Origin: Tribonema minus
Taxonomy: Eukaryota > Sar > Xanthophyceae > Tribonematales > Tribonemataceae
DNA: 64,000 nucleotides
NCBI GenBank assembly: GCA_017506865.1
Contig: JAFCMP010000457.1
Location: forward strand, 248,001 to 312,000
Direction: 5' to 3'
Both the position numbers and the translations under genes were made by a program. A model generated the notes under the pieces. The model was not told where the DNA came from, searched no databases, and saw nothing but the letters and a program-made list of their open reading frames with translations. Positions 1 to 64,000 of the stretch are shown in pieces. Numbering within the stretch: position 1 is the first letter of the stretch; the number at the start of each line of letters is the position of its first letter.

Positions 1-132
1 GCAAGTGTGTGTGTGTTATCAGGCTGTCTCTCTGTTGTGAGCAGAGGACAACCAACCAAAACGCAACTGTTGTAACCGCCGACCAACTGCAACTGAAAGT
101 TGAACATAGGTGACACACCCAGTGGCACCACA
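1..132 (-). repeat. Element C 3' LTR, partial (cut by window edge)
   Basis: Matches 21435-21566 in the same orientation. Read on the minus strand it begins TGTGGTGCCACTGGG, the same LTR start used by element B, and is preceded by a G-run polypurine tract (133-150). Confidence 0.8.
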
Positions 133-136
133 CTCA

Positions 137-1719
137 CCCCCCCTAGGGCTAAGCTAAGCCCGACAACAGGGAAGCAACCATGACTTCACTACGTGCGATC
201 ATAACACGCTACAATGCAAGACTTGCACAATAGCACATATGCTAACTGTCTCTCACCCAGCGCACATACGCTATGCACGAAAAATGCTCGCGACGCTATG
301 CTACTGCCGCTCGGCAGACAGCTACAGTGTGACTAGTGCTGCGCTTTCACTATTCCGCCGCCACCTTGCTACGTATCGCCCTGCAAAGCCCCCACTATAC
401 GCGCTAGCCTAGCCCACTGACTCCAGCTGCTTCACTCCAGTACGCTGCGGAGCATGTGCTTGATCAGGGCACATGACACCAACGAACTGATAGCTACTAA
501 GATTGCTTGGATGTGGTGGCACCGCGACGAAAAGCGGAAAGCCATTGGCAAGCAGACGCATGGCCCCGCGACGAAAAGCGGAAAGCCACTGGCAAGCTGA
601 CACCTGGCAGCCATGGGCGGAGCGCATAGCTGAGTGCGCGCTGCCTGTCCTGAGCCGTTGCCACTGTTGTAACAGCAGCATAAGTCGAAGCCGAAAACAT
701 TAACGCCGCTGAGGGCGCTGTCGCTGATGAAGAAGGCGCGTCGCCATGGCACGGGCAGCTGCACGCAGCGCGCAGCTGTGCCTGGAAGAAGGTGCCGGCA
801 CGAGCGCCGCCATGATGGTGCAAGCCACGGTGCACACGCTACGCGCAGGGAGCAACGCCGGTGCAGGCAGACAAGGGTGCAGGTTGCGGCACGCTGCGCC
901 GCGCAGAAAGGGGCGCTGGCGCAGGCGCCGCCATGAAAAGGTCCGCACCACACACACCAGCTGCTGCTGCTGCTGCGCCTCGCGCACCGCTGGCGCCAGC
1001 TGCTGCTGCTGCCGCGCCTCGCGCACCGCCGGCGCCAGCTGCTGCTGCTGCCGCGCCTCGCGTACCGCCGGCTCGCGTCGCCAGCTGCTGCTGCCAGTGC
1101 TGCCTCGCCTTGCGCACCGCTGGCGCGCGTCGCAGGAAGGGGCACTGGTGCAGGCGGCGTCACGGAACGGTTCGAGCTTGTCAGCGAAAAGATGCCGCTG
1201 AGCGCATCGCCAATACCTTCACCCCCCCCCCGATGAAGCGCCATGTGCCGCTGCTGCGGCAGGCTCCGCCACCGCAGCGCGTGTTGAAGTAGGCAGTGAC
1301 GGAACATGCGCAACTGCTGCTGCGATTCCCGTATAAGTGCTGCGCGCATAAGTGCTGCGCGCAGTTGATGCTGGTGTCACCGGCGCCACCGCGGCCGCCG
1401 AGGCCGCGGCGCGCGCCGTGCGTTGAAGCTGGCGTGAGTGTAGCACGTGCCATCACGAGCGCCGCCGTCAATGTTGAAGTTGCAGCGCACGCCGTTGTGG
1501 GCGCCGCCGTTGCTGATGTTGTCGCTGCTGCAGAAGCTGGGGCAGTCCCCACCCCCCCATGATCGCGCATGCCTCCTGCGCCGGCGTGGCATGCGCGCCG
1601 CGCCGCGTGCGCCAGCATGCCGCGCCGAGGCGCAGCTGTCCCGTGCGCCGCTGGTGGAGGTGCCGGTATGATGGGTGAGGCGGTTGGCCGCAAGTCGCTA
1701 CCTGCGCGTGAAGAGGAAG
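137..1719 (-). other. Element C 3' internal region, alanine/arginine-rich low complexity
   Basis: GC-rich sequence with no recognisable domain. It contains a short tandem array at about 955-1090 (units near 40 bp built on CTGCTGCTGCYGCGCCTCGCG) that encodes alanine-rich peptide in one direction and Cys/Ala-rich peptide in the other. Bases 137-740 are the reverse complement of the 3' untranslated part of element B (about 16985-17540). Several long open frames cross this block on both strands, which is expected from GC-rich repeats and is not evidence of genes. Confidence 0.6.
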
Positions 1720-1928
1720 TGATGAAACAACTAGCCTCCGTACTACACTTCAGCAAGTGCAGGGAACAATGCAGAGAAGACACCCACACACAACACAGCT
1801 GACCGAACTGTGCTATGTGTATTCTGGGGCTGCTGCTCTTGTCTGAGCCAAACAACCAACAACAAACAATCTCGTAAATGCCAACCGTAACAGTTACAGG
1901 TGACACTCCAACATCCAGTGTCACCACA
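1720..1928 (-). repeat. Element A 3' LTR
   Basis: Direct repeat of 18217-18408. Outer edge abuts GAAG (1716-1719). Inner edge is followed on the plus strand by TCACCCCCCCTAG, i.e. a minus-strand polypurine tract just upstream of the LTR start. Confidence 0.88.
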
Positions 1929-1948
1929 GTCACCCCCCCTAGATTGGA
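1929..1948 (-). promoter_or_regulatory. Polypurine tract of element A
   Basis: On the minus strand the bases just before the 3' LTR read CTAGGGGGGGTGAC. The same arrangement precedes the 3' LTR of B (17531-17543) and of C (133-150), which supports the LTR boundaries and the family relationship. Confidence 0.65.
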
Positions 1949-2110
1949 AAGGGTACTGCAAGGGGGACCAACTACACATATGCAACATGACTCGCAAGCC
2001 GATGCTACACATTGCAATGACCCCTGTGCACACGCAGTCAATATGCAAAGGCATGCCGCACAAGACGCCTCTTACACGCCGGGGTCTCTACCAAGCACAT
2101 GACCGTGTGA

Positions 2111-3300
2111 CTACACATGCAATGATTCCAGCTGGGCTTGTGTGCCAACTAGGAACCAAGAACCATTCGATGCATCTGGGCGCGTATTGTACAAGCTAGG
2201 GTCCAGTACTAGGGTCTGATACACCCCTTCAACAATCCAGAACACCCTATGAGCTATCTGTGTACGCCTTGTCTTCCCCTTTGAGACTACGCCCGTGAGC
2301 TCGCCCTCACACAAAGTAAGGTGCTCCTCGCCGCTTGGCTCCGTGAACTTGAAAACAGCCATAAGCTGCAGTCCGCTGATAGCTGCACTCTGCAACACCG
2401 ATGTCGCAGGTGGCTGGAGTAACGCCTCCGCCAGGGGCGCAAGCTCATACGAGCCCGCACCGCATTGGGCCAGAACGCCGCCAATACCCCGCACCTTGAC
2501 GGCGCGTCGCAGCTGACGCTTGACCACCTGAGTGTTTGAGCCCGACATTGTAATGTCGCGACAGGCAATGGCCTTGTTTAATGTAGACCAGTATTCCTCG
2601 AGTACTTGGGGGCACTCATCTAGCTGCTCGGAGTCCTCCCACGAGTCAACTATCCCCCCGCTGGTTGCACCCTCCCAGCGTATTAGGTACAGTAGGCGGT
2701 GCCCCCGCCCGCGCGCGGCCGCCGCTACACGATGTTGGAGTATCGCCTCTACACCGTGCCGCTGGAAGTTGTGAGCAGCAACGTCGTCAGTAGTGAGTGA
2801 GCCAGGTGAATGCCCGCTCCAGTGCTTCGCCAGCAGGTAGCGAGAGAAGCCTGCAGGCAATGTCTCAGGCTGCTGCCGCATGTCGCTAGGGTCGCGACTC
2901 TTCCTGGTGAGGCGCATTGATATGCGCGTAGGCCGTCCGTTGATGTCCACCAGAAGACACCCGGCCTGCACACGCTCCCCGCCGCTCTCCGCCGGGCCCG
3001 CTAATATTATGCTATAGGGCCCATGCCATCTATCCGAGAGCTTCTCGCTGAAGAGTGTGCGCTTTGCCTTGTTGAACTCCCCCGCATCTGGTGCCGGCTC
3101 CGTGTCTGCAGATGCCGTATGCGTGCGCGGCACATGGTAGTACCACACTCGCTCAGCAGCGCTGAACGACTGACGTAGTCCAAATGCCTCCGCGATCTCG
3201 GTGTTCTCGCGGAGCACCTTAGCCCGTCGCAGCGCATGATGTTGGTTGGCAATGGTGTTGGCTGAGCGCTGCCGCTCATGATGTCGAACACTAGCTGTGA
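2111..3300 (-). CDS. Element A integrase C-terminal part with chromodomain
   Basis: Part of element A pol. The stretch encoded around 2580-2700 is a clear chromodomain: a YLIRWEG strand, then DSWEDSEQL, then CPQVLEEYW, the conserved aromatic and acidic pattern of chromovirus integrase tails. In chromoviruses this domain follows the integrase and is thought to direct insertion to marked chromatin. Upstream residues (DRWHGPYSI, then the R-I-S-M-R-L segment) fit the integrase C-terminal beta-barrel region. About 110 residues follow the chromodomain and match nothing I recognise. Confidence 0.8.
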
Positions 3301-4398
3301 CACTGAAGGACGTGTGCCAGGCTTGACCAAGGGCTGTTGAAGCTTGCCCAGTATGAGGTGTAGTGCCACGGCGGCCTCGCGACCAGTAGCCAGAAGGAAG
3401 GGGGTTGCGCCGGTGGCGCGGTTGGAGGCAGTGTTGTGGGCAAATCTGATATGAGGTAGCCAGTCCACACAATTGTTCTTGGCACTATCAACTAACATGG
3501 CGAGCATCTGGGCTAGCTCCTGTATGAAACGCTCACACTTGCAGTTGCACTCAGGGTGGTATGCGGTAGTGGAAAGCTTCTTGATGCCCATCTGCTTGTA
3601 GACAGCTCGAGAGAGCTCTGCCATGAAGAGGCTGCCGCGGTCGCTGAGGAGCTTAGAAGGGGGACCGTGACGAGTGCTGTGCTGGTTGACTAAAACTTCA
3701 GCTGTGCCAGCAGCACTGTAGTCCCCAGGCTTGATGGGATAGCACCACACCCAGCCCGAAAACAGGCACATCACCACCAGTATGTACATGAAGCCGCCAG
3801 CGCTGAGGGGTAGGAGGCCAAAGTGATCAAGCGCTAGGCTATGAAAGGCGTAGGGGGGCCTCTCGCGCCATATAGTGGGCCAGCGAGACAACTTGCCGGT
3901 GTACTTGAACGCTTGGCAGGGCCAGCAATGACTAACCCAGTAGTTGACGTCAAGGGTCCAAGAGGGCCACCAGCAGTGCGCGCGGGTGCGCTACAATGTG
4001 CGCTTAATGCCCTGGTGGCCTGCCCAAGCTGAGCCGTGCATCGCCTCAAGAACTTGATCCCTAATGGACCGGGGAATGGCAAGCTGCGGAAGCGGGGATT
4101 CGGGGGTGTTGTGCACCAAGAGCTGAGCGTTGCCGCAGACGACAAGGCTGCACTGCAAAGCCCATTTCTGTACCTGGGCTGCAAGCGCCGCGTCTGCTGG
4201 CAGTCCTGCTCCAAGCAGCATGTTGCAAATTGGCCTCAGCTGAGCATCTGCGCGCTGCTCCCGCTGCCAGTCACCAGGCGTCATGACGCCCAGTTGAGGA
4301 TGCTCAGCGAAGCACTCCCATGCACCCGCCTCAGCGTCTGCCGCCTCAGCAAGCGCGGTAATCTGCTCCTCTCCCCCTCCTTGAAGCGCTGCTACCAC
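3007..4398 (-). CDS. Element A integrase: zinc-binding region and catalytic core
   Basis: The minus-strand product near 3991-4100 ends in the zinc-binding H2C2 lead (HGSAWAGHQGIKRTL). The core follows at 3007-3891: first Asp in LALDHFG, second Asp in LLSDRGSLF, and the Glu in CERFIQEL with the usual spacing after HPECN. The core should catalyse 3' processing and strand transfer of the element's cDNA. It lies directly between RNase H and the chromodomain, the standard Ty3/gypsy order. The segment is not in one continuous frame. Confidence 0.82.
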
Positions 4399-4419
4399 CT
4401 CCGTGCAGATGTTGATGTA

Positions 4420-5679
4420 CTCTGCTGTTGCAAGTGCCTCCAGCCGCTCCCACTCGTGGGCCTGCAGGCAGTACGCCTCGAGCAGCCGCTCGCGCTCGCT
4501 CTCCTCTGCATCTTGTGGTGTAGCAGGGACAGGATTGCGGCTTGGCCCGTCGGCGTTGCCGTGTGACGCGCCCTTCTTGTAGCGGATGGTGATGTTGAAG
4601 GCGCTGAGGAACTCGCTCCAGCGCGCGCCGCGCGCGGTGCGCTCGCGAAGGCTGTCGATGTACTGGAGAGCGCGGTGGTTGGTGTAGAGGACAAACGGCG
4701 TCCCCTACAGGATGTGCCTGAACTTCTTGATGCCGAAGACGATGGCGCCGGCTTCCAGGTCGGTAGTAGACCAGTTGCGCTCATTGGGCAGAGTCGCGCG
4801 AGATGTGAAGGCGATCGGTTGCTCCGCGCCGTCGTTGTTGGCCTGCGAGAGCACTGCGCCAAAGCCCTCCTTGCATGCGTCTGTGGCAAGGACGAAGGGG
4901 CGCTCGCCGGTGCTGGCGCGCGCGTCGTCGGGGTACTGCATGCAAGTGTGAAGCGCCAGGGCTTCATTGACCTCGCGGATGGCTTGCTGTTGAGCACTGC
5001 CAACTACGAAGTCCACCCCCTTGGCCATCAGATGGGTGAGCGGTGCTACCAGCTTGGCCATGTTCTGAATGAATCGCCGGTAGTAGTTTGCGAGGCCAAG
5101 CCACGCACGCAGCTGAGAGATGTTGCAGGGGATGGGCATCTCAAGTAGGGCTTGAACTTTGGATGGATCTGGCCTAATGCCATCAACGCCCACAATGTGC
5201 CCCAGGAACTTGATGTGCTTACACCCTATGTGCAGCTTGCTGGGGGCTAGCTTCATCCCATGATGCTCTAGGCGCTGAAAAAGGGCATTGAGGTCGTCGA
5301 GGTGCTGAGCCGTGGATGTGGAGTGCACAATGACGTCGTCAATGTAGGGTTGGACGCGCTCTAGGCCGGAAAGCACCATCTGCATGAGGCGTGTAAAGTG
5401 CCCTGGCGCCCCCGCCGCCCCCTGTGGGCACCGTAGCCACTCGTACAAGCCAAACGACGTGACCATGGCAGTGAGGGGGATGCTGTCTGCATCTATGGCA
5501 CTAGTGAAGTAGTACCCACTGGTGATGTCCATGGTGGTGAAGACCTTTGAGCCCCCCAAACTATTGAGAAGGTCCTCTATGTTGGGAATGGGGATCTGGG
5601 GGATCTTGGTCTGGGCGTTCAGCTTCTTGTAGTTGACGGTGATACGGGCGGTGCCATCAGGCTTGAGCACTGCCACCAC
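4420..5679 (-). CDS. Element A reverse transcriptase and RNase H
   Basis: The RT palm is unmistakable: an NYKKLN fingers motif, TTMDITSGYY with the first catalytic Asp (about residue 50), LRCPQGA, and the YIDD box near residue 111, then FLGHIVG and the RRFIQNMA thumb motif. The RNase H domain starts near residue 260 with VLATDACKEGFGAVLSQ and continues through TSRATLPNERNWSTTDLEA. RT copies element RNA to cDNA and RNase H removes the RNA strand. The N-terminal approach to RT (about 5777-5890) lies in the neighbouring frame. Confidence 0.9.
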
Positions 5680-5776
5680 TGGGGATGCCCACTCGGAGTT
5701 GGAAGGGCGAATGATGCCAGCAGCCAGCAGCTTGTCGATTTCGACCTTGACCAGCCGTCATTGCAGGAGAGTACCT

Positions 5777-8326
5777 TTATGGACGGTCATGGTGCGGTGT
5801 GCTGCCCTCTTTGAGATCAAAGCGGAAGGGCAATGTGGTACAATGCCCTATGTCCCACTTGTCTTTTGAGAACATTTTGCTGCTATACTGAGCGAGCAGC
5901 AGGCACAAACACGCCACCTGATCAACGTCCCATCCCTGCAGGTCAACACGCACTGCCAGCATGTAGTCTGGCAAGTGCTTGCGTGCCTCAGCCAAAGCAG
6001 CATTAACCTTAGGGTCTTCGTGGACGTATGACCCCAAACTCAAGCCGCCGCTGTCGGGAATGTGTACTTTTGCGCTCCCACTAGGCTCAAAGTCAACGGC
6101 CTCACCGAGGTGTTGCTGCAGCGCCTCTCGCACGGCTGCTGCACCCTTCGCAATAGTCGCGTCAGCGCTGCTGCCGGCGTCACCCTCCGGCTCCGCCTCG
6201 CAGCGCAAAATGTCAGTGCGCAGGTCCAGCACAAAGATGTGCTCCTCCCTCCCAGCGCACTCTAACGCCGCCGCGGCGCCTGCCGCGTGCGCGCGCTGCG
6301 CCGCTGTATCGCTTGTCGCTGATGCTGCCGCTACAGCATTGCTCCCACAAGCCCTTGCCGCATGTGCAGCGCCATCAGGCGCCGCTGCTGCTGTAGAGCG
6401 CCGCTGCGCCGCTGCCGCCCGGGCGGTGCTCGCCCGCTCCACTGCGGTGGCCATGCGCACTGCGACTGGTTCGGCGCCAGCATGCGCCGCTGCTGTCGCA
6501 GTGCTCCATTGCGTTGCGACTCCGTGCGCGGCGTTGGTCGGCGCCGCCGCAGAATCGGCGCATGCCGCGGCAGGCGCAACGCCTGTAGGCGCCGCTGCCG
6601 CCGCAGCGCTCCGCTGCGCGTCCGCCGCTTGGGCGGCGCTCGCTGGCGCCACCGAAGAGACTGCGCGCGCTGCAGCTAGCGCGGCGCCCACAGGCGCTGC
6701 TGCTGCTGCAGCACTCCGTGGTGTCACTGGTGCGCGTGCGGCGCGCGCCGACGCATATGCTACACCAGCAGCGCGCGCCGCGAATGGCGCGGCGCCCTCG
6801 GGCGCCGCTGCCGTCGCAGCGCTCCGTCGCGCGGCTGTTGCCTGCGTGACCTCCTTATGTGCCGCCCTTGAGGCAGCTTGGGCCGCAGCGCGCACGGTGC
6901 AAGCAGGCACCGATGCCGCCGCAGCGTCCCGGCGTGCAGCCGCTGCCTGCGCAGCAGCAGCAGTGTCGCCGTGCACGGGGCCAGAAGACGTCGCTTTTGT
7001 CACAGAGCTCCGCGGCGCGGCCGCTGACTGCGCGGCACCCTGCGGCGCTGCGGCAGCAGCCCGCGGCGCACTGCGCGCAACGCCTGTATATGCTGCCACC
7101 ACAGCAGCGCTCGCCAGCGCCGCCGCAGCAGCGCTCGCCGGCGACGCCGCAGCAGCGCTCGCCGGCGCCGCCGCAGCAGCGCTCGCCGGCGCCGCCGCAG
7201 CAGCGCTCGCCGGCGCCGCCGTCGCAGCGCTCGCCGGCGCCGCCGCAGCTGCAGCAGCCTGTGCTTGAGGGGCGCGCGCTCCGCGCGCCACACGTTTGCG
7301 CGCCTCCTCTGCAAGAGCCACTCCATACTTGCCGAAAGCGTGGTGGGTGCCAGTATTGATGAGGGTTTGTACTGGATCCGGCAGCGACGATGCCGCCGCC
7401 TGGTCCACGACATCATGCAGCAATCCGCTCTGCAGCAGGATCCCCCCCAGGAGGTCCGCCATTTGCGGGCACACCGCGTTCGCCAGCATCTGTGAATAGG
7501 CAGTGACGTCAGGCGGCTCTGGAGCATCCCACTTGTACGAGGTGGGGAACCTGTGAATGGCGCGCAGCGCATGCCAGGGTAGGTACTCCGCGCGCGCGTG
7601 CTCAGCCGGGTCCTGCGTAGCATCCTGTGGCCGCACGTCGATGTTAGGCTGCAGGTTTTGGCGGCATGTGTAGCCGCGAATGGTCGGCGCCGGGCCGTCC
7701 ATAGAGTGCACCTGTTTGGCCCTAGTGTTGCGGCCAACTGTTGCAAAGAAGTCGCGCCGCTGACCGTTGGAGTCAAGTACGTCGCCGGTGACGTTGCGCA
7801 CGGTGTCGTACTCAGCGTGCTGCTTGGCATATGTCAGCAACTGCACTGCCTGGTGCATAGACGCCTGCATGCGCGCGCTGTCATGCTCGCCAGTGCCAGG
7901 TCGCCCCAGCAGCCAAAACACACGCGTGCGCGTCTGAGCAATGCGACTGTCTGCACCAGTGATCACTAGCTCCTGCTGCACCGTGAAGCCGCCGTGTGCT
8001 GCGCAGCGCAGAAACTCCGCCAGCTCCGGTGCCGCCCTAAGGCCCGGAACACTTTCAATCTGCAGTAGTCGGCAGGTCTCTGCGCCCATTGCTACCTCCA
8101 GCATGTAGTAGAGGTGCTCCATGCCCAAAGCCGTCTCCCCCTCCCCTGCTGTTGAGGACTTCTGGCAGGGGGGGCCCCCTAATAAGACCTCGGCGCGCAG
8201 CCGCCCCATATCTGCAATGAGCTCTGCGCGCGTAGATGGGTCCGCCATATCCCGGCGGCGGACGTCCGTATGAGGGTCTATCCGAAGAGCGCGCTCCTCA
8301 GAGTCAACGGCTAGCTTGACGTTCAA
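5777..8326 (-). CDS. Element A methyltransferase motifs IV-X, alanine-rich linker, and RT approach
   Basis: The first 300 residues hold the bulk of a C5-cytosine DNA methyltransferase. Motif IV is LLGGPPCQKSS (about residues 46-57) with the catalytic Cys; a motif VI equivalent reads IESVPGL in place of ENV. Motif VIII is QTRTR (about 130). Motif IX-like MDGPAPTIRG, a RFPTSY segment and motif X ANAVCPQMADLLGG (about 280) follow after a target-recognition-sized region. About 400 residues of alanine-rich tandem sequence come next, including repeated PASAAAAA octets (about 7090-7250), and then a segment typical of the N-terminus of gypsy RT (LLAQYSSKMFSKDKWDIG). The enzyme family transfers methyl groups from S-adenosylmethionine to cytosine C5. 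Placement between protease and RT shows capture by the retroelement rather than a host gene. Confidence 0.88.
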   Translation of the reverse strand: MNVKLAVDSEERALRIDPHTDVRRRDMADPSTRAELIADMGRLRAEVLLGGPPCQKSSTAGEGETALGMEHLYYMLEVAMGAETCRLLQIESVPGLRAAPELAEFLRCAAHGGFTVQQELVITGADSRIAQTRTRVFWLLGRPGTGEHDSARMQASMHQAVQLLTYAKQHAEYDTVRNVTGDVLDSNGQRRDFFATVGRNTRAKQVHSMDGPAPTIRGYTCRQNLQPNIDVRPQDATQDPAEHARAEYLPWHALRAIHRFPTSYKWDAPEPPDVTAYSQMLANAVCPQMADLLGGILLQSGLLHDVVDQAAASSLPDPVQTLINTGTHHAFGKYGVALAEEARKRVARGARAPQAQAAAAAAAPASAATAAPASAAAAAPASAAAAAPASAAAASPASAAAAALASAAVVAAYTGVARSAPRAAAAAPQGAAQSAAAPRSSVTKATSSGPVHGDTAAAAQAAAARRDAAAASVPACTVRAAAQAASRAAHKEVTQATAARRSAATAAAPEGAAPFAARAAGVAYASARAARAPVTPRSAAAAAAPVGAALAAARAVSSVAPASAAQAADAQRSAAAAAAPTGVAPAAACADSAAAPTNAAHGVATQWSTATAAAHAGAEPVAVRMATAVERASTARAAAAQRRSTAAAAPDGAAHAARACGSNAVAAASATSDTAAQRAHAAGAAAALECAGREEHIFVLDLRTDILRCEAEPEGDAGSSADATIAKGAAAVREALQQHLGEAVDFEPSGSAKVHIPDSGGLSLGSYVHEDPKVNAALAEARKHLPDYMLAVRVDLQGWDVDQVACLCLLLAQYSSKMFSKDKWDIGHCTTLPFRFDLKEGSTPHHDRP

Positions 8327-8398
8327 GTAGGGCTGAAGCCCCTCTAAATTGAGCTGACCACATTTGATGTTGACCTTATTTTTTCCAAAATGTTAGTT

Positions 8399-10992
8399 TT
8401 AAACTATCAATGTTCGATCTCTCTCGGTCGGTTTTGATGCATTATTTGCGGGATACAGAAATACCAACATTAATTGCTGGTTCGCCAGGCCGCCAGCGCC
8501 GCAGTAAACCTCTACCGCCGTGGCGCGCGCGTTCGGGTCCCGTTCCAGCACGCTGTCGGGTACCTCACGTAGCGGCCGCGCCTTGCCCAGCACGGTGCCA
8601 CGTGGCAGCGAGAGGGGCTCCCCCCGCTGCTCGAGCTTGACCGGCTTGGCATGCAGCCCAACCGTCAGCTCGCGTGTGTACATGTGGTTCAGGAATTCCT
8701 CCGCAATGGTCACAAGTGCTGTGTCCAGTTCTCGCGGGCAGGAGACGACAGGCGTGATCCCATCAGACTCCATCACTTGAACCCAAACTGTCTGCACACC
8801 ATGTTGAAGGCCATCCAGCTCTGTTGCGACGCGCACTACTGCCACCCAATCGCGTTCCTCCGCGTAGGTGTACACTGGGACTTTGGGACTGAAGCTGGGG
8901 GTGGGCTCCGCTGATGGCTCGCCATACACGTATGTGGGCCCACTGCCACTATGACTTGCATGCCACTTATGTCTGCTGATGTGGTCACGCCCAATGATAA
9001 TGTCGTGTGGCAGGTGTGGTACAATGAGCGCCAGCTGAGTGAAAGCTACCCAGTCTGGGCCGTCAGCCTCAAAGTGAAGCGCTACAGCATGGGTGACGAG
9101 CTGTGGCTTCTTGGATGTGTCAACACCGGCTACTGCCCTAGGTTTGCTGAGTTGGTGAACATCCCGCTGCTCTATGGCTCCTGATGCAACTAATTTGCGG
9201 AATGCTTGCTCCCTGATGGCAGTAACTGAGGCCCCAGTGTCCCAGAGAATGTCCCTAGAGAACTTGCAACGTAGTGCGCGCGCAGACCGTAAACGGGCCT
9301 TGAACCTAGAGTGCACGTCAGTGTAGAGTTTGCCCCTTACGTTGGGCATGCTTGCCTGCTGTGGTACAGGTAGTTCTGCGGCCTCCATCGCTGCCACCTC
9401 AGCGTAGTATGCCAAGACCGCCCCGTCATCAGCTCCGTCCTCCGGCGCCCACATGGCCAGTATCTCGAAGCAGCGCTCAGCAGTGCGCGCCTCCTCTGCC
9501 ATGGCTATCTCCACCGCTGTCAGGCCCGCCTCGCCGTGCAGCACCTCGTCGATGGCGCCAACGGTCTCTGCTGCCAACGCCCAGCTGCGCATCCGCCGCT
9601 GCGGCTCAGGTTGAGCTGTGCCATCCACTTTGAAAGCATGAAGCCGCTGCAGAGCTATCAGCCTGCGCTGCTGCTCCGCTGCAAAGGCGGCGTCGTCGGC
9701 AGCATGCGCCGCCGCAGCAGCGTCGCCTCCGCTGAGTGGTGCTGAAGGCGATCTTGAGGTTTGCGTGGCAGTCGCAGTTGATGTCAGAGTTGAAGTTAGT
9801 GTAGAAGATGGAGTTGTCGTGTGTCGCGCCGCAGCAGCTGCTGCAGCGACTGTCGCCAAATGTGGCGCCGTTGCCGGCGCAGAAGTTGCAGTTGTAGCCG
9901 TACTGCAGCCACTCACTGGTGCTGGTGGTATCCTCACCCCCCCTTGCGATGACGCGTGCGCGCCAACTCCATGACCCGCCGCAGCGTGCACGGGTGTCCG
10001 TGCTGGAGTACCAAGCTCCTGAATAGGGCTGAGGGGTGCTACCGGCTGTCGAGCGCGCTGCTCCTGCTGCAGGCGCTCCGCGCGCGCGCGCCGTAGCCGC
10101 GCGCCGCTGGACTTACGTCGCCCCAAAATACTAGTAGGCCATCGCTGTACAGTCGTAGTTGTTGTCGCCGGCGACTGTGCAGCACCATCAGGCGCTGCCA
10201 ACGCCGCCGGTCTCCATTGCGCCGTTGCTGCTTGAGCAGCGTTTGTGAGCGCCTCCTCAGCAGCAACGCTCAACGGAAGCTGCGCCGCGCTTGCTGGTGC
10301 TGCTGCCGTCGTAACGCTCTGCTGCGCGGCTGCTGCGTGGGCGTTGCTCGCCGCTGCTGCAGAAGCCGCATGCACTGCAGACAGCGCAGCGCCCAAAGGT
10401 GCCGCTGCTGCCGCAGCACTCCGTGGTGCTGCTGGTGCGAGCGCGGCGCGTCGCGGCGCCGCCACACCAAAAGCACGCGCCGCGACTGGCGCGGCGCCTG
10501 AGGGCGCTGCTGCCATCGCAACGCTCCGCTGCGCGTCATCCCCTTGAGCGGCACTCGCCGGCGCCACTGAAAAAGCTGCGCGCGCTGCAGCTTGCGCGAC
10601 GTCCATAGACGCCGCTGCTGCCGCAGTCCTCCGGGGTGCTGCTGGTGCGTGCGCGGCGCGCGCCGGCGCCGCCACACCAGCAGCACGCGCCGCGACTGGC
10701 GCGGTGCCCGAGGGCGCCGCTGCCATCGCAGCGCTTTGCTGCGCGTCATCCGTTTGGGCGGCGCTCGCCGGCGCCCCCGCAGAAGCCGCGCGTGCTGCAG
10801 CTTGCGCGACGTCAGTAGGCGCCGCTGCTGCCGCAGCACTCCGTAGTGCCTCTGGTGCGTGCGCGGCGCGCTGCGGCGCCGCCACACCAGAAGCACGCGC
10901 CGCGACTGGCGCGGCGCCCGAGGGCGCCGCTGCACTCGTGCCCCCAGTCGGCAGCAGCACTGTCTGCCCACTCCACCAAAGCGTGGTCAGCG
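8399..10992 (-). CDS. Element A alanine-rich region, aspartic protease and methyltransferase motif I
   Basis: Beginning next to the element B insertion, about 260 residues are alanine-rich imperfect repeats (period near 70 residues, about three copies, 10200-10990). A Ser/Thr/Ala-rich section follows, then a retropepsin-like protease with ILWDTGASVTAIRE near 9240 and a later IIGRDHISRHKW flap/strand region. Near 8475-8515 the product ends in VEVYCGAGGLA, motif I (SAM-binding) of C5-cytosine methyltransferases, very like the YSGCGGMS form in plant CMT/DNMT1 enzymes. Motif I and motif IV therefore occur in order on the same strand with the spacing expected of one enzyme. No capsid or CCHC domain is present. 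Confidence 0.82.
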
Positions 10993-11081
10993 ACAGATGT
11001 GGTGCCACTGGGTAGTGTCACCTGCTTCAACTCTCTGTTTCCTCAGAATTGGGACAGTTCTGCTCAGCCAGAGACAGTTCT

Positions 11082-12239
11082 GCCTCTTCCACGCCCGCTA
11101 AAACACAAACTAGCGCGGAAGAAAGCAGCTGCAGCGGCGGGCAGGAGGACGACGACGACGACTGGGAGGCCTATGCTGACGAGATCTGCAGAAAGGTAGT
11201 GCCCCGCCGCCGGCGCGGTCACTTCACGCACGGACTACAAGCCCGCCTTTCAAATGTTCTTCGACGTCAATACGAGGACTGCCTGGTGGAGGACCTAGAG
11301 GCTGCCTCGGCTGGTGCCGTGGGCAAGCCGACGCAGGCTACACTTATTGGTGACTTGCGTGACACCAGCCGCCGCCGCCAACAGGCTAGCGCGCGGGTCC
11401 TGGCGCAGCTGCGCAGCCAGCGTGCGTCCGGGGCAATGGCGTGGATGAGCGTGCCACCCGCTGCCAATGACCGCCCGGGTGCGGCGCCCATGTCCAGTAT
11501 GGCAGCAGCCACGATGATTATGGTTGCGATCTTTATAGACGGGTGGGGCATACAGGGCGAGGTGTGCCCATGGCGGTGCAGTGACGTGAGCCCCACCTCC
11601 ACGCATGCGATCAGCTGCCCCAGCCAGCACATACGGGGGCACAACGCGACACACACTGCCCAAAAGCGGTGCCTACAGCGCATCTTGAGACAGCACCATG
11701 TCTCTATTGTCCGCAATGAGGACGCTAGCGTCTTCAAGGTACCGGGGTATCGGGCGGACACAGTCATTGACCCAGGGTGTCTGCACTTTAGCAGTGCATA
11801 CCGTAACAAGGGAATAGTGCTAGACACAAGTGTGCGCGCGCCCACAGCGAGCTCGTACCTGACAGGCAAAACAAATGCCTCGAACACGGACGGCTATGCT
11901 GCTGGGGTGGGGGAGGACGCGAAGGTCAAGCACCACACCGGCACCTTGACGTCATCTTGGGCTTTTGTGCCATTCGTGCAGGAGTCGTACGGACGGCTGG
12001 GCAAGCAGACAAGCCTTTTTGTTAAGGAGTTGGCAATGCACTCAGCACTGTGCTCAGGGGGGGGGAAGGCAGATGTGTTACGCAAGGCCGGGTTAGCTAA
12101 GCGTCAGATCCACATTGAGCTGAGCATATCGCTGGCGCGGGAGTTGGCGGAGCGCGTCATGGCATACACACGTGGAGCGCGAATGCTGGGCTGTGTTGCG
12201 GCGCCGGTATCCAAACTCCTAGGGCACAGCGCAGACTAG
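11082..12239 (+). CDS. C-terminal part of LINE ORF: CCHC and restriction-like endonuclease region
   Basis: Open for about 385 residues to TAG at 12237-12239. The pattern CPWRCSDV, then H, then C, then a His-rich stretch resembles the CCHC knuckle that precedes the restriction-like endonuclease of R2/R4-type LINEs. Farther on, YRADTV, GIVLDTSVRAP and EDAKVKHH fit the PD-(D/E)xK-like core, followed by FVPFVQESYGRLG, typical of the domain's end. In intact elements this domain nicks the target DNA. No RT is present, as expected for a truncated copy. The family assignment is inferred from motif order only, so another early-branching LINE clade is possible. Confidence 0.6.
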   Translation, partial: ASSTPAKTQTSAEESSCSGGQEDDDDDWEAYADEICRKVVPRRRRGHFTHGLQARLSNVLRRQYEDCLVEDLEAASAGAVGKPTQATLIGDLRDTSRRRQQASARVLAQLRSQRASGAMAWMSVPPAANDRPGAAPMSSMAAATMIMVAIFIDGWGIQGEVCPWRCSDVSPTSTHAISCPSQHIRGHNATHTAQKRCLQRILRQHHVSIVRNEDASVFKVPGYRADTVIDPGCLHFSSAYRNKGIVLDTSVRAPTASSYLTGKTNASNTDGYAAGVGEDAKVKHHTGTLTSSWAFVPFVQESYGRLGKQTSLFVKELAMHSALCSGGGKADVLRKAGLAKRQIHIELSISLARELAERVMAYTRGARMLGCVAAPVSKLLGHSAD

Positions 12240-12317
12240 GCTGCTGCGTTGACGCAAGCTTTTCGATTGCATAGGCAACCCGGCCTCCCTTGGGCCTTTA
12301 TAAATACAAGTCCATAC
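11082..12317 (+). mobile_element. 5'-truncated REL-type LINE fragment inserted in B's LTR
   Basis: 1236 bp absent from the matching 3' LTR and flanked by a 5-bp duplication GTTCT (11077-11081 and 12318-12322). Its 3' end reads CCTTTATAAATACAAGTCCATAC without a poly-A tail. The same 3' end recurs in reverse complement at 33670-33709, and related tails lie near 43300-43570 and 50560-50850. Absence of the RT and a fixed 3' end point to target-primed insertion of a 5'-truncated copy. Confidence 0.72.
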
Positions 12318-12493
12318 GTTCTTGGTTGGCGGTTACAGGAAGTTGAGTTTGGTTGGTTGTTTTCTGTCACTTTCGGAGTGAGCGACAGCCTGATAACACA
12401 CATACTTGCTGGAGTGCTGCTGTGGGTTTCAGTGTGCTGTCTACTCTGTCTGTCACCGCTCTGGTTCGTCAACGTGCAGTGAAACCACGTCAT

Positions 12494-12511
12494 TTGGTTT
12501 CGGTACAAACG
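12494..12511 (+). promoter_or_regulatory. Putative primer-binding site of element B
   Basis: TTGGTTTCGGTAC lies one base after the 5' LTR. The equivalent places in A (minus strand, about 18199-18216, TTGGTTTCCGAGTAC) and C (minus strand, about 21345-21362, TTGGTTCACGGTAC) carry close variants. TGG pairs with a tRNA CCA end; which tRNA would prime cannot be told by eye. Confidence 0.55.
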
Positions 12512-12704
12512 ACGCAGTACAGACGACCTGGCTGTTGCATCGGCAGCGAAGTCGCGAACCAGAGCACCCTCACACGCGCACGTCTAGTGCCCAAGGAGCT
12601 TCGTCACTTCTTGGACCACTCTCGGCGGAGAGCATCGCACAGTCCACTGCGCGTGGCGTCACGAGCAGCACGTCAGCCGAGCACGGCTCACCTACTGCCC
12701 TTCT

Positions 12705-14394
12705 GTGGCGGATACTCCGCTGCAGCTCGTTCAGAGGCGAGACTTGAAGCCTATGGACGCGGGCGGATCGCCTACTATGGCCAATCCGGACGCTAATGCG
12801 TATCACAGGCGCGCTCCCTCTACGACCCACTGGCAGCCGAGTGCAGCAGCTGGCGACAGCCAATCGTCAGCAGCGACATCGGCAGGCCCATTCATCGCCC
12901 GTAATGACCTCGGCTCGGCGGCTAAGGCATCTAGCAGCGGTGACGAGACTTTAGCCCGCGGTTTGGCCGTTGACTACCCTGGCACTTTCAACACGCCTAC
13001 TCGTGGCCAAGCGAGCATCCGTTCCACGAGCACCGGCAGTGTTGACGGCCTTTTCGGCCATTCGGAGCAGCAGGATGTCGACCGTTTCGACGCCAGTCCT
13101 CGCAGCATCCGACAAACGACACTCATCAGCGGCAGGGGGGGTGAGGAGCAGCTGCGTTGCCAAGAGCAGCTGCTTGCGTCAGGCGTCCCCGAGCACACGC
13201 GTGCCCCACTGAGCATCGCCTTTGCTGATTTGCAGCAAAAGTACGCAAAGGTCGAGGCGCAGCTCATGGCGCATCAGGAAGTGGCGGTGGCGCAGGAGGC
13301 TGCGCAGGCACAGTTCGCGGCGGACGTCCGCGCGGATCTCAACGCGTTCCGGCGGCGCCTTGATCGCGCAGAGTGGTGCGCAGAGGAGAACAAGGTGCGC
13401 GCCACGAATGCAAAGCAGTTGGCATCACACCTTGCCAACACAATCTCCCAGCACGTCCTTCCGCAAGTGGACGAGCTACAAATGCGGCAGACGGAGGTAG
13501 CACAGCACGCGGCATGCGAGGTGCAAGCCGTCACGGATTGCGTTACCAGCCTCACCACCCGTGTCGACGAGCTCATGACGTCCATAGCTGGCCTGCGCGA
13601 GGCTCAGGCTACGCGATTCTACACGCCCGCTTCAGCCTTGCAGACTTCTGCACATGCCGAACTTTGCGAACGCAACCTGCGCGCGCTTGGCAGCAGCGGC
13701 GGCCGCGACGTCAGCCGCCGCGCTGTTGACGTGCGCTCCATGCTCAGCTCCCACGCCGCGCAACCCTCGGCAGCACCCGCGCGCTCCGTCGCTAGCGCGC
13801 CAGCGCAGGACCTCTCAGGCCGCGCGTCATCATCGTCGATCGCGGCTACCATCCCCGTCCACGCACACACATCTCAGCCGGATCGCTACCCATCTATGGT
13901 CGCCGCGCCTGAGCCTCACGGCGGCGACTTCGCCTCAGCCTCCAGGCGCAGCAGCCTGCTGGACATGCTCAAGCCTGACGCGCGCGCGCAGCTCGACGGC
14001 GCGGCACGTCAAGCCAGCCAGCCGCATGAATACGCTATCACGCAGACGCTGCTAACGCAGGCGCGCCTTGAGGAGCAAACAAGGGCAGAGGCGCTGGCGG
14101 CGGCGGCGCAGCGCGAGCACGACCGCGCTCAACAGCAGCTTGCGGAGCGGCGCCAGCAAAACATACAGCACCGCTGGGAGGAGGAGATGGATGCACGGGC
14201 AGCACTGCGGCAGGGCGCCATGGACGCGCGCGAGCGCGACCTAGATGCTCAGCAACGCGCGCTGGAGCAGGCCCAGTCGCAGCTGTCGCGCGCACGCGCT
14301 GACGCTGACTACGACGCCGACAGTTACAGTGCCCCCGGACGCAGCAGCCATGCTGGTGGCGCGCGTCGCGCCGCGCCTGGCGCCGGCGCCAGCG

Positions 14395-14425
<31 letters not shown>

Positions 14426-15740
14426 TGGCGGCGGCGGCAGCGGCGGAGGCGGCGACGGCGGCGGCGGCGGCGGCGGCTTGAGTGCCAGCAGCAGCGGCAC
14501 AGGCGGCGCCCGCCCTAGCGCCGCAGCGCCGGCAGCAGCAGCAGCGGCGGCGGCGGCACCAATGGCAGACATCTCCGGCTTCGACGACGAGGGCTACGCG
14601 CTCATGCGCTTCTCCGTCACGCTCCACGAGAAGCAGTACGTGAAGACTAAGGTCGACACGGACAGCGTCACAGCGCTCACCCTCCTCAAGAAGCAGCTTC
14701 CAGCCAAGTTCAAGGCTGCTGCTACCGCCCTCCGCCAGAAGAAGCTTTGGCCGAACCTGCGCAACGCTGACGACTTCGGCTGCGACTGGTTCGAGCAGGC
14801 TGTGTACGGCATCTGCAACTGCATCACGAACGGCGGCGGCAACCACCATCGCCTGGCGCAGCTGCAACGGCAAGCGCGTGCCTGGGTGGAGCAGGGGAAC
14901 GCGCTCACGCCCGCAAAGCGCGACGGCGCGCTGCTTGAGTGGCTGTTTCACCGCATCGCTACCTTCCTTGAGATCGAGGAGCCCACCACCATCGCAGCTA
15001 GCCTCATGAGCTGGTCACTGCGTGGGGGCCTCTCTCTAAAGGACTTCATCATCGAGTTTGCGGACGCCAAGACCATGGCGACCTCCCTCGACCCCTCGCT
15101 GGACGTCATCGTCCTGTCAGCGCTCCTCCAGCTACTTCGTCGTCACTACACGAACCTGTCAGCGCTCTTCAATCCCATCAGCGAAGCCCCCGCGCGGTAC
15201 ACCTCGGAGGATCTGCTGGCAATTCTTGCCAAGGAGGCCGGCGGCGGCGCATTGCACACCTCGCAGCCCCCTGACCCCCGTTACCCAGTATTTCCCACAG
15301 ACCTTGCGTCGTACAATAAGGGGGTTGGCGGCGGCACTGGCAGCAGCACTGGTGGCGCAGTCAAGCAGTCGCCCTACAACAGTCCCGCTAGCGACAGCAG
15401 CGCAGCACTCACTGTGGATCAGCGCCAACAACTTCAAACGGCGTACGCGATATACGAGTTCCACACTGCACCTCAGGGCCGCGCTTGCTTCAACTGCGGC
15501 AGCACTGACCACGGATTCGTCAACTGCGATGCAGACTACAACAGCGCAAACTGGGACGCTGCTGTCAAGCGGCTACCATGGGTACAGAGATTCAAGCCGC
15601 ACAGCGACGACGACTTCAAGCAGCTGTGCGCACGCGCGAGGCAGGGGATCAGCAAGGGCGAGCAGGGTAAATCAGCGATAGCGGCACACAGGCGCGACGG
15701 CGACGGCACGGGCCGCAACCATGGCGGTCACAACACCTAG
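12705..15740 (+). CDS. Element B Gag polyprotein
   Basis: 1011 residues in one open frame. After a Ser-rich start there are coiled-coil stretches (about residues 150-290 and 440-540, rich in Glu, Gln, Arg and Ala), then an LLDMLKPDARAQLDGAARQ block also present in element C. A poly-Gly/Ser run (about 563-590) is followed by a capsid-like helical domain (about 620-850), and a CCHC zinc knuckle CFNCGSTDHGFVNC lies near residue 926. Gag would assemble virus-like particles and package element RNA. The capsid segment has a clear homologue on the minus strand at 18430-20570 in element C. It looks whole. It is longer than typical gypsy Gag because of low-complexity insertions. Confidence 0.85.
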
Positions 15741-15742
15741 GG

Positions 15743-17543
15743 GTGCAACCCCGCGCCAGCCCTCGGCGTGGGGGAGCACTTGGGGGTACAAGTGTCGTGG
15801 GGGGTGGGAGTGACGCCCTGCCCCAGACGACAGTCAGCGCGCACGGCGCGCCCGTGGTTGCAGCAGCTTCACTACAGCAGCAGCAGCCGCACATCATCGC
15901 TCAGCAGTGGTCAACTCCGGCGGCATCAGCTCCTCAGCACCAGCAGCCGTCGATCATGGCAGCAGCATCATCCCTGCAGCAGCAGCTGCCATCTCTTCTG
16001 CACACGCACAGCACTGCCACACATGGAACCAGCGCACCCGCGCCGGGCACGGCGCCGGGAATGGCTTCCACACTGCGGGCACCCGCACTTTCCTTCACAC
16101 CTGCATCGCCATCCCCGTCGCAGCAGCGCGTGCTGCCGCCGCGCCGCCACAACGCGCAGCAGCGCTCGCCGGACTTAGAGGCGGCAGGATTTGCGACTTC
16201 ATACTCTGCAGCTGTGCTGGCATCACGCACGACGAGCGCCGCGCCGCAGCGTGGCGCATTGGTGCGTCGCATGTCAGCGACCAACATAAGCATCGGGGAA
16301 TCGCGCGATCAAGGGGGGGTGGGGGCTGCCCCAGCTACTGCGGCAGCAACTCCAGCGACGGCGGCGCCAGCGACGGTGCACGCTACTTGAACTGCCACAT
16401 CGACATCAACTCCTGCTCCAAGCCCAGCAGCACCCACTTCAGCGGCATCTCATTGGTGTCGACGTCAACTTCAACTGCTCCGACGTCAACTACGTCAGCG
16501 CTTTGGTCTGCGCGCAACGTGCACTCCAACGCTTTCGTCTAAGCGCAACTCGCGTGCCGTGGCCTATGCCGTGGCGCCGCCTGCGCTGGCGACTCTTCCT
16601 ACGTGCAGCACGCGCACCGCGGCCTACGCCATGGCGCTGCATGCACTGGCGACTATACCGACACGCATTCCGCGCACCGTGGCCTACGCCATGGCTGCGC
16701 CTACGCTGGCAACTGCTTCTGCGCGCAGCGTGCGAGCCGCGCCTCATGTCGCAGCGACGCCTGCGCTCAGCCTGGTGACTTCTTCTACGCGCAGCCTGCG
16801 CACCGCGGCCCGCGCCGCGACGGCGCCTGCGCTGGAGACTTCTTCTGCGCGCAGCGTGCGCTCTGCGGCCCGAGCCGCGGCGGCACCTGTGCTGGCATCC
16901 TCTTCTACGCGCAACACACGAGCGCGACGTGCGACACCATCTCGCATACGCAACCATCTACATAGGCGTCCGCGGCGACGCCCTCTTCATCAGTGACAGC
17001 GCCCTTAGCGGTGCTGACGCATTTGGCTCCAGCGGCCGACATAGCTGCTGTTCCAGTGGCAGTGGCTCAGCATCGACGGCGCGCACTCAGCTTGTACGCG
17101 CCACCCGTGGCTGCCAGGCTTCTGCTTGGTCACCCGCTTTTCGTCGCGGTGCCACCACATTCAAGCGATCATATCCAGCAACGCGTGGGCACGTGCCCTG
17201 ATCAAGCACATATGTTCGGCGGCGTACTGGAGTGATGCAGCTAGAGTTAGTGGGCTAGGCTAGCACATACAGTGGGGACTATGCAGGGCGACAAGCAGCA
17301 AGGCGGAGGCAGACATATATACTATAGTGCTGTGCTAGTTCTGCTGTAGTTGTATGCCACATGACAGTAGTACAGATCCGCATTCGTTTTTCGTGCATAG
17401 CATACAGGCGCTGGGTGAGAGACAGTTAGCATGTGTGCTATTGTGCAGGTCTTGCACTTGTGTCATGTTATGACTGCAGTGGCATAGTGAAGTCATGGTT
17501 GCTTCCCTTTTATCGGGCTTAGCAGAGCCCTAGGGGGGGTGAC
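15743..17543 (+). other. Element B 3' internal region: alanine-rich sequence, 60-bp tandem array, polypurine tract
   Basis: About 16550-16920 is a tandem array of roughly six degenerate 60-bp units (peptide period near 20 residues, built on RTxAYAMAAPxLATxSARSV in one frame). The remainder is GC-rich low complexity. The polypurine tract (17531-17543, TAGGGGGGGTGAC) closes the region directly before the 3' LTR. No enzyme domain was seen. Confidence 0.6.
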
Positions 17544-17789
17544 TGTGGTGCCACTGGGTAGTGTCACCTGCTTCAACTCTCTGTTTCCTCAGGATTGGGT
17601 CAGTTCTGCTCAGCCAGAGACAGTTCTTGGTTGGCGGTTACAGAAAGTTGAGTTTGGTTGGTTGTTTTCTGTCACTTTCGGAGTGAGCGACAGCCTGATA
17701 ACACACACACACTTGCTGGAGTGCTGCTGTGGGTGTCAGTGTGCTGCCTGCTCTGTTTGTCAATGCTCACGTGCAGTGCAAGCACGTCA
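17544..17789 (+). repeat. Element B 3' LTR
   Basis: Begins TGTGGTGCCACTGGG and ends CACGTCA. Uninterrupted counterpart of the 5' LTR. Followed by CAGA, the target duplication. Confidence 0.87.
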
Positions 17790-18216
17790 CAGACACTGGA
17801 CCTGAAGTGCTGTCGCTGCTCCCGATGGTGGACAAGTGGTGCGGAGCCGCCGCAGCAGCGTCAGTTGCAGGCCCTGGCACAGGCTCTGTTCTCACTGCGC
17901 TGCCGCTTGCTAGCTCGTTCGCACTCTGGGCTGGTACGACTGCTCCACCAGCAGCGCCTCCAGCCGCGGCGGCCTTGATCGCAACAGCATCTGCCAGTGA
18001 TGCTGCGCGTCCCACGGACAAACTCCGTGACCTCTGCACACGCCTCGGCTCCGGGTTGTGGCCATAGGGCAGCTTGGCCAACACAACTCCAGAGCTCCGC
18101 GTTGCGCGAGAGTTTACTCCTGATGCAGCACGCGCCGAGTCCTGCTCGTGCGCCATGGTACCGCTATCGCCTGGTGGGTTTGGTCAAAGGTCGTCTTTTC
18201 GTACTCGGAAACCAAC
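17790..18216 (-). other. Element A 5' leader and start of its coding region
   Basis: Lies between A's 5' LTR and the element B insertion. It contains the putative PBS (18199-18216) and an open stretch (17790-18156) encoding an Ala/Ser-rich peptide without a recognised domain. It may be the N-terminus of A's first protein. Confidence 0.55.
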
Positions 18217-18408
18217 TGATGAACTAGCCTCCGTACTCAGGGAACAATGCAGAGAAGACACCCACACACAACACAGCTGACCGAACTGTGCTATGTGTAT
18301 TCTGGGGCTGCTGCTCTTGTCTGAGCCAAACAACCAACAACGGACACTCTCGTAACTGCCAACCGTAACAGTTACAGGTGACACTCCAACATCCAGTGTC
18401 ACCACAGA
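18217..18408 (-). repeat. Element A 5' LTR
   Basis: Nearly identical to 1720-1928. Outer edge followed by GAAG (18409-18412). Confidence 0.88.
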
Positions 18409-18429
18409 AGACACCGCGGGCGCCGCTGC

Positions 18430-21340
18430 TGTGGCAGTGCTCCGTGGTGCTGGTGCTGCTGCATGCACGGCGCTCAACGGCGCCGCCGCAGCAGCAGCGT
18501 GCGCCACAACGGGCGCAGTGCCCGCGGGCACCGCTGCCGTTGCAGCGCTCTGTTGCGCAGCCGAAATAGGTGTGGCGCTTGCTGGCGCCGCTGCAGCTGG
18601 AATTTCATGTGGTCGCTGCCGCCGCTGTGACACAGCCGCTGCAACCACGAGCGGCTGCTGCGGCTGCTGTTGAGCAGCTGCTGCAACCGCGGGCGCGCCG
18701 TGCGCGCTGACTGATGTCGGGGGCAGGGCGTCAATCCCACCCCCCATGACACTAGTTGAAATGGAACCCCCGAATGCTCCCCCCACGCCCAGTGTTGGCG
18801 CAGGGTCGCACCCCTATCCTGAAGCGCTGTCCGATCCATCGCTAGGTGCTGGCGAGCCCGGCGGCACGCTGCCGCCACCGGTGGTGCCACTGCCTGCGGT
18901 AGACACTGGAGAGCCCGGCTCCTCGCTGTCGTAGTCACTGTAGCCGAGGTAGTGGAGCCCATCGCCTTCAGCGTCGCTGCCACTGTAATAGTCGTCGCCG
19001 CTGCCACCATCACTGCTGCCACCAAGCCCCTGCCTATATGAAGCCAGGTCTGTAGGAAAGATGGGGCAGTTCTCTCTAGGTGCGGTAGCGTAGTGGTCGG
19101 CGATCTGAGCCTCGTCTGCCAGAATAGCAAGCAGCTGCTCTGAACGATACATGGCAGGCTCGCAGATGGCATGCTTCTAGGCGCCTGAGATGTTCGGGTA
19201 GTGGTGGCGCACAATCCGTAGTAGCGCGGTGACCACAATGTGATCAAGGGAGTTATCGAGCAATGTGGCGGTGTGGGCAGCATCCGAAAACTCGATGATG
19301 AAAAGCTTGAGCGCCAGCCCCTGACGCAGTGACCAGTTCATCAGGTTAGCGGCGACTGAGGTAGGCTCCGCAATCTCCAAGAACTTGCCGATTTTGGTGA
19401 AGAGCCAGGAGAGCAGCGCGCCGTCGCGCAGGCCTTGCTCGCCGCCCTGCGTCTCCCAGGAGGACGCCTGACGTGCCAGCATGCCGAGCCGAGGATGGTC
19501 GCCGCTGCCGTTGGCTATGCAGCTCACAACGCTGTATACCGCAGTGTTGAACCACTCGCAGCCAAAGTCGTCAGCATTGCGTAGGGCGGGCCATAGTGGC
19601 TGCTGTTTCTGACGAAGGGCGAGCGCTGCCGACCGAAACTTGCCCGGAAGCTGCTTCTGCAGGGAGGTGAGGGCAGAGACGTTGCCCTGGTCGACCTTGG
19701 CCTTAGGAAACTGCTTCTCATCCAGGGTTACGGCAAAGCGCATGATCGCGTACCCTGATGCGTCGAAGCCTGCCAGGTCCACCTCTGCTGCTGGTGCTGC
19801 TGCCGTCACGGAGGCGCGGCACGCGCTGTTGTTATCACCGTAGTGACTGACCGTGGCGCCGCTGGTTGAGCCACCACCGCCATCGCCGTCACCGCCGCCG
19901 CTGCCGCCGCCGCCAGAGCCACCGCCACCGTCCGAGCTGTTGCTGCCGCCAGAGTCGCCGCCGCCGCCAGAGCTGCCGCTGCCGCCAGAGTCGCCGCCGC
20001 CGCCAGAGCTGCCGCCACCGTAGCGCGCACACCCTTGACTGGGAGCGTTGACGCTGTTGGCGTCGCGGCCAGCACGGCTGCGCACGCTCGCGTGCTCCAG
20101 CGCGCGCCACTCCGCGCGTAGGCAGGCCTGCTCGGCAAGCAGCGCTGCCTGCTGCGCGTCCAGTGCACGTTGCTGCGTGTTGATCTCGCGCTGCTGCAGC
20201 AGTGCCTGCGCGTTCAGCTGGTCCTGCTGCAGCAGCTGGCTGAGCTCCTCCTGTCTCTGATGAGCACGCTGACGCAGTGCTGCCTCCGTTAGCGCCTCCG
20301 ATTGCCGCTGCTCTGCTAGGCGAATCTGCGTCGGACTCTGCTGCATGAGCATGTAGGTGGCTGGATGGCGTGCCTGACGAGCTGCGCCGTCGAGCTGCGC
20401 GCGAGCGTCCGGTTTAAGCACGTCCAGCGGGTCGCCGCGCTGCATCGCTGCATGCTGTATGCACAGCCCTGCACGCGGCGGCGTGCATGCATCGCCGGTG
20501 ACGGTGCGCGTCGATGATGATGCTGCAACTGGCGCGGCGGGCGCGCTGCGCGGCGCTGAGGCAGTCTGCAACACCGATGCGCGCGCATATCTCTGTGTAT
20601 ACTGACCAGCATGGCGTACATGTCGTTGTAGCGGCGCTCCAGCCTTGTTGCAAGGGCCTCAGCACGGTCCTCTGCCGCTTGGAGTTGGGTGTTGATGGTA
20701 TGCATGTGGGCGCGTACCTCGAAGCCGATGATGTGGCTGTTGTCGGCGTGCAGTTGTCGCCGGAGCTCTGCAGCTAGCTGCTGCATTTCACCCCCCCTTT
20801 CCCAGGCAGAGTAGCTGTTGGAACGTGAGGGTGGTATGGCGTCGTGGTAGCCATAGGTGGGCCTAGTGTCGTTGCCGGTGCCCACGGCCACGCCGTGGAC
20901 AGATGTTTGCTCCATGCTACGGGGCGTCTCAGCGGCCAAGCCGAAACCACCACTGGCAATGGAGCTTCTCGCCGATGAGCTAGACACAGACGGTTGGCGA
21001 TCATCGTCTGCCGTTGCACCAACGGGTGCGCGAAAGAAGGGAGCCACACCATCAGGGGCGGCCTGCCGGAGCACAACAGGCGGCACAGCTGTGGCTGATA
21101 TGCGATCTCCACGACTTACTGGCTGCAGCGGGACCTCCGCCACAGCGTGGACGACGGAAAGGCGGCGCCCGGCCTTCCAATCGTCTGGTCCACGCGCAGT
21201 GGTCATCGCCTTCTTGGCGAAAAGGCTGCCTATGAGGGGCGAATCTCCTTCGGCAGCAGACGTACGCGTTCCATGCTGGCGCTCCCAGCCAATCGGCATT
21301 TCGTGTAACTGCTGCAGCAGTACGGGTCTAATGGTAGGCC
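18430..21340 (-). pseudogene. Element C Gag (fossil)
   Basis: Minus-strand Gag homologous to that of B. Shared blocks are LKPDARAQLDGAARQA (near 20370), a Gln/Arg/Ala coiled coil, a Ser/Gly-rich spacer, the capsid-like domain (about 19180-19800, with VTLDEKQFPKAKVD and NADDFGCEWF) and LLAILADEA near 19120. The N-terminal third (20570-21340) is Ser/Ala-rich with a coiled coil. No zinc knuckle was seen before the sequence is cut by element A. It appears broken in a few places, whereas B's copy is open throughout. Confidence 0.75.
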
Positions 21341-21362
21341 GCGTTTTGTACCGTGAACCAAT

Positions 21363-21566
21363 TGAGGGGTTTGCACTAACACTGACCAATGACAGACAGA
21401 GACGAGGGCACTGACACTGCACAACAGCACTCAAGCAAGTGTGTGTGTGTTATCAGGCTGTCTCTCTGTTGTGAGCAGAGGACAACCAACCAAAAACGCA
21501 ACTGTTGTAACCGCCAACCAACTGCAACTGACAGTTGAACTTAGGTGACACCCCAGTGGCACAACA
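21363..21566 (-). repeat. Element C 5' LTR
   Basis: Right part (21435-21566) is a direct match to 1-132. Left end is set by TG next to the PBS-like site. The outer edge abuts a long C run. Confidence 0.75.
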
Positions 21567-21567
21567 G

Positions 21568-21608
21568 CCCCCCCCCCCCCCGAAAGCCCCCCCCCCCCCC
21601 CCCCCCCC
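21568..21608. repeat. Two poly-C runs (14 and 22 C) at the element C junction
   Basis: C14 (21568-21581), GAAAG, C22 (21587-21608). The related repeat at 23066 has only five C at the matching place, so the expansion is local to the junction. Confidence 0.9.
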
Positions 21609-21786
21609 ACAGTGTAGCACTAACTCATCGGTGTCTAGAATTAGTTTTACCTCCTCCATTAGCGTGGCAAAGGGCTAGGTCAGTGTGCTCTCGAGGCTGT
21701 CTGTAAAGCGACAGGGCCGAAGATCGAGCCCTATCTGGTTCCTGACCCATGTTTTTTTTCTTTCCTGATTTGTCGAAATAATTCGT
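21609..21786 (+). repeat. SINE-like repeat, copy 1
   Basis: About 85-90 percent identical to 23066-23262. It contains TGGCAAAGGGCTAGG (A-box-like), about 45 bases later AGATCGAGCCC (B-box-like), and then TTTTTTTT, the order of a tRNA-derived pol III unit. Both copies end shortly after the T run. No matching tRNA was identified, so SINE is an inference. Confidence 0.45.
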
Positions 21787-21837
21787 GGCATGCGCAGCAC
21801 GTGTACTACTACCTGGCACTTAGTGATCCATGACCAT

Positions 21838-22290
21838 TGTCCTCAGTTCTGGGCGCTGCTACCAGTAGCCCAGGCCTGCACAAAGCTGTTCACGGTTAGG
21901 AGCATTTTGGCAGAGACACGGGAGGCCTCAAAGTGGGTCTGGTCGTGTAGAGGCAGTAGCTTAGGCACTTTGGTGCAGCATGATAGTGGGGACCGATCGG
22001 GGTTCGGGTGGGGTTTGTTGGGGTTGGGTTGGACTCTTCGTAGCAACAGCATTGATACCCTTAGCACCAGTGCCTGGTGCCCAGTGATCATTTTGCCTAG
22101 AGGCGTGATTCAGACGTGTCAGCATGGTCCTCAGTTCTGGGCGCTGTCAAAGGCGACCCAGGCCTGCATAAATCTTTTTCAAGATGGGACAAGTGTGCCT
22201 CACGGCTGGGCAACCCTAAGTAGGGTTTGGTTGTGGGGTGTTGGTAATAGTGTGAAGAGGGGGAAGCCTGTTTGCGTTTGAGTCTCTCTT
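21838..22290 (+). repeat. Imperfect direct duplication, unit about 277 bp
   Basis: The segment CCTCAGTTCTGGGCGCTG with a following CCCAGGCCTGCA occurs at 21840 and again at 22127, and both copies go on into GT-rich sequence. No coding potential recognised. Confidence 0.5.
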
Positions 22291-22357
22291 CGGAGAAGCA
22301 ATGTTGCATTGAGTGCACATCCAAAGAGAGGGCTTTTCGCGCCCCTTGCGAAGCGAA

Positions 22358-22774
22358 ATTAATAAATGTACTTTTTATTAACTCTCGCTCAGGGCGCGAA
22401 AAAGCCCAGATGATTGGCATCTAGCTGTAAGGTATCTACATGTCGTATGACAGTCTGAAAGTGTCGCAACGACAACCACTCAAATGCCGCCGCCGCCAAA
22501 TGGCATCTCGGGGTCCTCCCCTACGTCCTCCTCCATGTGCCCCCCCCCCCTGGATTCTGCCATGTGTGTCATGACACGGCCAGAGTACGCCATGTGGAGC
22601 GCTGCCGACAGTGCCGAGCGTAAGCGCGCCAGGGCGATGCCCTTGAGAGCTTTAGGTCGCGCTCCTCCGGGCACTGACATCCTGCTGGCATACTCCGTCG
22701 CCACAGCCTCCAGCAGCTTCCGCCCCTGCTCCCCGATGCTGCCAAATGACCCTATTAATAAATGTACTTTTTAT
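22358..22774 (+). mobile_element. 375-bp insertion flanked by a perfect 21-bp direct repeat
   Basis: ATTAATAAATGTACTTTTTAT occurs exactly at 22358-22378 and 22754-22774, so 22379-22753 looks like an insert with a 21-bp target duplication. The first 120 bp of the insert recur at about 24678-24812. However, TGTACTTTTTAT also precedes that other copy, and a third weaker copy at 42647 has TGTACTTTT, so part of the flanking repeat may belong to the element. The 3' half is GC-rich and open on both strands without a recognised domain. Confidence 0.5.
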
Positions 22775-23065
22775 ATGTACTACTACCAGGACGGTCATAT
22801 CATGTGATGCAGAATACATTGATATATAGTACATGCATGTTGTGATGATTCAGAAGTGCATCGGTCATTGAAAAACCGCTCGAGGTCCATAGTATGGGAA
22901 GCTTCGACACTCAATCTGCACATGCAGCTCGTGATGCACATCAGCCTGAGCCCTGGGCTGCTCACCCTGAGAAGGCTGTACAAATTGTACCACCGTTTTG
23001 CATGGCGCAGGCAGGTGCAGGTGCATATATATATAGCACGGCAGGTGCGCATAGGCTCAAGAAGC

Positions 23066-23262
23066 CCCCACAGTGTAACACTATTTCATCGGTGTCTCCA
23101 GTTAGGTTCGTAATTTCACCTCCTCCGTCAGCGTGGCAAAGGGCTAGGTCAGTGTGCTCTCGAGGCTGTCTGTAAATCGTCAGGGCCGAAGATCGAGCCC
23201 TATCTGGTTCCTGACCCATGTTTTTTTTCTTTCCTGATTAAGTTTTGTCGAAATAAGTTAAG
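23066..23262 (+). repeat. SINE-like repeat, copy 2
   Basis: Second copy of the unit at 21609-21786, with the same A-box-like, B-box-like and T-run order. Confidence 0.45.
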
Positions 23263-23589
23263 ATGATAGTAGGTTGTTGGCCTCACTCAGACGCACCAGA
23301 AGAGCTCTTGGTTGTTGAAGTTGAGATGGGTGGAGCAGTGCTATTGCACGTTGAGCAGTGACATGACAGTTGAAGTTGGCATGAAATTGAAGTTTGAATA
23401 TCACCATTGAAGTTCAATATCACATCAGGATCAATATCAACTTCAACAAGCGAGTAGTCAGCAGATGCCCCTGACATAGGGCTACAGCATGCCATAACCC
23501 AACTTCAATATCAGTTCTGCCCTGAAGACTTTACTACTGGACAAGGGCCTCGGTTGCTTCTTGGCTTTCAGGGTCGCGGATGAGCGGAG

Positions 23590-23807
23590 CGGATCCTAAT
23601 GCTATGCCCTCTGGATGAATGCGCAGGTTCTGCGACGCGCATGTACAAATGGAGAAAATCTGCGCAGTCATTGGCTGTCAACGACCGTGCCAGCCTGCGC
23701 CAAGGGGAAGCAGGGCGTGCACTGAGCATGGGAGGATTGAGCAGGCTTTTCAGTGGGAGAAGGCAAAGGGAGGGTACATGGCACGTGCCGCGGCACATAA
23801 CAGAGAG
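23590..23807 (+). pseudogene. Cysteine-cluster exon, possibly from a KDZ-type transposon
   Basis: Encodes about 50 residues with ICAVIGCQRPC, then ACTEHGRIEQAF, a C-x4-C-x3-C-x9-C-x2-H cluster like those preceding KDZ transposases, and ends at a good splice donor (AGAG^GTGAGC at 23807). It lies 1 kb upstream of a more KDZ-like stretch on the same strand. Remote similarity only. It could also be an exon of an unrelated zinc-binding protein. Confidence 0.35.
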
Positions 23808-24378
23808 GTGAGCACCAACTTCCTTCAGTTAAAATTCAAGATTGATGCATGCATAAAAGTAGTGACAGCAGTCATGCCTTCATTCATCTTCAAGGCTGAT
23901 GTAACTGTGTTTGTATCAAGGGCCTGTGCATGCCATCAATTTCCGCATGTAATTGCTTTTATGAAAGTTATGCATACACAATGTTTGAAGTATGAAGGCA
24001 GTCCATGTTATCATTCATGCCCAGCACATCAGGGTTATTGTCGAGTTGCGAGTTGCCAAGATGTTGTGAACTGTTTGTATCCTTCTGTTGCGAGCTTGCC
24101 ACTGCAGTCACTACATTATGTTATAGCTTGTGCATCTTGTAAGCGTAAGCAATTGTGAGCTGCCTCATTGCGTTGCAGCACGTGTACTACTAGTTATTGC
24201 CTATACTTGATTCATGAGTCCTGCATGTCACATGTGCACATATGTGAGTCGCACCAGGTGGCGATTGAATATACCATGTATTCATCTGATGATTTACCAC
24301 ATGAGTTCATGACACGCACTCTGTTTTGCTACAAAAAGACAACAGTGTAGGCATTGTTTCAAATCCATTAAATGCGCG

Positions 24379-24430
24379 AAGATAGGGTTTGGGGTAGTGC
24401 CAGGGTTAGGGTTAGGGGGTAGGGTTTGGG
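24379..24430 (+). repeat. Interstitial telomere-like repeats
   Basis: Degenerate run of GGGTTTGGG and AGGGTTAGGGTTAGGGGG units, related to plant-type TTTAGGG and TTAGGG repeats. A second patch is at 27553-27667. Confidence 0.6.
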
Positions 24431-24656
24431 CGAGGGTATGCACAACAAGCGTGATGCATAGTGTGCATCGTGCGCCTACAATACAGCATCAACTTGGCTT
24501 TTGCGGACTCTGCCAGCGTGTAACTAATGGCATCAACTGATTCTCATAATGTCCGCCATTACAGCTTGGCTACTGAAGAAGATGTCACAGTGTTACTATT
24601 GCGTCAAACTGCAATTTGCACGGTCAACCAATACGAAGTACGTACTGTGTATTATG

Positions 24657-25443
24657 TCACATGCTACTGTACTTTTTATTTAAACCCGCTCAGGGCGCGA
24701 AAAAGCCCAGATGATTGGCATCTAGCTGTAAGGAATCTACATGTCGTATGACAGTCTGAAAGTGTCGCAACGACAACCACTCAAACGCCGCCGCCGCCAA
24801 ATGGCATCTACTGTACATCTGCTCACCACTGGCAGTTGCTGCCACTTGTGTCGTGCGACAGGAACGCGCAGCTGGTGGGGCGTACGCTGTACTACTGAGA
24901 CAGAACCCGCACAAGTTCTAGCCGTGGTTGAGGCCATGTACCCTGCGCAGCTGGAAAGGCCACACGTCATATTTATGATTAAGCCTGAAGGTCGTTGAAA
25001 CATTTATCATAAATAAAAATCAGCACCATCAATGGTGATGCACCATTTTCAAGGTGGACAGATTTCATTGTTCTAGTCACAGCAACCATGACCAGTTCTG
25101 CATGCAGACATGCTGTCCAGACTTGCCTGGGCCTGCTAGTAGCCCACCCGCACCTGGTGGTCTCTTGACCCGCGCCAGTGGCGCTATGTTGATGATCGGT
25201 GGCAGTTCATTTGGCTGTCATCGACGGCCGAGTGAACCAATTCCTGGGCAGTGGGCTCTACGACGAGGACATGCAATGCTGCAATGCGCGGTTCTTGCGA
25301 GTGCAGCAAACAGGTTCAGCGGGGGAACGTACAGGGCCTCGCTGGGCATACCCAGCATGAATGTGATGGTTACAGTAGCATGTAGGCTTGAGGAAACCTC
25401 ATTGATGAATGAACTCATTGACAACGTTCAATCCTGCGTGTGT
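24657..25443 (+). pseudogene. Decayed coding stretch resembling the KDZ transposase core
   Basis: Two plus-strand frames carry transposase-like pieces in order. At 24741-24998 there is CCHLCRATGTRSWWGV, then a Glu-Pro segment, then RPHVIFMIKP, resembling the motif C..C, E.P, P..v.yD of the KDZ core; the Asp expected after the last motif is absent. At 25050-25130 VDRFHCSSHSNHDQFC resembles the KDZ motif D.FH..H..C. About 300 further bases are open without recognised motifs. Intervening sequence has no clear splice sites and the frame changes, so it is read as a dead copy. The first 135 bp also occur at 22379-22500. Confidence 0.4.
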
Positions 25444-25446
25444 TGA

Positions 25447-26325
25447 ACTTTGCTGATCTGTTGAGGGTGTGGTGTGGCATAGTATTGCAAACTGCGTCTT
25501 GAGGTGCAGCATATGCATTCATTATTCATTGACCATCCATGAGATTCAATTTCAAGTTGTTGGCATTATAGGCTGCTCGCAGGCATGCATATGTCCGACC
25601 TCACACTTGTGCACTGTATGCATACTAAATGCATGCGGCCTGATGACATCATGTATATGTATACGTATCAACAGCTCGCGGTACATGCGATGCAAGAGAA
25701 CTCAGTCTGGTTGAGGCGCAGTACCTCGATCATCAGATTCTGCACAGTGTACATATGTGGTAAGACAGCGATTTGGTTATGTCATCCAAACGTGAGTGTC
25801 AGTGCTCTTTGAGACACTTTCAAGTCGTCACACGATGCGTCTGTGCTATAGCTTAACTCTCTGTGTCTTACTTTTATTTATAAATTTGCAAATAAATATA
25901 CCTGCAGTCACTGCAGAACAGCACATTGTCAAGCTTACAAGCCCCACAAGCACCTACAGATTCACAATCTCTTGGGCACCGCGCACCTTCAAGTGCATCA
26001 TGATGAGCACAGTATGGCTAGCGTAAGAAGCACAGTGACAAATCTCTCGAAATTTTCAGACAGCCAGGCATGCCAAATATTGAGCAGTGTCATTAACAAG
26101 TCCTGTGACAGTGATGTACTTGGATGCAAGCGAAGCAGTGCACAGTGTGCAGTGCCATTGTGACAAGGAGAGCAATGCCAACAACATTAGGTAGAAGCAG
26201 ACACACCAGAAATATGACATGAAATTCAAGGTGAATATGCGCACAGTGTTGATCATTCCTCCCATGCAACTTCATTCAAGTTGACGAGCAATGCACTCCC
26301 CGCCCCCCTCATAGCCATGAATGCC
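25447..26325. other. No gene seen
   Basis: AT-richer sequence with only short frames and no repeats that stand out. Confidence 0.5.
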
Positions 26326-26327
26326 AT

Positions 26328-26855
26328 TTACAATGTTGATGATTTGGCACAAGCATGTTGGTATCGAAAAGTCTGCCCATTGACTGTCACAACCAGGCCA
26401 CTGGCACTCTTCAGCTGATGAATAGTAGCATCAATCACGCCATCTGCTCCGCTTCTGAAAGGATAATCGTGCAGCTCAAGATACTTGGTCTTATCATAGC
26501 TGTGCCACGAACTCGAGTTCAGCGTGCACGGCTTTGAGTCTGATGGCAACCGGTACATGCCAACCAGCCTGCCAAAAAAAAACACTGTGATAGGCAAGCC
26601 TCTGTTGGCCTCAAGGCCTTTGACTCTTCTGATGATGTCGACCACTCCTTCACGGAATGCTTGTGCGTTTGCCCTGGCCATATGTGCCGGAGTTCTTCTT
26701 GTGACACGCCTGTGTAGAGCATCAGAACATGCAAAGCACGCATGCATTGAATCAGCTGAAAGACGTCATAGGGACAGAGGTACGCTATTGTCAGTGACCA
26801 AATGTCGCCGTACAAGCTGTTGATACTGGTACGTATTGCTTTCCATAACAATGCA
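26328..26855 (-). pseudogene. Unrecognised minus-strand coding remnant with F-box-like start
   Basis: Two overlapping minus-strand frames look coding. The upstream one begins near 26850 with DIWSLTIAYLCPYDVFQL, matching the hydrophobic pattern of an F-box (L.diw.l.iaYL...Dv..l). The downstream one (26328-26700) gives about 120 residues of mixed composition, including REGVVDIIRRVKGLEANRG and SWHSYDKTKYLELHDYPF, ending at a stop at 26328. They overlap in different frames, so either a frameshift joins them or an intron separates them; a T-rich AG at about 26577 could be an acceptor. Family assignment is weak. Confidence 0.3.
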
Positions 26856-27116
26856 GGTGGCGATGAGCAGCAATGTACGGTAGAAATCCAGGATATCCTT
26901 TAACAAGTATCAATGATGACCTGATCACTCTGCATGAACCTGTGTTGTGGTGCTACTTTGTGAGCTGCGCTTTGGCGTCAATGCCTGATACTCTTCTCAG
27001 TAGTCCATGTGAACTCATTGATGATGGTGCATGCTCAGCTGCAGCCTGCAACTGCGCACTGCACCGCTGTGTGATTTCCGCAATGATGTCAGAGCTAGTA
27101 CCACGGCAGCGTGGTG

Positions 27117-27196
27117 CTTGAAGTTGACAACGCCGTCTTGATAAATCACGCATGGGCTTGAAGTTGACAATGCCGTCTTGATAAACCATGCATGGG
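27117..27196 (+). repeat. Tandem pair, 40-bp unit
   Basis: GCTTGAAGTTGACAACGCCG is followed by CTTGATAAATCACGCATGG; the unit repeats immediately with about three differences. Confidence 0.85.
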
Positions 27197-27552
27197 CCAC
27201 AGCGTCTCCGCCTTGCGCTCTGGCACAGCGTTGCTGCTGCACAATGGGCGGCACGCACACGCGCAAGCAATCACTGATGGCATACGCGCATGTGCTGCCA
27301 CCCCGGAAATCTGCCCCGGAAATCTGGCGGCGGCGTGCACATTTATTTAAGCATGCCAGCGCCCGGGCCTATATGACGGTGGCAGCGCCTGTCGCCGCCC
27401 ATATAACGGAGCATTGACTGCTGCTGAGCACGTACACGTGCCGACTGGATTGCAGACACAAGCCGCAGTGACAGCCCCTGGGTGTGTGCCTCTTAGTAAT
27501 CTAGCTAGAAGTTTCTGCTGCGCACTGCTGTATCGTGGTATGAATGCTTGTT

Positions 27553-27667
27553 TCCTAGGGTTAGGGCTTCCGTGACCTCCAAACATAATCACTCGCTTGA
27601 GCAGGTAGTGAGTGCGTTAGGGTTAGCGTATAGGGTTTAGAATCAGGGTCAGGGTTAGGGTCAGATG
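27553..27667 (+). repeat. Interstitial telomere-like repeats, second patch
   Basis: CTAGGGTTAGGGCTT, GTTAGGGTTAGCG, TAGGGTTTAG and CAGGGTTAGGGTCAG within 115 bp. Confidence 0.6.
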
Positions 27668-27836
27668 GCCCCGCATGGACTGTCCCTGTGTTGGCACAGG
27701 ATGTTATGTTGACCTGGAGCTGTGCACTGAGGTTGCAGTACATTGGCCACACGTAAGCAACATGCAGTGCAATTAAAGTGCAGTACGGGCGCCTGAAGTA
27801 CATAGAAATTGACACTTCATACGCCTACCTTGCAGT

Positions 27837-27862
27837 GGGGGGGGGGGGGGGGGGGGGGGGGG
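27837..27862 (+). repeat. Poly-G run of 26
   Basis: Uninterrupted G26 followed by AGGG. G-quadruplex-prone and likely length-variable. Confidence 0.9.
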
Positions 27863-28273
27863 AGGGCTTGAGCACGATTTCATGGAGCCACTGCTTGTGG
27901 ATGAGCCAGTGCGACCTGACTTTTGTCCTCGCCGTGCTCCAAGCTGTCTGCGCTCCGCTTTGCGCCCCAGTGCGTGCCCTGCAACGGCCGTTCACAACTG
28001 AATGTGTGGTGTGTTTCTGAGTGCATGCAGGATAAAAATAAAACTCAAGGTATGCACACAACATCAAGCACGGGTACTGATTGAAAAGTGCTGCGCATTG
28101 AGCATGCACGGGTGTCGTGGCGCGGTAGCGGTGATGCTCTCGACGCCATTTGACCGCTCACATTGAATGTTGAAGATAAGCTTTATGCATCTGCTGCTGC
28201 AGTAGTTCAATGCAGCATTGAAGTCCGCGCATGTAACTCTGCGCTCACCGCATGGGGTCAAGCAGGCCAGACA

Positions 28274-28970
28274 TCAAAGCATGATCAAAGGATCAGTGGA
28301 AGTTGAGCGCCGCGCGACATTCTGTGTTACCGCACTTGCTGCACACTGCGCATCATTGGGCCGTGAACGTTCATTGTGACCAGACGTATCAGCTCCACCG
28401 TGACTCACCATGCTGACATTGGGCAAGTCACGCGCAACCGGCATCAGAGGCATGTTGTCAGCTGCGCTCCCTACAAAGTAAGCATTGGTTGCCGACGCAG
28501 AAGCATCCGCCTTCCCTGACAAGTAGCCATTGTTTCCTGCGGCGGCGGCAGCAGTGCTCCCATCATACCAATTGCCGCCATTAAAGCAGTCGTCACCTGA
28601 CGCCATCGAGGCAGCAATGCGGTCCCCAAAGTAGCCATTGGCCGCTGTCGTACGAGGGGGCAGCGGCATTATCCCCGAAGCATCCACCATCAGCTGAGTG
28701 CTGCTTGAACTGCTGAGGATGGGTGGTATGTTGTACATGCGGTCGCCGTGCACCATCAGCTGCTTGTTCCAGTGGCGCGCCTGCGCTGTTGTGCTGCATG
28801 GGCTCATGGGTGATTTCATGCTCAGGCTGCATTGGCTGCGTTGCTGCTGCTGATGCTGGTGCTAATGCACCTGCGGCCAGGGCCGTTGCCGCTCCCCGAG
28901 TGTTATGCCATCGCTTCAGCAACTGCGACAGCAACACAATATGCAGTGGTGAGATGTGAGTTTGCTGCAC
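28274..28970 (-). CDS. Low-complexity minus-strand open frames, possible exon(s) of an unrecognised protein
   Basis: A 181-residue frame ending at 28274 is Ser/Asn/Ala-rich with recurring NGYFG, NGYLSG and NAYFVG motifs (approximate repeats ending in an aromatic residue and Gly) and a Ser/Thr-rich C-terminus. An overlapping frame (28593-28970) gives a Gln/Ala-rich peptide. Composition suggests real protein, perhaps a low-complexity tail, but no domain, start or splice pattern fixes the model. It lies downstream of the phosphatase gene on the same strand and might be a distal exon of it; there is no direct evidence. Confidence 0.3.
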
Positions 28971-29675
28971 TTTTCAGCTTTGTGAGTGCAGCAGTAATGA
29001 CCGCGGATCAACTGATGGCTCAAGAATTACTATTGACAACTGCAGATGTAGAAAATGCAAATATATACCTTCACGCTTGTTCAAAGCTGAAGCTGGCAGC
29101 CTCACACCTCCACACCCACTCTTGTGCTCCGCACAGTTGAAGAAGAATGACTGGTGTAAAGCCAATTGCAATTGTTGGAGTGTGTCACTTCGTTTGTGGT
29201 GCATTGCAGGCTGAAGAATTATAATTATAATTATACTATGGGCAGCAATTGCCTGGTTATGTGCCCCCAAGTGCAAAGGAAATTGCATAATATTATGTTG
29301 GCAACTGGTACTGCATGATGTTCCACGCACCTCAGACCACGCCACTTGCTTCGCCTCCACCTCCTGCTGCATTGCTGCGTTTTGAGCAAACTTTGCAGCC
29401 TCACGTACGGCACTCTCGGCTTGTGTCTGTCCTGGTCACCTTCAAACAGCAGCGTGAAGGCACAGACATCATATGCTGTTGGAAAGTGTGCAGAAGCTTC
29501 ACGACGAGACACGCACTGCAAAAGATTTACGCAGCACACACGACGAAGTACCTTGCCAATGTGATTGCATTGAGCGTGTCCTACAAGATTGGCCTCTAGC
29601 CTTAGCAACTGTCAAAAACCTACAACTTGACTCTGTGCTAATTCAACATCACAAAGTTGTACCAGTGCTGCAGAA

Positions 29676-30090
29676 TTATTTTAATGTACCTGCAGTCCTT
29701 GTGCTTGCAGCTGCTGGGAATTGCGCCTCAAGAGTGACAGAATTGCCTTGTGCAATAGCTGCCTGCAGCGCAGCTGACAGGGGTGGTGGTTGACCAGCCT
29801 GCTGCTTTGTTCTGGTGATCTTGTTAGCAACCATTGAATGAAGTTTCCCTTGGCGTTCTTCTTGTTCTCTGCCTGTTGCCAAGTATGGTACAAATCCATA
29901 TCACCTGCTTGCAGCAGCAGCCTCAATGCATCTCTGGTGCTCCCCCGAGCTTTTAGTTCCTTCGCCGTCCATCATGGCTGCTCCGGATCCGGCGGGGGGC
30001 CTTTCGCGTACGGAGCGAGCACTGCTGCCTCTGCCTGAAGCATGTTTACTACGGGTCCGCTAGATTGCTGGCTGCCGCCTGCGGTGCTAC
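29676..30090 (-). pseudogene. Decayed unrecognised coding stretch
   Basis: On the minus strand one frame reads ELKARGSTRDALRLLLQAGD, then LYHTWQQAENKKNAKGNF (about 29840-29980). It is interrupted upstream by a TGA after a PPPDPEQP segment, and a second frame continues with ITRTKQQAGQPPPLSAALQA (29690-29800). Composition and continuity suggest a protein now carrying at least one stop and one frame change. I do not recognise the family; a transposon-encoded protein is possible. Confidence 0.3.
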
Positions 30091-30235
30091 TGTCTTGACT
30101 GGCAAACACAGCTAACACTGTGGCACACGTGCCCTATGTTCTCCTGGACCAGCTGGAGTCCAATTGGGCTCCAACTGTCATAGCCTGACATCCACAAGAT
30201 GCCAGCTGCTCTTGCAATGCCGACTTAACAAAAGT

Positions 30236-31080
30236 CATTATCATTGCTTTTTAAAGCCTGTAGCAGTAGTAGGTAACAAGACCATAGGCTACATACAACT
30301 TGTCTGGTCAAAGCGTTCTGTTCAACAATGCCTTTCCTAGGGCTCAGGCTGTGCTGTGCCGTACCCATCTGAAAACGACTGCATGACGCCCATCACCTCA
30401 TTGGTTGTCAGAATGCTGTTTCTCACAAATTGAATAATCAGTCCAGCAATGCTGTAGTATATTACGAGTAATCCTGCAGCATAGCGTTCGGCATAGCATT
30501 TGGCAGCATGCTCAGTTGCAGGTGCTGCAGCTGCTAGTGCATCTCAATGAGGATACATTCTGCATGGGTACTGATCACTGGTGTACCCTTGGTACATCGT
30601 TGTTTGGTGTGTCGCATGGTGTGCAGCTGCAAGTGCAGAGGGGGCGTGGAGGGGACAACATATCGGCTGTTGTTGTCAGCATCATCGCTGAGACAAGTGA
30701 GCTGAGCGCTGTGGCAGCAGCCGCAAAAGTTGCTGGTGACCTGCGTGACACTGTTGCCAAGGACCCATAATGATTGCGCAAGCTAAGGACAGAGGGTGCA
30801 GACACCAGCAATGCCTTGGAGATCCGATTGCACATCAAGCGGAGACTGTCAGCACAGCCACCAACAGCTGCACAACAGGCGGCCCCCGGTCAAGACAGCC
30901 AGACTGCTGCTGTCAGTGAGCAGCCTGGTTCACAGACGATGCAGACGCAACTGCAAGCTCCGTCTACCTCACCCAGGGGGGAGATTCTGAAGCGCCCGGT
31001 CGATGACAATGGCACGGCGGCCATTGAGGAGAGAAGCGAGCAGAGGGGATGGGACGAGCCCCACAAGCACCGGCGTCGGG
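30236..31080 (+). repeat. Left arm of large inverted repeat: extra copy of the PP2C gene 3' end
   Basis: About 845 bp matching the reverse complement of 32203-33030 at roughly 85-90 percent. It includes a copy of the last phosphatase exon (RGGDNISAVVVSI, encoded near 30640) and the Gln/Ser-rich tail (ALEIRLHIKRR, GQDSQTAAVSEQPGS). In this copy TAATGA interrupts the tail at 30769-30774, between the phosphatase end and the tail, so it could not encode the full extension. It has no catalytic exons nearby on its strand and is taken as a duplicated fragment. Confidence 0.8.
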
Positions 31081-32202
31081 AATGTTGCACTTGCTTGCTC
31101 AATCGAGTTAACTACCATTGCACTTGCTTAAAATTTGAGCAACCATTGCACTTGCTTTGCTCAAAGCAAGTGCAATGGTAGTGGCATTGCTCCTGACCAC
31201 ACACATTGTTCAATATCTAGCCACATCTGAGACCACACCACGAGGCTCACCCCTCTCCTAATGGCAGCTTTTTTGTCTCCCCTCCACCACCCTTCAAGTT
31301 GTCTGCCTCATCACCACCCTGATAAGGCGCTCTCTCCACATGGTCGCTAGTAGCTGCAGCAGTAGCGCCATTGTTACCTTCCATGTCGGCATCTCCTCCA
31401 AGGCATTTCGCCGGCAGCAGTGCAGGGACAAGACGTAGTGCAGGTGCCACTTCAGGGCTGGTACTCAGCAGGCTGTGGCAGCCGCTGTCACACAGGCTGC
31501 TGTAATTGTCGTCTATCACGTTCAGGCTCATCTGTGTCGCTCTAGAGCAGCTGCCCACCAACAGTAGCTTCCACGGCCTGCTCCTGAGCTGCTGTGTCAC
31601 CCTGGTCGTCAATGCCATTGCCGCCATTGGGGTGCATCTCACCAACCAGACTGAGTGGCTCTGTCTGCTCGCCTTGAAGTTTGTCGCCCGTTTGGCGGCG
31701 CATGCTGCAATGGTGTGTCCACATCAAACTTTGGAATGATCGTGTGATCCGCAAGAGTCAGAGTGTAGATCATGCACTCACATTGTCAACATATAGCCAC
31801 TTGCCCTAAGAGGCTCCCACTTTGGCACATGTCATGCAGAGTTTCACGTCAGGTATGTAGAGTGGCTAACATCCTTGACTTGAGAGGGCCATCTTTTTGA
31901 GTTGAAGGTACTGGGTTGGCCCATGCATGCGCCGGCTCGCCCGACTGTGGATTTTGCAAGGCAGCACGCCGTCCGACTCAGTTCACGCACTTCAAGTGGC
32001 ATAGTTAGAAGTCGCATCAGGATGTCAAGGTTGAACATACAAAACCAAAGCCCGCCCGCGGTACAGTAATCATACTTCATTGATAGCCCAAAAAGACCCG
32101 CCCGGCCAGTGGCACGATCTCTTATCAACCACACAGATCGCACAATGCCAAGTGTGCACATTTGCTGCATCAAATGCTCTACGCTTACCGAGCGCTTCGT
32201 GC
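31081..32202. other. Spacer between inverted-repeat arms
   Basis: Starts with AT-rich sequence repeating the element CATTGCACTTGCTT three times and the palindrome at 31143-31178. The rest shows no convincing gene. Confidence 0.5.
31143..31178. repeat. Perfect palindrome, 17-bp arms, 2-base loop
   Basis: CCATTGCACTTGCTTTG, CT, then its exact reverse complement. It lies 63 bp inside the spacer of the large inverted repeat. Confidence 0.92.
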
Positions 32203-33030
32203 CCCGACGTCGGTGCTTGTGGGGCTCGTCCCATCCCCTCTGCTCGCTTGTCTCCTCAATGGCCACCGTGCCACTGTCATCGTTCGGGCGCTTCAGAATC
32301 TCCCCCCTGGGTGAGGTAGACGGAGCTTGCAGTTGCGTCTGTATCTTGTGTGAACCAGGCTGCTCACTGACAGCAGCAGTCTGGCTGTCTTGACCGGGGG
32401 ACGCCTGTTGCGTAACTGATGGTGGCTGTGCTGACAGTCCCCGCTTGATGTGCAATGGGATCTCCAAGGCATTGCTGGTGTCTGCGCCCTCTGTCCTTAG
32501 CTTGCGCAATGGGTCCTTGGCAACATTGTTGCCCAGGTCACCGGCAGCTTTTGCGGCTGCTGCCAAGCGCTCAGCTCACTTGTCTCAGCGATGATGCTGA
32601 CAACAAAAGCCGATATGTTGTCCCCTCCACGCCTCCTCTGCTCTTACAGCTGCACACCACGCGACCCACCAAACAATGATGCACCAAGGGTATCAGTACC
32701 CAAGCTGAATGTATCCTCTGAGTCATTGAGATTCACTGCAGCACCTGCAACTGAACATGCTGCCAAATGCTACTTCAAGTGAAGTATGTCAAATGCATTG
32801 CTGCAGGTTTACTGATACTATTGCTGGACTGACTCTAACATATTCAATTCGTGAGGAGTAGCATTCTGACACCCAATGAGGTGATGGGCGTCATGCACTC
32901 ATGAGTTTTTCAGATGGGTGCGGCACAGCGTAGGGAAGGCAATGTTGAGCAGAACACTTCGACCAGAAAAGTTGTATGGAGCCCATAGTCTCGTTACTAC
33001 TGGTACAGGCTTTGGAAAGCAATGATACCG
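32203..33030 (-). repeat. Right arm of large inverted repeat
   Basis: Carries the phosphatase gene's own 3' end in the same orientation as the other exons. Partner is 30236-31080. Confidence 0.8.
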
Positions 33031-36000
33031 GCTCTTGCCATATTGGCATCGTAAGAGCAATTGGCATATTGTGGATGCCAGGCTATTACACGATGAAACG
33101 CACTGCAAACCACCTGTAGTCAAGGCAAAATCGCTGCACTCATGCTACTTGCTGCAAAACACCCAACTCTCTGGCTGCGTGTTGAGGCGTTCTTGACTGC
33201 AGCCTGCAGGCAGTCAGTTTGTCACCTAAAGGCTGCAATGACAACTAGTAAATTTTGAGGCCCAGAAGGGCACCCCCAAGTACCTGGTCCAATACTTGTA
33301 TGTGTACAACACAAATAGCCTTCACTGATGTTGGAAGTGTTACAAGATGGTGATTGGAAAACACAATTGAGGACCGTGCGTGTAGACTAAGTAGCACTCT
33401 GTGAGTGGCGGTGCAGCTGAGCGGTCGCTGCAACGCTGTTGAACGCATTCTCTGATGGACGCTGTGAGTGCCGATGCCCTAAGACCTGATGAAATGCAAG
33501 ACGTCAACTGTGCGTTGTAGCTGCTCATCATTGTGGCCATAAAAGAAGAAGTGCTGACTGTATTCAACGATCAACAGTTTTGTGGTCATTAATACGAATG
33601 TGTATCTGTCAACTGGCCTTGCATTAAAGGCAGAGAGCTGCGCAAGACCCTTGGCTGTGGCCATTGCACGTATGGACTTGTATTTATAAAGGCCCAAGGG
33701 AGGCCGGGATGCACTGGCTTGGCTTCCTTGGCTTTTTTGAAGCGAGCAATGCTGTGATCTTGGCTCATTGGCGGCATGTTTGTCGACTATTTGTCACAAA
33801 GCCATGAGCTTCGCAACGTGCAAGACTGACAAACTACACCTGCTGTTGAGGATTTGCAGGGAGCAACGCTGCAAGCAGGCAACCAAGGTTTTGCTGCAAC
33901 CAAGGTTTTGCTGCAGGCAGCTGACCCTCAGCACGGCAAGAGCCCACAAAGCCATGCTGGCTCAGTGCTGAGGCATCAGCTTGTAATATCCTGAATCGTT
34001 AAACAAGTGACTAATTAAAGCACTTGAGCATACAAATGTTGTGAAGATGCTCAGTTTTCACTTGAGAAGTTGCACTTAGTTCTCACCTCTCTGGCACGGC
34101 CAACAAGGACTTGTGCCACGTAGTGCATGGAGAGCACGTCTCCCTGCCTCAGGGTGTCGCGCACCTGATCCACTACTGCCTGACTTGACTCCATTATATT
34201 GTACAGGCCATCTGCCAGTGAGCCCAACACGACAAACTGGTCGTCCTTCCCCAGCTGCACCTGCAGCACACAGCGAAGGTAAGCATTGAGTTGGTATCAA
34301 TGTGCACCTGATGCAAAGAAAGTCGCTTGGGAGAAGCAAAGCTTCAACGTCTCAACGGCATGAGCACTGTCTTATGTGTGAGCATTGACGACATGCTCCT
34401 TAGCAGGACATGCAAAGAAGTGCACTCTGCTAGGCATAGGCAAAGCACTGCTCAGGTTTTCATAGTCTCAATGGAATGTAGCTCTGAGAACTGCAGGAAT
34501 GTAGGCTGAACATATATCATTGAACAGCTCTGAGAACTGCAGAAATGTAGGCTGATCATATATCATCGAACAGCAGTATGCTTGGTTAGCCAATACTGTC
34601 CAATGCAAGGATGGTGGACAGTACGTCCTATTGATAAACTGTGCTCAGTGGTCATGGCGCTGCCACACAGGTACGGAATACATCATCAATGCAAACTTGC
34701 TGCGAACACGCTGAGCAGGTAGATTTGTGCAGAACCTGTGGCCTTGGACCATGAAGGGTACTACCAGCACTACATACCGTGCAAAGCATCAGTTGCTCAC
34801 CCGAGTGAAGCGGGCATCGTTGGAAATCAGGCACGCTCCATGCACCTGGCGCAGCTCATTACCAAGGGCCCGTGAGACGGCCTGCTCGCCCAATACTCTT
34901 CCGCCAGCGACGAATCCTCCCAACTCTACCACGCGCGCAATTTTGTCGGGGTCCGAGGCCTTGCAGTCGCGCGTCAGGTCCATTGCTCGGCCGCCACTGC
35001 AGAGGACCGCGCGGCAGTCGCCAAGGTTGGCGATGTGCAAGCTGCACGTAGCACAACAGCATGGGGTAGGTGGTAGCGTCACGGCATCAGCAGCATGCAC
35101 GCAGTCAAGAGCCTGGTTTGTCTGGTGAGTGAATTTACTTATCAGCCTGAGCACTGCGTCCGAATGCCAAACGCCTGAGTGCCAATCCCTCATCATGTAT
35201 GACCTCTTGGTATTGCAGCCGTAGGCCCATCTGGTTCATTTCAAAGGAGGTCCAACTAGTCAGCTGCATTCAACTTGCAACTCAGGTGGCTAGAGGCACA
35301 AGACAGCAACAGCGCCTGCAGCTGAAAGTACTGGCGAATAGTACTCACTTGGCAACTACCGGGGCTGTCAGCACCACTATATTATCACATCCCAACAGTC
35401 CCTGCAAGTGTGCAAGGGAGAATGTGCGTGTTCTGCATATGCTATACTCATCACTCATAAGCTGGCACTCTACAGGATTATGTCTGATGACCTACACGCA
35501 TACCTCAGATCATGCTTGCAGCCACATGAACGCGTTTCTGCAGGTGCATATGTGTGTGAAGTAAAGGCCAGCGATTCACCAGTGCATCAAGACTTAGTAT
35601 ACGCGTACGTACTGGCACCAACCACCAGTACCATTGTGCGCAGCCAGGATTGATCCAAGCCTGATGCTTGTCAACCATCATTTTTGTCTGTGCTGCACTG
35701 ATTGGTATTGGTCCTTCATGCTATTGCTACCTTCGTGCACCTTGACAAAGCTGCACTCAGAGCTGAGTCAAGATCACTTTGGAGTGGCATTGATAGCCTG
35801 ATGATTTTGTGTCAACAAGCGCAACCGTGCTGTGCTGCTTGCAGGCTGGCAAGCTTAGCGTCGCCACCGACATTAAGTGCAGAAAGTCTGTGCACTTCTT
35901 CCACTATGGTATGTAAGCACCTCCACAGCGCACTCAGGCAGCCTGCACACTGGAAGAGAAGCTGACAAGGAACTTCAAATCAATAGTGTGCCATAACAGC

Positions 36001-38860
36001 TTGATGACAATAACAGACTTCTCCGAATCAGCGAGAGCTCTGCTTTACATGTTGCTGACTTGTTTACCACCGCGAGACCAGAGTCCATACCTTGCAATGC
36101 CTCCAAGCGCTTGCATGCACAAGTACTTTCAAAGAGCATTTCAGGGCAGCACCTACCTCGTAAACCCCTTTGTAAGAGCAGAGCTTTGGATAATGCACTC
36201 TGATTGACAACGGAGTGAACTGCATTCGAAGTACAAGGTTCATAAAGTCACTCACCTCCCAAAGCCGTCGTACGCGACGGTGAGCGCCGTCGACCCCGAT
36301 TTGGACGCGTCGTCTTCACCGCTCTTGAACGCCTGGTCCAGAGCCCGCAGCGCGAGCCACAGCACCTGCGGCCAGAGGTCTGCTGACGGCGCCGGCACAC
36401 GCGTCATCAAAGTCCGCGAATAAACAACGTCTGCCACTGTGGCTACCAGGTTTGGTATGACTGCTGCAAGGGCGTCCGTCCCAGCTGCAGCTGCCGCGGC
36501 TGTGGTGACCTGCAATGCTGCTTCCTGTAGCACTTGGCCAAGGCGGTCTGCAGCGAAGGCAGCGCAGCGCTCATCGTGGTGTCCGTCGAAGACGCCGTAG
36601 ACGCCAGGGTCTTGTGCAACGCCTCGTGCAAATAGGTGTTCCTGTGTGATGCAGAGGCCGCCAGCACAGAGCACATCAATAAGACAAGTTGAAAAGATGC
36701 TGTCACACACAGTTGATGCTGGCTCCATCAGCCTGAGTCGACCCACCACACACTTAAGGTAAGTATTGCATGCATCACGTTCACTTGACGCTTTTTGGTT
36801 CAGGATCAACAGCAGCATCAGGGCCAACCTCATAGAAGTATATTACGCGCGCGTGCGTACATCAATCAATGCATCACCCCTGACTCTGCTGAAGTCGGTT
36901 TGCTTGGAACTGAATAGTGGGGTCGCAAAGTTGAAGTTGAAGTATGCTGAGCGTTGTTATTCCAACACGTCGTCCATATTCATGAAGATCATGCTGATGA
37001 AGAACATGGCGACAGATGGTAACTTCTGCACATCCCTGTATAAAGTAGTATTATCAAAGTGGCACTGCAGACTGGCGCACACTCTTCAAGAAGTTCAAGT
37101 CCGGGTCAACATGGAAAATAGGGCTGCAGCAGGAGACGGCACATCCAACAATGCAGCATACAGACTTGTCCTGCGGTGTTCGCCGTGATAAATCATGGTG
37201 ATGCGCGTGCTCCAGGATGCCAACCTCATTCAAGCATCCCCGACGCGCTGCGCAGGAGTGCGGCAAACTTTCTCTTCCTGCACGAGCAACCACTGCAGAC
37301 TGCGATTTACTCATGAAAGGCCTCATCGATGGACCGTGTCTGGTTTGCCATGTGGACCTTTGATATACTTGAAGTAACACAGGCCCAGGTTCACCTTTTT
37401 TGCGGTCGGATTCAGGGTAGCATCATGTGATTCATCGATCATCACTGAATCATCAGTGTCACCTCTATTGCGGTCTTGTCCTGCATGTCCACTCGCTGAC
37501 CAATATTGCCCGCCTCGCCCCCCCAAAGAGTCGGTGCCTGCTCAAACGGCTCCTGGCTTGCGTCCAGTGTGGTGCAAAGCTCCCAAGCGTTCAGGTTTGG
37601 GCGCAGCAGTGTTCGCCGCAGCGAGTGTGCTGCTAGTTCAAAGTTGTCTGCAGGCAGGAAGAGGTATCACACGCGCGCCAAAAGCCTGCGTTGGCGCGCA
37701 ATAATTTAAATTGAAGATAACACACATTCTTGGGCACCGCATTGCGCGATGAGCCAGGGCTCTTGATACAGGGGCAAACTTCACTGTCATATATTCGTCA
37801 ACATGGATGTCACTGCTCCGCAGCAAGAAAGCATTCCGCAGCAAGGAAGCCTAAGTGTGCGTGGCAACGCTCAAGCAGTGCCCAGCTGCCAAAGAATTCA
37901 CCATCGAAGCCTGAAGCCCTGCCTAAAAACCACAAACGGACGCACGATGCTGTTGTGGTGGATTGTGTGGGGAATCACAAGTAGTGGTGGTGTTCGTGCT
38001 GGTCCATCGCACTCTATGACATTCAACGACAGGTGCGTGGTGTCCTGCTTTCATCAAGAAAAACCGATGATACTTCATTTAGTTGTCACATTTTCTGGGC
38101 CGAAGTCTGGTCAAAATGAAGAATCTAACCGGTTACTGCTGTCCAATGAGCACACCAAAGCGGCTGCGTGCGCCAGCGTGAAGTATAATATATATAGCTG
38201 CAGCTATAGCATGATGGCTGAGCGCCGGTGAATGTCATCTGTACATGGTGGGTACTGCATGCAGATGCAAATTGCATTCACCACTAATGTTCACCGCCAT
38301 GGCGAAGGCATTCATCTCTTACGATGTGTGTCTATCGCCGATGACTTACATGTCGACCGCCAGTGCACGATCACGCCACCGGCCGTATTGACGACGGCTC
38401 CGTCCTGGTCCTTCGGAACAGGTGGTGCCCTCGGATATGATCCCTTGCTCACCACCTCCAAGCTGCAAGCGGCAGGCTGCATGATGACAAGATCCGGGGC
38501 TGGCTGGATCTAAGCAGTCACATTCACGTCAGGCAGCAAAAGCGCGCAAGTCAGCCGTAGCCGGTACACAGAAAATCGCTTGGCACGCGAATCGATCGAA
38601 ATTCTAACAGCCAACGACGAGCACGCTGCTCCTGCAGTGAGTGGTGCGGAAATTCTATCATTGCCTAATGACAGAGCTTTCTGCCTCACCAATACATGCA
38701 CGCCAGCCCTAGATTCTGGCAGTTGCGACACTGAAAACAGCGCCCTGTCATGGTTGATGACAAACGCCGAGATGTCGCTCTCTTGGCGTTCGGCACTGGT
38801 GAGCTGACGAGGAAAGTCCCTTTCTCGACTGTTCGCCTTTGTCTCGCCTTCGTCCGCCAT
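32497..38860 (-). CDS. PP2C-family (PPM) serine/threonine protein phosphatase, multi-exon, 5' end uncertain
   Basis: Exons read on the minus strand: 37463-37647, 36256-36641, 34801-35041, 34087-34260 and 32497-32637, all with GT-AG borders and matching phases (0, 2, 0, 0). Domains in order: GQRVDMQDKTAIE, GVYGVFDGHHDERCAAF (metal-binding Asp), KSGSTALTVAYDG, LHIANLGDCRAVL, LTRDCKASDPDKIARV, QAVSRALGN, DDQFVVLGSLADGLY (metal-binding Asp) and RRRGGDNISAFVVSI. The family removes phosphate from Ser/Thr with two Mn or Mg ions. Unusual features: FDGHHD instead of FDGHGG and RDCKA instead of DHKP, so activity may be altered. A possible first exon is 38690-38860. Its end phase (0) does not fit the 37647 acceptor, so an exon is missing between them. 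The last exon stops at 32497-32499; relative to the inverted copy it lacks one base (about 32567), which cuts off a longer Gln/Ser-rich tail. Confidence 0.8.
33670..33709 (-). repeat. 3' end of the REL-type LINE, reverse orientation
   Basis: GTATGGACTTGTATTTATAA and the following GGCCCAAGGGAGGCCGGG are the exact reverse complement of the LINE 3' end at 12278-12317. It lies in the last intron of the phosphatase gene. Confidence 0.75.
34480..34571 (+). repeat. Tandem pair, 46-bp unit
   Basis: AGCTCTGAGAACTGCAGGAA plus following bases through ATCATTGAAC, repeated at once with three differences. Intronic in the phosphatase gene. Confidence 0.85.
38690..38860 (-). CDS. Candidate first exon (57 codons)
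   Basis: ATGGCGGACGAAGGC is a typical algal start context (ATGGCG). It opens a 57-codon exon rich in Glu, Ser and Arg that ends at a GTGAGG donor at 38689 on the minus strand. Same strand as, and 1 kb upstream of, the phosphatase exons. It may instead start a separate gene; the frame remains open past the donor to 38510. Confidence 0.4.
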
Positions 38861-39089
38861 GCTGCTCTGGGCCAAAGCTGAAGGTGCTTGTGGCTTTTCC
38901 ACGGCAGAAGTTGAAGTGGCGTGAAGTCGGAAGAGGAGGTGGCGTGTGCTTTGAGTCTCGTGGATGACACTAGCAAGGTAGGAACGGCTATTTGGTTGAA
39001 TGGTTGATGTCTTCCTTGATTGCGCTGGCAACAAAGCCGGGCTTTGGTGGCTGAAAGAAAAAAACAATTCATCGACGGCCTGGCGAGTC

Positions 39090-39300
39090 ACGTGATGCCC
39101 AAAGATACGAGCGCGCGAGCATCTCGCTGGCTGTGCTAGGCTGCACAGCTATGTCAATGTAACGAATCCTTTCCTGCCAACATCCTGAAAATTCATCGGT
39201 ACACATTGCTTGATCTGCAGGATGCCATGCCTACTTGGCGAAGACACGAACATCACAGACAGACAAAGCATTCCAGCAAATTCTCAGTTTTTGGCCACGA
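39090..39300. repeat. Dispersed repeat shared with 48540-48730
   Basis: Both copies contain GAGTCACGTGAT, then AGGCTGCACAG, TGTCAATGTAACGA and CTGCAGGATGCC in the same order and orientation, at moderate identity. This copy lies just upstream of the candidate first exon, so it may cover a promoter; both contain the palindrome CACGTG. Confidence 0.55.
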
Positions 39301-39436
39301 CGAAAAAACACTCAGAAGTCAAACTAAAGGCCAGGGCCCTGGTCATGGTCCGCGCATTCCAATGCAAACATAGAAAAACAAAGCATTCAAACCCACATCA
39401 TGTCCATGGCCATCAAAGCTGATTTTGGTCAGCTAC

Positions 39437-39540
39437 TAGGGTTGGCACAATGCGTATATTTGGATTTTACATACCCGTTAATATACGTATTTTTGGCGTA
39501 TAATACGTATATACTGCGTATATTAGCGTATATGACAAAG
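39437..39540 (+). repeat. hAT left terminal inverted repeat and subterminal motif cluster
   Basis: TAGGGTTGGCAC followed by at least eight GCGTATA, ATACGTATA or similar motifs in both orientations. Confidence 0.8.
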
Positions 39541-39726
39541 CCACAATGACATAACTGCCACTTCCTGTTATTGAATTTCTCTCAAACCAAGTGCATTCGA
39601 ACAGGCTCAGACTGCAGGCTACAGATATGCAAACATCAGAACAGATTGCACCAAATTCAAAAAGAAAGAACGAAACAGGTTTGTTGATGGTATTGAGACG
39701 TTGTTGGACGTGTAACGTTGACTAGC

Positions 39727-41958
39727 CTAGGCGCCCTCCTCCAGCAGCTCAAGCATGACCTCCTCATCAAGCACATCGGCAGCCTTCTTGTCGTTGCCCT
39801 TGATGAACACCAGCTTCTCGCCCTTTGCAAGAGCGAGGTTGCTGCGGCACTTGGTGTACACCGTGCCCCACAGCGACCAGTTCCGTTCAGTGGCGCACGC
39901 GGTAGCGTGAAACGATAGAAGTCTCACAGCCACCTTGGACACAAGAGGGAAGTGCTGGCGGCCTACAGTCTGCCACCAACCGCGGCGCATGGTTCCATTG
40001 GCTAGCTGCACCTTACCAGACGCCAGCGTGGTGCGCTCCGTCAGCGTTGGCAGCGACTCCCACATGACCTCTGGCAAGGGCGCCAGCTGCATGCGAACAA
40101 GCTCCGCGGTGATAGCCGCCGCATGCTCCGCTCCGCCCAGCTTCAGGATGCAGGCCTTGGCAGCCGCGAGCTCCATGGGCTCCAGCGATCCGAAGGGCAA
40201 GAACCACTCGCCGTCCGTCTGCACCGCGTAGCAGGGGTCAACAACGTAGGCGGCCACCCACTCCTTGGCCCGATGCAACTCGTACCGCCGCTCAAACAGC
40301 GGCAGCGCGGCTGCGCGGCCCTCGTTGTCGGGATGGGCGTCAAAGTTGGCGGCGTGCTTCAGCAGCTGCTTCCAAATGGGAAACAACTGGCTGAGCAGCG
40401 CCTTATCAGCCTCCAGCTGGTGGATGGCGTCGCTCACCGGCTGCACCAGCGTCTTCAGCGCACTGGCCTCGCTGAAGAAGCGGTATGCCGGCGTGCGGCC
40501 GCGCGCGGGCACCATGGTGGCAGCACCGGCAAACTCGTCCGCGTGCGTTGTGGTGCCAGAGATGGTGGGCCAGTCGCGCGCGGACGCCATGCGCCTGATG
40601 GCCTCCTCAGACGCCAACAGGTCGCAGATGATGAAGTGCAGGATAGCAAAACGCGTGGGGCAGTGCGTGCGGACGCCCTTGACGCTGCCGTACATCTCCT
40701 TCTGCTGCTCGCGCAGCGCGCGCTTGACCGGCTCGCAGCCGTTGATGGTGTTGGACATCATGAGGCCGGTGGCGTACGCCTTCTTGGACCAGGGCAGCCG
40801 CGTAGTCTTGTCGCCGTGAAGGTCCTTGATGAGCAGGGCCAAAGCATGAGCCTGGCACCCGAGCAGAATCCACTGAGGGTGCTGCGCCTTCATCATGTCC
40901 ATGGCTTTTCTGTTAGCCTGCGGGTGCAGCGCGACACATGCACATTGCACGAAGATGTTGAGTCAAGCACTAAACTTGATCATGATGCGCGCATCAAGAC
41001 ACCATTAGCACACTTCATTTGTCACACTAGGTATGGTCGCATACACATGACAAAAAAGAAGCATAGAGAAACTTTGTTACATCAAGAACGGTTGCACAAC
41101 GTGATATAAGAAGCTTACCTTGGTGTTGTCCATCACCATGCCCAGCATCCGGCTGAGATCACCCTCCGTGACCTCGTGTGCCCAGCGCAGATGCTGCTCC
41201 TTAATCCACTCGGCGTTCTTGCACACGCCCCGCGCTGCCTCCACCTTGACGAAGCGGGACCCTCCCTTCGGCTTCAGCACCATCACGTTGATGAGGGGCG
41301 CGCCATCGGCGCAGTGATTGCGCCGCCACCCGTCTGTTGAAAGCTGGAGCAGGAAGAGCTGACGGATCTCCTGCCAGACGTCAGCTCTCACCCGCTCGTA
41401 CTCCGCGTCCAGCATCTTGTTGGCCAGTTGCTTGCGGCTAGGGAGGGTGAGGCCTAGGGCCTTGAACGAAGCCAGCAGGTCCTCCTGCTCGATAAGGTGC
41501 AGAGCCACGCCGCTTTTGTAGAAGAAGCGGGCCAGACAGGTGGTTGCCTGGGTGATCTGATGCGCTGAGACCATGTGCTGCCTCACGTCCTTTGCAGGCA
41601 CAGGGCTGGCCAGTTCAGCGGCTGTACGAGGCCGCTTGTGTCCACTCCCACCTTCCTCTTCCACATCAGTCGCAGCGGCCGCTGCTGCAGCAGCTGACGC
41701 AGCCTCCGTAGCGACTGCAAAAGCCCTGGTGCAGGCTCGGCTGTTCAGGTGTGAAGTTGCCCGAGCCGACGGGTTAAGGGCGCTGAGCTGCTCCGGGCAG
41801 CGAAGGCATTGCAGGACAACCTCTGTGGCTGAGAGCATCACCACGTCAAAGCTGCTCCACCAATGAGCTCTGCCTTTGAGCTTCTGGCCCCTCAGCTTGT
41901 CAAACAGAGCCCTAGCTTCCTTGCCCTTGTCGGGCCCAGGGTCAGGGGCGTCGTCCAT
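39727..41958 (-). CDS. hAT transposase, two exons
   Basis: Exon 1 is 41119-41958 (280 codons) and exon 2 is 39727-40917 (396 codons plus stop). The intron 40918-41118 (201 bp) has GTAAGC and CAG borders and is in phase 0. Joining gives MVMDNTK-ANRKAMDMM, exactly the conserved hAT passage, so the model is firm; total 676 residues. A BED-type zinc finger lies near the N-terminus (C51-x2-C54-x15-H70-x5-C76). STDGW and VMDN carry catalytic Asp residues, GCQAHAL is the conserved C-x2-H, and the C-terminal dimerisation region includes FHATACATERNWSLWG. The protein should bind the terminal motifs, excise and reinsert the element in the nucleus. Codon use is GC-rich, unlike the flanking AT-richer DNA. 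Confidence 0.9.
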
Positions 41959-41964
41959 GGCTTA

Positions 41965-42069
41965 AAGTGAATATACGCAAAAATACGCACCCGAATGGCG
42001 TCTACGCGTATATATACGCGTATATACCAATATACCGTATATATACTATCTACGCAAGTGCCAACCCTA
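41965..42069 (-). repeat. hAT right terminal inverted repeat and subterminal motif cluster
   Basis: Ends GTGCCAACCCTA (reverse complement of the left end). Contains repeated TATACGC and ACGCGTATAT motifs. Presumably overlaps the transposase promoter. Confidence 0.8.
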
Positions 42070-42790
42070 GCTATTATTGAGCGCCATGGCAACATTGACA
42101 GTCCAGTCATGCAGCTTGTTGTTCAAATTCGCTTTGCTCTACGTAACTGCCTTTGTTGCTGGCCCTGGGCACTGGGAGGCAACTGGTATTGTGTGGAATT
42201 TTCGAGAGTGCTGCAGCTGCCGCATCAAGCGCGGCGCAACACGACGCCCAGACAACGGTGATAGTAATCATAGCAGCAGTGCAAGCGTTTCATACACCTT
42301 GATTGTGCACTGTGTGGCATCGGCTCACGTCCATGATGACACTGTCCGGCGCTGTATCCATAGCACTTGATCTGGCTTGCACTGCAGTTGACCTTTGTGT
42401 GTGTGCGCCTGTTTCTAAGCCTGCACATGTATATTGTCTCTGCGTTTCCAACCCCATTGCATTCATGAGGTGTCTTCGACTTGCCGCCAATTTCATGCTC
42501 ATTTTGACGTGCACCATGGTTTTGCTAGCTGGCAGCATGAAGCCTTAGTTCATACACACAGGATTTGGAACCTATCAATTGTGAGCGTCTAGCGAAAGCA
42601 GTCAATTGCATTTGTGTTGTGCCCAGGTGACTGCGGTCAACCATCTGTACTTTTGGTAATTCTTGCTCAGGGCGAGAAAACGCTCAGATGGTGGATTTCC
42701 ATGGACTTGAAACCAAGATCTATACGTGTCTTTGTGAACACCGTCTGTACTACTAGTCGGGTGTGAAGATATCGACATGCATGCTTCTTC

Positions 42791-43743
42791 AGGGGCAGCT
42801 TGCAGGGAGACAGCAAACTTTACCCCGATGCTACCTTGAGCGAAGCTGGCTGGCTATATGCTACACGTCTGCAAGAGTCTGCTAATCTGCTCGTGATCTG
42901 CACATACCATTCCCCATTGCTGGATTCCTTGTGTTTTTGCTGCGTCCTTTGCCAAATTTGCATTGCCACGTCTCGTATCGAAGGCATTACTGGACCTGCA
43001 CTTGAATGACAGCACATTGCCGCGTCTCGTGTGGACGACATTACTGAAACTGCACTTGAATGACAGCACAATGTCTCCATGAGTTGGCAATTCTACACAC
43101 TGTTATCCAGTTGTATAGCTTTCAGCTAGCCCACACGCACAGCAGAGTGCTGGTGTGTGCAATTGCCTGTGTCATGACTGCAGCGTACATGTGCAATTGC
43201 CTGTGTCATGACTGCAGTCTACCTGATGAGATATGGGATATATCTGTCAAATATATCTGTCAAAGTACAGGGCATTGCAGGTGCATGCATGCTGGCGGAC
43301 GCGCTTTATTGCAGGGCAGCTCCAAGCGGGGGGGGAAAGACTTGCGCAGCCTAGTAGGCCCGAAGCTGAGTGTGCTAAGCTTCAGATGCTCACTGAGCTG
43401 ACAATGTCATGAGCACAGGGTGCTTGCTGGCGGAGCGCATCATGGCGTACACACTGGAGCGGACTTGGCTCCGTTTTTGCAACTGTGTCCACGGTTTTGC
43501 AGACTGCTTTTGAAAGCTGCCAGATGCAGTAAAACCCTAGGAACACAGTTGTCGCCCGGCCTCCATTGTGTCTCTTCAGCTTCAAATGTCAGCACATGCA
43601 TGAGTACACCTTCACTGACACTTTTTTTTCCTGGAAGTAGGCACTGCATGATCCTTGAGCTCAACATCAGAGGTTCTGCATCGCGTAGTACTTCATGCAT
43701 GACAAAGCCAAAGCGTGACCTGCGTGCTTGCAGGTGCAACAAG
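42791..43743 (+). repeat. Dispersed duplication, copy 1
   Basis: Aligns along its length with 49914-51031: GCTGGCTGGCTATATGCTAC, CTGCAAGAGTCTGCTA, CAGATGCTCACTGAGCTGA and GCATGACAAAGCC blocks recur in order. Identity is about 75-80 percent with length differences. Includes a LINE tail (43300-43570) and small tandem duplications (54-bp unit at 42962-43075; 33-bp unit at about 43160-43223). No gene recognised. Confidence 0.7.
43300..43570 (+). mobile_element. Decayed 3' tail of the REL-type LINE
   Basis: GGCGGAGCGCATCATGGCGT matches 12145-12170 with few changes, and the GGGGGGG/AAG block and CGGCCTCC block lie in the same order. Heavily mutated. Confidence 0.55.
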
Positions 43744-44425
43744 AAAATCAAATGCACAAAAGATCAGGAAAGGTGACAATGTCCAACGGCGCTGCAGAGT
43801 GTCTCCGTATTGACCACCATGTCAAGCCAAGATGCCAACATCATTTTATGACGAGGCACATCGAACCGCATGGTAGCAGTTGCAATTTCATACGTGGCCA
43901 AACTCAAAGGAAGGGCATGAGGCACGCTTGCACTCACGTTTGAGGGCACTCTTCTCGTAGCTGAGATGTTGTGATGTGCATTACGAAGATGAAAACTACC
44001 GTGCAGTGTGTGGGCAGAGGCATGTCTAAACCAAGCAACATTTTGGGACCATGTGAGATGAACACGAGGATGGCTCAACACCACTCTGACAGGCAGCACC
44101 CGCAAACGCAAAGATTGCACTCACAAGCATGCAATGCCTTTGGTGTGAATATGCGCATCATCAAGTCCAGGGCCGTGTGTTGTCTTGTGGCAGAGAGAAG
44201 CATGTGGGCACGGACATGTGTATAGAATCAGTTTCAGAGCTGCAGGCTGTCTTTTGTGGTAAAGAGGCATCTAGGCGCGCGCACAAGAGCCAGTGTAGAA
44301 ACCTCGAGAACTTTGTTGAAAGGAGGCAATGTGGCAATACGAGCGACAGCGCTCCTGCTGATCAGTGCGCTACTGTTGTCAAAGCAGTGTCCTGTGAGGA
44401 CCCTCCTCTTCGCGACTAGCACCAG
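43744..44425. other. No gene seen
   Basis: Short frames only on both strands. Confidence 0.4.
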
Positions 44426-45156
44426 CTAGGACAACAGCTTGTCAGCGTGCTCTCTCACCCACATAGCAACTTCAAGGTCTTCCTCCCTCTCCGACTCGGC
44501 AGTGGCGCGTAGAAACGGAAGCGTACGAGCCCTGAACCTTGCTGCAGCGCGGCGCAACTTCTCGACATCCATATGCGCAGTCTCATTTCTCATGTTGATG
44601 TTCACCGCTTGCTCAGCAAACTTCGTCACTGTCATGCCGGCCTTCGACAGCTCCAATGCAATGTCCCGTGTTGAAGCCAGCCTCACAAGTGGCCCGGCCC
44701 GATTGACCGCCTCCTTTCCTCATCACGCTCGTCGTTGGTGCGGTGAGCGACAGCAGCTTGCAGGAGTACGCTGTTGGCCATCCTCACACACTCAATCTCG
44801 GCCAGACCAATGAGCACTGCATTCATAGCTGCCGTCTTTGCCTCGTGGTCAGCAATTCTGCTGATGCAGTCATCGTGGACTGCGCTGTAGGGGAATTTGG
44901 CATATACAGACACAGGAGCCGTCCCCAGCTCTTCGGTTGTAGACATCTGAACCTGAGTGCCGTTGATCTTCACGACTTTAATGTCTTCGCGTGTAGCCCC
45001 CTTTTTCGCGACAGCGGAGACGATCGCCGCCTCCATGGAACCTCCGCTTCGCCGATATGCAATGTGCACTTGTGGTAGCCCATGCACATGGATGGCAGTG
45101 GTCTTTTGTAGCTGCAAAGGCGGCATGGAACAAAACGAAATGTGGTCAACGCGCAT
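44426..45156 (-). pseudogene. Unrecognised protein gene in two overlapping frames
   Basis: The 5' frame (45156 to 44683) gives 157 residues, including MPPLQLQKTTAIHVHGLPQV, EDIKVVKINGTQVQM and a helical MNAVLIGLAEIECVRMANSV. The 3' frame (to 44426) continues with an 86-residue helical, charged segment (VRLASTRDIALELSKAG, LRRAAARFRARTLPF) to TAG. The switch lies in a purine-rich stretch near 44715-44735, too short for an intron, so a one-base change (real or a sequencing error) probably splits one gene of about 235 residues. No known domain; the N-terminus looks beta-rich and the C-terminus alpha-helical. No neighbours suggest a role. Confidence 0.45.
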
Positions 45157-45159
45157 GGC

Positions 45160-47232
45160 AAATACGGTTGTGAGGTGCGCACCATCGTTGAGAGGCAGGG
45201 GCCAGTAACAGCCTGGCCCCAGTGGCGTCCATGTAGTGATGGCAACGAGCTACTCTTTCTGTTGCAGCCGGAAACAGTTTTTAACGGATCGACCTATAAG
45301 CACACACACACTACATGAGAATCAGTACCAACAGCCAGCAGCTCTGACTACAGCAAGCAAGCCTTAGGAGTCTCAGACTGCTTGTTTTGCAGCAGCATGG
45401 CAACACTGCCTTGCCCTCAACTGGTCTCAGGGTTAATGGCTTTTGGAAATCTTCTCAGGCTCCATAGCTGGCAGAGAACTCATCTGCAGTTAGGGCTGTG
45501 CGACACCTAGCACTCCCAAGTCAGAGGTGGGGCCCTTCGTGGTGTCTGCTATGCCTCCCGCAACGCGTTCCTGTGTCTGGTGCGGTGTGAAAGAGGTTCA
45601 AGGCTGAGTGTTTTTTGAAAGAGGCCTGGGCCCAGTAAACGGCGGTTCGATTGGCTCGGTTTACCGGTTAAACAAGCAAGCCAAACCCGATCGGCCTAGC
45701 TGAGACCGGCTCTTAACTCCAGTCATGATGGCGAGTTCTCAGATGTCAGAGATATTCAGTGATGTCTTGTCTAGTCTGAGAATACAGCTTTAGCGCTGCA
45801 TTCAACAGCGCATTGAGCCTAACCTGGCGGAACTGTGATGCGACCATGCTCTGGCACACTGTCACATACCTGCGCAGGTATACTTGTGCTTCACGCAAGC
45901 GGTCGCGTCTCTTTACAAGTCACACTGTGGGTCAAGTGGCTGCTACCACATTGAGTATGCTTCTGGCTAGAAGGCACCAATGAGGGTGGGTCAAATGACC
46001 TCAACGTGAAGCCAGAACCGTGACCAAGACGGCTCTGGCTAATTATTCATGGCCTTGACCTACATAGAGGTGTGTCCAGACACGGGCGCATACCCAGCGA
46101 TTTAGGCGACCAAGGCTAGGGTTAAGCCAGGCACCAGTCTTTTGCAGCTTGACATGGGCTATATGGACATCATGAACACAGCAGGCATCGGAGACTCAGG
46201 CTCTACGTATGTGTGCTGCTGTAGTCAGCTGATGCAACACAGCAGCAGCCCTTCACGAGCGTTTGCTTTCTACCCCAGCTTCCAGCCCCGACCACTGCAG
46301 CCACTGTGTAAGTGCTCTATCCCCCACCTCAGGGCGCATAGATCTGCATATGATATCTGAGTGTTTCATCATAGCCTTCAAGAAGCTCAGACTGACCAGC
46401 CTGTTTGTCTGGACTACAGTACATACCCGCTCTACACCTTCACTGAGAGGTGTCAAAGCGCCAATGTTGGGCACCCCAAAGCCAAGCACGTAGTACCAAC
46501 CTTTGAAGCCCTCAACATGATTTTTGTTTGCATCCCATCACTCTTTGCGAGACCAGCTCACCTGCAGGCGCGGGGACATCACTCGGAGGGGATCGCTTTT
46601 GCCCACTGCTGCCTTCACCAGCGCCAGTCCTGCACCTGGCCCCCTGAGCGTACGACATGGCGCCTAGCCTCTGGTCCTGCTCTGCCCACTGCTGCTGCTG
46701 CTGCCCGCTGCTGCTTGCTGGTGCTGCTGCCTGCCCCTCTGCTGCGGCTGCTGCTGCCTGCTGCGGAGCCTAAGGATGGAGGAACAGGACCCAGACGAGG
46801 CTGCGTGAGAACGAGAATAAAAAGCTCTTCAAGTTGAGGTGTTGTTGTCGTCGGAAGAGGTGTGTTGTCTCGTGCAGACTACCGCGCTAGGAGCCACTTA
46901 TTTAGGTGAAAACAGCAAATGGTTTATCGGCGGGCGTCAACCGTCGCGAGCGAGCGCAAGCGAGCGCGCGCGTGCGCACGCCTTCTACTTCGTGCGCGGG
47001 GACTTAGGGATGGTGTTTAAAGTTCAAGTCCGTGTGTCCGCAAAACTTGAACTTTCAAACCGAAAACCATTCCATGTTAGTACAGCATCAGCAGAAGCGA
47101 GCGAGGCGCGATGTCGGCGACAGTGGCAGCAGCAGTAACAGCAACCGCAGCGTGCAGCAGTGGCACGTAATCGGCCGTCGCATCAGAGCGCAGAGGTGCA
47201 AAAGAGTGGCTAGTCGTGTCCACCACGATAGA
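45160..47232. other. No convincing gene
   Basis: Contains a palindrome-rich patch at 45630-45720 built on ACCGG and GGTTTACCGGTTAAAC, and a low-complexity CTGCTG stretch near 46680-46770. Open frames here look like chance. Confidence 0.45.
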
Positions 47233-47463
47233 GCAGCGTGAGCAACGGCCTTGCTGTTGACCGTGCTGGGCCGCCTATGCGAGAGAAAATACCGCAACGT
47301 GAGCAACGGTCTGCTGCTGACCGTGCTAGGCGGTCTGTGCGAGAAACACCAGAGCAACGTGAGCACCGTCTCGCTGCGCGTCATGCTAGGCATGTCTGAT
47401 GCTCGTGCGCGAGAGAAACCACAGCAACGTGAGCAGCGACTTGTTGCAGATGGTGCCAGAGTG
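47233..47463 (+). repeat. Minisatellite, about 3.5 units of 60-70 bp
   Basis: Units start GCAACGTGAGCA and run through CTGCTGACCGTGCTAGGC and TGCGAGAGAAA. Units diverge by 15-25 percent. Confidence 0.75.
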
Positions 47464-49913
47464 GCTGCTCATAGAGTAAACAACACTTTTTGGACCAACG
47501 CGCAAATCTCACTCTAGGACGGATTCAGTCCTGGTGCCACAGTGATTTATCACGTGCGGACCCTCAAATTGCGCATGTGCAGTTGCTACACGGGCAATCA
47601 GCTACAGGACAATCACCGGATGGGCTGCCACTACATACATGCAGATTTGCTCAAGAGTCCTCATGTTCTAGGGTTGGCAAAGGAGTGATATGACATGACA
47701 CATGACTATGACCATGTGTATTTTACGAAGTCAAGTCTTGCCACGTGTGTCATGGAGCTTGGCCACAGGAGACCTATGACGAGTGTCAACAAGCTAAGCA
47801 CAAGGATGCGAGTATTCATGCTCCTTTCGTTTGTCCTGCAGTTTTCATCTGTAGCAAATGCATAGGTCCATACAAATCCTACCGACAGCGCACATCGAGT
47901 GCTGTTATGCCAACAGTCTTCAGCGTTCAGAGTCACATGGTCCTTGAACCAGGTCCCCCTGAACTGTCCAAGCTCACATATTTGGAACAGCTACTACGTA
48001 GTAGGCATATTTACATTACCCATGGTAAATGTGTATCGCCTTCCTGGCTCAGCCTGGTGGACAAGAAGGTTACGCAGGGCATGTGACAACGCTGGACAAC
48101 ACCAATGCAGTGCAACAGATTTGCTCAGTCTCTGCCCCACCATTTTGCATACATAAATGTGAGCCTTGTGACGCTTTGCATTGTGCCGCCGTGGCCTGCT
48201 CACTGCAGCATGCTGTGCCATCATGATACGCTCTCAAATTGCCGTATCCTTCACAACAAACCACAATGCTGCACTGCCTGTGCCTGACTGCAATGTCCTA
48301 GGAGCCGGGTGTTGCATGCCTGCTGATTTGGCGCTGGTGATACATGACCTGCAACAATTCCTGCTTGATTGACCGTAGGTTATGACCTACTGACCTACAT
48401 GCCCAACACCATCGCCGCATTCACCATAGCTTGCACTAATTGGATTAAGGTTTCATGGTATGACGCCCGACGTCGAAGATCATTCCCTTGTGGCTTTCTA
48501 AATGCTGGACAAGCCGGTTTCGGGAACATGACGGCGAGTCATGGGAACATGACGGCCAGTCACGTGATCCGCCGCGCTAATGAGCGAGGCATCGTCTGGC
48601 GCTAAGTAGGCTGCACAGGTGCTGTCAATGTAACGATTTCCTTATAGCCAATCGCCTACGACTCCGATATCTTGGTTCAACGCTTAATCTGCAGGATGCC
48701 TACTTGGTGGCAAACACATGAATGCACTGCATATCCGTGATGCTGAGTCGTTCCATGGCTGTGACACTGTGCTGTGTGGTCTCAATGGTATTGTTTCCAC
48801 ACAGCTATGGCCTTTTCCATAGTGATGCCCGCGCCTCCGTTGTGATTCTGTGAGGATGATCAGCCACAGTCGTCACGGGCATCTCTCGTGATGCGTCGCT
48901 ACAAACCACAACACATAGTCGACTTGAGATAGTGTTGTGGTTTGACTCAGATATCACATGCGGCAGCCCTGGCAGTGAAACCCTCAATGCTTAGTCACGG
49001 TGTTCTCCTGCAATTAAGAATTTCAAAGCAGCTTCTGATGCCGATGTCGTTGCTGACAGCATTCACAGGCCGCCATTGCCATTGAAGCCCACGAGCCACA
49101 GTGGCGCACCGCGAGAGATGATCTGCCCGTGACCGTGGCTAATCATCCTCATGGGATCACAAATGTAGGGCAGGTCATGGGGATCGCCCTTCTGGACGCA
49201 CACTTCACGGCTGTGAAGGCAAGATGGCACATTTAATCACAGTTCCTTGCTCGCTGGATTCTCGATCCTGAAAGTTTCACAATGTCCTTCACAGGCTCAG
49301 GTTCAAGGTGGTTGGACCGGTTTTTGAAGTTGTCGGTGACACAATGCAGCCATCATGCTCGCATTGATCTGCCAGTGCTTGAAACGCACTCATGCCATTT
49401 TTGCAGATATGCGCATGAACTCCTGCCGATCCAGCTGGCACCTTGATTGCTGGTGCAGCCCGCAGCAGATGGGATGATCATAGTTTCAAGGCACATTTAA
49501 ATGAGGTCCGGGTAGCCCTCGCTATGATTATTACCAGTATGCCAATTCTTATTTTGTTTTTTGGGATGCTTCAACGCGCAATAATCTTGTTTGCCTGCAA
49601 ATTTACCAATGATTCTCAGGGCCTTCGCAAGTGTAAGTGTGATTGCAACGCATCCATGGCAGCTCATCAGTAGCACTATCAAACCATCACACTGCAGTGC
49701 ATGCCATGTAGCGTGCTACTACATAATTGCAGCATGTTGAAGCCTTTGATAATAAACTCATGAATCAGAATCAAGGTGGCTATTGCGAGCATCTTGCAAG
49801 AGTAATGCATTAATGCGTTAGCATATGTTGTGCATGCTTATGTGACCGCGGCCGCGCGGCATAACTATCTGTAGATCTGAATTCCTTAAGGTCTTGACGA
49901 AATGCTTCAATTA
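47464..49913. other. No convincing gene
   Basis: Only short frames. Holds the dispersed repeat at 48540-48730 and a 21-bp tandem pair, GGGAACATGACGGCGAGTCA plus one base (48523-48564). Confidence 0.45.
48540..48730. repeat. Dispersed repeat shared with 39090-39300
   Basis: See the other copy. Here no candidate start codon or exon accompanies it. Confidence 0.5.
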
Positions 49914-51031
49914 GGGGCAAATTGCAGTGAGATATCCATATGGCAAGCTTTGCCAGATGCCACCTTGAGCGAAGCTGGCTGGCTGCATGCTACATGTCTG
50001 CAAGAGTCTGCTAGTGTGCTCATGACCTGCACAGACCATCCCTGCGTTGCTGGTTCCTGGTGATTTTGGTGCCTCCTTTTGTCGAGTTTACATTGTGGCA
50101 TTGCGTGGAAGGCATGCATTGCTGGACCTGCACTTTAATGACAGAACAATGTCTCCCAGAGTTGGTGCTTCTACACACAGCTCCTCTTGGAGCTGTCGGC
50201 TGCTGCTGGTATATAGATAGCTTCCAGCTAGACTTGACTAACGTTGTTGCATTTGCCCATTCGAGGTGCAGGTCCTGGAGTCCAGAACCTTACAGCCCCA
50301 TTTTTTTGAAAAATGGGACTGCTTTAAAGGTAGCATACTGATCTAATACCTGCCAGTTCAAGCAACAGGTCCTGGCATTCAGATCCCCACAGCTTGTGTT
50401 AACTTCATTTGAGAGCATGCTTGCATATTTCTGTTCCTGGCTCTATAGCTCGTGTTGCGCTTTGAGGCCCACATGTAACAGCGGAGTGCTGTCATGTGCA
50501 ATTATTGGTGTCAGCCCTGGGCCACAAACTGCAGTGCCGCATTGCTGGTGCACGCTGGCGGACGTGCTTTTCTGCCCGGCAGGTCTGTGAGGGGGGAAGG
50601 GAAACTTGCACAGCTTCGGCTAGGGGCTGAGTTTGCCAAACTTCAGATGCTCACTGAGCTGAGCATGTCATTCAATTTGGCACAGGGTGCTGACAGAGCG
50701 CATGATGGCAAAGATACTTGGAGGTACAAGATGCCTGGTTGTGTTGCTGCACCAGTGTTCAGCTTCAGGGCGCAGTATAGACTGCGCTGCTGCAAGACTG
50801 TGTCAATGCCTAGGAACATCAACGCTGGCCGGCCGGCCTCCCTTGGGACTCTTTTTGCCTGCGCATGCACGAGTACACCTTCACCGAGTCCCGACACCAT
50901 GCATTTTGCTGCCTGGATATATGCTGTAGGCGCTGCATGACCATTGAGCTCAACATCAGAGGTGCATCATTGCGTACTTCCTTGCATGACAAAGCCAGAG
51001 CGTGACGAGCATATTCGCAGGTGCAAACAAG
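49914..51031 (+). repeat. Dispersed duplication, copy 2
   Basis: Partner of 42791-43743. Ends about 190 bp beyond the stop codon of the membrane-protein gene on the opposite strand. Contains a LINE tail at 50560-50850, including GGCCGGCCTCCCTTGGG, close to the LINE 3' end. Confidence 0.7.
50560..50850 (+). mobile_element. Decayed 3' tail of the REL-type LINE
   Basis: A peptide segment PGCVAAPVFSF matches LGCVAAPVSKL of the LINE C-terminus, and flanking blocks align in order with 12050-12300. Confidence 0.6.
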
Positions 51032-51217
51032 TGACAAATCTGTGCCCCCAGGCTTCTTTGTTTGAAAATATCATGCTTTTTGTATGTGCAGAATCTATGA
51101 CAATTGATTTGCAACGTCCTAGCTGCACATTGCACGTCCACTGTAAATGTTGTCAGAGTTCTGACGGCCTACGTCAGGCCTGCCTGCTACGAGTGCGTCA
51201 CTGTCTGGGTGCTTTTG

Positions 51218-52809
51218 CTACCTGCTGTTGCTGCCTTCCCCCCACACGTGTGGTACCTGCACACTGGCCGCAACGTTTGTGCCCCCACCGCTGCTGCGGA
51301 GACCATAAAATGAGCTGACCTGCGTGAAAGACACGCCGCTGAGCTCACCCGTCACTGTTCGTCCCACAACAAGTGCCATGGCCAGCGCCAGCACAAGCAG
51401 CAACACATTCAGCGCAATGAGCACGACTCCAGCGGCTGCGCCGCGCTCACTCACAGCAGTGCCATCGGCAATGGGAGTTGCTGTGGGCCCTGCCGCGAGG
51501 GCCGCGAGGAATGTGGAGCCCCAAGTGATGACACCGCCCAGCGTGTACAGACACGTGTCAGCGCGCAAGCGGTGCGGCCGCACCAGCTCATAAATTACGA
51601 TTGCGCCAAAGGACAGGGCGCAAGCCGCCGCATACTGCGATGGCGTCCCCGGCGCGATGAAGACGAGCAGGCCGGTGAGCGAGATGCGGCGGACGCACTC
51701 CACACATTCCCAATAGTCAGCGCGCTGGCTGTACGCCTTCCGCAGGAACGCAGATGCGCGCGACAACGGCGACATGGCTGCAATCGTTTCTGACGGAGCA
51801 TGTATGGCTGCTGTTGGCAGAGCTGCAACCATTGTAGGATGGGCAAAGTTGAAGGTTGGTGCTCTTGCATTCCCTGATTCCTCTGCTGCTAGTGCTGCAG
51901 CCTGCTGGTCAGCCGCTGCTGCTATAGCAGCTCTCTCTCGCATTTCTGCACTTGCAAGCTGGATTGTGGCGTTCTCACCCTTGCTGCTGGCGTGCTGCAG
52001 TACATCTGCATGCTTACGGTGCTGCCGCAGCACCCAGGCATAAAGCGCTGGTATGCCAATCGGATATACCAGTATCATGAACCCTGCGTACACCATGTAC
52101 GCGCTATGCTCCGACGTCTGGCATTTCATACTGTAGTCTGCCCTAAGATAACTAATTCCTGTTCCCTCCAGTGTTTCGCACGCAAAAGTCTGCAGGACAA
52201 TTGTCGACACGCCTGAAAAAATAACGAATGTAAACACCAGGAAAAGCTTGAGATCAGCGGCGGCTAACCGTGCCGCCTTCGTCCTGATCCGTGCTGCAAG
52301 CCGCCTGCTAGGCAACTCACGGGGTATCAACGCAACGATCACACGCGGCGTAAAGAGTAATGTACCAATTGCCAAGGGCGCCAACGTGGCCATGAGCAGC
52401 CGCTGGTAAAAGTTCAGATCTGCGGCACAGCCCAGCGGCAGCGCCCAGCGCAGATCAAAGTTGACGGCGTCGAGCCAACGGAGAAACGTGTGATATGCCT
52501 GCGGAAGAAGCGCCCCGGTGATGCTGGCAAACTGTGTCTGGATCTGGTAGACCACGAGCGGTATGCGCAGCGCAGCGAGGAGTGCGCACACGGCGTTGCT
52601 GAGCGCTGCAGCTGCATTGCGTGCCGAGCCTGCCGCCTCGGACATGTCGCTGTACCGCAGTGACTCCAGCATGGCTGGCAATGCGCACGCGGCAAGTGCG
52701 ACCAGCACTACCGCGGCAACGACGATGACGGCGGACACGGCACCGCTTGTGCAGGCGGCGCATGTGTAGGCGGTGAGGTGCATGTGATTCGCAGTGCAGA
52801 CGGCGCAGT
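51218..52809 (-). CDS. Terminal exon: multi-pass membrane domain
   Basis: 529 codons plus TAG. It starts in the middle of an EGF-like Cys module (joined: GPYCAVC, then CAACTSG). Hydrophobic segments follow: AVIVVAAVVLVALAACALPA, LFLVFTFVIFSGVSTIV, MVYAGFMILVYPIGIPALYA, LTGLLVFIAPG, YAAACALSFGAIVIYEL, LGGVITWGSTFLAALAAG and VLIALNVLLLVLALAMALVV, about seven to eight in all. The ETLEGTG...LRADYSMKC and VYPIGIP motifs are typical of the C-terminal membrane domain attached to algal and oomycete beta-helix proteins. A charged loop of about 100 residues (Ala/Glu-rich) separates the middle segments. The tail is short and probably cytoplasmic. Confidence 0.82.
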
Positions 52810-55800
52810 CTGCACAGGCAGCAAGCAAGCAATGCAAGGCGCACACAATGTCATGACTTTATGGCGGTCAGGGATATGGGAACACAGGGATGACGCATCT
52901 CTCGTTTTTTCAAATGCACAGAGGAGCGTGACACATGCCCATGCTGATGCAGCAGGCAACTGTTGGAATATGAATGGACAGTTCCTGTCCAGCCACACAC
53001 ACTACTCAACGGTTACTTTCTATACCGTATGACAGTTACATGCTGCTCTGAGTGTGCTTAGTTGTTGCCATGAATTCACTCTCGTTTGGCCCAGCACCTA
53101 CAGTATGGCGATGCCTCTCTCCTCTGCTAGTGTGCAACTGCATTCTCAACGCAACATAAGTGCTGCTGCTTGTGATGCATGCGAAATACGCTTCTTGAAA
53201 TACATTTCCTACCTCGGAACAATGCGATCGGTCATCATGTTGCGGGATTGTGCGCTTGGTGAGCAAGCAGGCGAGACAGACACCAACCACATCTTTCCGT
53301 ACTCTATGTAGACTTGCTTCATTGTGACCGGAAGCCGCAGTTACTCGACAGTCACCGTGACTGTGATCAGACCACTCATCGGCTGGTCACTCTTACATTA
53401 CCCAATGTCACTTCTTATTGCGGTGAATCTGATTTTGTGTAGTCCTCAAGCTATGATTGGGGTGGTGATTTCAGCCAGCAAAGGGTTCTGGTGCTACAAA
53501 TATTGTACTCACATGGCCCGCTGTAGCCCTGTGCGCAGTACTCATCCAGCTCATCCTCACTGGCCGGTGCGCCCCCAGTGCAGGCATCTGGGTTCCAACA
53601 GGCACGCAGGGCATCAGTGCTCAGGCTCTCTCGCCAGTACCCCTTGCGCAGCTGCAGGTTGGCCACTGTGACACCAATGGCGCTGCTGCAGTCCATGGAG
53701 GTCGCATCGCATTGTTTGCAAGTGGGACGGGGCGGATCTTCTGCCGAGGTGCCAACGTAGAAGCCGCTGCCGCAGCACGACCTGGAGCAGCGGTGGCAAA
53801 CACAGTGAATTTTGGTCAAATGCAGGCACACAAAAAATTGCAATTCCTGGAACTGAGCTTTCAAGAAGTGATTTGCACAGCAGGGGTCGTTGCATTGAAT
53901 GTAACTCCGCGCTTGATTGCATTGCATCAGTTTGCTTTCATTGTAGTGCACAAACTGCACTGCCCTATGCATGCATGATGGTACAGCATCACATCATTGC
54001 GCAGCCCGCTGTGTTTGATCCACAGTCCTGGTCATCAATGTCCATGCCCTGACTTGCTCAAGCAAAAAGCAACACACATGAGCAGGCCGAAGGTTGAAAG
54101 TGGCTTCATGTGTTGTGGAAGGCTTGCCTGACATGCTAAGGTCTGTATGACATGCAAGCTTGTACTGCAACTAGTACTTACACTTGTCAAGCTGCATATT
54201 CTGGCTTATTGCTCATGCTGACTCAAGTCAGTTCCCAATATTCCTTAGATCGTGTGTCCGTGCACCTGAGCCAATGCGCACTCCATGCTCTGAAGAGTGT
54301 ACAGCCTGAAAAACACATCATACATTTGTTACAAAAGGCAAGGCGCTGCTTTTTGAGACTGTCAGCTGAATACCACCTGCCGTATCACTAGCTGAGAAAA
54401 AACACAAAGCCATGTAGTATTTCACATTTCCCTGCAGTCAGCAGTGACCTGCAGCTTTCAATTTATGCGTGACGACCACAGTTACTGCTTCGTTTTCCTT
54501 AGAAAGCCTTAAGGGGATTATAGCTGCTCACCACCCAGAAGAGTAGCCCGCAGAAACATCAACGCATGACGCTTCCGAGGTTGCTGTGTAGTTCCCAGCA
54601 AAGCAGCACTGTGCAGAGTTGCCACTGAACTCCACATTGTTGAGCCCTGTTGCCATCACCACGCTCAGCATCTCCCCCTCCTGCAGCACTGCCCCTCCTG
54701 CCCCGCCAGTCGCCACGTTGTCGTGAAAAGTAGAGGCGCTTATCAACACATCTTCGGCTGAACCTGAGCCCACAAACAAAGCGCCGGCTGCTGCCGCTGA
54801 GTTCCCAGTGAAGTTGCTGGCTGAGATGTTGGCGAGGATGTTGGCGCCAATGTGCACTGCTCCGCCGGCACGTTCAGCCCTATTCAGGAAAAACTTGGAC
54901 TCTGTGATTGTCGTGATGCAAGGTTGAGTGGCGGTGGTTGTTGCTAGTGCGCCGCCAGTGTCGCCTGTCCATTGAGGCGAGCAAAGGGACGCAATGCCCG
55001 CAATGATGCAAATAATGTTAATCCTGTCCACGTTACTAATGGGAATGACCAGTGGCATACAGTACACAGTGCTGGACTTCGGTGCTGATTGCCAAAGAGA
55101 TACGGTGTTAGAGTCTCATGGTGATGGCAGAGTTAGCAGAACCTGCCAAAAACCACACCAACAAGGCAATCAGTGTTTACTCCAGAACTTCTGCTCTGAG
55201 CAACTGCTGCACAAATGCAGCTTGCCGGCCTCGCCTCACATGGAGCACAGGCAAGATGATCTAAATGTTCTGTGAAGTACATGCCTTCTCCAGTCATGCG
55301 CCCAATCTGCTCACCTGCAAAATTGCTGATAAATGTGCTTCGATGACAGGTCAGGTTGCCCTCAGCAGCCACTGCCCCGCCGACACCTGATGTTGCACTG
55401 GTGAATGATGAGTTGTACACTGCGATGCTTGACAGCAGCCCACCATATAGGCAACCCCCCTTGGATTGAGCTGCACGAGCAGCGATAGGCCAGGTTACGC
55501 GGTATGAGAAGACGATGGCGCAGTGCACACGGATGCGATCGAAAACATGTGTGACAAGTATGCTGGACGCGCTGCACCGCCATTGGTAACATCATAATGA
55601 CGCCTTTGCGTCACAAGCCTCACCGACTCACTGACAGGCTGGGTGCTAGCAAGTATTGCTGTTATGACTGTCAGCTTTGTCAAAGCAGTTGCTGTGCAGT
55701 CACTGATGATGCACGACCTCGTCGCAATGTAGTCACCAAGGGAGGACCAGCGGTACTTCATACACCCTTAAAGGTATTTTTTCCCCTGCTGCATCGCTGC

Positions 55801-58800
55801 ACAATTTGTCAAGCGCACCAAGTGAATACTCAGTGAACCTGTTTGAAAGCCTACAAAAGTATGCAGGTCCCATTGCCATGCAATGCAGTTTTGCACAGAT
55901 GCTTTGGGGAAGACAGCATGGAGCAGCTGCTGCCAGGGCGGAGAAGGTGTACCTGCTGCTAATCCCTCAACAGCACTGTACTGCGCTTTCCACCATCGCT
56001 CACATGGAACATGGTGTGCTGTCACATAAGGTATGAGTGACCTCGGTTTGTTGCAAGGCAGCAGTCGAATCATGTTGTATTGTCTGGTGTTTGCACACTG
56101 TTGCCAAAAGCGGTAAGTGTATGCATCATTCTTTGAGACTTGCTCCTGACAGGGTGTGTATACTGCTGGGACACCAAGTGCAAGCACTGCCATAAATGCT
56201 TGTTGCTGGTTGACAGCATTGACAAAAATGTCGTCCTCAGCTAACCTGTCCACAATGATCATCAAGCACTTTGAAGCAAGCACAGTGGCTTCAAACCACC
56301 AGCAGAGGCTCTCAAGGGCCTATACTTGCTGAGATTAACACATTGGTGTAATTCAATGTGCTACGTGGTGTTCTTGGCTGCGCCCTGCACTTAGTGGATA
56401 TTTGTGAGGGCTCTGAAGAAGTAGGATTGCCCAGAGCGCTGCCACAAAGGCGGCCCTCTTGAAGGTTCACCTGTAGTAAGCGTACTGGAATACTGAAGTA
56501 TGTACATGGTGGTTACTCTGGATGTGTCCCCAGCTCAGTGACTCAGCACACACTAGCCGACGCTCCACAAACTGCATAGAAGTACAACTTGAGGATAGAA
56601 TAGGGTCCTTGTCCATGGCATGAAAGGTAGTGAAGCATGCTGCTGCGAGTGCATGGCAACTCACCAGCCATGAGAGGCACGCCGGCCTTAGGCCTGCACA
56701 ATTGGGGCTCGCGCTATGCTGGAAGCTGCAAGCTACCTGGGTGGATCAAGTCCAATGGCATGCTCGTTGTGTGGACTTCTCAAGTAAAGGGCGTACCTGA
56801 TACGTTGCTACACACAGTTGCCTTCATGCTCAAGTTGCCTTGCGCACTGATGGCCCCGCCATTGATGACGGCTGTTGAGCTGTAGAAAGTGACGTTGTCA
56901 AGCGCAAGCGCCGAATTTATTCCCCCATATATGTTGCCACCAGAATCATGGGCTGCAGCAGCACCAGGTCAGCACAAGCACGAACACGTCATATATGACG
57001 CTGCCACCAAGCACAACATATATGATATATCACAGCAGCTCACCAGGTGCGCTGCGAACTCCCAATACGAAGCAGGCACCGCTGTCAGTCCCAATGAGCT
57101 ACAAGCTCAAATACCAGCAACAATGAGCCCGATTGCCAAGGAGCACGCACAGCAACTGCTGTCAACACCTAAACCTGAGGTTTGTAGTCACACAGTGGCC
57201 TAGCAGAGCAACACGAGTGATGCTTTCTTGTTTGACATCACCACACATGCGGATTGTACTGCACATGTGTATACCCCAGGGACATTGCAGGTGCATATGC
57301 ATGCCAGCGTATGTGGATAAACACCTGATGCTCGAGCTCAAGCAAGGCGTCAACATTGGCATCAGCAGCAGATTGCAACCTGGTGCATTACCGTGAACAC
57401 ATGGCCACCAGACCTCTAGGCCATTCCAAAGCATTGCGTATTGTATCCTTCCCGTGCACCAAACACGGGCCTACATTTTGCATGCGGCACATGGGCGGCA
57501 TACATCTGATGCCATAATGATCACAATGCAGCACCATGTGCCTTGTACCTGAAGTCCCAGTAAATGTTGAATTCCGGCAATGCAGCGTGCCGTCCACAGC
57601 AAGGGCGCCCCCCAGAACGGCGCTGGCATTGGCAAATGTGACACCTGTCATAACAACTGTTGCATCATCAGCTGCATACAGGATGCCTCCCAAGGAACCT
57701 GCATCAAACAGGAGCAACGTACTGCATCAACAGATACCATGAAGAGTCATATGGCGATGAAAAGTCATGGTTGAAGAATAACTTCAAAACACGCTCACGG
57801 ACATGACCCACAGTACGATGCCATGACAGAATGTGATTGTAGTTTGGCCTTGCAGGCAAGAAGTTTTAAAATTCGTGTTTCAAGGAAGGCAAACAAAGAC
57901 AAGAAGCAGCGATGCTTACCGGATACTCCATGAAACAAGCTGCCTTGCAGGTCAGAATAAGAGCCGATGATAGTAGAAAGCACCTGATTAAGAGAACCAT
58001 GGACACTTGGGACGAGACGAGTAAACGAGTACGAGTACGAGGATGACATTTGTGTAGGAGTACTCGTCCTGTCCTCATAGATCATGTACGAGCGCTTTGT
58101 GCTGTACAAGTACTGCCTCAGAAATCAGTACGAGTACCCGTCCTGTACGTTGTCAAGTACCGCCCCAGAATTCATGTACGAGCATCGTACTGTGCGAGTA
58201 TCATCTCAGATACCAGGTACGAGTACGAGCACTCAACAAGTACTTGTGCACTCGTAAAAACACTCGTACACACCGAGAAGATTATGAGTGGCATTGGTCT
58301 GAGCTCCCTTGATGGAGGTTGTTGCTGGTAGAGCATGGCGGCGTGCTGTCGCCGTGCAGACGAAGGTCTGCCGGTCTGTGCTCAGCTGGTGCCTCAGCCT
58401 CGACTGCTGGCCTTTCTTTGCCTTGGCTCTGCCGCTGTTGCCTTTGCCCTCAGCATGTCATCGGCATGTGCGCATAGTCCTTGTGGATATTCTGGATATT
58501 CCTATGTGTGGGCGAGCTGTTTGTTGCCTTTGCCCTCAGCATGTCCTTGGCATGTGCGCATAGTGCTCATGAATAGTGCTATGTGGGCGAGCGGTTTGCT
58601 TTCTTCTTGGGTGCATCGCACACGCTCAGATCAGAACAAGAGTCGCCAATGCTTTCATCACCGCACAGCTTGTGACTTCAGCAAAGTGGCACCTGAGTCA
58701 TGCTCTGAGCAGTCTGCCATAGGGGCTGCTGCCGCTGCTCTACCAGCCATTGCCACCAGCACGTTACAGCACACATGCACTCAGCACCAGCCACAAGCGG

Positions 58801-61800
58801 ACTTGCACATGCACTCGTGGTGCTCCTAAGTACATTGGAAGTACGAGTACTCGTCCTGTACCAGTACAGCCCCAGAATCCATGTACGAGTACTCATTCTG
58901 TAAGAGTACTTGTGTACAAGTGCTTCTAGAAGTATGAGCATGAGTAATGAGTAGATGACTTGTCTCGACACAATTGTGGAGCCATGTATCCCAGTCTGCA
59001 TTGATGTCAGCTAGCTCAGCATTGCGTCGGAGCTTTGAAACAGACATCGTCATATGACTTTTGTACCTGCGCCCTGAGCTTCTGAGTTGGCGAGCACGCT
59101 CGATGCTATGATCATCCGAGCAGCATTTGTCGCTGCAAGGGTGCCACCATTTTCTTTTGCTGCAAGAAAAGAGCAAGTGCAGAAAGTGACATCAGTCAGT
59201 GTTAGTCAGGCCGCATTGCCCTGTAACTGGCCCATAAATCGCTCTTACACACTTATCGCAGGATAATTCTACACATGCTGTCCACTGAAACTCGAATCAG
59301 TGAAGTAGGCGTCAGTTTTGTTGGCGTTTGTGTCTGGCAGCCCTGGTGCACTCGCACGCATGTTCTTGTATACTGTGTTGACATGCTGCCAACGGCATCG
59401 AAGCCAACATGTTCTGCTCGTAAAAACCACATCATGCACCTCTACACGGTCAGTGTGCACCTCTTCACAGATAGTCTGCACCTCTATACCTCTGCATTTG
59501 ATGTGAGCTTGCTCAAAGCAGCCTGCAGCTGGTCACAATTTATCACTGACATGTTGAAAGGAGGTGCTTGCGTTTGTGGTGGTTACTCCAGCTGTTTTTG
59601 ATCATTGAATCTCGTTGATCATTGAAATGTCAACGAGCCGTTGGACAGCAACATTCGCTCATGTGATATCGCAGCCCCTTACATGACCCTTGATAGTGAA
59701 ACATTACTAATGAGTCATTAGCACCTAAGAAGGTACTCAAGGCTACATTGGACAGCCATCTTGCAAGACCATAATATGATTATTATTGAGAAACAATGTT
59801 GAAGTCCATCAGCGACACACAGTGGGTAGATCATTTACACTCTGCAGATTCTGCTTCCACGCTCAAGTATTAGCACACCTTTGTTCCGATGCATGTCACA
59901 GCCCGCACAGGTGAAGACCCCGAAGTCAGCGCTCACAGCACCACCCATGGCAGCGAAGGAATCAGACACTGTACAGTTGAGCAGTGACACGCGCCCTGAT
60001 CCGCCATCCAAAGCTGACACAAAAATTGAGCCGCCAGTGGCACCTGCGGTACCAGGCGTCCATCATCAGCTGTACAAGATCAGTCCATCAGATCATCGAA
60101 TGCTGAGATAACAGAGTGCCATGGACAGTGGTCAATGGATTGCGCATATAGTAAGTTGTGAAGTGGTCCAAATAAACTACCACACTATTACCTTATCAGC
60201 AACTGTGAAGTGGGTCAGAAGTAAACAACAGCCTGCAAACTCAAGGCTTGAGGCCTATAAGGCAAGGAATGCAAAGCGGGTCAAATGGCACGGTGAGAGT
60301 GTTGCACCAGCCAGAGCTGTGCTTGCTTATTGGTGTCTGGTGTGGGACAGGCCGCAAAAGCCTGTTGAGCCTGAGACAGGGGCACAGTGGATGCTATTAT
60401 TACTCCATAAGCTTCACTGCGGCAATGCGCTTCGAGCAAGTGGAAGTGAGCATTGTCAGCACACGTATGTCACTAAGGAGGCAGCTGCTGCAATAACAAT
60501 TGCCCAAATCGCTGATGTAGGTGAAGCTCATTTAGTGCTGATACGAGAGCTGAAGGGTTGCCATCTAAGAGATTACAGGGAAGCCATGTTGTTGAGAGGT
60601 GCAGTTGTACTTGTGATTCCATATGGTGTCAATTGTCGACCTTGTACCTGTGATGGCCCAAACAGACGCCAAATGTCCAGTGTGTTCCTTGTAGAGTTCA
60701 CGCCTTTTGTAGCAACCTTGGCTGCGCCCCAAGAGTTTGGACACTGGTGCTGCAATACGTTATTGTAGCAATTAACATGGTTGCAGCAATCTACTTTGCG
60801 CCCCCACGAACTTGAAATGTGCTACACCATGCAGCGTGTACACAAGGGTAGTTGCTTCCTGGTAGTAATCTTCAGAACTGCTACACACGCAAATGGCAAA
60901 GCGCAATCAACGAGCTACTCGACAGTGACAATGCAAGAGAAGTTGCATCAATACCGAGTGCCTGCCACTGGCTATTCCCCAGATCACTTGTCCCCAGCTC
61001 CTTCATGAATTTTTGTGTTTTTTTGTGAGCCAAGCCTTCTTAAAATTTACTCTGCAGGTACGTGCTATTCCAGTTTTCACATCAGCAAGTCATGCGATGA
61101 CCTTCGGTATGGTGCAGAAGGCTGGGTGGCTGCAAACCCACAAAGCTGAATATCACAAGATCAATGCCCAACTTCAAGCTCACTTGCCTCAGTACGAGCA
61201 TTGCCTGTTGTGCTGTAAAGTGCTTAAAACCCAATAGCCTCAGAAGAAGTCAACAACACCAAGTGTGTGACACGTTGAAGCATGCCACATGTCATGCAAA
61301 TGGCACTGCTCAGAGCTGTGCTTCAACAGATGCAATCCGATGTGTTAAGGCACAGCACAACTTGAATGCAAGCTGATCATTCAAGCGCTTGCATTTAAGT
61401 ACACCACTACTCAGAGTGTTGCGCTGCTAGTAGGTCTCCGCTAATCACATGGGTCTGAAGACGACCATGCTGTGGCCTTTATGGATACACGCCCATGTCA
61501 GCAGCATGTGCACAAGTGCTGCAACTGAGGTGTCACAATCTATGCCTCTCAACCTCTGGAGTGCAAACTCATTTCAGTAGGCTGTTTGAGTGCACCTGCT
61601 CAAACACTCATCGCGAAGACTTCGTCAACTCTTCTGTTTCAACAACTTTGGTCAGCTTCACGGCGAGTAAGGGAGTATGGTAACCCATTGATGAGTGTAT
61701 GAACGTCAACAACTTGGCTCGAACAATGCATTATGCAACCCAATTGAAATCCCAATGTAGTCAGAAGAATGGTTGTTTCTTCGTGAGTGCCAAACAGCAA

Positions 61801-63667
61801 TTGCAGGTGCGAGAATCTGAGAGCACTTGCCTGCAACTCTAGCCAGGCAGCGGCTGCACTTCCAAAGCGCTTGCCAACACCACCGCAACCACACCGGCAA
61901 AGGACCTCTGGTTCAATTCTGAACCAGCATTTCAACGAAGACTGCAATGGCCATAAATTTATGTACACAAAGCACTGTCTTGTGATCATCACAACAGTGC
62001 AGTATGCCTCACCTGCCTTGTTGCGCATGAATGTGGAAGAGTAACAAGTGACGGTGCCGCCTGCACTGACAATTGCGCCGCCATCACTGACCGCCTGCTC
62101 ATCAGAAAATGTGCAATCCTGTACAACAACGCTGCTCATGCTGCCAGCTTTCACACTGCCTCCCTGGAAGGCTGCATCAGAAAGAAGTTGCGGGCATGCT
62201 GACCTTAGTACAATGCGAACTGACCCAAATATTTGATATCAGGATTGTTGTACAACTGCAGGGGTCTGGCTTCGGTGTCGATTTTAGTGCCACCACCACG
62301 ATACATGTCGTTATCACGCAAGTACCAGACCGTCAACAGGCCGAATCTGCTCACAACATGTGTACGCAAACTAGTCAGAGCACTCACGTGCCCCAGGCTG
62401 CTATTCTGTATGCACAGAGCTCTCCACAAGCATGCGCCAAGGCTAATATGTGGGAACCCGAGGCTTGCACAAAGGCATCAATTAGGCTCATTTGAAAGCA
62501 CCTAAAATTTACACTAGAAGCTTCAGGTATGGACATTAGTTGCCACTCCATCTGCCATTGGTATGACCGACATCAATAATACTGATCATCAAGGGTAATA
62601 CCAAAGTCGGTTCCAGACTGCACAGCGCGCACCTATGCAGGATGACAAATCACTGTAGACAGCACTGTTCACTTCTGATCCTGCGTGACAGTTGCTAGTT
62701 TATGATTACATCAAAGATGAGTTGATGACGCAGAAAGCGGATGAGGCTTTGAAGTGTGTGCGTAAGTAACCTCAAACATGATTGCTGCCATCGCAGAATA
62801 CCATCAGACTATTTTTCATAGGACAGCATTGGATCATGGTGCCTATTTCACTCTCACTACAGTGCTTGCTTCACGCGCAAATACAGTGACGTGACAAGCT
62901 CAAAGTCAAAAGCACTACACACCACTACTGAGCAATTTAGGTGCACCTGAGGTGCTATAGGACTCACAATCTTATCATGCGACGTGGTTAAACTAGGTAG
63001 CAGCTTAGGCACAATATGAATGAATGCAGATGCAAGCGCTTGTGAGCTCCATCTTGCCCAACATTGTCATCAGATAGGGAAAGGGCAGGTAAACAGGTCC
63101 AGGGATGGGGGGGTGGTCAGGAAAGAATGCCATGTTAGCCGGCAATCTCTTGTGCATGGCTGCGCCGTGCTGCGTCGACACCCAGCATAGACGGTGTCAC
63201 AAAGCAAAGGCTTCGTGTTTTAGAGAGCCCATCTGGGCACACAATGACGACTGAATCTGCTGGCAAGGGGGCTAGCATGATTGAAACCTAGAATTGATTC
63301 AGTTGTGCAATGTGTCAAAATTGCGGTGCATTACAACTGGCTCTTGGTTACCTAAACATGTTGAATTTGAGGTTGTTCAGCCTATGTATAGCAGGGGGCT
63401 CGATTGGGCATCTGCAGGGAGGCCAGTAGACCATAGCAGGTTCAGACCTCCAGAGGTGGCAAGACACGTGTTCAATGTCAGCGAATGCAGACTCACCGCT
63501 GTTGCCGTTGAAGTTGGAGGACGTTATGTTCAGTCTTGACTCAGTAGCAATTGCCCCGCCTTGTACGGGTGTGGAGGAGCCAGTAAAGTTGCATCCTATT
63601 ACAGAGACGCTGGAACCTTCGTTGCCGTTGATTGCTCCACCGTTTCCTGCCAGCTGGAGGTTATGCA
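51218..63667 (-). CDS. Large Pmp-like beta-helix membrane protein, 3' part (10 exons visible, 5' end outside window)
   Basis: Exons on the minus strand: 63497-63667, 62013-62171, 59879-60043, 59067-59159, 57549-57698, 56797-56952, 55315-55470, 54532-54964, 53513-53781 and 51218-52809. All have GT-AG borders and phases that match. The first seven are 93-171 bp, each a multiple of three and each starting and ending in phase 1. Each encodes one helix unit with GG(A/S)I, a beta strand, NxTF or similar, a second GGA(I/V) and a terminal STF..N. This is the parallel beta-helix repeat of chlamydial Pmp-like proteins, common in algae and oomycetes. A Cys-rich exon and a multi-pass membrane exon close the protein, so the repeats probably sit outside the cell. 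Function is unknown; adhesion or sensing is a guess. Further small exons may be hidden in the long introns. Confidence 0.82.
53513..53781 (-). CDS. Cysteine-rich exon of the beta-helix gene
   Basis: About 90 residues with CCGSGFYVG, CKQCDATSMDC, RKGYWRES and CWNPDACTGG, ending YCAQGYSGPC. The GYWR and C..GY.G.C pattern is the juxtamembrane module regularly found between the beta-helix and the membrane domain in this family. Phase 2 in, phase 1 out. Confidence 0.82.
54532..54964 (-). CDS. Long beta-helix exon (about 2.5 repeat units)
   Basis: 433 bp, phase 1 in and phase 2 out. Units: GGALATTTATQPCITTITES, AGGAVHIGANILANISASNF (then TGNSA), GALFVGSGSAEDVLISASTF (then HDN) and GGAGGAVLQEG. It looks like several ancestral one-unit exons fused by intron loss. 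Confidence 0.8.
58011..58270. repeat. GTACGAGTAC-type minisatellite, left block
   Basis: More than ten variants of GTACGAGTAC, GAGTACTCGT and similar over 260 bp, in both orientations, in an intron of the beta-helix gene. A matching block is at 58826-58930, on the far side of about 550 bp of unrelated sequence. Confidence 0.8.
58826..58930. repeat. GTACGAGTAC-type minisatellite, right block
   Basis: GTACGAGTACTCGTCCTGTA and CCCCAGAATCCATGTACGAG parallel the left block closely. Confidence 0.8.
60121..60768 (+). other. 215-codon open frame antisense in a beta-helix gene intron
   Basis: Starts ATGGACAGTGGTCAATGG and ends TAG. The product has a mixed, protein-like composition with WVRSKQQPANSRLEAYK, AAAAITIAQIADVGEAHLVL and a final Phe/Trp/Cys-rich part; no known domain. 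At this base composition such a frame is uncommon by chance but not impossible. It lies within a 2-kb intron between exons 59879-60043 and 62013-62171. It could be a nested gene, a fossil or chance. Confidence 0.25.
62172..63496 (-). other. Intron of the beta-helix gene
   Basis: No exon with the repeat signature found. A weak RGGGTKI segment near 62290 lacks a usable acceptor. Confidence 0.45.
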
Positions 63668-64000
63668 CTGCAGCAGCAGGCATCACATACACTAAGGTTC
63701 GACATAACAGTACACGAAATGTAGAAGAACGTGATAAAATACTGCTGCAACAGACAAGATGACACAAGTGCCTGCCAATTGGCTCGCTTTACGCAGCTGA
63801 AACTATCTTGGCTGACCAACTTGATGCATTCCTGGTAAACACAATCAAAACTAGTGTTCTGAGTCGAAACCGGCTCAGCCGACCGGCTTCGGCTAAGCTG
63901 GCAAGCCGGTGAAGCCGGTCGGTCAGGTCAACCGAACTTCGGCTATTTTTCATTTTTCGGCCTCTGCATGCGCTCTGCATGCGCGGAGATGGCCTCCAAC

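Follow-up and report, generated by a model that had tools for sequence, protein, structure and literature searches.

C5-cytosine methyltransferases carried by retroelements have been reported from dinoflagellates and streptophyte algae, and those of gypsy and DIRS elements are described as DNMT3 enzymes (PMC5890265; PMC12344493). In KnitGypsy-Dnmt3 of Klebsormidium nitens, such an enzyme lies within the Pol ORF of an algal gypsy element, as it does in the element that we describe here, element A; by the published description, however, the Klebsormidium enzyme is a DNMT3, the repeats are DIRS-like and the host is a charophyte, whereas A carries an enzyme that, judged by its motif IV, is not a DNMT3, has ordinary LTRs with a TSD and resides in a stramenopile (PMC5890265). 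SymbioDIRS-Dnmt3 and SymbioLINE-Dnmt of Symbiodinium are likewise retroelement-borne C5 methyltransferases, with reported evidence of purifying selection on their side, but their carriers are DIRS and LINE elements with enzymes of the DNMT3 or an orphan lineage, whereas A is an LTR element (PMC5890265). A sequence-only reading of the locus had named both genera as precedents for LTR elements with such enzymes; going by the same account, the Symbiodinium carriers are LINE and DIRS rather than ordinary LTR elements.

Bacterial and phage C5 methylases (the 3g7u prophage enzyme, M.HaeIII and M.HhaI) share the fold, motif order and single-domain size of A's enzyme at 14-20% identity over structural alignments, with distant protein matches at 24-33%. 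An orchid Ty3/gypsy element with an m6A demethylase domain is described as having also acquired a nucleic-acid-modifying enzyme, but it belongs to a land plant and strips methyl marks from RNA, whereas A's enzyme would add them to DNA (PMC9289625). Among the papers listed from the open PMC library, we recognised no report of an element of this kind from Tribonema or another stramenopile. If A represents a separate, non-DNMT3 capture in a stramenopile Pol, retroelements would have gained DNA methylation repeatedly and to their advantage, and A makes the self-marking of cDNA testable in a host for which DNMT5 has been reported.

Anatomy of element A and its methyltransferase domain

The window, by which we mean the whole 64,000-nt stretch of DNA analysed, holds in its left 21.6 kb a nest of three LTR elements, in which A lies within C and B splits A. 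The parts of A are as follows.

1720-18406, minus strand: element A, an LTR retrotransposon with both LTRs, recognised by LTR identity and flanking GAAG
18217-18406, minus strand: 5' LTR of A, after which comes the primer-binding-site-like TGGTTTCCGAGTACG
8402-11017, minus strand: ORF with an Ala-rich leader, the aspartic protease and, towards its end, motif I of the methyltransferase; 48% identity to P0002 over 323 aa
8345-8482, minus strand: 138-nt insertion, 34% GC, with two in-frame stops, interrupting the methyltransferase just behind motif I
7396-8344, minus strand: C5-cytosine methyltransferase motifs IV, VI, VIII, IX-like and X, identified by PF00145, the relatives' HMM and the tree
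5780-7395, minus strand: Ala-rich linker, then the RT N-terminal leader, in the same ORF as motifs IV-X
3994-5757, minus strand: RT (YIDD) and RNase H, then the start of an H2C2 zinc finger, in two ORFs (4708-5757 and 3994-4704)
3010-3990, minus strand: integrase core (rve 1.1e-7, 32.4 bits, just under the cut-off of 32.6)
2114-3484, minus strand: C-terminal ORF with chromodomain (Chromo PF00385, 6.1e-7)
1720-1928, minus strand: 3' LTR of A, with the polypurine tract AGGGGGGGTGAC at about 1929-1940

After subtraction of the nested B, A is 9.9 kb long. Its LTRs of 190 and 209 nt share 98% identity across a 170-nt core and differ by indels close to the end, and GAAG at 1716-1719 and 18407-18410 forms the TSD; with these LTRs and this TSD goes the PR-RT-RNase H-IN order of a Ty3/gypsy element, a chromodomain being located behind the integrase. 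Pfam recovers RVT_1 (1.9e-23) and RT_RNaseH_2 (4.3e-23), with H2C2 (3.7e-5) under the cut-off. The protease ORF has no Pfam protease match, and its assignment comes from the DTGAS motif and from P0002, a relative whose own Pfam protease match is sub-cut-off only. Chromodomain gypsies of Ectocarpus are reported to be unrelated to chromoviruses, and stramenopile chromodomain gypsies and chromoviruses may be separate lineages (PMC12477816). A tRNA scan of the window found no tRNA gene. Ala-rich repeats with a 105-nt period, 62-70% alike, lie at 6366-6770 and 10281-10895, flanking the protease-methyltransferase stretch.

The claim that a run of C5 methyltransferase motifs stands between protease and RT was borne out: the minus strand has every quoted motif in the stated order, those of the protease and methyltransferase in a single frame and that of the RT in a different one.

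9227-9241, minus strand: protease motif DTGAS
8483-8515, minus strand: methyltransferase motif I, VEVYCGAGGLA
8162-8179, minus strand: motif IV, GGPPCQ
8048-8059, minus strand: motif VI-like, IESV
7922-7936, minus strand: motif VIII, QTRTR
7673-7693, minus strand: motif IX-like, PAPTIRG, a loose match only
7463-7483, minus strand: motif X, ANAVCPQ
5335-5346, minus strand: RT motif YIDD, in a frame other than that of the protease and methyltransferase motifs

The domain had been placed at 7450-8520, which is right as to location and slightly short as to extent, for it occupies 7396-8515. Pfam detects DNA_methylase (PF00145, E 1.5e-7) on the ORF that lacks motif I, and a profile HMM built from eight of 11 relatives, with the window sequence excluded, matches 5780-8392 alone (E 3.8e-145) among 1,356 six-frame window ORFs of at least 30 aa, and none of the reversed decoys that served as control; this result rules out a chance run of motifs. 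Motif alignment and fold comparison both place the domain in the C5 methyltransferase fold, with motifs I, IV (PC), VI, VIII (QxRxR), IX and X in order and a relative's fold matching solved C5 methyltransferases. Against the NCBI dcm model, family members score at best 58.4, below its cut-off of 100.65.

In the window copy the motif I ORF (8402-11017) is separate from that of motifs IV-X (5780-8392), in the same frame, with the 138-nt insert between them. The insert, of a length divisible by three and lying in sequence mostly of 58-73% GC, is absent from all five relatives that cover the site (P0001-P0004 and P0007), and the window contains no second copy of it, only one 15-nt chance match (E 1.0). 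Introns are not expected to outlast retrotransposition, so an intron reading of 8345-8482 is disfavoured; by-eye inspection found no GT-AG pair that would restore the relatives' reading. Further stops or frameshifts occur in A's pol near 5777, 4705 and 3991 and at 3484-3007. Given these interruptions the window copy of A is decayed, and it is no longer capable of the cDNA marking proposed below.

Recurrence of the slot and class of the enzyme

A protein search with the 871-aa ORF (region 1-345) gave two matches, P0001 and P0002, each 58% identical to the window sequence and covering 81% and 37% of the query. A second search, using a P0001-led alignment and scoring the 8,000 candidates with most words in common, gave at least 24 proteins, of which nine are close (P0003-P0011; 52-83% identity to the P0001 piece) and 15 more distant (P0012-P0026; 24-33%). 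When all 11 close relatives, drawn from JGI or ENA sources, are aligned together with the window, frameshifted parts included, their identity to it is 43-67%. No protein bearing the name of T. minus is among the methyltransferase relatives, though the searched database contains T. minus proteins, and the viral-contig scans and the genome-contig scan returned no relative; 93 of 50,697 phage records matched, every one at less than 60% identity.

In P0002 the methyltransferase comes after a protease (DSGAS); in P0008 it precedes a linker and then a 16-aa stretch of RT leader (62.5%, E 4.5e-4, when the two sequences are compared by themselves). Because these proteins, the latter by a short match, repeat on other contigs the joins seen in A, the slot recurs on both the protease side and the RT side, and the sequence-only reading's placement of a C5 methyltransferase within the Pol of a Ty3/gypsy-order element holds up in other members of the family. 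All relatives are fragments: none holds motifs I to X complete or spans protease to RT, and P0002, P0004 and P0006-P0008 are apparently frameshifted. The catalytic Cys is kept in seven of seven aligned relatives and QTRxR in eight of nine; motif VI, ESV in the window copy with Ser replacing Asn, is ENV in seven of the nine that cover the site; and motif IV, GGPPCQ in the window, is GGPPCT in the relatives, Thr standing for Gln after the Cys in all seven. Between the window and P0002, identity is 59.7% in the methyltransferase (134 aa) and 47.7% in the stretch with the protease (323 aa), so that, taking this one protein pair as a proxy, the methyltransferase is no less conserved than a part that the element needs.

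The family forms a single clade on its own long stem in a tree with DNMT1, DNMT2, DNMT3A and bacterial rows and four matching phage sequences; the fuller tree that had been proposed was realised to this extent, with rows for CMT, DRM and DNMT4, DNMT5 and DNMT6 absent, and with family members P0004 and P0007-P0011 (fragments or frameshifts) and the distant P0016 and P0020 (differing motif order) excluded. Grouping the family with DNMT3A is rejected at p-AU 0.023, a value that is weak by itself, being one of six tests with a single, long-branched DNMT3 row. The p-AU values for joining the other groups are 0.281 for DNMT1, 0.551 for DNMT2 (whose row is partial and long-branched), 0.142 for the 3g7u group, 0.071 for HaeIII and 0.047 for HhaI. 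A PDB search with profile A2 matched four chains, namely 3g7u (2.7e-8), two of DNMT2 (the second match, 8.7e-5) and HaeIII; the larger profile A4 matched 3g7u (2.5e-4), two HaeIII chains and, by chance, a glutathione transferase, DNMT2 dropping out. Neither DNMT1 nor DNMT3 is among the PDB matches of these profiles, and no DNMT3 is among the best 50 matches listed by Foldseek or VIA, to which we attach no evidential weight.

Motif IV reads GGPPCQ in the window and GGPPCT in the relatives, against GGSPCN in DNMT3A. By this motif the enzyme is not DNMT3-like, the published DNMT3 elements entering the comparison by description only, and, differing in this way from the known gypsy and DIRS captures, it looks like a separate capture. 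That A belongs to a lineage already known from another host, as had been suggested, is accordingly unlikely, the gypsy and DIRS captures being DNMT3 as described (PMC5890265).

Proposed function and its alternatives

As the best explanation overall we favour, with a probability of roughly 0.7, a Pol-borne methyltransferase that marks the element's cDNA with the help of host maintenance. That the methyltransferase was captured into the element's Pol is highly probable, the basis in hand being the anatomy, the in-frame fusion to protease and RT leader, the relative's fold, the conservation of motifs and the recurrence of the slot; that it methylates cDNA is a tentative proposal, held at somewhat below even odds. 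The element's protease would release the enzyme, which would be packaged in the particle together with RT and would act on double-stranded cDNA ahead of integration, and a host maintenance system (DNMT5 with HELLS and CDCA7) would copy the mark. New copies would thus arrive pre-marked, which would hide or quieten them while fresh and limit damage. The idea of cDNA self-methylation comes from de Mendoza et al., who report that SymbioDIRS DNMT3s produce CG methylation in yeast and that the Klebsormidium gypsy and SymbioLINE enzymes gave an inconclusive outcome there (PMC5890265). T. minus is reported to encode HELLS, a protein resembling CDCA7, a member of a DNMT4-like clade and DNMT5, the last being described in general as a maintenance enzyme (PMC10538959).

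CG depletion gives no clear trace of self-methylation in A: its CG o/e of 0.78-0.93 exceeds that of the flanks (0.63-0.65), falls short of that of B (1.01-1.18) and is close to that of C (0.89-0.96), a comparison that decides nothing because the elements differ in age. The flanks themselves (23000-38000 and 42000-64000), with this CG o/e and a TG/CA value of 1.56, fit a CG-methylated genome but are no proof of one.

A chance origin of the arrangement, by which a piece of a host or bacterial gene would have landed in one copy and would lie outside Pol proper, is by now nearly refuted, and we regard it as very improbable. The copy does sit in a three-element nest with further insertions and is the only one in the window, but motif I shares an ORF with the protease upstream and motifs IV-X share one with the RT leader downstream, the same joins are repeated in other contigs (P0002 and, by a short match, P0008), and the family forms a single clade. 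A use as an anti-virus weapon, kept to mark or silence viral DNA for the benefit of host and element, has been proposed for retrotransposon methylases generally (PMC6338049); the position in Pol suggests packaging with the element's own cDNA instead, which leaves this use improbable as well, if less so than a chance neighbour.

Two other readings accept the capture and dispute what the enzyme does, and we consider each of them unlikely. The enzyme could be catalytic on RNA, either element RNA or the tRNA primer, in the manner of DNMT2 and not on cDNA. The DNMT2 grouping, not rejected, has a small advantage in score over the unconstrained tree, DNMT2 is the second PDB sequence match with profile A2, and an RNA role has been suggested for SymbioLINE-Dnmt (PMC5890265); the partial, long-branched DNMT2 row, the loss of DNMT2 with profile A4 and a motif IV of GGPPC rather than SPPC speak mildly the other way, fold and motif being silent on substrate. 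A domain past methylating, serving now as a DNA-binding or integration-targeting module, would agree with the Thr that all seven aligned relatives have in place of Gln after the catalytic Cys, with the Ser for Asn in motif VI of the window copy and with the apparently broken state of several relatives, but retention of the Cys (7/7), ENV (7/9) and QTRxR (8/9) exceeds the needs of mere binding.

Elements B and C and the neighbouring annotation

The two other elements of the nest carry gag and lack pol.

10998-17789, plus strand: element B, nested in A, with LTRs at 10998-12492 and 17544-17789 and CAGA on either side
12588-15740, plus strand: gag of B, with a CCHC knuckle
1-21566, minus strand: element C, gag-only, into which A is inserted, with gag ORFs at 19177-21449
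minus strand, up to 21566 and 1-132: 5' and 3' LTRs of C, the latter cut by the window edge

The gags of B and C are 61.5% identical over 200 aa, and A has none that could be found: tblastn of the window with the P0030 gag (residues 641-1020) finds B and C only, and blastp of the B and C gags against A's ORFs gives nothing significant. The single copy of A thus lacks the gag of its own that an autonomous element has. Within the window, the RT, RNase H, integrase and chromodomain stretches of A match only themselves at E 1e-3, and Pfam detects no pol domain in the five T. minus gag proteins described below. B and C have their LTR start and polypurine tract in common with A, and the sequences behind the 5' LTRs (TGGTTTCCGAGTAC, TGGTTTCGGTAC and TGGTTCACGGTAC) are similar by eye. 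Alignment of the 3' junctions scores 61 for A-B (best of 500 shuffles 28) and 50 for A-C (32), and alignment of the LTRs, more weakly, 35 against 30 for A-B and 48 against 33 for A-C.

These likenesses raise the possibility, which we hold to be rather doubtful, of a two-part retrotransposon in which A would give protease, methyltransferase, RT and integrase, the B/C family would give Gag, and the methyltransferase would mark the cDNAs of both; the common LTR start, polypurine tract and primer-site-like sequence would let one particle copy both. It is more likely that A lost gag and that B and C are ordinary non-autonomous elements. The TR-GAG elements of plants, described as gag-only non-autonomous LTR elements, resemble B and C in having gag without pol, but the candidate helper of B and C, element A, is itself without gag, and the dependence may therefore be mutual. 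A split of gag from pol, if true, would be an additional surprise, and a shared Pol methyltransferase would couple the partners' epigenetic fate.

The B gag also bears on the host. A search with it found five proteins, all from Tribonema minus, the best of which (JKP88DRAFT_247321) is 100% identical over the region; T. minus being a xanthophyte stramenopile, the description of the element as chlorophyte-like falls. The JKP88DRAFT_247321 model (P0027) matches the plus strand with its first residues from 746 and continues into the B gag, to about 16965; it seems to span element A and is therefore probably an annotation artefact. The 5' LTR of B contains a 1.2-kb insert (11082-12317) with GTTCT at both edges and a 407-aa ORF (11016-12239) with no Pfam match. 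Outside the nest, an ORF at 39727-40962 on the minus strand has a hAT dimerisation domain (2.5e-8), and the ORF upstream of it (41077-41961, minus strand), which has no Pfam match, may be the remaining part of a hAT transposase.
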